DNA from: a virus
Virus record (IMG/VR): IMGVR_UViG_3300025425_000090
Span: 1 to 32,479 of that record
DNA: 32,479 bases
Strand: one strand, 5' to 3'
The notes beneath the pieces were generated by a model. The model did not search any database, was not told where the DNA came from, and saw nothing but the letters and a program-made list of their open reading frames with translations. Below, piece after piece: positions 1 through 32,479 of the stretch. Made by a program: the position numbers and the translations under genes. The first letter of the stretch is position 1; the number at the start of each line of letters is the position of its first letter.

Positions 1-2
1 CT

Positions 3-179
3 TTAACTGTGGGTATATCCGTCCAGCTCAATACCTAGCCACATACCAGACCAGCGCACCATAACGCAATCACACCCGGGCAAAACAGTGCGGCGGAATG
101 CCTGATAAGTCAGCCCCTGATTGTTTTGGACCCACTTGCGGTGTAAGGCTTTGCGCTGCTTAGTGCTTAAAATAATCAC
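3..179 (-). CDS. Small conserved phage protein, GTG start (58 aa)
   Basis: The frame opens with GTG at 179, which overlaps the TGA of the DUF932 gene upstream (GTGA junction), and closes with TAA at 3-5. The protein is basic at its N-terminus (STKQRKALHRKW) and ends in a compact aromatic segment, GMWLGIELDGYTHS, preceded by a CDC motif. That ending resembles small proteins I have seen in other phage genomes, but I know of no assigned function. Two Cys in CDC could bind metal; this is inference. It is the last gene of the leftward block visible here, co-transcribed with DUF932. It is complete despite lying at the window edge. Confidence 0.65.
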   Translation of the reverse strand: MIILSTKQRKALHRKWVQNNQGLTYQAFRRTVLPGCDCVMVRWSGMWLGIELDGYTHS

Positions 180-1369
180 GCTGTCACCTTATCCAATAGC
201 GCACCGGCTTTGCGTTCCATATCTATACGCGCATCTTGGTGCGGTATATCCCGGGCAACTGCAGTGATTGCCTGCGCAGCATCCCAAACAGTTTCGACCG
301 GGCGGCCCTCTTCTGCAAGGTGGCGAGCGTTGGCAGCTTTCGCCATGCGTCCAGACAATCCAGCTCGGTTAACTAAAAAGTCAAAACGGCCTGCATCATC
401 CTTTGCAATCTTGGCAGCTTTGGCAGCAAGTACACCCTCGACAAAAGTAGAGGTCGAACCGTTGGCGAACGATTGTAGTGCCGGTCTGGCTTCCTGCGCG
501 AAACGATCCGGCGCGAATTTAGTATGCCGTATTTTAATTTCGCTAAAATTTTCGACCCCCCAAAGGTTTCGATTCATACAAACACCGCGCAGGTACATTG
601 CGGCTATACCCGCCGTCTTACTACCCGTTTCGGAATTCCAAGCATAGAAGCCGCGAAACATTAGATCCGGCTCGCCGTTGGCAAGCTTTCCAACTTCGAT
701 GGGGTTGCGGTCATCCACTAAAAAGACGAACACGTCCCGGTCACTTGCAAACAACGTGGTGGTGTCATTCGTCACGGGGATTTCGGGATCATAGACGGCC
801 ATGCCGTCACGGCTTCCTGTCATCATACCGGGAACTTTCCAACGTCCGCCGCTTGCATCCACCAATTGCTTGACAGGCTCGAGGATCTCCCAATCATAAA
901 TACGGCCATAGTCAGGACCGGTTGCAGCTCTTAACTCGCCGCCGTCGGTTTGGTTACCGTAGACTTTGATTAGCTCCTTGCCCCGGTTATATTTCAAACC
1001 CCACTGCAAACAGTCCGCCGCGATAGGTGCCGGAAGGTCTCGCAAGTAACCAGAAGGTGCCCCGGCAAGCTGGGACAGTTGGCCAAACGACCAATTGGTG
1101 GGGGTGTTGTTGTGCTCGCGGTAATTATCGTCGACGTACTCGACACGGATATCACCACGGCTGGGGTTGACTTCGTCAAACTCGCCTATGATTTTTATCT
1201 TATGAGTGTCAACAGTGCGAGAGGTCATTCGCTGCGCGTCTATCTTCTTATAGGCGAGCATATCGTCGAGGGTTAAAAACTTTTGATCGTCAGGCCGACT
1301 GAACCAATTCGAGGAAACAGCCGAGTTTCCGATACCATGGGCTAAAGCGTTCGTTTGATATGTAGACAT
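176..1369 (-). CDS. DUF932 phage/plasmid-like protein
   Basis: A 397-residue protein that matches the DUF932 (phage/plasmid-like, TIGR03299-type) family in length and layout. It has an N-terminal SNWF segment, a central region with GDIRVEYVDDNY and a WSFGQLSQLAG motif (about residues 92-103), and a C-terminal half with GFYAWNSETGSKTAGIAAM and MNRNLWGVENF. The family is common on phages and plasmids and its biochemical role is not established. The start at 1369 is supported by CGGAG nine bases upstream. A TTGCAA/TATTAT promoter candidate and a terminator lie just upstream, so this gene and the 58-aa gene that follows may form their own short transcript. No anomaly seen. Confidence 0.85.
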   Translation of the reverse strand: MSTYQTNALAHGIGNSAVSSNWFSRPDDQKFLTLDDMLAYKKIDAQRMTSRTVDTHKIKIIGEFDEVNPSRGDIRVEYVDDNYREHNNTPTNWSFGQLSQLAGAPSGYLRDLPAPIAADCLQWGLKYNRGKELIKVYGNQTDGGELRAATGPDYGRIYDWEILEPVKQLVDASGGRWKVPGMMTGSRDGMAVYDPEIPVTNDTTTLFASDRDVFVFLVDDRNPIEVGKLANGEPDLMFRGFYAWNSETGSKTAGIAAMYLRGVCMNRNLWGVENFSEIKIRHTKFAPDRFAQEARPALQSFANGSTSTFVEGVLAAKAAKIAKDDAGRFDFLVNRAGLSGRMAKAANARHLAEEGRPVETVWDAAQAITAVARDIPHQDARIDMERKAGALLDKVTA

Positions 1370-1412
1370 AACCTATGACTCCGTAGATGGGGCACTTAAT
1401 TGCGCCACCTCT

Positions 1413-1443
1413 ATAATATCGCAGAAAGTTGCATACCTTGCAA
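1413..1443 (-). promoter_or_regulatory. Putative promoter for the DUF932 transcript
   Basis: On the minus strand TTGCAA (1443-1438) is followed after 19 bases by TATTAT (1418-1413), 44 bases upstream of the DUF932 start. The spacer is longer than the ideal 17. The same TTGCAA/TATTAT pair occurs with a 17-base spacer at 6658-6630, which supports a shared phage promoter type. It lies downstream of the terminator at 1487-1508, as expected for a new transcription unit. Confidence 0.45.
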
Positions 1444-1486
1444 GCTAATATTTTACTTTTTTAAATAATCTTTATTGCAGGGCAAT

Positions 1487-1508
1487 AAAAAACCCGCTCA
1501 AGGGCGGG
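1487..1508 (-). terminator. Rho-independent terminator (leftward)
   Basis: In the minus-strand transcript GC-rich arms CCCGC and GCGGG (1508-1504 with 1497-1493) enclose a 6-nt loop and are followed directly by six T (1492-1487). It sits just after the stop of the 43-aa gene ending at 1517 and before DUF932, so it separates the two units. Confidence 0.8.
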
Positions 1509-1516
1509 CTAGTGTT

Positions 1517-1648
1517 TTATTTCTTACGTCGTCTTATCAGTTGTTTTGGTCGCCGTTGGGGTTTGGTTCGCCGCTGCTTCTCTTCAAAATCTTCTAAAGC
1601 TTCGGAACCATATTTTAATTTCGCAAACCACTTAAAAAGAAAAAACAT
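1517..1648 (-). CDS. Small basic protein with hydrophobic N-terminus (43 aa)
   Basis: ATG at 1648 is preceded by AGGAG with a 7-base spacer, which overlaps the end of the upstream gene. The product starts with a short hydrophobic run (MFFLFKWFAKL), has an acidic middle, and ends in a strongly Arg/Lys-rich tail. The run is too short for a confident membrane span. The tail could bind nucleic acid or a membrane surface; this is inference. It is followed directly by a rho-independent terminator. I do not recognise a family. Gene status rests on the SD and the packing. Confidence 0.5.
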   Translation of the reverse strand: MFFLFKWFAKLKYGSEALEDFEEKQRRTKPQRRPKQLIRRRKK

Positions 1649-1650
1649 CT

Positions 1651-1887
1651 CTAAACTCCTATTGTTTCTACGGTTAGCTCTGTTTCCAGCCAAACTTTAG
1701 CCCCACAAGAAAGCGGTTTGTTTGGACGGTACACAAGCTTGGCAATGACGACCCCTTCAGCGTCTTTAATCCACGCCTCATTACATTTTCGGTTCTGCGT
1801 ATAATCTTTTACTGTCAACACCGGAAGGTCCGCACCTTTAGCGTTGGCTTTTATATGGTGCTGGTTAACGTGCAATACTGTTTTCAT
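1651..1887 (-). CDS. Conserved hypothetical phage protein (78 aa)
   Basis: The product begins MKTVLHVNQHHIKANAKG, then PVLTVKDY, and ends with KPLSCGAKVWLETELTVET. This looks like a small, probably beta-rich phage protein family with conserved HVNQH and PLSCGA(K/R)VW(L/I)ET motifs that I recall from other phages, without known function. A GAGG sits about 8 bases before ATG 1887. The stop is TAG, two bases before the ATG of the 43-aa gene, so the pair is translationally adjacent. No membrane segment or signal peptide is visible. Confidence 0.7.
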   Translation of the reverse strand: MKTVLHVNQHHIKANAKGADLPVLTVKDYTQNRKCNEAWIKDAEGVVIAKLVYRPNKPLSCGAKVWLETELTVETIGV

Positions 1888-1936
1888 TTTATGACCTCAT
1901 GTCGTAGTTAAGTTAAGACCACACAATGGTATGCGA

Positions 1937-2398
1937 TTATATAGGAGAGATCAACCCCATAATAGTGTCCCAGTCAAAATTCCCTTCACAATAATAAAGA
2001 GGTTCCACCTTTAAACCGGACATTTTTAAGTCCATCGCTTCCCTCCCATGATACAAGTAAATCTTTTGCGGCTGGGTTTTAGTAGCCGCTTTGCGCACCA
2101 AGACCCAAACGCTTGCAATACTATGATTGGTTAACCATGCAACTTGGTGGGGTCGAAGATCAACAACTTTGGCGGTGGTAACCTTTAGCTCGACAAAATG
2201 AAAGTGTCCGGCGTCATCACAAACCAAAACGTCCGGAATACCGGGCATAGCCCACGTTTCAATCCGCGTTGCCTTCCACGTCCTCGAATTCTGCGACATC
2301 CCCGCCTTCATCAGCTTCCATAAGTCGGCTTCTCGCTTTGTCGCGGTTCTGGGTATTGCGTTCTCCTTTGGGAGTAATGTCGATAGTAATCGGGGCAT
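1937..2398 (-). CDS. VRR-NUC domain nuclease
   Basis: The VRR-NUC fold (PD-(D/E)XK superfamily) is indicated by READLWKLMKAG, then KATRIETWAMPGIPDV, then FHFVELK. E of RIE, D of IPD and E-x-K of VELK are the expected catalytic residues. Phage members are structure-specific or Holliday-junction-type nucleases, so a role in recombination or DNA processing before packaging is likely. I chose ATG 2398 (153 aa) because the family usually has an E..LW..(M/L)K helix before the first catalytic Glu. Later ATGs at 2311 or 2299 would remove it. AGGAG lies 13 bases upstream. The choice means about 140 bases overlap in another frame with the terminase small-subunit gene. Confidence 0.85.
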   Translation of the reverse strand: MPRLLSTLLPKENAIPRTATKREADLWKLMKAGMSQNSRTWKATRIETWAMPGIPDVLVCDDAGHFHFVELKVTTAKVVDLRPHQVAWLTNHSIASVWVLVRKAATKTQPQKIYLYHGREAMDLKMSGLKVEPLYYCEGNFDWDTIMGLISPI

Positions 2399-2894
2399 AA
2401 TTGTGTTTAATCTCCTGTAAGGCCAGCATGACCTCATCTTTGCTCATAGAATCAATACTACCCGTTCTGATTTCGCTTTTACTAACGTAGATATCGCCCT
2501 GTGCTTGACCACGTCGGTACTCAGCTTGAACGGCTGCGGAATAAGCCCCATTATTTAGGGCCAAGTCTCGGATAGTTTGCAAATCACGCAAGTGTCGCTG
2601 GTATGTTACGCCAAACTTTTCGTCCAGCTCTTGGCGATAAGCCCTGATAGCATTAACAACGTGTGGACTTATATGTTGATTGGTGAGTTCGTAAGCTCGT
2701 GTATGGGCGGAGCTGACAGGGTAGCCGGCATTAACGGCTGCTTCTCGCATAGTTATCTGACCGTCTTTTGAAACTAGCTCTTTTACGAATAGTTCTTGTT
2801 TACGAGTTAGTTGCTGCGCGGCTGTAGCGCGGGGCCGTCCACGCTGCTTCTTGACAACAGCGGGGATGGTTTTTGAGGTGATCTTGGCAGCCAT
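2259..2894 (-). CDS. Terminase small subunit-like DNA-binding protein
   Basis: A 211-aa protein with a basic N-terminus (KKQRGRPRATAAQQ) followed by LTRKQELFVKELV, TMREAAVNAGYP and SAHTRAYELTNQ. This is the helix-turn-helix layout of phage small terminases that recognise pac or cos DNA. The middle (residues about 85-130) is helical and suits oligomerisation. The C-terminus is acidic (MEADEGGDVAEFEDVE). I infer it marks packaging DNA for the large subunit, which is not in this window. The start lacks a strong SD. Upstream lies an AT-rich region with repeated GTTACA boxes that could be its binding site. A different HTH regulator is the main alternative. Confidence 0.65.
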   Translation of the reverse strand: MAAKITSKTIPAVVKKQRGRPRATAAQQLTRKQELFVKELVSKDGQITMREAAVNAGYPVSSAHTRAYELTNQHISPHVVNAIRAYRQELDEKFGVTYQRHLRDLQTIRDLALNNGAYSAAVQAEYRRGQAQGDIYVSKSEIRTGSIDSMSKDEVMLALQEIKHNYAPITIDITPKGERNTQNRDKARSRLMEADEGGDVAEFEDVEGNAD

Positions 2895-3164
2895 TTTTGT
2901 TATCCAGTTATAAAAAGATAGTTTAATACTAAACCGCTTATCTGTATATAGAACTCCAGAATATTTTTTTTAAAAAAAAACTTCCAGACCCCCATAAGGC
3001 ACTTTTGCCATTTAAGGTTACATAAACACTGGTTACGTTACAAATTTGTTTTTCACTTGTGTCACCTCTGAAACCCTTATATACACTGGGCTAATTAACC
3101 AAAGTTACACCGTTACACCGGTTACGGCCCCGTGGACAAAAAACTTTATTTTTTTTCTCAGCTC
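2895..3164. repeat. AT-rich intergenic region with repeated GTTACA boxes
   Basis: A 270-base gap without a convincing gene. GTTAC boxes recur at 3016-3023, 3031-3042 (two back to back), 3104-3111, 3112-3119 and 3121-3127. The last three are nearly tandem (GTTACACC twice, then GTTACGG). Long A/T tracts occur at 2965-2981 and 3143-3160, and a GTTTA-N4-TAAAC inverted repeat lies near 2921-2934. The layout fits iterons, an operator array or a packaging or origin site beside the small terminase gene. Which of these applies cannot be told from sequence alone. Confidence 0.45.
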
Positions 3165-3470
3165 CTATATACACATACGGCGTCTTTCCTGTAACGCGTG
3201 GTCCATGATCCGCGGGTCGTGCATTGTGTTTATGAAGCTTTGTACCGCGAGCCACGATCCTCCTTGTATGGCAGGTGCTCCTTCGTAGAAGATTTTTGCG
3301 AGCCATCCGATGGATACTGTGACGTCGTGGTTGTTTTTTATAAATTCGATTATGTTGTGTTGGACGTGTTTATCGGTGAGTGATTCGCGTTTTGAGGCAT
3401 TCATTATACGGAAGTATTTCGCGACGGCATTTTCGAGAGTGTTGAGCTGCTCGTCTTTCCAGTTTTCCAT
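3165..3470 (-). CDS. Hypothetical helical protein (101 aa)
   Basis: ATG 3470 has AGGAG with a 7-base spacer, so the start is well supported. The product (starting MENWKDEQLNTLENAVAKYF) is soluble and predicted mostly helical, with ESLTDKHVQHNIIEFIKNN in the first half and a basic end (ALQERRRMCI). I do not recognise a family. The 5' end overlaps the upstream GTG-started gene by 67 bases in another frame. It is the first gene after the repeat-rich gap on its downstream side, so the gap may hold its terminator or a promoter for the terminase gene. Confidence 0.6.
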   Translation of the reverse strand: MENWKDEQLNTLENAVAKYFRIMNASKRESLTDKHVQHNIIEFIKNNHDVTVSIGWLAKIFYEGAPAIQGGSWLAVQSFINTMHDPRIMDHALQERRRMCI

Positions 3471-3628
3471 GGGGTATCTCCTGCATTAATTATTATAAAT
3501 ATTAACACGGGATACTTTGCTGGGCAAGCTTCCGTGACCTTTGCACCATACTCGGCCCACCGTTTCTCCTGTTCAGTGGTCCGTAGACCCGCTATACTGT
3601 CTCGGACCCACTTGCTGATCTGTTCCAC
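3404..3628 (-). CDS. Hypothetical protein, GTG start (74 aa)
   Basis: The frame opens with GTG at 3628, which has AGGAG six bases upstream. The first 40 residues (MEQISKWVRDSIAGLRTTEQ onward) look like a charged helical protein. The last 25 residues are Ser/Thr/Lys-rich and are read from the region that also encodes the start of the next gene in another frame. That makes the C-terminal part less certain. No family recognised. It could be an intact small gene or a remnant whose 3' end was replaced by the neighbour. Confidence 0.4.
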   Translation of the reverse strand: MEQISKWVRDSIAGLRTTEQEKRWAEYGAKVTEACPAKYPVLIFIIINAGDTPWKTGKTSSSTLSKMPSRNTSV

Positions 3629-3670
3629 CCGAGGCTCCTCTACCTCACCCCCTTGCAGTTGGTGGGTGGG

Positions 3671-3940
3671 TCACTGCTTTTCAAAGTAGTTCATTCGGTC
3701 TTCCCATTTAAAGATAGCGCTTTTCCATAGGTCGCGGTCCGTGATTAGTGCGGTTGTGATTGTTGACCTAGGCGCACCCATTTTCCAACCTAGCTTAATG
3801 GTGTCTTCATAGGCTAGGGCGTCGTCTAGCCACTGTTCAGGGTCTTTATTTCCTGCGGCATAGTAATGGCATAGGTGGGCGCACGATTGGTCTGTAAGCG
3901 TCCCGTCAGGGCCTTCTAGCAAGAATGGGGTTTTACTCAT
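3671..3940 (-). CDS. Hypothetical protein (89 aa)
   Basis: The product begins MSKTPFLLEGPDGTLTDQSC, continues with HLCHYYAAGNKDPEQWLDDA, and ends in a charged helix. It is soluble with no visible motif of known function. The three His/Cys in CAHLCHYY could bind a metal, but no second ligand pair is evident. Its start overlaps the preceding gene's end by 8 bases, so translation is probably coupled, since the SD itself is weak. Composition matches its neighbours. Confidence 0.6.
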   Translation of the reverse strand: MSKTPFLLEGPDGTLTDQSCAHLCHYYAAGNKDPEQWLDDALAYEDTIKLGWKMGAPRSTITTALITDRDLWKSAIFKWEDRMNYFEKQ

Positions 3941-4169
3941 TACTTATCTCATCTTCAAAACAATGATTTAAAAAACTAAGCGCATGTTTACCAACCAGCC
4001 AAGCATCGTCATCCTCAAAAAACCTTTCGCCAATTGTACGCATATTGTAATGTTCTTTCCCTTTATCAAAAAAAGCTATTACATAACACGAGCTAATTCC
4101 TTGCCATTTTACAAGTTCATGGCTTTGGTTTTGCTCACTCCACCTAAATTCTATATTACCGTATCTCAT
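3933..4169 (-). CDS. Hypothetical protein (78 aa)
   Basis: Starts at ATG 4169 in a TAATG junction with the 41-aa gene upstream. The protein is acidic at its C-terminus (NHCFEDEISNE) and has a likely beta-hairpin start (MRYGNIEFRW). Two aromatic segments, SCYVIAFFDKGKEHYNMRT and DDAWLVGKHALSFL, look like a small alpha/beta domain. No family recognised. It belongs to a chain of overlapping small leftward genes. Confidence 0.55.
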   Translation of the reverse strand: MRYGNIEFRWSEQNQSHELVKWQGISSCYVIAFFDKGKEHYNMRTIGERFFEDDDAWLVGKHALSFLNHCFEDEISNE

Positions 4170-4294
4170 TACTTTGCTCCTTGCCTTTCCAAATCATCCG
4201 CAATTCTTTGTATCATTACTGCTAACTCACGTATCCAAGATGCGTTTTTAGTTCTTATTGCTTCTTCAAGCTCTGTTAAAATAGTTTTATCCAT
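4169..4294 (-). CDS. Small helical protein (41 aa)
   Basis: ATG 4294 is preceded by AGGGG with a short AT spacer (CAGGGGTAAGTAATG) and the gene ends in a TAATG junction with the next gene, both good signs of expression. The product, starting MDKTILTELEEAIRTKNASW, is one or two amphipathic helices with an acidic first half and a basic end. Function unknown. Its SD cassette is nearly the same as that of the methyltransferase remnant at 5079. Confidence 0.55.
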   Translation of the reverse strand: MDKTILTELEEAIRTKNASWIRELAVMIQRIADDLERQGAK

Positions 4295-4307
4295 TACTTA
4301 CCCCTGA

Positions 4308-4376
4308 TTAGCGTATTAATGTCGAATTTGACCATGTTGGAGTTAGTGTAGTGGTTATTAGTTTATCGTTATTCAT
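4308..4376 (-). CDS. Possible 22-aa ORF between small genes
   Basis: ATG 4376 lies four bases after the TAG of the RHH-like gene, with AAGGA seven bases upstream. The peptide (MNNDKLITTTLTPTWSNSTL plus two residues) is Thr-rich and has no recognisable domain. A second frame in the same stretch encodes a 13-aa peptide ending LIRGK. The stretch may be decayed gene sequence that now only carries the RBS of the next gene. Confidence 0.25.
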   Translation of the reverse strand: MNNDKLITTTLTPTWSNSTLIR

Positions 4377-4379
4377 TAT

Positions 4380-4556
4380 CTAGTCCTTGTTTAATTTTAA
4401 TCGCGTCCAGTCTGAGTCGCTTAATCCAGCCGACCTAGCTTTTTCTTTCCACTTTAATTTATCTGCTGCTGTACATCGTATTCGCCAATAATCCCCAATT
4501 ACCTTATCAAGCGGAAGCTTATTGTGCTGATTACCAGTGTTCTTTGCTTTTTTCAT
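4380..4556 (-). CDS. RHH/MobC-like small DNA-binding protein (58 aa)
   Basis: ATG 4556 shares an ATGA junction with the gene upstream and the frame ends with TAG at 4380. The segment DYWRIRCTAADKLKWKEKAR followed by AGLSDSDWTRLKL resembles the core of ribbon-helix-helix proteins and MobC-type relaxosome accessory proteins: a beta strand with alternating basic residues, helix 1, a Gly turn, and an S-x-S-x-W helix 2. I infer DNA binding, perhaps as a local repressor. MobC-like function is only a resemblance, since no relaxase is present. Confidence 0.5.
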   Translation of the reverse strand: MKKAKNTGNQHNKLPLDKVIGDYWRIRCTAADKLKWKEKARSAGLSDSDWTRLKLNKD

Positions 4557-4828
4557 AGTGCCTCAGTCATTAGTCTGTAATTCTCACTCATTAAAGATTT
4601 ATCTCTTCCGCTAACTTCAACTGCATGATCAGGCTTTCCGTCAGGTTTAAAGTATACCCAGCACTGCTTAGGCTCTGGCTTGACTCTGAAGTGGTAAGTT
4701 GAGAAGTCCCAAATTGGCTCATCATCATCTATAGAAATCCACCCTATAGGGCCGGTTAACCATTCAAACTGGATAACCTTCCCATCCTTATGTGCTTGCA
4801 CTACTTCTATTATTTCATCGTGATTCAT
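4553..4828 (-). CDS. Conserved phage protein with YRVKPEP-type motif, paralog A (91 aa)
   Basis: The N-terminus (MNHDEIIEVVQAHKDGKVIQ) is a helix followed by a strand. The middle contains a P-(I/M)-W-(D/N)-F motif, then FRVKPEPK. The same order of motifs occurs in the gene at 9153-9455, so the two are paralogs. The family is frequent in phages, where the N-terminal helix often reads like MIAVLQAAKEGKxIQ, and has no established role. A possible promoter (TTGACC at about 4882) lies upstream after the methyltransferase remnant. The SD is weak. Confidence 0.7.
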   Translation of the reverse strand: MNHDEIIEVVQAHKDGKVIQFEWLTGPIGWISIDDDEPIWDFSTYHFRVKPEPKQCWVYFKPDGKPDHAVEVSGRDKSLMSENYRLMTEAL

Positions 4829-4893
4829 TTTATTTCTCGGCTGCTTTATGACATTACATAGATTTGTGCTAACAGGTCAATGGTTAATTTGAT

Positions 4894-5079
4894 TTACTTC
4901 ATACTCCATTTTGGTTTAGTTATACGCCAGATTTGTTCCCACATCGGTTCAAAGGGAATAGCTGAGTCCCACTTGCAAGATGTTTGGCCGTATGGTGGGT
5001 CTGTCAGTATCATATCGATTGAGCCGTCAGGTATCTCTTTCATTCGCTCTAAGCAGTCGCCTAGCATTAAATTAATCAT
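4894..5079 (-). pseudogene. Truncated N6/N4 DNA methyltransferase (N-terminal fragment)
   Basis: The 61-aa product begins MINLMLGDCLERMKEIPDGS and contains the catalytic motif IV DPPYG followed by a target region start (WDSAIPF) and WEQIWRITKP. This is the N-terminal third of an N6_N4_Mtase-type DNA methyltransferase, in which motif IV precedes the SAM-binding FxGxG motif. Here the frame stops soon after WRITKP. The expected G-A-(I/V) strand and the FxGxG motif are missing downstream in all frames I inspected. The start has a good SD (CAGGGG). Full-length members are about 200-250 aa, so the fragment should be inactive. Confidence 0.75.
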
Positions 5080-5091
5080 TGTTACCCCTGA

Positions 5092-5193
5092 TTAGCATTT
5101 AATTAATTCTCGGCACATCGTCTCAATCACCCAAGGCTCAACGATATAACTTAAAATAAAAAACCCGATTAATCCTATTGCTATAAACTTCAT
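5092..5193 (-). CDS. Small membrane protein (33 aa)
   Basis: Opens in a TAATG junction at 5193 and ends TAA at 5092. Residues 2-20 (KFIAIGLIGFFILSYIVEP) form one hydrophobic span, followed by a short charged tail. One of three consecutive tiny membrane proteins. Function unknown. A holin or superinfection-exclusion role is possible but not supported by a specific motif. Confidence 0.5.
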   Translation of the reverse strand: MKFIAIGLIGFFILSYIVEPWVIETMCRELIKC

Positions 5194-5333
5194 TACCCAC
5201 TCCTGTCGTTGTAGTCTTCATGCTCGTCATCGTCATCGTCATTACCATAGAAGTTCAGGCCCCACGAGGCCAGAGTTAAAAAACCTATGATTATTAAAAT
5301 AAACGTGGTTCCTAATATTAACCAGAAATCCAT
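5193..5333 (-). CDS. Small membrane protein with acidic tail (46 aa)
   Basis: Starts at 5333 in a TAATG junction. Residues 3-24 are hydrophobic (WLILGTTFILIIIGFLTLA). The C-terminus is a highly acidic run (NDDDDDEHED), giving a membrane anchor with an acidic cytoplasmic or periplasmic tail. Translation is probably coupled to both neighbours. No family recognised. Confidence 0.55.
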   Translation of the reverse strand: MDFWLILGTTFILIIIGFLTLASWGLNFYGNDDDDDEHEDYNDRSG

Positions 5334-5470
5334 TACTTAACACTCACATAATTAACAATACACTTGCAAACCTGATAAATGATAACGATTGCCGCTATGA
5401 ACGCGATTACAAATACTTGAGCTGTTATATCTTCAAAATAAAAGTTGATTCTGAGTATTGTTGGTTGCAT
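5333..5470 (-). CDS. Small membrane protein (45 aa)
   Basis: ATG 5470 is preceded by AAGGA nine bases upstream and the frame ends in a TAATG junction. Residues about 17-37 (AQVFVIAFIAAIVIIYQV) form a single transmembrane helix, followed by a Cys-containing tail (CKCIVNYVSVK). It heads the three-gene membrane cluster. Function unknown. Confidence 0.5.
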   Translation of the reverse strand: MQPTILRINFYFEDITAQVFVIAFIAAIVIIYQVCKCIVNYVSVK

Positions 5471-5510
5471 TTGTTACGATCCTTTCTGATTTGCCCCTTC
5501 TTCGGGTTTA

Positions 5511-5810
5511 TTAGTGTATTAACCCTTCTGGGTCGGGGTCTGGAATAAAGTGGTCTGGTGATTTGGCTTGGTAAGCGGCATTTGATAAGCAAGAAGAAAT
5601 TAGTCCCAAGGCGGAGGGAACATCAGGAGATACTTCAATAATGTGGGCGAGGATCTGTGTGAGTGCACCACCGATGGCCGGTCCCGCGTCCATGTCCCGC
5701 GCATGAAACTCCGTTAACAATGCCGCCATCATCTTGGCGGCATTGAAGAAGTCGTCATTGGCTTTACCTTCAGCCTTGGAGTATTCGTTGCCACGATTTT
5801 TCAACGTCAT
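5511..5810 (-). CDS. Hypothetical soluble protein (99 aa)
   Basis: I chose ATG 5810 (MTLKNRGNEYSKAEGKANDD) because AAGG precedes it at good distance. The longer frame from 5849 would run further into the upstream gene. The product is helical with a Gly/Ala-rich centre (AGPAIGGALTQILAHIIEV) and the C-terminal end PDPDPEGLIH. No membrane helix is convincing because of interspersed charges. No family recognised. It overlaps the end of the 59-aa gene by 41 bases in another frame. Confidence 0.6.
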   Translation of the reverse strand: MTLKNRGNEYSKAEGKANDDFFNAAKMMAALLTEFHARDMDAGPAIGGALTQILAHIIEVSPDVPSALGLISSCLSNAAYQAKSPDHFIPDPDPEGLIH

Positions 5811-5949
5811 TAAGCCTTTTCCGTTTTTCATCTGTATTGAGAGTATCATCTTTTTCGATCAGGGTAAGTGCTTGGTTAACCACTTCGTTGATCTGTGATA
5901 CGGCCCACGGCCACCGGATATCGCTTACGCGTTCGTTGCTGGCTTCCAT
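5770..5949 (-). CDS. Small hypothetical protein (59 aa)
   Basis: ATG 5949 (MEASNERVSDIRWPWAVSQI) has a strong SD, GGAGG with a 7-base spacer. That favours it over the upstream in-frame ATG at 6033, which would overlap most of the previous gene. The product is helical with a charged second half (NTDEKRKRLNDVEKSWQRI). It overlaps the genes on both sides by 25 and 41 bases. Function unknown. Confidence 0.6.
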   Translation of the reverse strand: MEASNERVSDIRWPWAVSQINEVVNQALTLIEKDDTLNTDEKRKRLNDVEKSWQRILQG

Positions 5950-6137
5950 GTATCTACCTCCGCATACCATTTGCCGCCTTTGCTTTCGCAAACTTGGACG
6001 TTGATCCAATCTTCGTTTTGGGTCGAGAGCCACGCAAGAAGGTCCTCTCGTTTAATACTGAGATTACACTTCACCCAATCGGGTGCTGTTTCGCGTGGTT
6101 GTTTGGCCACGAGGCCATCAACAAAAATCTTATCCAT
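5925..6137 (-). CDS. Conserved phage hypothetical protein (70 aa)
   Basis: ATG 6137 follows AGGAGAG by a short spacer. The protein (MDKIFVDGLVAKQPRETAPD, then KCNLSIKREDLLAWLS, then ESKGGKWYAEVDTWKP) has a beta-helix-beta layout. Its APDWVKxNLSIKxEDLxxWL and GKWYAxxDxWKP patterns look like a small protein family I recall from other phages, without known function. An intrinsic terminator ends only about 16 bases before its start codon, leaving no room for a separate promoter, so its expression must pass through that hairpin. Confidence 0.65.
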   Translation of the reverse strand: MDKIFVDGLVAKQPRETAPDWVKCNLSIKREDLLAWLSTQNEDWINVQVCESKGGKWYAEVDTWKPATNA

Positions 6138-6152
6138 TATTACTCTCCTTAT

Positions 6153-6191
6153 AAAAAAATGCCCCGAGCCGGGGGCAACCTAACTCGGGGC
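6153..6191 (-). terminator. Rho-independent terminator just upstream of a gene start
   Basis: On the minus strand GCCCCGAG (6191-6184) pairs with CTCGGGGC (6168-6161), an 8-bp GC-rich stem with a 15-nt loop, followed by an A and seven T. It lies 16 bases before the ATG at 6137 and after the 63-aa zinc-ribbon gene ending at 6263. It could be an ordinary operon end or an attenuator for the genes below. Confidence 0.8.
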
Positions 6192-6262
6192 GGGTCTTAA
6201 CTACGGAGAACATGTTGCCATTCTCACGTCCATTATACACCGGGGTATAGGATAAGCAACAC

Positions 6263-6454
6263 TTAATCGCATACATCCTCGGGGAACTCTGCTTTAGATG
6301 TTTTGTCGGCAATAGTAAGCTGGCAGCTTTCGCACCATCGCACTAAATTTTCAACCGTTTTTTCGATTACTTCGAGGGGTTTACTACATTTGGGGCATTC
6401 GTTTCTAACGAGCCTTTTGTGTATTTCCCCTTGCTGTGGGTTTTCTAATTTCAT
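6263..6454 (-). CDS. Small zinc-ribbon protein (63 aa)
   Basis: ATG 6454 is chosen over an earlier in-frame start because AAGGGG lies seven bases upstream. The product has two Cys pairs, CPKC and CESC, separated by 20 residues, the ligand set of a zinc ribbon. The tail is acidic (SKAEFPEDVCD). Such proteins often act in transcription or DNA binding, but no specific partner can be named. It overlaps the RHH gene upstream by 50 bases in another frame, and they probably share the promoter at 6658-6630. Confidence 0.65.
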   Translation of the reverse strand: MKLENPQQGEIHKRLVRNECPKCSKPLEVIEKTVENLVRWCESCQLTIADKTSKAEFPEDVCD

Positions 6455-6599
6455 TATTGACCCCTTGAGTTTCTTTATACGCATCAAAAACAAGGCGGAG
6501 TTGACCGCCGATGGTTCGACCTTCTTTTTTTGCCAGTTCTTTTATCTCTACATAAACTTCTCGCGGAACGAGGATGCTTTTCCAACGTGTTGTATCCAT
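6405..6599 (-). CDS. Ribbon-helix-helix transcription factor-like protein (64 aa)
   Basis: The N-terminal segment RWKSILVPREVYVEIKELAK, then a KEGRTIGGQLRLVFDAY helix, matches the Arc/CopG-type ribbon-helix-helix fold: one strand, helix A, a Gly-containing turn, helix B. Members bind DNA as dimers and in phages usually repress nearby promoters. The tail is disordered and basic (KPTARGNTQKAR). It is the first gene after a TTGCAA-N17-TATTAT promoter, so it may regulate its own operon. Start 6599 has a GAGA-type weak SD. Confidence 0.75.
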   Translation of the reverse strand: MDTTRWKSILVPREVYVEIKELAKKEGRTIGGQLRLVFDAYKETQGVNNEIRKPTARGNTQKAR

Positions 6600-6629
6600 T
6601 TTTATCTCTTTGAGGCCCTAAAGTCTAAG

Positions 6630-6658
6630 ATAATATAAGAATATATACAAGGTTGCAA
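6630..6658 (-). promoter_or_regulatory. Putative sigma70-type promoter
   Basis: Minus-strand TTGCAA (6658-6653), a 17-base spacer, then TATTAT (6635-6630), 31 bases upstream of the RHH gene start. It follows immediately after the polA terminator, so the arrangement is terminator, promoter, new operon. Confidence 0.65.
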
Positions 6659-6659
6659 G

Positions 6660-6682
6660 AAAAACCCCGCCGAAGCAGGGTT
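6660..6682 (-). terminator. Rho-independent terminator after DNA polymerase
   Basis: Minus-strand AACCCTGC pairs with GCGGGGTT (one T-G pair) around a TTCG tetraloop and is followed by T residues. It begins 7 bases after the polymerase stop codon and ends the DUF3310-polymerase unit. Confidence 0.85.
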
Positions 6683-6688
6683 TGAGAA

Positions 6689-8590
6689 TTAGTCAAGCTT
6701 TTTAGCTTCACCCCAAGAAGGTCCCATTTCTATATCGCAAACGTTAGGCACCTCTAAAGGCAAGGCACTCTCCATAACCCGAGCGATCTCTTCAGCTTCT
6801 TCGCGGGTCTTCACCGACATCGCCAGCTCGTCATGGATTTGTAACATCGGGAGTTTTCCCATTTTGTACAGATTGACCATCGCTCGCTTCGTCATGTCTG
6901 CGGCAGATGCTTGTATAAGCCTGTTGAGTGCTTTATAAGTAAACGCCCGCTTGAGTCTGGTCGTAGGTCCGTAGGCATCAACCGCTTCTTTGTAGGGTAG
7001 TGCCTTATTCATGGCGAACGTGTCTGGCTCCCACATATCGAAGCGACACTTGCGGCCTTCGAGTGAGCGCAGCGCACCCCCTGAAGTTCGGTCATTGAGT
7101 CGGTTCATTACACCACTCATCAAGCCCTTAACAAAAGGCACACGGGCATGGTACTGCTTCACCAGCACCTTCGCTTCGTCGACCGAGATGTCCAGTTCTC
7201 CTGACATCTTGTTCACCCCCATCCCGTAGATCAAACCCAAGTTAATGGTCTTCGCCTGCTTCCTTGGTAAGCTCGCCATCTCGGCTACCATGTTATGGAA
7301 GTCGGTTTCTGGCTTCTCATTGTAGGCCGTAACAAAATCAGCCGCGCCTTCTAGGGGTATTCCTCGCGTTTTACCGTATACATGCGCATAATGGACCAAG
7401 ATGCGCGGTTCTTGCTGCGAGAAGTCAATGGCCGCCCACTGCTCGCCTTCTTCAGGTAGAAACAACGAGCGAATCATGGGCCCGTAGATTGGATCGCGAG
7501 CTGGAATTTGTTGTAAATTTGGATTACGCATTGAGATGCGGCCCGACACAGTACCCCCATCATCCGAACGGAGTTGATTAACATGACTATGAATTCGGCC
7601 ATCAGCGTGGCAGTGCTTCATGATGGAATTGATGAAAGTCCCGGAGGTCTTATTCAGATTCCTAGCCTCGACAATAAGCTTCGCGACGGGGTGACTATGC
7701 TCTTGAAGAAAGAATTTGGTAAAGGAAGGTGCTCCTTTCTCAGTCTTTGGATATTGGATTCCGAGGTTGTCGAAAGACTTTGCGAGCGACTGCGCCGCCC
7801 AGATTTCAACGCCCGAGCCTGCGACGTGCTTCAACTCCTTCAAGACCTCCCGTTCCCGTTTAAGGAGGCTATCCCGAGTACGCTCAACTCGGTTGACGTC
7901 AACCCGGACGCCCCGCATAGTCATGTCGACGAGACATGGCAGCAGATCAAGCTCGAGGTTGACGACGTTCCACAGATCCTCTTGGCCTATCTTAATGGAA
8001 AAGTAATTCCACAGTTCAAGGGTAAGCTCCGCGTCAGCTTCAGCGTATGGTCCAACATACATAGCGGGCATCTTCCACATTTCAGCTTTGGGATCGATAC
8101 CGAACTCCCGAGCTGCTTCGACTAACGCCTTCTCAGACTTTGTTTTGTTAAGTAAGTCGTAACAAAGCGCATTCAGGCTGTAGCTGAACCGGTTTTCATC
8201 GAGCAAGGAGGCGACGATCATGGTATCGATGATACGTCCGTTGACCGTGAACCCCATTTGTTTAATCCAACCCAAATCATACTGGGCGTTGTGCATGATC
8301 TTATCAGCCGGACACTCAAATATTTTTTGAAGCCATCGGTTGACGATCTTTTCGTCGAGGTTACCGCCCCCGAAATGACGTATAGGGATATAGCAGGACC
8401 AGCCATCGACTGCGATAGCGTACCCCACCACTTCACCGTCGCCGGTTGGCCAACCGGGACCGTTCACTTTTAGGTTCGGGTCGCGTGTTTCGACATCGAT
8501 GGCAATCTTAGCGGCTCCTGTAATATCGGGCAGCTCTAAAGGTGGAACCCATTCGTTTTTATTAGCGAATATTGACATTTGTAAACTCAT
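6689..8590 (-). CDS. polA: Family A DNA polymerase with 3'-5' exonuclease
   Basis: A 633-aa replicative polymerase of the Pol I type. The proofreading domain shows Exo I (AIDVETRDP, D32 and E34) and Exo II (MHNAQYDLGW, D105). The polymerase domain shows motif A (AIDFSQQEPRI, D389), motif B (RKQAKTINLGLIYGMG) and motif C (MLQIHDELAM, D587). There is no 5'-3' flap nuclease domain, as in T7-like phage polymerases. The residue equivalent to E. coli Phe762 is Leu451 (NLG instead of NFG or NYG). Start 8590 has GAGGA upstream and an ATGA overlap with the DUF3310 gene. Primer synthesis and unwinding are presumably supplied by the rightward PrimPol and helicases. Confidence 0.97.
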   Translation of the reverse strand: MSLQMSIFANKNEWVPPLELPDITGAAKIAIDVETRDPNLKVNGPGWPTGDGEVVGYAIAVDGWSCYIPIRHFGGGNLDEKIVNRWLQKIFECPADKIMHNAQYDLGWIKQMGFTVNGRIIDTMIVASLLDENRFSYSLNALCYDLLNKTKSEKALVEAAREFGIDPKAEMWKMPAMYVGPYAEADAELTLELWNYFSIKIGQEDLWNVVNLELDLLPCLVDMTMRGVRVDVNRVERTRDSLLKREREVLKELKHVAGSGVEIWAAQSLAKSFDNLGIQYPKTEKGAPSFTKFFLQEHSHPVAKLIVEARNLNKTSGTFINSIMKHCHADGRIHSHVNQLRSDDGGTVSGRISMRNPNLQQIPARDPIYGPMIRSLFLPEEGEQWAAIDFSQQEPRILVHYAHVYGKTRGIPLEGAADFVTAYNEKPETDFHNMVAEMASLPRKQAKTINLGLIYGMGVNKMSGELDISVDEAKVLVKQYHARVPFVKGLMSGVMNRLNDRTSGGALRSLEGRKCRFDMWEPDTFAMNKALPYKEAVDAYGPTTRLKRAFTYKALNRLIQASAADMTKRAMVNLYKMGKLPMLQIHDELAMSVKTREEAEEIARVMESALPLEVPNVCDIEMGPSWGEAKKLD

Positions 8591-8823
8591 TCTTTAGTCC
8601 TCGGGTCATCGCCCATTGAGTACCGGAGGTACCAGACGGATTTTTGTTTATCCTGCGTGGAGTCTTCGTTCTTATTATCCATTCGCCATATATATTTAAA
8701 CGCAGCTATCTCGGCATAGACGTTAACTTTGTCTCTACCAAATGCTGCAACCATTGCGTCGATACATTCGATCCCTCCGGCTGAATAGTGTTTGGGCTGT
8801 GAAACCATTTTGTCTTTACTCAT
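8587..8823 (-). CDS. DUF3310 protein (T7 gp1.7-like)
   Basis: The 78-aa product carries the DUF3310 signature: VSQPKHYSAGGIECIDAMVA, then AAFKYIWRMDNKNE, then QKSVWYLRY. DUF3310 is the conserved domain of T7 gp1.7, a nucleotide-metabolism protein reported to have nucleotide kinase activity. A role in nucleotide supply fits its place directly upstream of the polymerase with an ATGA overlap. The start has a strong AAGGGTGG. An intrinsic terminator ends 17 bases before the start codon, so expression requires read-through or antitermination. Confidence 0.85.
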   Translation of the reverse strand: MSKDKMVSQPKHYSAGGIECIDAMVAAFGRDKVNVYAEIAAFKYIWRMDNKNEDSTQDKQKSVWYLRYSMGDDPRTKE

Positions 8824-8840
8824 AAACCACCCTTTTAATT

Positions 8841-8869
8841 AAAAAAGTACGAGCCGTTACAGCTCGCAC
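8841..8869 (-). terminator. Rho-independent terminator upstream of DUF3310-polA
   Basis: Minus-strand GTGCGAGC (8869-8862) pairs with GCTCGTAC (8854-8847), 8 bp with one G-U, a 7-nt loop, then six T. It lies 10 bases after the end of the interrupted small gene and 17 bases before the DUF3310 ATG. Confidence 0.8.
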
Positions 8870-8879
8870 AATGAGGAAA

Positions 8880-9053
8880 TCATCTAATCAAATCATTAAT
8901 TTCATCGTTATAATATGCAGCGTTTTGAAAACTCAGCAAACTAATTAACATTTGCACCCGTTTATGCGGAGTCTCGTTTTTTTCTTTCAGCTCTAAAATC
9001 TAGGCATCTTTGCGAGCGTAATCCTCGCGCACATCTTGCCAGACAACCTTCAT
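8880..9053 (-). pseudogene. Small gene interrupted by an in-frame TAG
   Basis: ATG 9053 has AGAGGA upstream and an ATGA overlap with the previous gene. After 17 codons (MKVVWQDVREDYARKDA) the frame meets TAG at 9002-9000. It then continues open for 39 more codons with protein-like content (ILELKEKNETPHKR, later LISLLSFQNAAYYNDE) to a TGA at 8880, 10 bases before a terminator. The whole unit of 56 sense codons plus TAG reads as one small gene. The possibilities are a nonsense mutation, a sequencing or assembly error, or amber read-through. TAG serves as a normal stop elsewhere in the window, so a global recoding is unlikely. Confidence 0.6.
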
Positions 9054-9214
9054 TTCAAATCCTCTGTGTATTTAACATCAGATTCAATCGTAAACGACTT
9101 AGATAGTAAGCTGGATATATCCGTTGCTGCGCCGACAAGCTCCGCTACGCTGCTAAAGCTGCTCGATAAATGTAGTGATGATATCTTTATTGGAATTTTG
9201 CGCTCGCTTTGCAT
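9050..9214 (-). CDS. Small hypothetical protein overlapping its upstream neighbour (54 aa)
   Basis: ATG 9214 lies inside the 3' end of the preceding gene and the frame runs to a TGA at 9050 that overlaps the next ATG. The product is Ser-rich (ISSLHLSSSFSSVAELVGAA) and ends in KYTEDLK. The same kind of ending (Y-P-E-D-L-K) is encoded just before two other starts nearby, where it carries the next gene's SD. The overlap with the upstream gene is 62 bases. No strong SD of its own, so coupling is likely. Function unknown. Confidence 0.5.
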   Translation of the reverse strand: MQSERKIPIKISSLHLSSSFSSVAELVGAATDISSLLSKSFTIESDVKYTEDLK

Positions 9215-9455
9215 TATCTATGTTTGTATAAGTCATTGATCCTATACTTCCATACTCATAATCAATTCTATAAATTACTCTAGGCTCTGGCTTTACTCTG
9301 TACTCAATCGCATCAAAATTCCACATTGGCCGGTGATCATTGTCATAAGTGTAAAATTCGCCAGCGTTAGCAGCTGTATGGCGCTTTCCTTGAATCGTTT
9401 TTCCTTCTTGCGCTGCCTCTAAAACTGCAATCATTTCCTTTCTTGTTTGTTTCAT
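9153..9455 (-). CDS. Conserved phage protein with YRVKPEP motif, paralog B (100 aa)
   Basis: I place the start at ATG 9455 (MKQTRKEMIAVLEAAQEGKT). It has AGAGG seven bases upstream and an ATGA overlap with the preceding gene, while the in-frame alternative at 9479 does not. Motifs PMWNFDAIEYRVKPEPR parallel those of the gene at 4553-4828. A C-terminal extension (IYRIDYEYGSIGSMTYTNID) is specific to this copy. The family is common in phages, with unknown role. Confidence 0.75.
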   Translation of the reverse strand: MKQTRKEMIAVLEAAQEGKTIQGKRHTAANAGEFYTYDNDHRPMWNFDAIEYRVKPEPRVIYRIDYEYGSIGSMTYTNIDNAKRAQNSNKDIITTFIEQL

Positions 9456-9694
9456 TCTGACACCTCTGGGATTATCCAAGTTTGTTCTGGCTCGGGTAAG
9501 TTACAAAGAGCTTCTACATAAAAAAACGCTTTTTGAGTTGGCTTATAAGTTCGATGTAGATCATCATCACTAATCAAATAACCATTGTTTAATAAATAAC
9601 ATATAGCATCTTGCCGCACTGGAGAATGTAGCGTGTTATAATCGTTTCCCGACCAACTATAATGTATTAATATAATTAATTTTAAAGGACTCAT
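9452..9694 (-). CDS. Hypothetical protein (80 aa)
   Basis: ATG 9694 has AGAGGA upstream. The protein begins MSPLKLIILIHYSWSG and continues with a segment that reads like a winged-helix (SPVRQDAICYLLNNGYLISD, then YKPTQKAFFYVEALCNLP). The order helix, turn, NGYL strand and then KAFFYVEALC suggests a small DNA-binding or protein-interaction domain of the winged-helix type; this is inference. The last codons overlap the next start (ATGA). Confidence 0.6.
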   Translation of the reverse strand: MSPLKLIILIHYSWSGNDYNTLHSPVRQDAICYLLNNGYLISDDDLHRTYKPTQKAFFYVEALCNLPEPEQTWIIPEVSE

Positions 9695-9718
9695 TTTGTT
9701 TCCTCTGGTAATGTTGTG

Positions 9719-9880
9719 TTAATCCCAAACTATCAAAGCTATGGCAGTAAGAAAAGAACCCGCTACCATACTAATTCCTATTTTTAAATCTGGTGTTGGA
9801 TCTAGCATTGCTGGCATAATTATAGTTCCAATTATAACTCCAATTATAATTAATATACTGTTAACTTCTATGCTTTTCAT
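9719..9880 (-). CDS. Small two-span membrane protein (53 aa)
   Basis: ATG 9880 carries the recurring AGAGGATTTGAAATG start. The product has two hydrophobic segments, residues about 9-25 (ILIIIGVIIGTIIMPAM) and 35-52 (IGISMVAGSFLTAIALIV), separated by a short polar turn (LDPTPDLK). Two-span proteins of this size can be holins or membrane-altering phage factors, but the location in an early accessory cluster argues against a lysis role. Function unknown. Confidence 0.55.
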   Translation of the reverse strand: MKSIEVNSILIIIGVIIGTIIMPAMLDPTPDLKIGISMVAGSFLTAIALIVWD

Positions 9881-9904
9881 TTCAAATCCTCTGGGTAATC
9901 GATG

Positions 9905-10075
9905 TTAATCAGGCATTATAGCCTTTACAAATGTAAGTGCTTTAAATCTTGCCTGAGGGAAAACTTGGTTATCAATCATCAATTTACTATCAGACCTAAC
10001 ATAAACTGGATACCAGATATCACCTTCTCGCGGGTCGGTAAACCAATACCAACAATTTTTTTCCAATTCTTTCAT
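9905..10075 (-). CDS. Small hypothetical protein, aromatic-rich (56 aa)
   Basis: ATG 10075 has the same AGAGGATTTAAAATG start box. The product (MKELEKNCWYWFTDPREGDI, then WYPVYVRSD) looks like a small beta-rich domain with aromatic residues, followed by a helix (QARFKALTFVKAIMPD). No family recognised. Its downstream sequence, in another frame, encodes a short YPEDLK-type end that carries the next gene's SD. Confidence 0.5.
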   Translation of the reverse strand: MKELEKNCWYWFTDPREGDIWYPVYVRSDSKLMIDNQVFPQARFKALTFVKAIMPD

Positions 10076-10152
10076 TTTAAATCCTCTGGGTATTCTAATC
10101 TGATGTTTAAGCGTAATGCTGCGCCCGTAATACCGTCAAATTGTTGTGGTAA
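10072..10152 (-). pseudogene. Start-less in-frame extension downstream of the HNH-like gene
   Basis: After the TAA of the HNH-like gene (10155-10153) the same frame stays open for 26 codons (PQQFDGITGAALRLNIRLEY and a PEDLK end) and closes with a TGA that overlaps the next ATG. There is no ATG, GTG or TTG inside it. The protein-like content and the exact ATGA junction suggest the remnant of a former small gene, or a C-terminal extension cut off by a stop mutation. Its ending matches those before 9880 and 9053. Confidence 0.4.
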
Positions 10153-10374
10153 TTAATTCAGGTTATTGCAATTTATAGCCGGTCCTCTTTCTGCATTACA
10201 TTTACGACAAACCGGATCAACGTCTAGTGGCTTCATGTAATCCCTATGATCATAACTGTGCGCTGGTTTTCCACAATCTACGCAATCTATACTTCCATCT
10301 AATATAGGTAAGTCGCCGTTATTTCTGGCTTGAGTGACCAATGCATGAGCGCGAGTACTATTTAAGCTTCTCAC
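10153..10374 (-). CDS. HNH-like zinc-binding phage protein (73 aa)
   Basis: The product has CVDCGKPAHSYDHRDYMKPL followed by DPVCRKCNAERGPA. Two CxxC pairs flank a DHRDY motif, the layout of HNH/endonuclease VII-type small phage proteins. I chose GTG 10374 because it gives a GTGA overlap with the upstream gene and has AGGAG ten bases before it. The in-frame GTG at 10410 would overlap the neighbour more. Nuclease activity is plausible but catalytic completeness is uncertain in such short forms. The frame continues past the TAA stop (see 10072-10152). Confidence 0.65.
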   Translation of the reverse strand: MRSLNSTRAHALVTQARNNGDLPILDGSIDCVDCGKPAHSYDHRDYMKPLDVDPVCRKCNAERGPAINCNNLN

Positions 10375-10661
10375 TTTATCTGCTCTCCTGTTCCGTCGCA
10401 TGACTTGCACACTTCAATAACGCCAGTCACATCTTTACCGTAATAAATAACGAGCTCACATTGCCCGTTGCAAGCTACGCATTTAACCGATTTTCTCAAA
10501 TGGTCATTTAATAGCTGCACCTTTCTAATGCCGTAATCATTCAATACATCGTTGCGAAAATCATAAATCCACCTCATTTTTAATTTAGTTTTACTTGCTA
10601 TAAATTCAGGCGTTAAGCCTGTTCGTTTAAGTAATGACCTAGTCTGTTTTTCTATTTTCAT
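10371..10661 (-). CDS. HTH regulator fused to a DnaJ-type zinc-finger motif (96 aa)
   Basis: Residues about 7-35 (RSLLKRTGLTPEFIASKTKL onward) read as a helix-turn-helix of the Cro/repressor type. The C-terminal half has CVACNGQC (61-68) and CKSCDGTG (85-92), two CxxCxGx(C/G) repeats as in the DnaJ zinc finger. The combination suggests a DNA-binding protein stabilised or dimerised by zinc. It is the first gene of the leftward arm, facing the rightward arm across a 114-base control region with paired TTGCAA boxes, so it may regulate the divergent promoters. The SD is weak. Confidence 0.65.
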   Translation of the reverse strand: MKIEKQTRSLLKRTGLTPEFIASKTKLKMRWIYDFRNDVLNDYGIRKVQLLNDHLRKSVKCVACNGQCELVIYYGKDVTGVIEVCKSCDGTGEQIK

Positions 10662-10775
10662 TCTTGCAGTGTATAGTAGTTGTTAATTATTGCAAGCAAT
10701 TAATTGCAAATAAATAGTTTACATACTGATTAATAGAGCGCATACTTTACTAAGAATTAAAACAGGAATTACAAA
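10662..10775. promoter_or_regulatory. Divergent control region with paired TTGCAA boxes
   Basis: Rightward promoter candidate: TTTACA (10718-10723), 17 bases, CATACT (10741-10746), 30 bases before the HNH gene. Operator-like elements: ATTGCAA at 10689-10695 and 10703-10709, spaced 14 bases, with the perfect 12-base palindrome GCAATTAATTGC (10696-10707) between and into the second box. On the minus strand the 10690-10695 box could serve as -35 for TATACA near 10676, so a bound repressor could cover both promoters. Confidence 0.5.
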
Positions 10776-11177
10776 ATGAGTAAACCACGGTTACATAAAA
10801 ACACTGGATACATGCATATCTGGCACGAAAGTAAGGCGGTGTATTATCATCGTTATGTATGGCTAAAAGCTTACGGCGAATGGCCTGATGGAGAGATAGA
10901 TCACATTGATCACGATAAGTTAAACAACTCTATTGGTAATCTTAGGGTTGTAAGCCACAGAGAGAATAACCTTAATAGGTCAATGGATTCCAGAAACACC
11001 AGTGGATTTAATGGGGTAAGCTGGCATGATGCTAGAGGCAAATGGAAGTCTTCTATAACGGTTCTAGGTAAAAATAAACACCTGTACTATGGAGATTGCT
11101 TACTTGACGCAGTAGCGACCCGAATGTCAGCTAACAGAAAATATGGTTTTCACAATAATCACGGAGTAGCAAAATGA
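10776..11177 (+). CDS. HNH homing endonuclease with AP2 domain
   Basis: The 133-aa protein has an HNH module (YHRYVWLKAYGEWPDG, then IDHIDHDKLNNSIGNLRVVS with His/Asn ligands at about 43, 55 and 61). It is followed by an AP2-type DNA-binding domain (SGFNGVSWHDARGKWKSSI, then GDCLLDAVATRMSANRKYG). This is the usual freestanding phage HNH-AP2 endonuclease, which promotes its own spread by cutting DNA lacking it. It sits first behind the rightward promoter and ends in an ATGA overlap with the next gene. SD AGGA is present. Confidence 0.9.
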   Translation: MSKPRLHKNTGYMHIWHESKAVYYHRYVWLKAYGEWPDGEIDHIDHDKLNNSIGNLRVVSHRENNLNRSMDSRNTSGFNGVSWHDARGKWKSSITVLGKNKHLYYGDCLLDAVATRMSANRKYGFHNNHGVAK

Positions 11178-11419
11178 ATGAATACACTATAAGACCACTT
11201 GGCGCACCACCACTTCCAAGGATAGATATTGTCTTTGGTGAAAACATCCACGCTGAAGCGATCTATGATTTTAACCATGAAGATTTGATTGAGTTGATTG
11301 CTTTAATGGCTCCAGTTGGACATAACGGAAGTAGCGTTAATATAATAGATGATTTAAGTGAATCAAGCATTGGTAAGGCGCGATTTGCTTTGCGTGATGC
11401 AATAGACGAGGCTGAATAA
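11174..11419 (+). CDS. Hypothetical acidic protein (81 aa)
   Basis: Starts in an ATGA overlap with the endonuclease. The N-terminus (MNEYTIRPLGAPPLPRIDIV) is Pro-rich and likely extended. The rest is an acidic alpha/beta segment (YDFNHEDLIELIALMAP) ending in a helix (SIGKARFALRDAIDEAE). No family recognised. Ends with a TAATG junction to the next gene, so the small genes here are tightly coupled. Confidence 0.55.
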   Translation: MNEYTIRPLGAPPLPRIDIVFGENIHAEAIYDFNHEDLIELIALMAPVGHNGSSVNIIDDLSESSIGKARFALRDAIDEAE

Positions 11420-11550
11420 TGAGCGACTACGACGAATGGAAACTAGCATATAACCCTGCTTGGGACGACGAAGACGACGAAGACGAGCTGACTTACGAAG
11501 AACGCAAAGAACAATATGAAGTTAATCAATGGGAGAGTAATAATGACTGA
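11419..11550 (+). CDS. Very acidic small protein (43 aa)
   Basis: ATG 11419 overlaps the previous TAA. The product has a strongly acidic core (WDDEDDEDELTYEERKEQ) and few hydrophobic residues. Such small acidic phage proteins can act as DNA mimics or bind host enzymes. That is a possibility from composition only. It overlaps the next gene by 8 bases. Confidence 0.55.
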   Translation: MSDYDEWKLAYNPAWDDEDDEDELTYEERKEQYEVNQWESNND

Positions 11551-11836
11551 TTCAATTACAAGAGAAGATTTAGCAGAGGTAATAAGATGTATGGAATGCC
11601 CTGAAGTGGTGACTAAATGCGAGGTTGAGCTGATAGGCGAAGCAATATTAGAGCAAGCCTTCCCGCCTAAGTTTGTGCCTAGAGTTGGTCAGGTTGTGGC
11701 TGTGTGGCGTGATTATGGCCAAGTTAAGTTTGATAAATTTAAATTAATGGATAGTACAAAAGCGCCTTATGTGTGCGAAATTAGTGATTGGCATAATTGC
11801 CGAGCATTGACAGCAGAAGAAAAGGGTGAGCTATGA
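11543..11836 (+). CDS. Hypothetical protein (97 aa)
   Basis: ATG 11543 (MTDSITREDLAEVIRCMECP) is preferred over the in-frame ATG at 11516 because GGGAG lies seven bases upstream. The second half, PRVGQVVAVWRDYGQVKF and further HNCRALTAEE, resembles a small beta-barrel domain of the type seen in phage proteins with a V(G/R)QVVAVW start. Three Cys near the N-terminus (C16, C19, C27) may bind metal. Function unknown. Confidence 0.6.
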   Translation: MTDSITREDLAEVIRCMECPEVVTKCEVELIGEAILEQAFPPKFVPRVGQVVAVWRDYGQVKFDKFKLMDSTKAPYVCEISDWHNCRALTAEEKGEL

Positions 11837-11949
11837 GTGAATTTGACAAAAGAGTAAAGCGGTTAGTTGATAAGCATAACTATCCTTTGGATTTAGCTTA
11901 CGCAGTAGTATGGCGAGAAGTCACGGAGGCACAAAAGGAAAGAAATTAA
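11833..11949 (+). CDS. Small helical protein (38 aa)
   Basis: ATGA overlap with the preceding gene. The peptide (MSEFDKRVKRLVDKHNYPLD, then LAYAVVWREVTEAQKERN) is amphipathic and helical. It is the last gene before a 209-base gap with a strong promoter. Function unknown; the start is supported by the overlap and a GGGTGAG SD. Confidence 0.45.
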   Translation: MSEFDKRVKRLVDKHNYPLDLAYAVVWREVTEAQKERN

Positions 11950-12079
11950 ACTTAGAGCTTGTAATAATCACTTAAAAGTTTAGTTAGAGATATCTTTCTT
12001 AATCTAATTTCCTTTTTGTTCATTTTTACCCTCCCCCCCCCTAACTTTATAACATTATCTAATTTTTTTTTTAAACCGC

Positions 12080-12107
12080 TTGACATGTGTAGGATATAAG
12101 ATAATAT
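12080..12107 (+). promoter_or_regulatory. Strong sigma70-type promoter for the replication cassette
   Basis: TTGACA (12080-12085), a 16-base spacer and TAATAT (12102-12107), about 50 bases before the coiled-coil gene. It is the best consensus match seen in the window. The 130 bases before it contain no gene, only a C9 tract (12033-12041) and T/A tracts. Confidence 0.75.
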
Positions 12108-12158
12108 CTACCTTTGTCAAGGCCCAAAAGGTGCCTTTAACCACGAAGGAGAGAAGTT

Positions 12159-12740
12159 ATGAGTGTAGATTTAACCCAAATGATGGAGGCCGACTTTGAA
12201 AACAAGCAGGCAACCAGTGTTGAGAAGATAGACCAACAAGGACTTACCACGGTAGCCGAGTTGGCCCGCCAAATAAGAGACAAAGAAGTAACGATTGAAG
12301 CCCTTGAGGAAACTATCAAGGAATACAAGAAAGACCTTCAGAAGCTTACTGACGAAGAAATGCCTGCAATGCTTGCTGAAATCGGTATATCTTCTTTTGC
12401 CCTCGACGACGGTTCTACCGTTGAGGTCAAACAAACGTATGGAGCCTCCATACTTGTTCAAAACCGTCCAACCGCTTTTGAGTGGCTACGTGACCATCAG
12501 TACGGTGACATTATTAAAAATACTGTCTCGTGCCAATTTGGCCGTGGTGAGGACGATCAAGCAAGCGCCTTTTCTACGTTCGCGGAAACACATGGGTTTC
12601 TACCACAACAGAAAACCGAGATACACCCGCAAACGTTACGTGCTTTCGTAAAAGAAAGATGTGAGGCAGGAGAGGAATTCCCCATGGAGTTATTTGGGGC
12701 TTGGGTAGGTCAACGTGCAGTTATTAAGAGAGGAAAGTAA
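12159..12740 (+). CDS. Coiled-coil protein of the replication cassette (193 aa)
   Basis: Residues about 28-67 form a coiled coil (LTTVAELARQIRDKEVTIEA, then LEETIKEYKKDLQKL). The remainder is a mixed domain including FALDDGSTVEVKQTYGASI and a C-terminal FPMELFGAWVGQRAVIKRGK. Proteins of this layout occur next to ssDNA-binding proteins in phages and are usually annotated as hypothetical or coil-containing. I infer an accessory replication or virion-assembly role without direct evidence. GGAG lies before ATG 12159, and the next start follows at once. Confidence 0.65.
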   Translation: MSVDLTQMMEADFENKQATSVEKIDQQGLTTVAELARQIRDKEVTIEALEETIKEYKKDLQKLTDEEMPAMLAEIGISSFALDDGSTVEVKQTYGASILVQNRPTAFEWLRDHQYGDIIKNTVSCQFGRGEDDQASAFSTFAETHGFLPQQKTEIHPQTLRAFVKERCEAGEEFPMELFGAWVGQRAVIKRGK

Positions 12741-12741
12741 A

Positions 12742-13521
12742 ATGACACAAGCAAAACAAGTAGCAAAACAAGAATCAACCGCAATGGCGGAATTTGATCC
12801 ATCCATGTTTGAAGCCGATGCAGGTCGGGGCATGGAAAACATGGGACAAGAAGACTTAGCGCTTCCTTTCCTAAAAGTTCTTTCAGGCAATGACCCTATA
12901 TTAGACGAAAATGAAGTGGCTCGTAAGGGGGATATTTACAATACTGTAACCGGGGCAGTTTACAAAGGTAAGGAAGGCATACGAGTTATCCCTTGTGCTT
13001 ATCAGCGTAGATTCATCCAATGGGCACCTCGCGGCATGGGGAGCGGTGCCCCCACTGCAATTTATGAACCCGGTGAGGTGCGTCCAGAAACAGCTCGGTC
13101 TAGCGATGACAACAAAGACTATGTTGCTGACGGTAGCGGGGAGTATATTGAGGAAACACATCAGCACTTCGTCGTCCTCGTTGGGGAAGACGGAGCGTTT
13201 GAGACAGCTTTGATTGCAATGAAATCTACGCAGCTTAAAAAGTCGCGGAAGTGGAATAGCATCATGGCGTCACGTTCGATGCACGGATCAAAAGGGCCGT
13301 TTACCCCTCCACGCTTTTCGCACATTTACCACCTAAAAACAATCTCTGAGGAAAACTCAAAAGGTTCGTGGCACGGTTGGGAAATGTCGGTAGATAGTGC
13401 CATTGCGGATGCTGGCCTGTACGGTAGAGCAAAAGCTTTTGCCAACAGTATAACGAGTGGTGCCGTTGTTGTTAAACATACGGATGACGATGACTTAAAT
13501 AACGACGACGTGCCTTTTTAG
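12742..13521 (+). CDS. Probable single-stranded DNA-binding protein (259 aa)
   Basis: ATG 12742 has AGAGGA upstream and is preferred over the in-frame ATG at 12715. The N-terminal LALPFLKVLSGNDP and the central EGIRVIPCAYQRRFIQW look like an OB-type beta-rich core. The C-terminus is acidic and ends DDDDLNNDDVPF, the kind of acidic tip with terminal Phe by which SSB proteins bind partner proteins. Position between the coiled-coil protein and primase supports a replication SSB role. The core fold is not certain from sequence alone. Confidence 0.6.
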   Translation: MTQAKQVAKQESTAMAEFDPSMFEADAGRGMENMGQEDLALPFLKVLSGNDPILDENEVARKGDIYNTVTGAVYKGKEGIRVIPCAYQRRFIQWAPRGMGSGAPTAIYEPGEVRPETARSSDDNKDYVADGSGEYIEETHQHFVVLVGEDGAFETALIAMKSTQLKKSRKWNSIMASRSMHGSKGPFTPPRFSHIYHLKTISEENSKGSWHGWEMSVDSAIADAGLYGRAKAFANSITSGAVVVKHTDDDDLNNDDVPF

Positions 13522-13585
13522 TCAAGTGGTCTAGTGTCTAGGCGGGGCGTTGTGCCGCGCCTATTTTTCCGTATGGGGGCAGTCT

Positions 13586-15124
13586 ATGTCATTAGAAAAA
13601 TTCAGGTCTATCTTTGAAGGTCTGAAAGTAGCCCACGGCTATTTTAAACTAGAAAAAACGGGGGCTAACGGGAAAACCCAAGGGAAAGCCGGAGTTCTTC
13701 GCGAGCCTCAGACACCGAAGCTTTGGGAAGACCACTTAACCGGCACAGGCAACGGTCTCGGCATCGTGCCTATAAACGAAGAGAACAATTGTAAGTGGGG
13801 TTGCATCGATATCGACCAGTACCCCTTAGACCATAAATTGCTGGTGGGTAAAATCCGCCGCATGAAATTACCCCTTGTTGTATGTCGGTCTAAATCGGGA
13901 GGGGCGCACTGCTTCCTTTTCACCACTTCGTGGACTGAAGCCCGAGATATGCAGAAAGCACTACGGTCGATGGCCGCTGCACTAGGCTACGGCGAGAGCG
14001 AGATTTTCCCAAAACAAATAAAACTTAATTTAGACAGGGGCGACGTCGGTAATTTTCTGAATTTGCCGTACTACGACCATGAAAACGGGCTGCGATACGC
14101 CTTTTTGGACGATGGCACTTCGGCCACTCTCGACGAGTTTATGGTGCTGCACCAGAAATACGCTAAAACCCCAGAAGAAGTCGTTAAGCTGCAGGTGGTG
14201 GGGGACGAGGAAACAAACCTGCTTCAGGACGGCCCACCTTGCCTGCAAATACTCTGTAAACAGGGTATCAGCGAAGGGGGCCGGAACAACGGCCTGTTCA
14301 ATATCGGGGTTTACCTGCGGAAAGCCTTCCCCGATAGCTGGGAGTCAGAGATACTTCGTTATAACATGGAGTATATCTCCCCTCCACTACCTCTAGGTGA
14401 GGTCAACGTGGTGGCCAAGCAGGTAGAGCGCAAAGACTACGTCTACAAATGCAATGATGCCCCCATTAATGCACACTGCAACAAAGACCTTTGCCGAACA
14501 CGTAAGTTTGGCGTTGGCTCGGCTATCGCAGGGGCAACCATCGCTAACCTCCGTAAATATAACTCTACGCCGCCCGTATGGTTTATGGACGTGAACGGCG
14601 AACCGCTGGAAATGGACACAGATGCTTTAATGAACCAAATGACCTTCCAGAAAGCGTGTATGGAGCAGCTAAACTTCATGCCGAAGTCCGTGGCCAAACA
14701 ACAGTGGGAAGGTCGTATCAGCGCCCTTCTTACTGAAATGAAGGGGAACGAAAGCGCCATCATCGAGGTCGCCGTTGATGCCAGCACGAGCGGTCAGTTT
14801 TATGACTACCTTGAGGAATTTTGCAGGCACCTACAGGTTGCCCAAGACAAAGAAGAGATACTGTTGCGCCGACCTTGGACGGACGAAGAGCAAGGGGTCA
14901 CCTACTTCAGGCTGAAAGACTTTGAAAATTTCCTGAAAAAGAATAAGTTTTTTGAATATAAATCACACCGGATTGCTCAACGCCTACGTGATATAAACGG
15001 CTCCAGCGTAGTGCTTAAGATTAAAGGCCGCGCCGTTAGAGTTTGGCAAATACCGTCATTTAACTCTTCCGACATTGAAATTGATACACCCAAGTTCGGA
15101 AATCAGCAGGGAGCACCTTTCTAA
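13586..15124 (+). CDS. Archaeo-eukaryotic-type primase-polymerase with Cys-rich C-terminal domain
   Basis: A 512-aa protein (start 13586 with a GGGGG SD, preferred over the in-frame ATG at 13550). The AEP catalytic set is visible: CIDIDQYP (D75 and D77), then SKSGGAHCFLF (S104 to H108), then EIFPKQ (139-144) and GDVGNFLNLPYY (152-163). This fits the PrimPol/TOTE-type primases. Downstream, GISEGGRNNGLFNIGVYLRK and a Cys group (C219, C224, C289, C298, C303) form a primase C-terminal, probably zinc- or Fe-S-binding domain. The last 130 residues are unassigned. It would make primers for the family A polymerase in place of a DnaG/T7-type primase. Ends in a TAATG junction. Confidence 0.85.
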   Translation: MSLEKFRSIFEGLKVAHGYFKLEKTGANGKTQGKAGVLREPQTPKLWEDHLTGTGNGLGIVPINEENNCKWGCIDIDQYPLDHKLLVGKIRRMKLPLVVCRSKSGGAHCFLFTTSWTEARDMQKALRSMAAALGYGESEIFPKQIKLNLDRGDVGNFLNLPYYDHENGLRYAFLDDGTSATLDEFMVLHQKYAKTPEEVVKLQVVGDEETNLLQDGPPCLQILCKQGISEGGRNNGLFNIGVYLRKAFPDSWESEILRYNMEYISPPLPLGEVNVVAKQVERKDYVYKCNDAPINAHCNKDLCRTRKFGVGSAIAGATIANLRKYNSTPPVWFMDVNGEPLEMDTDALMNQMTFQKACMEQLNFMPKSVAKQQWEGRISALLTEMKGNESAIIEVAVDASTSGQFYDYLEEFCRHLQVAQDKEEILLRRPWTDEEQGVTYFRLKDFENFLKKNKFFEYKSHRIAQRLRDINGSSVVLKIKGRAVRVWQIPSFNSSDIEIDTPKFGNQQGAPF

Positions 15125-15294
15125 TGGTCGAGTTAACTTTTGAAGAATATAGCAAACGCCGTAATGCGGAGATCATTCAGATGATTGACAATGATCTTAT
15201 GACGATGACGGCAGTCGCTAAATACTTTGGCATCTCTAAGCAGAGAGTCCAACAGATTTATAGCAGGGAGAAAAGGAAGGATGCACAAATTTAA
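15124..15294 (+). CDS. Small HTH protein, sigma region 4-like (56 aa)
   Basis: Starts in a TAATG junction with the primase. After an N-terminal charged helix it has TAVAKYFGISKQRVQQIYSR, a helix-turn-helix like that of sigma70 region 4 or related HTH proteins (compare GxSxxRVxQI). It contains little else, so it may act as an anti-sigma-like or DNA-binding adaptor. Overlaps the next gene by 14 bases. Role in replication or transcription switching is inference. Confidence 0.65.
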   Translation: MVELTFEEYSKRRNAEIIQMIDNDLMTMTAVAKYFGISKQRVQQIYSREKRKDAQI

Positions 15295-15466
15295 AGACAA
15301 ACCATGGTTTGGCCTGATTCCAGACGATTTGAGTAATAAGCATCTTGCTGAATTGTTGGAATGTATTGCAATGGAAGCTGACATGGAGACGGAAGACCGT
15401 AAAATTTCGGCAGTAGGTTTGGCCGACATACTTATGACAGCAGCCGAAAGGATTTCAGATGTTTAG
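15281..15466 (+). CDS. Hypothetical protein (61 aa)
   Basis: ATG 15281 (MHKFKDKPWFGLIPDDLSNK) overlaps the HTH gene and has GGAAGG and GGGAG upstream, so it is preferred over the earlier in-frame ATG at 15227. The product is mostly helical (HLAELLECIAMEADMETEDR). No family recognised. It ends inside the UvrD-like helicase start with an 8-base overlap. Confidence 0.55.
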   Translation: MHKFKDKPWFGLIPDDLSNKHLAELLECIAMEADMETEDRKISAVGLADILMTAAERISDV

Positions 15467-16976
15467 GATATTTGGACCACCGGGAACAGGTAAAACCACC
15501 ACGTTGTTGAACATGGTAGATGAAGCCTTAGAAGCGGGTACACATCCGCACCGCATTGCTTTCCTAGCCTTTACACGGAAAGCGGCCAACGAAGCAGAAG
15601 AACGTGCCGCAGCTCGATTTAATCTGGACCCTAAAAAAGACCTGATCTACTTCCGAACACTGCACTCACTAGCCCTAACAATGACAGACATTAGACCCGA
15701 GCAAGTGATGCAAGAGTCTCACTTCAAAGAGTTAAGTCGGTCAATAGGTGTCACGCTCGGCGGGACAAAAGCAGGTAGTTTTGATGATGACATCCCCTCT
15801 ATGGTTGCCAGTAACGATCCTATACTCGGGCTGATTAACCTAGCCCGTTTAAGAAAGGTCCCGTTAAGAGAGCAGTACAACCAAAGCAATATTGAGCCCG
15901 ATTGGAACACTGTCAACTATGTTGATAAATGTCTCCGAGAGTACAAAGAAAGCATGGGGTTTTATGACTTCACGGACATGTTGGCGGAGTTTGTTAAAGG
16001 GGCCGATAACTTTTGCCCTGACTTTGATCTATGCTTCTTAGATGAGGCACAAGATTTAAGTCCACTGCAATGGGAACTAGCTCACGCTATCGACCGGCAT
16101 TCTAAAAAAATGTATTGTGCAGGCGACGATGACCAAGCTATTTATCGGTGGGCAGGCGCAGACGTGGACCACTTTATTAACTTACCCGGTGGGTCTGAAA
16201 CCTTGTCTCAGTCCTATCGTGTTCCTCAACGGGTCCACAACCTCGCCGAGAATGTTGTGCGCCGTATCGCCCGTCGATTCCCCAAGAGCTATGAGCCAAA
16301 AAAGGAATTAGGCAACGTCACACGGATCAACACCATCTCTGCACTAGACATGGCCGAAGGATCATGGCTCATCTTAGCTCAAGCCGGGTATCACCTACAG
16401 CCGGTGGCTGGTGAGCTAAAGTCAAGTGGTTACCTGTTCAACTACCGTGGCCATAGGAGCATTAGTGAGAAGCTATCTGAAGCGGTTAATGGGTGGGAGC
16501 AGTTGCGCAAAGGCAAAGCAATCTCGGGGGAAGTAGCACGTAAGATATACAGTTTTATGTCTACCGGCACCCGAGTGTTAAGGGGCTATAAGAAGCTAAC
16601 CGGCATCAATGATCATGACCTTGTTACCATGGGAACCCTGATAGATAGCTACGGGTTGAAAGCGGAAAAGACCATGATATGGTCAGAAGCAATGGACAAA
16701 CTGCCCGAAGTGGACCGAGCGTACATCACGGCACTATTGCGACGGGGCGAGAAATTTAATGGCATACCCCGTATTACAGCCTCCACGATCCACGGGTCAA
16801 AAGGCGGTGAGGCGGATAACGTTGTGCTGTTCACTGACCTTAGTCCAGCCGCCGATAACGAAATGAGGGTTAACCCGGATGATATGCACAGAGTGTTTTA
16901 CGTTGGTTTAACACGAACGAAACAAAACCTATTTATCGTTGACGCTGAAGACGCCACAAGGAGTTATGACTTATGA
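15459..16976 (+). CDS. UvrD/Rep-like SF1A DNA helicase
   Basis: A 505-aa helicase with all main motifs: I GPPGTGKTT (6-14), Ia AFTRKAANEA, II LDEAQDLSPL (D195, E196), III AGDDDQAIYRWAGAD, IV SQSYRVP, V ASTIHGSKGGEADNVVLF and VI FYVGLTRTKQNLF. It is shorter than UvrD (about 720 aa), with reduced 1B/2B insertions, as in phage versions. It unwinds DNA 3'-5' in known relatives. Given that no DnaB/T7-like helicase is present, it is a candidate replicative or repair helicase here. ATGA overlap with the gene downstream. Confidence 0.93.
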   Translation: MFRIFGPPGTGKTTTLLNMVDEALEAGTHPHRIAFLAFTRKAANEAEERAAARFNLDPKKDLIYFRTLHSLALTMTDIRPEQVMQESHFKELSRSIGVTLGGTKAGSFDDDIPSMVASNDPILGLINLARLRKVPLREQYNQSNIEPDWNTVNYVDKCLREYKESMGFYDFTDMLAEFVKGADNFCPDFDLCFLDEAQDLSPLQWELAHAIDRHSKKMYCAGDDDQAIYRWAGADVDHFINLPGGSETLSQSYRVPQRVHNLAENVVRRIARRFPKSYEPKKELGNVTRINTISALDMAEGSWLILAQAGYHLQPVAGELKSSGYLFNYRGHRSISEKLSEAVNGWEQLRKGKAISGEVARKIYSFMSTGTRVLRGYKKLTGINDHDLVTMGTLIDSYGLKAEKTMIWSEAMDKLPEVDRAYITALLRRGEKFNGIPRITASTIHGSKGGEADNVVLFTDLSPAADNEMRVNPDDMHRVFYVGLTRTKQNLFIVDAEDATRSYDL

Positions 16977-17323
16977 AGCAGAAAGACACCCCGCAAATGC
17001 GGTTTGAATTTATAAAGGCTGAGATAGACAGGGCCTTTGTACATGCAGACGACGACTGGAAAGCTGGTTACTATCGTAACGCTGCTAAGTATCTCTCAGA
17101 ACACCACTTTGTTGAAGGCGGTAAGATTTGTGCCTTTTGCAGAGCCCAAGGGATGGCTGATCCCTACCACCACAATGTTTGGGGAGCAATGATACGCTCT
17201 CTACAAACTCTAGGATGGATTGAAAAAATAGGTATGGTCAGACCGACTACACGCCACACGCATATTAACGCGGTGTGTCGGTGGGAAAGCAAACTATTTA
17301 AGGGAAGCACAAATGGAACGTGA
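16973..17323 (+). CDS. Conserved hypothetical protein, winged-helix-like (116 aa)
   Basis: The C-terminal half, HHNVWGAMIRSLQTLGWIEK then HTHINAVCRWESKLF, looks like a winged-helix domain, with CAFCRAQGMADPYHHN before it. The CxxC with nearby His could bind a metal. Start in an ATGA overlap with the helicase gene. I recall similar proteins beside helicase or replication genes in other phages, but no function is established. It overlaps the next small gene by 11 bases. Confidence 0.6.
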   Translation: MKQKDTPQMRFEFIKAEIDRAFVHADDDWKAGYYRNAAKYLSEHHFVEGGKICAFCRAQGMADPYHHNVWGAMIRSLQTLGWIEKIGMVRPTTRHTHINAVCRWESKLFKGSTNGT

Positions 17324-17393
17324 AGAAGAACAAGAAATGAGTTGGAAAGAGTGGGAGTCCCCAGAACTTGAGGAGGTGTTGAAATGGCTTTAA
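17313..17393 (+). CDS. Small acidic peptide ORF (26 aa)
   Basis: ATG 17313 with AAGGG eight bases upstream. The peptide (MEREEEQEMSWKEWESPELE plus EVLKWL) is acidic and amphipathic. Inside its 3' end lies an AGGAGG that serves the next ORF. It may be a real micro-protein or only a carrier of the next RBS. Confidence 0.4.
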   Translation: MEREEEQEMSWKEWESPELEEVLKWL

Positions 17394-17419
17394 ATCAAAC
17401 AGGCAATGCACTCAATTAG
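17384..17419 (+). CDS. Possible leader peptide (11 aa) before the structured region
   Basis: ATG 17384 has AGGAGG at 17371-17376 with a 7-base spacer, the best SD in the window, yet the frame encodes only MALNQTGNALN before TAG. It ends inside the first 18-nt direct repeat and just before the long inverted repeat. A translated leader could control folding of the RNA that follows; alternatively this is a gene cut off by insertion of the structured element. Confidence 0.4.
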   Translation: MALNQTGNALN

Positions 17420-17670
17420 AGTGTTTTGATTGTGGTTGTATTTGGTAAATTTTGACGGTATTCCTGTTCGATTCAGGCTTGTGATATTTGGTAAATACTT
17501 AGATGATATTAAGGTTCGATTCCTTGCCAGCCACAATCAAAACACTTTACCAACTAATATAGAAAAAGATAAATAAAGTTTAAGCATGGAGCTGGCCCAG
17601 ATGCCGAACTGATTTTGGTTCGTAATAAGCGAAGCCCCGTCAAATGCGGTGAAATGCACTCAATTAGAGT
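17405..17670 (+). repeat. 18-nt direct repeat flanking the structured region
   Basis: AATGCACTCAATTAGAGT occurs at 17405-17422 and again at 17653-17670, 248 bases apart. The core ACTC-AATTA-GAGT can form a small hairpin and resembles a tRNA D-arm lacking the GG. The repeats could be a target duplication or recombination site around the structured element, or a repeated RNA structural module. Confidence 0.75.
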
Positions 17671-17743
17671 CTCTTTATAATATACACCGAGACGGGCAAA
17701 CCTAAATTGTAACAAAAACAAGGACAATTTTAAGGGTAATATT
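17405..17743 (+). ncRNA. Candidate structured RNA with tandem tRNA-like T-arms
   Basis: A gene-free stretch of over 300 bases. AGTGTTTTGATTGTGG (17420-17435) and CCACAATCAAAACACT (17531-17546) are a perfect 16-bp inverted repeat, extendable to about 22 bp with wobbles. Inside are two hairpins with tRNA T-loop sequence: CCTG-TTCGATT-CAGG (17463-17477) and AAGG-TTCGATT-CCTT (17511-17525), the latter followed by TTGCCAGCCA. Each is preceded by ATTTGGTAAAT (17440-17450, 17486-17496), resembling D-loops. No anticodon arm or matching acceptor is evident, so these are not normal tRNAs. Further hairpins lie at 17605-17622 and 17669-17693. Confidence 0.5.
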
Positions 17744-19225
17744 ATGGATTTAACACAGCAAGAAAGTAGTAAAATTATGCAGGACTATAACTACGAAACT
17801 ATGCCTTATGACCACCAACGAGTTGCGCTGGAAGACTCGTGGTCTGCGGAATACTACGCGCTGTTTATGGAAATGGGCACGGGAAAAACCAAGGTTGCTA
17901 TCGATACGATGGCGGTGTTGTATGAGGCGGGGAAACTAAAAGCGGCTTTGATTATAGCGCCCAAAGGGGTATATGACAACTGGATCAAGGGTGAGATACC
18001 TATCCATTTGCCTAAACGCATCCCTCGCAAGATATGCCGCTGGACCCCTGCTAAGACTAAGCGTTTCGAGGAAGAGCTTCTGGATTTTATTGTTGATAAG
18101 GATCCCTTTTTAAAGATTTTTGTCATAAACGTTGAAGCTTTTTCTAGTGTTAGGGGGTCTGACGCGGCCACTGCTTTTCTTCATCAAAACCCTGACAACA
18201 TGGTGATAGTGGACGAATCAACGACGATAAAGAACCGCAAGGCCGCTAGGACCAAGAGCATTATGTCCTTACGGAAACGGTCTAAGTATCGCCGCATATT
18301 AACAGGATCACCCATTACAAAAAGCCCAATGGACTTATTTAGTCAGTGCGGGTTTCTTGAAGAGAAGTCGCTGGGCTTTAATTCTTACTATGCGTTTCAA
18401 GCTCGGTACGCCAACATTCAGCAACGGACCATGGGGCACCGCAGTTTTCAACAAATCATGGGTTACCGTCGTTTGGACGAACTTTCTGAAAAGTTAGATA
18501 GCTTCAGTAACCGGGTACTAAAAGTAGACTGCTTAGACCTGCCTCCCAAGGTGTACCTTCGGCGCGACGTGGAACTGACTCCCGAACAGGAAAAGTTATA
18601 CCAGCAGATGAAAAAGTTAGCGTTGGCCAAGCTTGAGAGTGGCGAACTGGCGACCACGGCCAGCGTGTTAACTCAGATCATGCGCCTTCAACAGATTTGC
18701 TGCGGTCACTTAATGCCTGACAATGGTGCAATACAGCTTATAAAGAACAACCGATTAAATGAGCTTTTGGACGTGGTAGAAGAGTTACAGGGGAAAGCCA
18801 TTATTTGGGCGACGTATACACACGACCTCCAACAAATAGCAACTACCCTGCGCGACCGTTTCGGGCCAGATTCTGTCGCAACCTATTATGGGGAGACACC
18901 TCAAGACGAACGTCAGGAGATTGTTAACGATTTCCAAGACCCGAAAAACCCGTTGCGGTTCTTTGTGGGACAGCCCAAGACAGGCGGTTATGGCATTACT
19001 TTGACTGAGGCTAACACGGTCATCTATTACAGTAATAGTTATGACTTGGAGATACGATTGCAGTCCGAGGACCGGGCGCACCGGATTGGTCAGACGAACA
19101 GGGTAACGTATATTGATTTAGTTTCGCCGGGAACGATTGACGAAAAAATACTAGAAGCCCTACGCAACAAGATTGATGTTGCGGGTCAGGTTCTAGGCGA
19201 AGACACTAAGAGCTGGTTGAGGTAA
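17744..19225 (+). CDS. SNF2-like DEAD/DEAH-box helicase
   Basis: A 493-aa SF2 protein of the SNF2 class. Walker A MGTGKT (44-49), motif II VDEST (D157, E158; DEST replaces DEAH), motif III LTGSPITKSP, then the second lobe with IIWATYTHDLQQI, GYGITLTEANTVIYYSNSYD and RAHRIGQTNRVTYIDLV. The QxxxRxxRIGQ motif is diagnostic. Relatives translocate on dsDNA and remodel protein-DNA complexes, and phage forms sit in replication clusters. Start 17744 has AAGGG upstream. It follows the structured non-coding region. Its TAA abuts the stop of the opposing gene with no bases between. Confidence 0.93.
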   Translation: MDLTQQESSKIMQDYNYETMPYDHQRVALEDSWSAEYYALFMEMGTGKTKVAIDTMAVLYEAGKLKAALIIAPKGVYDNWIKGEIPIHLPKRIPRKICRWTPAKTKRFEEELLDFIVDKDPFLKIFVINVEAFSSVRGSDAATAFLHQNPDNMVIVDESTTIKNRKAARTKSIMSLRKRSKYRRILTGSPITKSPMDLFSQCGFLEEKSLGFNSYYAFQARYANIQQRTMGHRSFQQIMGYRRLDELSEKLDSFSNRVLKVDCLDLPPKVYLRRDVELTPEQEKLYQQMKKLALAKLESGELATTASVLTQIMRLQQICCGHLMPDNGAIQLIKNNRLNELLDVVEELQGKAIIWATYTHDLQQIATTLRDRFGPDSVATYYGETPQDERQEIVNDFQDPKNPLRFFVGQPKTGGYGITLTEANTVIYYSNSYDLEIRLQSEDRAHRIGQTNRVTYIDLVSPGTIDEKILEALRNKIDVAGQVLGEDTKSWLR

Positions 19226-19489
19226 CTACGACTTTTTAGACTTTGCGCCTGAACATTTCCAACGATTTCGTGACAAATTGTTGGGAGTGTTTGGGTCGTT
19301 TTGTTTCTTATTAGACAGCCCTTTCTTTATGCCAAGGCTTCTTGCACAGTAGCTGTCGCCTTTTGAGGTACCTGCACGAACTCTGGGACCACCGCCTTTA
19401 GCCTTTCCGGCTTGTCCGTAACTAACCTTTTTGCCGGAAGAAGTTACTTTAACTTTTGCTTTGCCTTTTGCGGGTTTTTTTGTAGGCAT
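19226..19489 (-). CDS. Basic conserved hypothetical protein (87 aa)
   Basis: The first 35 residues are Lys/Gly/Ala-rich and probably disordered (MPTKKPAKGKAKVKVTSSGK). The second half has GTSKGDSYCARSLGIKKG then NTPNNLSRNRWKCSG, a compact motif set that looks conserved. It may bind DNA or sit in the virion. It is the last gene of the late leftward block and ends TAG abutting the helicase stop. The start has no clear SD. Function unknown. Confidence 0.65.
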   Translation of the reverse strand: MPTKKPAKGKAKVKVTSSGKKVSYGQAGKAKGGGPRVRAGTSKGDSYCARSLGIKKGLSNKKQNDPNTPNNLSRNRWKCSGAKSKKS

Positions 19490-19497
19490 CTTTAATA

Positions 19498-19514
19498 GAC
19501 CGTCATCGACGGTC
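19498..19514. repeat. Perfect 7-bp inverted repeat upstream of the basic protein
   Basis: GACCGTC-ATC-GACGGTC lies 9 bases upstream of the 19489 start. It can form a stem with a 3-nt loop in RNA, but no T run follows on the leftward strand, so it is not a classical terminator. An operator or an RNA processing/stability hairpin is possible. Confidence 0.55.
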
Positions 19515-19570
19515 GGTTTCGTCTGCGGTGTAGATATTTAGACGCCCGCTATATAGAGCAAAAAGTGGCA

Positions 19571-22500
19571 TTACGGAGCACTTCCCATCAAACTACCTAT
19601 ACCTAATAATTCACGATCTTCTGGAAAGAGAGCTGCAAACCTAGCTCGGTCAACGGGTCCTGAATAGGAAATCGGGGTTGTCTGGGCGCTTGTCCGTGAT
19701 GGATTAACCGAAGTGTTAGGGTTTTGAATAGGGGTAACCCCACTAGGTACAACTGGCGTAGAGTTTATGGGAGTTACCGTTACCGGCGCAACGCTAGGTG
19801 TAACCGTAGTGGGGATATTCCCTCCGCTTGCTGTGGGAACGTCGGCGGATGGAATTACTTCACCATTTACATCCCTAGAGTATTCGTCGGTTAAAGTCTG
19901 TATGACTTCACCGCCGCCTCTACGAATAGGGGATACTATATAGTTGTTTATAAACATTTGTTCTAACTGCGCCACCAGTGCATTTTTCTCGCGATCAGTC
20001 CGCCCTGCTTTAAGAACCTGTTTAAGTAATGTTTCGTTTTGTAAAATGGTGGCTACTCGACTTGCTTGTAAAGATTGAGGTAAAACGGCCAAGTATTTGT
20101 TGGCTAATCTTTGACCAAGCGACGCACCACGGCCCGAGGCAATAAGGTCACCAGAACCACCGCCACCAAACAACTGGCGAAGGTTTGTACCAGCAACGGA
20201 ACCACCCATAGCAGCAACGATTTTAATACCCTCGCCGATATCTTGGTAAAAAGCGTCCGATTGGCCCGGTTTGGCATTCATGGTAAAGGCTTGGATTTCA
20301 CCCATCTTACGCAAGAACTTCTGAGTGTCTTTGAGCTGGTCTGCGCTTATAAGATCGTTTGACTGCATCCATTCTGCAATGGAAATGTCCGCATTAGGGT
20401 GTTTTGCAAATAACCTGTTGTAGGCGGCAGCAGAATTAAATGATTTACCGTCTGCTGCGGCTTTAAACACCGTGTCATAGATGGCAGTTCGCATCCCTTC
20501 TTTAAGGTCTGCTTGAGTCCACGTTTTTCCAGTGTTTGGGCTGTTTTTAGCACTGACACTAAAACCGTCTTCCCCAACATCTGTAATCAACCGCATTAGT
20601 CGGTTCATGTCGTTGAACGGTTTTGGGTTAGCACTTGAAATAGCTAAAGCAATCGCCGTAGCGGCATTTGAGGTTTTGTTGGGTAATAGCTCGTACAAAC
20701 CAACGGCGTTTCTTTCAGCTACGTCCGCAGCTTTATTGTCTCTTTTTGTTTGAGTCAGTAAATTTGCAGCTTTGTCTACATTGTCCAAGTCTGCTTTAAG
20801 AGACGGAAATACATCCAACAACCTTTCGTTATTAACGTTATTTCTCCAATTGGACAATGCGCCAACATTTAGCGTTCCATCTGGATTTAACGTATTAGCT
20901 CGTATTGTACGCAAAAGTGTCTCTTCCGCACTCCGCAATTGAACAGACCCGTTCATTGCGGCACTAATACGAGTGTTCAGGTTAGGGACTGACTTTATTA
21001 ACTCTTCGTTTCTACCATACCATGCCCGCATCGAAACCATGTCCAAAACCATAGATTGCGGGTCAACATTGGCGTTAAAATCTTTTAGTAAAGTTTCGCC
21101 TATGTCCGCTAGTTCGGGAAAGTCAGGGTTATCTGACCGCAACAAATTGGTTAAAGATTGAGTTACTTGGAATTTAGCTATACCGTCTAATTGCGCAGTT
21201 CGCATAAATGCCGCATCGCCTTTCATCAGGGTATACGCCATAGTTGCTACAGGTATTTTAGGTGCTCCGTTTTTCTTTGTGCCTAAAACTTCCCCTGCAT
21301 ACGCCCGAGTAAAAACGTCATTAAATGCTTTAGAATAGCTACGCGCAGTGTCGTATGCCTGATTTAAGCCAATGCCAAAGCTGTTTAAATCAGCCAGCAT
21401 GGCATCCGCCATTTCATTAGCTATCCGCGCTTCCTCGCTGAAACCCGCTGCATTCAATCTTTTTGCCATAGCCAAAGCCCTACCACGGGTTCTAAATAAG
21501 TCATTAGCGTTTACGCCAATAATTTCTTTAGCGGCTTGGGGTACTTCAGGGGCTTGGGGTACTTCAGGGGCTAACCCCAGCTCTTCTGTCTTCCGTATCA
21601 CAAAACTATTTAAGATGCTTAAGTCGTCTTTTTTAATGATCGACTCCCGTATTTCAGGGGTTTCGTTACCTAGAAGTTCATTCCATTTAGAAATAAAATT
21701 AGGCGTACTTTGTGTTACGCCATCCTCGTTAATAAAAGAGGTAACTTCGACATCCTGTGCGCTTTTTCTCCAAAGAAGTTGTTCCTCATTGCGACCTGCC
21801 GTATATTGTCCGCCTATCAACGTAAATATATTCTCCGCCGCTTGAAGGTCAACATCGTCCCCTTGGGGTCTTACTTGACGCATCGCTTCTTGGGTATTAC
21901 GGAAAGCCATAGCCAATTTTGAATCTAACACAGCCTCAAATAAGCTAGTCTGAACTAAAGCAGCATCACTAAGAGATTCTTTAGAACCGTCCGCGTACAT
22001 CGCCAACAAAGCGCGGCGTAAAGCGTCTACCGACGATTTCATCTTAGCGCCCGCATCTGCATTAAAAGCACCGGGGGCCGCGTCAATAAATTGGTTCTGT
22101 AAAGACAATAACGTAATACTTGCGGCCCTAGTAGCAGGGTCCAGTTCTATTTGGTTACCACTTTCGTCAACAAGCCACTTGTTAAAAGAGGGATCATTTA
22201 GTATCCTTAGTATTTCTGCAGGGTTTTCCGCGTTCTTCTCAAGTTGCTCTGTAATAAAGTTTCCGGCAGTCCTTACCTCCTCTTCTGAGATGCCATATCT
22301 TAACTGCATGTCGTCTACATTTTCCCTACCACGCAACTTATTAAAAATATTGTAAACACCGCGCCCACCCCATTTTAAAACTGGGGGTACTCGATTTGCC
22401 GAAAGGTCCGCCGCCACCGCGCCAGACAATCCGCCTACTGTTTCAAACCCAAATCGGACCCAAGGGTTATCCGGAGTAATAGTTTCCGCTATTTCAGTGC

Positions 22501-23464
22501 CTTTCACACTTAAACTAGCCGCCGTCCCTTCTATAAAAGCCGTTTTGAAAGGGTTTGTTCGCGCTAAAGTTCCCATATCACCTATGATACTTTCTACTTT
22601 AGTCACACCTCGAGTAGAAAGGGGTATTTTGAAAGAGCCCGGTAGTGTAGGGCCCATAAACTTTTGTGCATGAACTTTTATATTATTCATAGCAATTTGT
22701 CCGCCCAAATTAGCTCCTCTTACAGGAGCCATCCACGGGGTAATCGTGAAACTTATTGCATCAGCCGCCGCTTTACCGGCCTTGTAGTCAGCAGAACCTT
22801 GGCCCGGCACTACAATAGGCTCTCGGCCCATTACGGCTTCGGTAACTTCGTCACCCGCTGTACTACCTGTAAGATAGCCGATGGCACCTGTGATTATAGG
22901 GACACCGTATCTAGCGGCAGCGGTCCAAGGGGTTAGGGGTGGAATTCCCGAAACTAAAGCGGCACCTGCCTTCATCCCGGTAAAGAAACCGCCTGTACCA
23001 CCTGCTGCGCCCAAACTACGTCTTTTTAGTCCTTCAAAAAACGAGGGATCAGCAATAATATCGCCGCCTTCCTCGTCTTCTGCAAAAACTTCAATAATCT
23101 GTGCGTCAGACAGCCCGCCATCAATCCCTAATTCTTGCAAAATAGGGGCAGTTCCTAAACGAAGGGAGTTATAGTCCATTTTACCTTCGTAAAAAGGATC
23201 AAACACCAGCGTGTCTACCAAGCTTGAGGCAAAACCTTGTGCCGGTGTTTTAAACGTAGATTGCGGGGCATTAGCTGCTTCCGTATAAGTTGCCCAAAGG
23301 TCCGAAAACTCTTGAGGCGAAAAACTTAGTCGGAAAGCACCGGGGGCTTCCGCTACATCCGCAACGGGTGCGGGAGCTACGGTATCGTCCGGCGCTACAA
23401 CTACGGTATCGTCCGGCGCTACAATGTCTGTGTCGTCAGGGAGGACTGATGTTATTCCGGCCAT
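19571..23464 (-). CDS. Very large virion protein, probably internal/ejected (1297 aa)
   Basis: The largest gene in the window. The N-terminus has an APDDTVVVAPDDTVAPAP repeat, then helical domain sequence and a small-residue-rich region (about 135-205: AAGGTGGFFTGMKAGAALVS, then GVPIITGAIGYLTGSTAG) that could insert into membrane. The centre is long helices, including a local APEVPQAPEVPQAAK repeat. The C-terminus is Pro/Thr/Val-rich. Size, position at the end of the late block and composition fit podovirus internal virion proteins that are ejected with the DNA. No lytic transglycosylase or peptidase motif was recognised. Assignment is by context. Confidence 0.6.
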   Translation of the reverse strand: MAGITSVLPDDTDIVAPDDTVVVAPDDTVAPAPVADVAEAPGAFRLSFSPQEFSDLWATYTEAANAPQSTFKTPAQGFASSLVDTLVFDPFYEGKMDYNSLRLGTAPILQELGIDGGLSDAQIIEVFAEDEEGGDIIADPSFFEGLKRRSLGAAGGTGGFFTGMKAGAALVSGIPPLTPWTAAARYGVPIITGAIGYLTGSTAGDEVTEAVMGREPIVVPGQGSADYKAGKAAADAISFTITPWMAPVRGANLGGQIAMNNIKVHAQKFMGPTLPGSFKIPLSTRGVTKVESIIGDMGTLARTNPFKTAFIEGTAASLSVKGTEIAETITPDNPWVRFGFETVGGLSGAVAADLSANRVPPVLKWGGRGVYNIFNKLRGRENVDDMQLRYGISEEEVRTAGNFITEQLEKNAENPAEILRILNDPSFNKWLVDESGNQIELDPATRAASITLLSLQNQFIDAAPGAFNADAGAKMKSSVDALRRALLAMYADGSKESLSDAALVQTSLFEAVLDSKLAMAFRNTQEAMRQVRPQGDDVDLQAAENIFTLIGGQYTAGRNEEQLLWRKSAQDVEVTSFINEDGVTQSTPNFISKWNELLGNETPEIRESIIKKDDLSILNSFVIRKTEELGLAPEVPQAPEVPQAAKEIIGVNANDLFRTRGRALAMAKRLNAAGFSEEARIANEMADAMLADLNSFGIGLNQAYDTARSYSKAFNDVFTRAYAGEVLGTKKNGAPKIPVATMAYTLMKGDAAFMRTAQLDGIAKFQVTQSLTNLLRSDNPDFPELADIGETLLKDFNANVDPQSMVLDMVSMRAWYGRNEELIKSVPNLNTRISAAMNGSVQLRSAEETLLRTIRANTLNPDGTLNVGALSNWRNNVNNERLLDVFPSLKADLDNVDKAANLLTQTKRDNKAADVAERNAVGLYELLPNKTSNAATAIALAISSANPKPFNDMNRLMRLITDVGEDGFSVSAKNSPNTGKTWTQADLKEGMRTAIYDTVFKAAADGKSFNSAAAYNRLFAKHPNADISIAEWMQSNDLISADQLKDTQKFLRKMGEIQAFTMNAKPGQSDAFYQDIGEGIKIVAAMGGSVAGTNLRQLFGGGGSGDLIASGRGASLGQRLANKYLAVLPQSLQASRVATILQNETLLKQVLKAGRTDREKNALVAQLEQMFINNYIVSPIRRGGGEVIQTLTDEYSRDVNGEVIPSADVPTASGGNIPTTVTPSVAPVTVTPINSTPVVPSGVTPIQNPNTSVNPSRTSAQTTPISYSGPVDRARFAALFPEDRELLGIGSLMGSAP

Positions 23465-23479
23465 ATTTAACTTTCCTCG

Positions 23480-26179
23480 CTACGGCGTTGTGGGCGCTCT
23501 TTGGGTTTGATAATTTCCGCGCATTAAGTTTTGAGCACCTGAAACAGCTCTTGCTGTGGCTTGGCCGCCACCTTTAATCAATACTGGACCAAGAAGCTCT
23601 TTTAAGCGAGCAATTTCTTGAAGCTTTTGAGACGCGACCGCTAAAACAGTAGCGTCTTGTGGAACTTCTGACGCTCTAAGGGTTTGCAGGCGTATTTCCT
23701 CGTTATTGAGCGCATCCACTAACAAGGACAGCTTGTTTGCTTCAGAGACAGGGTTACGGAACAGATTTTCTTCACTCGGGAACAATCCTTCCGTAGCCTG
23801 CAAGTCTGCAACCGCAAATCTTGGTGACGAGGCTAGAGCGGAACGACCCATTACGCGAATGATCTGAACGTACTGTCTACCTTCTTCCGTATCTCGGTAC
23901 ATTTCCGAGAAAGTTTTAGGGGCAATTATGCCACCCGCTACGGCGTTTACGGCAGAGTTAAAACCTGACCAGAAACCTGTACCGTTGCGAACTTGCTGCA
24001 AAGTGTCTGTTACAAGGGCTTTGTCTGCGTTATTCGAGGGTTGCGAAATTCCGCTTCCCTGTGGCGTAGTCATTCCGCCAACAACACCTTGGTCGTTCTG
24101 TTCCAACCAATCTTTAGCTGAAGAACGTACCTTTTCCTTACGGTAAACATCGTTAGAAATAGTGTTACTAAGCTCAAACGCATTAGGTGGAAGCTGTCTT
24201 GGAAGGCCATCCGATCCAATATAAGTTTGACCACCGTCGAAGGACATACGCACTTCTGCGCCACCACCTTCGGTAGAATCCGGAATCAAGAAGGTTTTCG
24301 ACACAAAACTTTCCGTACCCAGTTTCTGCATAACAGCAGAGCCGGGAGTCGCTTTGTTAAGCTCGTTAACTTTGGCCAGTGCCCGTTTTCCCGAATCAGT
24401 AGTGAGGTCAACAATGGTTGCCACCGAAACACCATTAGCATTAGGCATAGTAAATTTGAATAACTCAGGGTCTTGCAGGATATCCGTGCTGTAGATACTA
24501 ACAGGGGCAGCGCTTGGATCGTTCTTATCAATACGAACGACATCAATCTTATCGCCATTGTTGATCTGCTTAAACTCGTATTCCGTCTCAATGCCAAGTA
24601 ATCTTTGACGTGAGATTGGCGATAGGCCCAAGAAATCGTTCTTGAGCATGCCGAACTTACCGAAGTAATCTTTTTCCGTCAGAACAGGGAGACCCTGTAT
24701 ATACTGCTGGTTGCGCGTTGATAACGCATCAAACTGGGCCTTAGTCATATTGTATGCGGTCAAGTAATCTTTGTCGGTTAGCGGTTTAACGTATTCAGAC
24801 AAAGCGTCATTACCAAAGCTGGCAAAAATCTGAGCAGCTTCAAACTCACTAAAGAAAGGAGACGTTCCCGCCGCATACGTTTTATCCCCAATCGTTAAAT
24901 CGGTTGGGATGGTGTATTGCTTCCGGCTGGTGATAGCGGAAGTAGGTACGTCGCCCATGCTCAGAGCACCCTTTGCAATTAGAGCGTTGTAACCCGGCGT
25001 TCCCGGCACAGCAGCAACGAAACCACCATTAATCATAAGGTTTTCGGCCTTCTGACTAACGTTAGTAGGCTTGGCAATCGCCATGATGTTCACGTTTCCG
25101 GCACCATGTAGCTGCTGCAAATCAGCATAACTCTTACGCGTCGCAGGTCCCGTGGTCGTGGTCTTTGTGCCGTCTGCACCTGTAACCGTGATCTGAAAAA
25201 CTTCACCCATATCTTTGTTTTCTGCAGTAAGCGCGGCACCTCTTTCAGCGCCGTACAAGGACCCTGCCGCCTGTAAGGCCGCCATGTCCATCTGTTTTGT
25301 CTGAGCTTTTTGGGCCTGCTTGAACTTACCAAGCTCCCCAGCTCTTGCTCCAATGTTTCCTAGAACAGGCGTAAAGGATTGAGCCAAACGCTCCGCAGGG
25401 CTCATTTGACGATCACCGGGCGAAGCAAACGCTAAAGCCCCTTGAGCGACATCAAATAACATTTGCGCCTGTGTTAAATTCTTTTGTTCTTCTAAATCCG
25501 CTGCTTCGTCCGCAGGGTTAAGTAAAGACTGGTATAAAGACTGCTGCTCTCTAAAAATCTCTCCTTGACGTCCCGCTATGTTGGGTACTGGAGGGCCACC
25601 CGCCTGCATGTACTGAACGGCACCTCCTTGGTTAAAATTTACAGAGTCGGGACCCTCCGGGGCACCGATATTGACCGTAGACATAATTCCCTCTGCCATC
25701 GGACCCTCAATCGGGGTCATCATTTGTTGTTCCGCTAATCCGCCAATTCCTTGGTCAACCGCCGCAATTTGCAGGACAGGCTGTATCAAAGTAAGAACCG
25801 ATTCAGGTGTAGCATTGGCGTCTTCAGGGCCGACAATTAATGCGAGTTCCGCGTACCGCGCTTCCAGAGGAAGTTCGTCGCCTCGCATACCATTAATCAT
25901 GGTTGTGGCGTCGGCAGCGTTGTCGATGGTATTCATTTGTTGAGAAGCACTACCGAGCATTTGCTCTAAAATGGCAGGGTCTAATTCTGGTTGCATTCCG
26001 GCCATAGGCGGAGCCATAGGAGGCGGAGCCATAGGAGGCGGAGCCATAGGAGGCGGAGCCATAGGAGGCGGAGCCATAGGAGGCGGAGCCATAGGAGGCG
26101 GAGCCATACCCCCTTCTTGCATCGGGAAGACGGTGCCCCCGTGAGCAAACATTTTACGCCCCATTACTTCTCTATTCAT
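23480..26179 (-). CDS. Large virion protein with MAPPP tandem repeats (899 aa)
   Basis: Starts MNREVMGRKMFAHGGTVFPM. Residues 25-58 are six MAPPP repeats and one MAPP, followed by acidic and helical segments, a beta-rich region around VFQITVTGADGTKTTTTGPA and a helical C-terminus ending QTQRAPTTP preceded by MRGNY. The FAHGG and QGGAVQYMQAGGPP patches resemble Gly-Gly hooks of other marine phage virion proteins. Probably an internal or tail-associated structural protein; no enzymatic motif seen. Overlaps its upstream neighbour by one base (TAATG). Confidence 0.55.
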   Translation of the reverse strand: MNREVMGRKMFAHGGTVFPMQEGGMAPPPMAPPPMAPPPMAPPPMAPPPMAPPPMAPPMAGMQPELDPAILEQMLGSASQQMNTIDNAADATTMINGMRGDELPLEARYAELALIVGPEDANATPESVLTLIQPVLQIAAVDQGIGGLAEQQMMTPIEGPMAEGIMSTVNIGAPEGPDSVNFNQGGAVQYMQAGGPPVPNIAGRQGEIFREQQSLYQSLLNPADEAADLEEQKNLTQAQMLFDVAQGALAFASPGDRQMSPAERLAQSFTPVLGNIGARAGELGKFKQAQKAQTKQMDMAALQAAGSLYGAERGAALTAENKDMGEVFQITVTGADGTKTTTTGPATRKSYADLQQLHGAGNVNIMAIAKPTNVSQKAENLMINGGFVAAVPGTPGYNALIAKGALSMGDVPTSAITSRKQYTIPTDLTIGDKTYAAGTSPFFSEFEAAQIFASFGNDALSEYVKPLTDKDYLTAYNMTKAQFDALSTRNQQYIQGLPVLTEKDYFGKFGMLKNDFLGLSPISRQRLLGIETEYEFKQINNGDKIDVVRIDKNDPSAAPVSIYSTDILQDPELFKFTMPNANGVSVATIVDLTTDSGKRALAKVNELNKATPGSAVMQKLGTESFVSKTFLIPDSTEGGGAEVRMSFDGGQTYIGSDGLPRQLPPNAFELSNTISNDVYRKEKVRSSAKDWLEQNDQGVVGGMTTPQGSGISQPSNNADKALVTDTLQQVRNGTGFWSGFNSAVNAVAGGIIAPKTFSEMYRDTEEGRQYVQIIRVMGRSALASSPRFAVADLQATEGLFPSEENLFRNPVSEANKLSLLVDALNNEEIRLQTLRASEVPQDATVLAVASQKLQEIARLKELLGPVLIKGGGQATARAVSGAQNLMRGNYQTQRAPTTP
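26006..26107. repeat. 15-bp tandem repeat encoding MAPPP
   Basis: Six copies of a 15-base unit (GCCATAGGAGGCGGA on the plus strand) plus a partial copy. Near-identity between copies at DNA level suggests recent slippage expansion, so copy number may vary between related phages or assemblies. Confidence 0.9.
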
Positions 26180-27918
26180 TAAAATAACCCCGCTTTTTTA
26201 GCACCGGCTGATGCGGACAGTCCGGCTACGCCCAAACCAAGTAGTTGTTGGGCAGGTGAAACATTAGGTGCTGTGGCAGACGTAAGCGTCTGCTGACTGG
26301 TCGGAGCACCCTTGTATATATCGGACAGAAAACCAACGCGCTGGTAGGGCTCGTATTTTTGAGCCAGTTCGTTCTGACGCGTCGCTTCCAGTACCGCTTG
26401 TTGTTGTGCTTGCTGCTGCTTACCAACATCAAACAAGAACCCTGTCTCTTGCTGCTGTAGACTTTGTCCTAGTTCACCCAGAGCCGCTTGACGAACACCT
26501 AGTTCACTTTGAGCCCCCGCTTGAGCAATGTTTAGCTGTCCGTAATCTGTTCCGAGACCGCCAATACCTTGCCCTATCTTACTCGATAACTCTTGAGCTT
26601 GCAGCCCCATTTGACCTGATTGCTGCGCTCCTTGCATACCCATTTGGGCTTGTGATTGTCCTAGTTGACCGATTAACTGTGCCGCACTCATACCTGTAGA
26701 GGCTGAAAGTTGTTGCAAACTCATACCTGTCTGTGCCAAAGCCTGTGCATTCGCGGAGGCTAACTGTTCTCCCGAAAGACCCAACTGACCTGACGTTTGA
26801 GCCGCCGTTACGCCTAACTGACCCCCCTGTTGCGCAGTCTGCGCGGCAAGTTGTTCTGCGGATAAGCCTAATTGACCTGCTGATTGTGCAGCAGATATAC
26901 CCGATTGAGCACCTTGGGAACCCAGAGCACCTGTAAGCTGTGCCGCCTGCTGTGCTCGACCTTGCTGAGACTCAAAACCCTGTTGAGAGCGTTGAGCTGC
27001 GCTTTCAAAACCTTGCTGGCGCATTCCCGCCGCAGTACGACCTTGTTGTTCAAGAATGTTTCGACCTAGTTCAGATTCCGCTACTGCTTGGCGTGATCCG
27101 CCAAAAGCGCCTGCGCCAACTGCTTGAGCGCCAATTGCTTGTTGCTGGATATCTCCAGAGCGTCGAATGTCCGCAAGCGCTTGCTGCACTGCGGCATCTT
27201 CATATTCATTCATATATGCCCCTGCACTTGCAGGATCATAAGCGCCAGTAGTTTCGGCTAGTCCAGCAATGCCTTGCCTAGCAGTATCCGTGCCAAACGC
27301 TCCCGCTTGTTGTAAAGCTTGAGCGGCAGTGCTGGTGATGTTCCGAGCGCCTTGGACCGCGCTATCTCCTCCAATTTGGGATTGACGCGCAGATTCTAAC
27401 GCTGCAATACCCGCGTTAGACGTACTAGCTCGTGCTGCGTCAGTCGCGCCGGATAAAGATTGGCCTAGCGTCGTACCAACCCCCGTTTGTCCGGCGGTAT
27501 TGACCGCTTGTTGTGATTTATCGATGGCCGATTGAGTAGCGCCCTCCCCATAATTAATAGCACTCTGCATACCCGCTTGAGCAGTGGACAACTGACCGGG
27601 GACATTACCCGCAGATTCCGTCATAAGGCCTAACGCTTGATTTTTGTAAGCGTCAGCGTCGGACATCGTACTGCCCAACGTGGCTGCGGCGTCACCTAAC
27701 GTGTAACCGGCTTCTTGTAGATAAGGTTGGTATCCGCCAATTCCTGCTTCGGCAAGTTCCGTGGCTTTTATCTGAAGCCCCGACATTTGCGCAACCATCT
27801 GCGGGGGTATTGTAATACCTTGATCGGCGAGGGCTTTGGCGGACTGTAAAAGTCCTACCTTAATAGCTTCAATTTCTGCCGCTTCGCGGACAATCTGCGT
27901 GGTAGTTGTGGTAGCCAT
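26179..27918 (-). CDS. Gln/Ala-rich helical virion protein (579 aa)
   Basis: Very rich in Ala, Gln, Gly and Ser, with repeated helical segments such as GQLGLSAEQLAAQ, GQLGVTAAQ, GQLGLSGEQLAS and GQSQAQMGMQGAQ between about residues 320 and 450. This suggests a long fibrous or coiled assembly. The N-terminus begins MATTTTTQIVREAAEIEAIK. The C-terminus ends LLGLGVAGLSASAGAKKAGL, a small-residue hydrophobic helix. Such proteins accompany internal virion proteins in podoviruses. It sits between two other large virion genes with one-base overlaps. Role is inferred from context. Confidence 0.55.
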   Translation of the reverse strand: MATTTTTQIVREAAEIEAIKVGLLQSAKALADQGITIPPQMVAQMSGLQIKATELAEAGIGGYQPYLQEAGYTLGDAAATLGSTMSDADAYKNQALGLMTESAGNVPGQLSTAQAGMQSAINYGEGATQSAIDKSQQAVNTAGQTGVGTTLGQSLSGATDAARASTSNAGIAALESARQSQIGGDSAVQGARNITSTAAQALQQAGAFGTDTARQGIAGLAETTGAYDPASAGAYMNEYEDAAVQQALADIRRSGDIQQQAIGAQAVGAGAFGGSRQAVAESELGRNILEQQGRTAAGMRQQGFESAAQRSQQGFESQQGRAQQAAQLTGALGSQGAQSGISAAQSAGQLGLSAEQLAAQTAQQGGQLGVTAAQTSGQLGLSGEQLASANAQALAQTGMSLQQLSASTGMSAAQLIGQLGQSQAQMGMQGAQQSGQMGLQAQELSSKIGQGIGGLGTDYGQLNIAQAGAQSELGVRQAALGELGQSLQQQETGFLFDVGKQQQAQQQAVLEATRQNELAQKYEPYQRVGFLSDIYKGAPTSQQTLTSATAPNVSPAQQLLGLGVAGLSASAGAKKAGLF

Positions 27919-29531
27919 TATGCTGCACCCCTTCCGCGACTTTCTAAGTCTCTCATAACAGCGTACATGTTTTTAATTCCGTTATTAAGGTTTCCTTCAC
28001 CTAGTCCTCGAACGGCGTCGGTGGTCATGACAAACTCGCCGGGCATTAACATCGCCCTAACACTGTCTTCTCCTTGAACACCCTCTTCCGGAGCAATCCC
28101 ACCATTACGGCGGGGAAAAACAGGCCCGCCTGCGGCAGCGGTCTGGACGGGGTTAGTAAAAGGATTATAGCGCGGATCGGTAACCGGGATTAGCTCGCCA
28201 TTAGCGTCGTATTGCGGAGCGTAGCCCGAATTGGGTATAGGTTGTTGCATGGGTACGGGGTCAGCAGTATAAGTTGGAGGCAAAGGGTCTGCCGTTACAT
28301 ATTCGCCTGTTTCAAGGTCTAACTGACGGTCGCCTATGTTATGTAATAAATATTTACCCGGATTACCCGCAATCAGGTCTGAACCTGTGGGTAAATCTTC
28401 GGGCTTTTCTTGCTCGGGTGTATCGAAAGCACCACCAAAGTACATCGCAGTACCTGCAAGTGCCGCAGACGGACCATAGGTTTCAAGGACTGAGGCTCCT
28501 GCGTTTGCATACGCCGTAGCGGAGGCTTTTTGTGCCATTTCCACACTTTGCTTTGCTTTTATAGCAGCGTCGTAAGCGGTCTGTCCTGCGGTTATTTGTC
28601 GCTCGGCCATCTGCGCGTCGGTAAGGTTACCTTGCGTCAAAAAGTTTTTAGTCTTGGTCCAAGTGTCGTCCATATTGAAGTTGCCCCCTTTTATCTCGGG
28701 GACATAGTTCGGATTAGGGCTTAAATCAGACAGTACAACATCCGTAGTATTGACCCCCGCCATTTCGTTTATAGAGGGGCTGTTAATAATGTTTGACGTA
28801 TCAACACTGGTTGAAGGATTATCAAAGCCTAAAGAACTCCTTAATGGAACGCTTTGGTCGGCAAAACCCTGTTTAACACCAGCGGAAAATCCATCACCCA
28901 TAACGGCACCCGTGGCTCCGGCCATTATTCCGGCTGTTGCCGCTCCGGTTACGCCCGCCTTTAAGGCATCCTCTATATCCCCACCGGTAGCAAGCGCTCC
29001 AATGCCTGAACTAAGTCCAGCGGCATATATAGGAGGAACGCCCATAGAGGTTAAACCCACTGTTATGATAATTGGAAGGGCTTTTTTAAATACTTTACCA
29101 ATCTTTTTAAAAGCTTTCTTAAGAAAAAACTCCGGTAATCCGGTGGTAGGGTTAAGATCGTTTGCATCAGACCCTACAACATAAGCCTCGGGGTCATCCA
29201 CACCGGCTTCTGTCAAGATGTCATAAATGCGTTGTCTTATTACATCGTCTTCAAGGTATTGATAAGGTATAATCAATTCACCTGCGGCAACGTGTGCCAG
29301 AAACTTATCTTCGTTCCGACCGTAAGCAGCCATTTTTTTGGCAAGCTCGGGGAATTGTGCAATACCAACGGCTTCGCCCGCTTCAAAATCAGCGTCGTCA
29401 TCTTCATCGTCGTCGTCCGGGATAAAATCTGCTATGCCGCCCGCAGGAAGCTCTATCTTTTCGACAGGTTCCAGCTCTTCGACTTCCTCAAGTTCTTCAA
29501 TATCTTTAATCAGTTCTGCTTTCGACGCCAT
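27918..29531 (-). CDS. Virion protein with C-terminal MPGEFVM motif (537 aa)
   Basis: I place the start at ATG 29531 (MASKAELIKDIEELEEVEEL), in a TAATG junction with GGAG upstream. The longer frame to 29627 would overlap the zinc-ribbon gene. An acidic start (residues 1-50, with DDDDEDDDADFE) is followed by AKKMAAYGRNEDKFLAHVAA and a Gly/Ala-rich segment with hydrophobic helices (about 145-215). The C-terminus GIAPEEGVQGEDSVRAMLMP then GEFVMTTDAVRGLG is a motif often seen near the ends of phage tail or ejected proteins. Probable internal virion protein. Confidence 0.6.
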   Translation of the reverse strand: MASKAELIKDIEELEEVEELEPVEKIELPAGGIADFIPDDDDEDDDADFEAGEAVGIAQFPELAKKMAAYGRNEDKFLAHVAAGELIIPYQYLEDDVIRQRIYDILTEAGVDDPEAYVVGSDANDLNPTTGLPEFFLKKAFKKIGKVFKKALPIIITVGLTSMGVPPIYAAGLSSGIGALATGGDIEDALKAGVTGAATAGIMAGATGAVMGDGFSAGVKQGFADQSVPLRSSLGFDNPSTSVDTSNIINSPSINEMAGVNTTDVVLSDLSPNPNYVPEIKGGNFNMDDTWTKTKNFLTQGNLTDAQMAERQITAGQTAYDAAIKAKQSVEMAQKASATAYANAGASVLETYGPSAALAGTAMYFGGAFDTPEQEKPEDLPTGSDLIAGNPGKYLLHNIGDRQLDLETGEYVTADPLPPTYTADPVPMQQPIPNSGYAPQYDANGELIPVTDPRYNPFTNPVQTAAAGGPVFPRRNGGIAPEEGVQGEDSVRAMLMPGEFVMTTDAVRGLGEGNLNNGIKNMYAVMRDLESRGRGAA

Positions 29532-29764
29532 TATCCTGCTCCGCCTGTTATGCTTGTAGGCATAGTAACTTGTATTATTGTACTTCTCTTCTCGTCTCCC
29601 GTCCATGAAGAACCGCATTGAGGGCAATTTCCATCGGGATAAGAAGCAATTTCATCCGGCGTATCGACCGCGTTACTACACGTAACACAATAAATCGCGT
29701 CGAGGCTTGTAGAAGGACTCCATTTACTGCCGTCAGGCATGGTTAAAACAGTAGGTTTACTCAT
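29531..29764 (-). CDS. Small zinc-ribbon virion-region protein (77 aa)
   Basis: Two CxxC pairs, CVTC (26-29) and CPQC (47-50), give a zinc ribbon. The rest is polar (MSKPTVLTMPDGSKWSPSTS at the start, TMPTSITGGAG at the end). It lies between the 98-aa protein and the large 537-aa protein with short overlaps on both sides. It may be an assembly factor or a minor virion component. No closer assignment possible. Confidence 0.65.
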   Translation of the reverse strand: MSKPTVLTMPDGSKWSPSTSLDAIYCVTCSNAVDTPDEIASYPDGNCPQCGSSWTGDEKRSTIIQVTMPTSITGGAG

Positions 29765-30057
29765 GATATTGTTACCGTAGCTTGACCCACGGCTCCTGTT
29801 GCTTGTGATCCTCTTAGGTAAGGCATGTTTGCTACTGTAATACGCAATTCGTCGCCATATTGAAATATTCCACCTAATGGAAGGTTATAGTTGTCTGTTT
29901 GCAGGTTTGGCAGTGTTAGTGCAGACGCTTGCCAAGGACCCGGATTACTGACTTGTTGCAAAAATACTGAAAAAGCCCGCATAACCTCCGTTTGATACAT
30001 CTGCTCATAATCCGCAGGAGGGTTTGGAAATAAAGGTAATACTAGACCTCGACTCAT
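29761..30057 (-). CDS. Hypothetical virion-region protein (98 aa)
   Basis: Begins MSRGLVLPLFPNPPADYEQM, then a helix, then beta-rich sequence (LPLGGIFQYGDELRITVANM, ending GAVGQATVTIS). The ATGA-type overlap with the gp10-like gene and the position in the late block suggest a tail-related role. No family recognised. Confidence 0.6.
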   Translation of the reverse strand: MSRGLVLPLFPNPPADYEQMYQTEVMRAFSVFLQQVSNPGPWQASALTLPNLQTDNYNLPLGGIFQYGDELRITVANMPYLRGSQATGAVGQATVTIS

Positions 30058-31979
30058 CGACGACCGTCCTGCCTAATGTCAACACGAGGTGTGCCCAACC
30101 GCCATTCCACGCCCGTGTCTGACGAATTAATCGTAAAGGCAAAAGAACGGCCTCGTAGCCGAACAAATACCTGCTCAGTAAACTGCTCTACAGGCACCGT
30201 TGCGGAGCGCGTAACCGTACTACTCTTTGTGCCAGTATATGCCGCACCGGGGAAGTTTCTAGTTTCAAGCGTCATTAAAACGGCGGGTGAAGGGGAACTA
30301 GACCCCTCAAAAGTAACGTCTGGTATAAGCCTCGTTAAGAAAGCAAAACCATCCCCCGCACCAATAGACATTTGACTGCTTTCAATATAAGCCGCTATGC
30401 CCGAAGGCGGATTGTTACTGCCATCATCCGAACCCATTTCTTGGTAATACAGATACCCATCCAGAGCCGCCGCAATAGGATACGGGGCTATTCCCCGATC
30501 TATCCACACCGAGCGGGTCAAGGTGCCGTAGTACCATGCCTTTTCTTGGTAGTTATAAATAACATAGCGGTCAATCGATTCTGAAGTTGCCGAAGGATAA
30601 AACCACCATATTTCGGAGAAGCTAGAGTTAACGCCCGCAGCCACTTTTTCTGTTTGAGAATAATTAAAATCATTAAACACATACGAGCGGACAGAACAAG
30701 GTAACTTCTGTACCTGCCCTGAATAAACGTAAAACTCTTCTATACCCATCCAAAACACCATGTCATCTACCGCAATCGCTGAAAGCGGACTTGCTATAGT
30801 GATGTTTTCCGCCAGCATACTAATACCGAAGGTAAAGGGTGGACCTAAATACTGCATAGCATGTAGCGACCTGTCGGTGAACACTATGATTTGCTGACGC
30901 GTTTCAACCGCTGTAATAATTTCGGAACCAGTACCAATACGCAAATCGCCAGCAGTATTAGTGGCTTGCGACGACCATATTAGAGGGTTTCCTTGGTCGG
31001 AAAAACGGATCAAAAGTGGGTCTTGTACGCCAATATTGTCCTGCGCATCGCACCCAAACACCAGAACGTGACTGTCGCGGTCTGAAATTAAAACTTGCTT
31101 GGCTATCGTGGGCGTAGCGGAGTCAGCACCCGCTAATTCAGAAAGCGCCACGGCCCGCTCAAAAGGAGCCGAGCTTGTTGATTTGTCCCAATAGTAGATA
31201 CCACCATCGCGGACGTTAAGGATTAAATCTTCTCCAAAGTTGTCGTGGGTCCAGATTCGCAGGATGTCGCCAACCGCCGTAAGACTAGAGCCCGATCCCC
31301 ACGTGCCGCGAGAATAAGCTCCCGCACCCCAACCTGTACCAGACACAGTGGTGTCTAATCCTGTTTGAACTTGGTAGTTGCCCACGACCGACGCTCCGCC
31401 GTTCCCCGTGTCGGAAGCGTTAGCTACAACAGGCGTAGGTGTATATTGGCCGTCAACGGTGATGTCGTTTAAAGTGGCCACGGCCCGGGCAACTACCGTG
31501 AAAACGGACGTACTGGTAACCGTTGCAATCTGATATTCTTGGTTTAGGACCACCGCTGTAATAGTGCCGCCCAGCGAGGCTGCACCGGAGAAAGTCACGA
31601 AATCGTTGGCATTAGCCCCGTGGTTCGTGTCCGTAACAGTGATAGTAGAAGAGCCGTTGGTCGCGGCAAACGTGACGTCTCCCGCAGATGTAGTGAGTCG
31701 TAAAGGCGTAATGTCATTATAGCCCCCACCTTCTTCGATATAATACTTTAGGTTTGTGCCATTACCTAGAAAGCGGTCGCCGTTTAACGCAACGAACGCA
31801 TGAAGCGCTCGGGAGGTGCCTAAAAAGCTGGCTTCGGACAACTTTTGCCATCCGCCTATTTTTTCAGGCGTACCAAAGCGGAACCTTATCTTGTCCCCGT
31901 CGTACCAACCCCCTTCATTTGTGTACGAAGTAGTTTCTCGATTTACTCCGGGGCGTAACTGTAACTTAGTAAGCGGCAT
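30054..31979 (-). CDS. P22 gp10-like tail/stabilisation protein (641 aa)
   Basis: The N-terminus, LRPGVNRETTSYTNEGGWYD then GDKIRFRFGTPEKIGGW, is characteristic of phage stabilisation (P22 gp10-like) proteins. Repeated strand-rich blades follow (for example IIVFTDRSLHAMQYLGPPFT and AIAVDDMVFWMGIEEFYVYS), typical of a beta-propeller-like core. Residues about 100-170 hold an inserted Thr/Val-rich domain with TNGSSTITVTDTNHG. In P22, gp10 closes the portal and links it to the tail needle. That role fits here and supports podovirus morphology. Start 31979; late-block member. Confidence 0.8.
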   Translation of the reverse strand: MPLTKLQLRPGVNRETTSYTNEGGWYDGDKIRFRFGTPEKIGGWQKLSEASFLGTSRALHAFVALNGDRFLGNGTNLKYYIEEGGGYNDITPLRLTTSAGDVTFAATNGSSTITVTDTNHGANANDFVTFSGAASLGGTITAVVLNQEYQIATVTSTSVFTVVARAVATLNDITVDGQYTPTPVVANASDTGNGGASVVGNYQVQTGLDTTVSGTGWGAGAYSRGTWGSGSSLTAVGDILRIWTHDNFGEDLILNVRDGGIYYWDKSTSSAPFERAVALSELAGADSATPTIAKQVLISDRDSHVLVFGCDAQDNIGVQDPLLIRFSDQGNPLIWSSQATNTAGDLRIGTGSEIITAVETRQQIIVFTDRSLHAMQYLGPPFTFGISMLAENITIASPLSAIAVDDMVFWMGIEEFYVYSGQVQKLPCSVRSYVFNDFNYSQTEKVAAGVNSSFSEIWWFYPSATSESIDRYVIYNYQEKAWYYGTLTRSVWIDRGIAPYPIAAALDGYLYYQEMGSDDGSNNPPSGIAAYIESSQMSIGAGDGFAFLTRLIPDVTFEGSSSPSPAVLMTLETRNFPGAAYTGTKSSTVTRSATVPVEQFTEQVFVRLRGRSFAFTINSSDTGVEWRLGTPRVDIRQDGRR

Positions 31980-32003
31980 TTGATCCTTTCACTCATTAGG
32001 GGT

Positions 32004-32183
32004 TTAGTCGTCTTTCTTAAAGTTAGGCAGCGTGGGCAATACGGCCTTCAGCTTGGAGTAATACTTCCAAAAGACCGTATCATCTTTTTTAGTGGGGGTC
32101 ACTGTCACTATTATATAAGCGATACTGACGCCAGCCCCAAGCAAGATCATCCAGTTAGCTGTTATCCAGTTTATAAGTTCCAT
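32004..32183 (-). CDS. Small membrane protein, possible holin-like (59 aa)
   Basis: ATG 32183 with AAGGA upstream. Residues about 10-29 (NWMILLGAGVSIAYIIVTVT) form one transmembrane helix, followed by TPTKKDDTVFWKYYSKLKAV and a basic end. A TPTKKDD stretch after a membrane span reminds me of small phage membrane proteins in late blocks, some called holins. Lysis function is only a possibility because no endolysin gene lies beside it. Overlaps the preceding gene by 29 bases in another frame. Confidence 0.6.
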   Translation of the reverse strand: MELINWITANWMILLGAGVSIAYIIVTVTPTKKDDTVFWKYYSKLKAVLPTLPNFKKDD

Positions 32184-32268
32184 GTGATCCTTTTAGTTTC
32201 CTCTCGGTAAGTGCTTTAAAAGCTTCTTGCAACTCGTTAAATAAGTTACGTTTGGCGGTATCGCTCAC
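32155..32268 (-). CDS. Small hypothetical protein, GTG start (37 aa)
   Basis: GTG 32268 opens MSDTAKRNLFNELQEAFKAL followed by TERKLKGSHGTYKLDNS. The NLFNELQEA(x)KALTxR pattern resembles the start of small T7-like DNA-maturase or virion proteins, but here the frame ends early and overlaps the membrane-protein gene. The SD of that gene lies within this frame. It may be an intact micro-protein or a truncated gene. Confidence 0.4.
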   Translation of the reverse strand: MSDTAKRNLFNELQEAFKALTERKLKGSHGTYKLDNS

Positions 32269-32288
32269 TTAGGGTACTCTATCTGTTA

Positions 32289-32479
32289 TTAACCCGCTGT
32301 GTAACCGTTGCCTGTAGTGATAGCGTTATCTGCGTCTACCATACTTTCGTTACCCCAATCGTCTTTTGCTTTCATTAAGACAAGATGCTCGACATTTCTA
32401 TCTACACATGATTGTCTTTCTTCAGCGGTCTCATCGACCATTCTTACTCCTGCAATAACATCGTTGATGAGTGCTATTG
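32289..32479 (-). CDS. Conserved hypothetical protein, N-terminus beyond window or ATG 32441
   Basis: The frame is open to the window edge and ends TAA at 32289. The visible part contains NDVIAGVRMVDETAEERQSC, then DRNVEHLVLMKAKDDW and a NAITTGNGYTAG end. Proteins of this type in marine phages usually extend upstream of INDVI, so I treat it as partial at the right edge. An internal ATG at 32441 with AGGAG upstream could give a shorter 50-aa form. Function unknown. Confidence 0.55.
   Translation of the reverse strand, partial: IALINDVIAGVRMVDETAEERQSCVDRNVEHLVLMKAKDDWGNESMVDADNAITTGNGYTAG

Follow-up and report, generated by a model that had tools for sequence, protein, structure and literature searches.

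A candidate phage-encoded small RNA predicted to act on multiple phage genes

Upstream of a small gene in a metagenomic phage contig, a terminator hairpin (hairpin 2) probably marks the 3' end of a phage-encoded small RNA (sRNA) that acts in trans to repress a phage regulon, with the small gene itself (gene 6137) left to read-through. The contig, an IMG/VR virus record, is the source of the window, i.e., the whole stretch of DNA analysed here (32,479 bases). The case for this candidate multi-target sRNA is made by features present in the DNA: a conserved, covarying structure; complementarity between an unpaired linker and the Shine-Dalgarno (SD) sites of other genes; enrichment of the complementary motif at start sites; and co-variation of linker and SD among lineages.

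According to our model, transcription would begin near position 6225, at a promoter bearing an operator, and mostly stop at a T7 tract, giving an RNA of ~70 nt composed of (i) stem-loop 1, (ii) an unpaired CUCCGUAG linker, and (iii) a terminator hairpin with a UUGCCC loop. The linker would pair with (C/U)UA(C/U)GGAG at the SD of a set of phage genes and keep ribosomes from loading; at a minority of targets, a kissing contact may also form between the terminator loop and the GGGCAA loop of a leader hairpin. Polymerases that pass the terminator would produce the gene 6137 mRNA. What we infer is that the RNA is transcribed, where it begins and ends, that its effect is repression, and when it acts.

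The Candidate sRNA Locus

The proposed RNA and the elements around it lie in the following order.

6246 to 6273, minus strand: operator-like inverted repeat TATGCGAT...ATCCTATA around the -35, seen in the sequence and recurrent in relatives
6232 to 6259, minus strand: putative sRNA promoter, TTGCTT-16 nt-TATAAT, from sequence
6153 to 6225, minus strand: candidate sRNA of about 70 nt, its 5' end placed from the promoter
6208 to 6225, minus strand: stem-loop 1, with one mismatch in the window (covariation, fold, sequence)
6201 to 6208, minus strand: linker CTCCGTAG, seed 1, complement of the target SD
6161 to 6191, minus strand, with T7 at 6159-6153: hairpin 2, the predicted sRNA terminator stem (fold, covariation, sequence)
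6178-6173, minus strand: TTGCCC in the terminator loop, seed 2, within hairpin 2
5925 to 6137, minus strand: gene 6137 (product of 70 aa, unmatched in Pfam and PHROG), proposed to be reached by read-through of hairpin 2

The stem of hairpin 2 pairs 6191-6184 with 6168-6161 (8 pairs), and the 85-nt stretch that holds it folds with z = -3.18, a value not equalled by any of 200 dinucleotide shuffles; with 5 G-C pairs, it is one of five sites that come second to hairpin 1 (see below) in a terminator scan. The initial annotation had described this 8-bp stem and T7 correctly but had put them 16 bases before the gene; the gap to the ATG at 6137 is 15 bases. Its argument that no promoter could be accommodated between T run and start codon holds for both hairpins, the gaps of 17 and 15 bases being too short for a σ70 promoter. 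Read-through is thus plausible for gene 6137, which has promoter-like sequence upstream of hairpin 2 and space for none after it.

The loop of stem-loop 1 (GGCAAC, 6219-6214) is complementary to part of the terminator loop (GTTGCC, 6179-6174, both minus strand) in the window and some relatives. A contact between the two within the RNA is possible; the first loop varies among relatives and the complementarity is not conserved.

Conservation and Covariation

The non-coding segment 6276-6157 aligns with many relatives, and most of 53 regions upstream of gene 6137 homologs contain the same parts in the same order: a TTGC -35 enclosed by an inverted repeat, a -10 resembling TATAAT, a stem-loop that varies, CTCCGTAG, a terminator whose loop contains TTGCCC, a T run, and the gene. 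Promoter-like sequence and a terminator accompany the candidate RNA in the window and recur in relatives. All tallies refer to close relatives, since the polA set comprises the best 80 of at least 600 IMG/VR relatives and the DUF932 set the best 80 of 266; the window is locus L001, L117 is the same contig as L002, some other loci also share contigs, and leaders were de-duplicated. By PolA, the four closest named phages are DSL-LC04, 023Pt_psg01 and the pelagiphages HTVC023P and HTVC027P (49-56% identity).

An initial collection of at least 119 stretches, 80 of them listed, mixed true RNAs with chance matches in coding sequence and antisense target leaders; 82 distinct cores were reduced to 36 by requiring a promoter and a T run, and a covariance model (R1) was built from 34 copies, the window included. 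R1 matches the window at 6156-6231 (79 bits), 54 of 81 sources in the polA set (E<=1.1e-5) and 24 of 50 DUF932-bearing records (E<=5e-10; 50 of 77 loci scanned). It also gives weak matches on the opposite strand; the eight examined are target leaders and not RNAs.

Do the two stems covary? MAFFT put stem-loop 1 partly out of register, so an alignment of 55 copies was made through the covariance model. The covariation of the two stems in this alignment is 0.531, compared to 0.153 after shuffling and at most 0.102 when the pairing partners are slid; 90.4% of cells are paired (68.9% in shuffles, 35-50% with slid partners), double changes fill 159 cells (46.5 in shuffles), and 11 of 15 pairs have changed on both sides (9.1 in shuffles). 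Since an alignment made in this way leans toward structure, stem-loop 1 was also folded alignment-free: the mean z is -2.27 over 52 of the 55 copies, three that did not match the seed pattern being left out, and the window's own copy, with its mismatch, folds weakly (z -1.36). Covariation and the alignment-free fold together reveal the conserved secondary structure expected of a trans-acting sRNA.

RNA-bearing phages were met as metagenome contigs only. R1 found no match at E<=1 in six whole named phages (DSL-LC04, HTVC023P, HTVC027P, 023Pt_psg01, Mae-JY30 and S-ESS1), and neither the sRNA region (blastn) nor gene 6137 (tblastn) matched any of 50,697 phage records. Searches of Rfam 15 with the whole window and both hairpin regions yielded no score near any gathering score (the top scores were 15.1 bits against 39 for 6130-6300 and 19.7 bits against 60 for 8820-9060). 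Among the listed titles and abstract openings on small and structured phage RNAs, drawn from few subscription journals and no bioRxiv preprints, none describes an RNA like this.

Three loci (L066, L073 and L074; records G074-G076) hold a divergent relative of the RNA with a terminator of its own; past it, the 6137 homolog seemingly has a promoter to itself and reads TTACGGAG, an SD of the target type. Five target genes occur in G074 and seven in G075, where the only RNA is so divergent that R1 barely sees it or misses it.

Predicted Targets at Shine-Dalgarno Sites

One of two predicted targets in the window is the DUF932 gene, where CUACGGAG at the SD is perfectly complementary to the CUCCGUAG linker.

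1379 to 1386, minus strand: target site CTACGGAG, at the SD position of the DUF932 gene
176 to 1369, minus strand: DUF932 gene, predicted target (Pfam PF06067, 24 bits, cut-off 23)
1903 to 1920, minus strand: GGTCTTAACTTAACTACG, with 10-nt and 9-nt linker-complementary stretches, in the leader of the gene at 1651-1887
1930 to 1936, minus strand: operator half-site TCGCATA, overlapping the -10 of the gene at 1651-1887
1651 to 1887, minus strand: 78-aa gene, second predicted target, from its half-site and linker complementarity

Two of the 41 leaders in the window have runs of 10 and 8 nt complementary to the linker, an outcome equalled or exceeded by 1 of 5000 random permutations of the linker. 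Allowing CTACGGAG up to one mismatch gives 18 occurrences in the window, against 17.4 expected by chance; only the position of the motif therefore speaks for a target site. Ranked by the energy of gapped duplexes with the linker, the leader of the 78-aa gene comes only 3rd and that of DUF932 6th among the 41, and no seed pairing appears when the two full RNAs are cofolded; the unpaired seed is complementary to mRNAs encoded elsewhere, and energy ranking alone is not decisive. A hairpin at 1491-1510, terminator-like on both strands, is located just upstream of the DUF932 promoter region.

TACGGAG is present in 39 of 51 distinct DUF932 leaders. Among the 256 8-mers of the form NNNNGGAG counted in SD context in nine sRNA-bearing records, the top two are CTACGGAG, with 22 occurrences that include one antisense to an sRNA copy, and TTACGGAG, with 13; the next has 10. 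After removal of three SD matches antisense to the sRNA, 101 genes in 43 records qualify and fall into 32 protein clusters, of which a few are probably spurious; four of ten target proteins scanned belong to Pfam families (DUF932, DUF7227, GP88 and Kyano_Gp96).

RNA and targets do not always appear together. Ten of 33 sRNA-bearing records, most of them fragments, have no such target found in them; conversely, the 25-kb fragment G043 has four target-type genes and no RNA found in it. DSL-LC04 (OR003939.1, locus L319) has two SD-context YTACGGAG genes in the 25.9 kb read and no RNA match in the whole phage: these SDs may be due to chance, or the RNA may be more divergent.

A Possible Second Contact and a Shared Operator

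The terminator loop offers a second possible contact, UUGCCC with a GGGCAA loop in the leader, which is enriched among targets and confined to a minority of them. Of 91 distinct target leaders, 31 contain GGGCAA, compared to 21 of 442 control leaders (p 1.6e-13), and a hairpin loop carrying one of the five hexamers tested is found in 27 of 91 and 13 of 442, respectively. In one type of target leader, the stem around GGGCAA varies while GGGCAA stays constant. The order of parts fits antiparallel pairing: in the targets the loop precedes the SD, in the RNA the SD seed precedes the loop. The other 60 target leaders do not have GGGCAA, and the DUF932 leader of the window reads GCGCAA.

Operator half-sites are present in 63 of the 91 target leaders and 19 of the 442 controls. 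Since they are common to many targets, the set is probably under joint control at the transcriptional and the translational level. A candidate reader of the shared operator promoters is a short protein encoded at 15124-15294 (plus strand), helix-turn-helix-like by eye, between primase-like and helicase genes; the matching place in DSL-LC04 is occupied by a gene annotated 'RNA polymerase sigma-G factor'.

Linker and Shine-Dalgarno Co-variation

If linker and SD pair, a change in one should be met by a change in the other. The shared operator permits a comparison independent of the seed, in which leaders are picked by their half-site alone; linker lineages and groups were assigned by hand, and because leaders share descent, the Fisher values below, which ignore relatedness, overstate independence. 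Among half-site leaders from 56 records with the linker NTCCGTAG (in the main group CTCCGTAG, with ATCCGTAG in three records, G002, G003 and L004), YTA[CT]GGAG is found in 81 of 138, and its fourth base is never A or G. With the linker CTCT[AG]TAG the motif appears in 1 of 17 (Fisher 3e-5, relatedness ignored), and in three records without the sRNA, in none of five (Fisher 0.014, with the same caveat).

With the linker CUUCGUAG, one target reads CUACGAAG in four of four records. This target, a gene in DUF932-type leader context (MNIENS...), has the SD CTACGAAG in all four records of the CTTCGTAG lineage holding it, restoring a Watson-Crick pair with the linker; other targets of the lineage keep GGAG and could pair via U-G. 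The use of GAAG or GGAG differs by linker type (Fisher 5.5e-4, relatedness ignored). In the CTCT[AG]TAG lineage, SD pairing has mostly disappeared or moved (UUAACUA with UAGUUAA). The SD of a few targets there is CTATGGAG, able to pair with CUCUAUAG via one wobble, but CTATGGAG also occurs with the linker CTCCGTAG (21 of 138), and its distinguishing base does not differ significantly between the R-type and the main type (p 0.27). Seed and target thus co-vary through CTTCGTAG and CTACGAAG, and weakly or in shifted form in the CTCT[AG]TAG lineage.

Hairpin 1 and the DUF3310-polA Operon

Hairpin 1 precedes the operon that encodes the phage DNA polymerase.

8847 to 8869, minus strand, with T6 at 8846-8841: hairpin 1, a predicted terminator after a lineage-specific module
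8587 to 8823, minus strand: DUF3310 gene (Pfam PF11753, 41.2 bits), followed by polA
6689-8590, minus strand: polA, after the DUF3310 gene
8880 to 9053, minus strand: small ORF with TAG in frame (9002-9000), ending 10 nt before hairpin 1

A rho-independent terminator is a G-C-rich stem followed by a T run. Hairpin 1 fits this description fully: it has a G-C-rich stem of 8 Watson-Crick and 2 G-U pairs, a loop of 3 and a T run, and it closely follows a gene. The 56-nt stretch containing it folds with z = -4.17 (0 of 200 dinucleotide shuffles as good), and its 6 G-C pairs are the most among the 23 sites that the terminator scan reports in 1-16000, where shuffles give 15.7 (sd 3.8). The same description covers the 3' end of the sRNA, except that the loop of hairpin 2 adds conserved sequence resembling a second seed.

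Could hairpin 1 set polymerase dosage, by partial termination or with the help of a phage antiterminator, as the initial annotation proposed? The hairpin is strong, its T6 is indeed 17 bases before the DUF3310 ATG at 8823, and no promoter fits between them. Its distribution makes the idea doubtful. Among the 80 best IMG/VR matches to polA, ten have a DUF3310 match near polA and readable upstream sequence (L002, L003, L066, L067, L068, L070, L071, L073, L074 and L081); one of these, the near-identical contig L002, carries a strong terminator within 190 nt upstream of DUF3310, and the other nine carry none. Nor does any of 69 polA loci without DUF3310 have one within 120 nt upstream of polA, some of these stretches being shorter. 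The module upstream (8830-10700) matches none of the other loci searched by blastn apart from L002. With hairpin and module absent from the relatives examined that keep polA, save for that one near-identical contig, control of polymerase dosage is unsupported, and the simplest reading is that hairpin 1 is the ordinary terminator of an acquired module, separate from the sRNA; there is a smaller chance that read-through or an antiterminator operates there. The annotation had also contrasted these arrangements with the end of polA, where a terminator is followed by a promoter; both the terminator (6680-6665) and promoter-like sequence (6658-6630) are there, but the contrast is weak because promoter-like sites are as frequent as expected by chance (26 found, 26.9 expected).

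The ORF at 8880-9053 is open on both sides of its TAG (58 codons, end stop included), and its DNA is also present in L002. It may be a broken gene, a case of read-through or an assembly difference.

Alternatives to a Trans-Acting RNA

Hairpin 2 could instead be a cis attenuator, relieved by a protein, an antiterminator or a ligand, in which the conserved parts serve gene 6137 only. Attenuation or antitermination was the original proposal for this site, and the arrangement it calls for does recur: before 6137 homologs, promoter-like sequence, leader, terminator and gene follow in this order, with the terminator between promoter and gene and a start too close behind it for another promoter. If gene 6137 is all that is regulated, why is an invariant linker the SD complement of 32 clusters of other genes, and why do linker and SD co-vary? 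An attenuator leaves both unexplained. Furthermore, no conserved competing antiterminator or sensor domain is apparent in the alignment of RNA copies, and the 6137 homologs of L066, L073 and L074 seemingly have their own promoter past the terminator. Cis attenuation is therefore unlikely, and the 3' end of a trans-acting sRNA explains hairpin 2 better.

That CTACGGAG/CTCCGTAG is a DNA element, e.g., the protein site of co-regulated promoters that lies at the SD by coincidence, would suit the half-sites found in many of the same leaders and in the sRNA promoter, but is very improbable given that the motif lies just ahead of the start codon, by a few bases, and at a distance from the -10 that varies between target families, that the only fourth-base substitution found in quantity is C to T, as G-U pairing allows, and that a second complementary motif occurs, in antiparallel order, in RNA hairpin loops.

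Relation to Known Systems

The proposed trans-acting sRNA has mechanistic parallels. In the part of the RNAIII literature considered here (PMC2837412), several target mRNAs of Staphylococcus aureus RNAIII share a signature, and RNAIII acts on coa mRNA by SD occlusion together with a loop-loop contact, a combination predicted here for some targets. However, RNAIII is a bacterial quorum-sensing effector whose loop-loop contact is in the coding region, whereas here the regulator and all predicted targets are phage genes and the contact would be in the leader, upstream of the SD; the comparison concerns mechanism and implies no homology.

Among phage RNAs, a review (PMC12197685), in the portion considered here, describes c4 RNA (P1, P7) and sar RNA (P22), antisense RNAs that block translation of phage mRNAs, c4 acting around the ribosome-binding site. 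In that portion each has one described target, ant mRNA; the RNA proposed here has predicted targets in 32 protein clusters and is encoded away from them, and they share a site and, in many cases, an operator. VpdS (VP882) and PreS (lambda) are phage-encoded and trans-acting, and both are said to bind Hfq; VpdS works on host sRNAs, with effects on mRNAs of phage and host alike, and PreS on host dnaN, while the targets predicted here are phage genes. The phage sRNAs covered there mostly have a single target or host targets (PMC12197685, same portion).

Implications

Sequence alone has thus led to a conserved RNA, to a candidate regulon of multiple phage genes and to a proposed pairing in which both partners have changed naturally. 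Genes that are mostly of unknown function (DUF932, DUF7227, GP88, Kyano_Gp96 and others) become a candidate co-regulated group, one that can be tested with reporters, without phage culture. A more speculative thought, to which we give little weight, is that linker and SD form an address code: on top of the shared operator, a lineage-private SD would mark a set of genes for joint shutdown by the lineage's own sRNA. If so, a phage sharing the code, whether resident or co-infecting, could silence genes of a competitor, and the CTTCGTAG and CTCT[AG]TAG lineages would escape.

Proteins about 50% identical to the DUF932 product are widespread among alphaproteobacteria (L404-L481), which gave most of the matches in a DUF932 scan of GTDB genomes. 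Leaders were taken from the best two only: L402 (1-4923) has CTACGGAG four times in target-type leaders, and L403 (around 11228) has a target-type leader, TTACGGAG, with a GGGCAA hairpin. These contigs are binned in a Rhodospirillales and a Verrucomicrobiales MAG, respectively.
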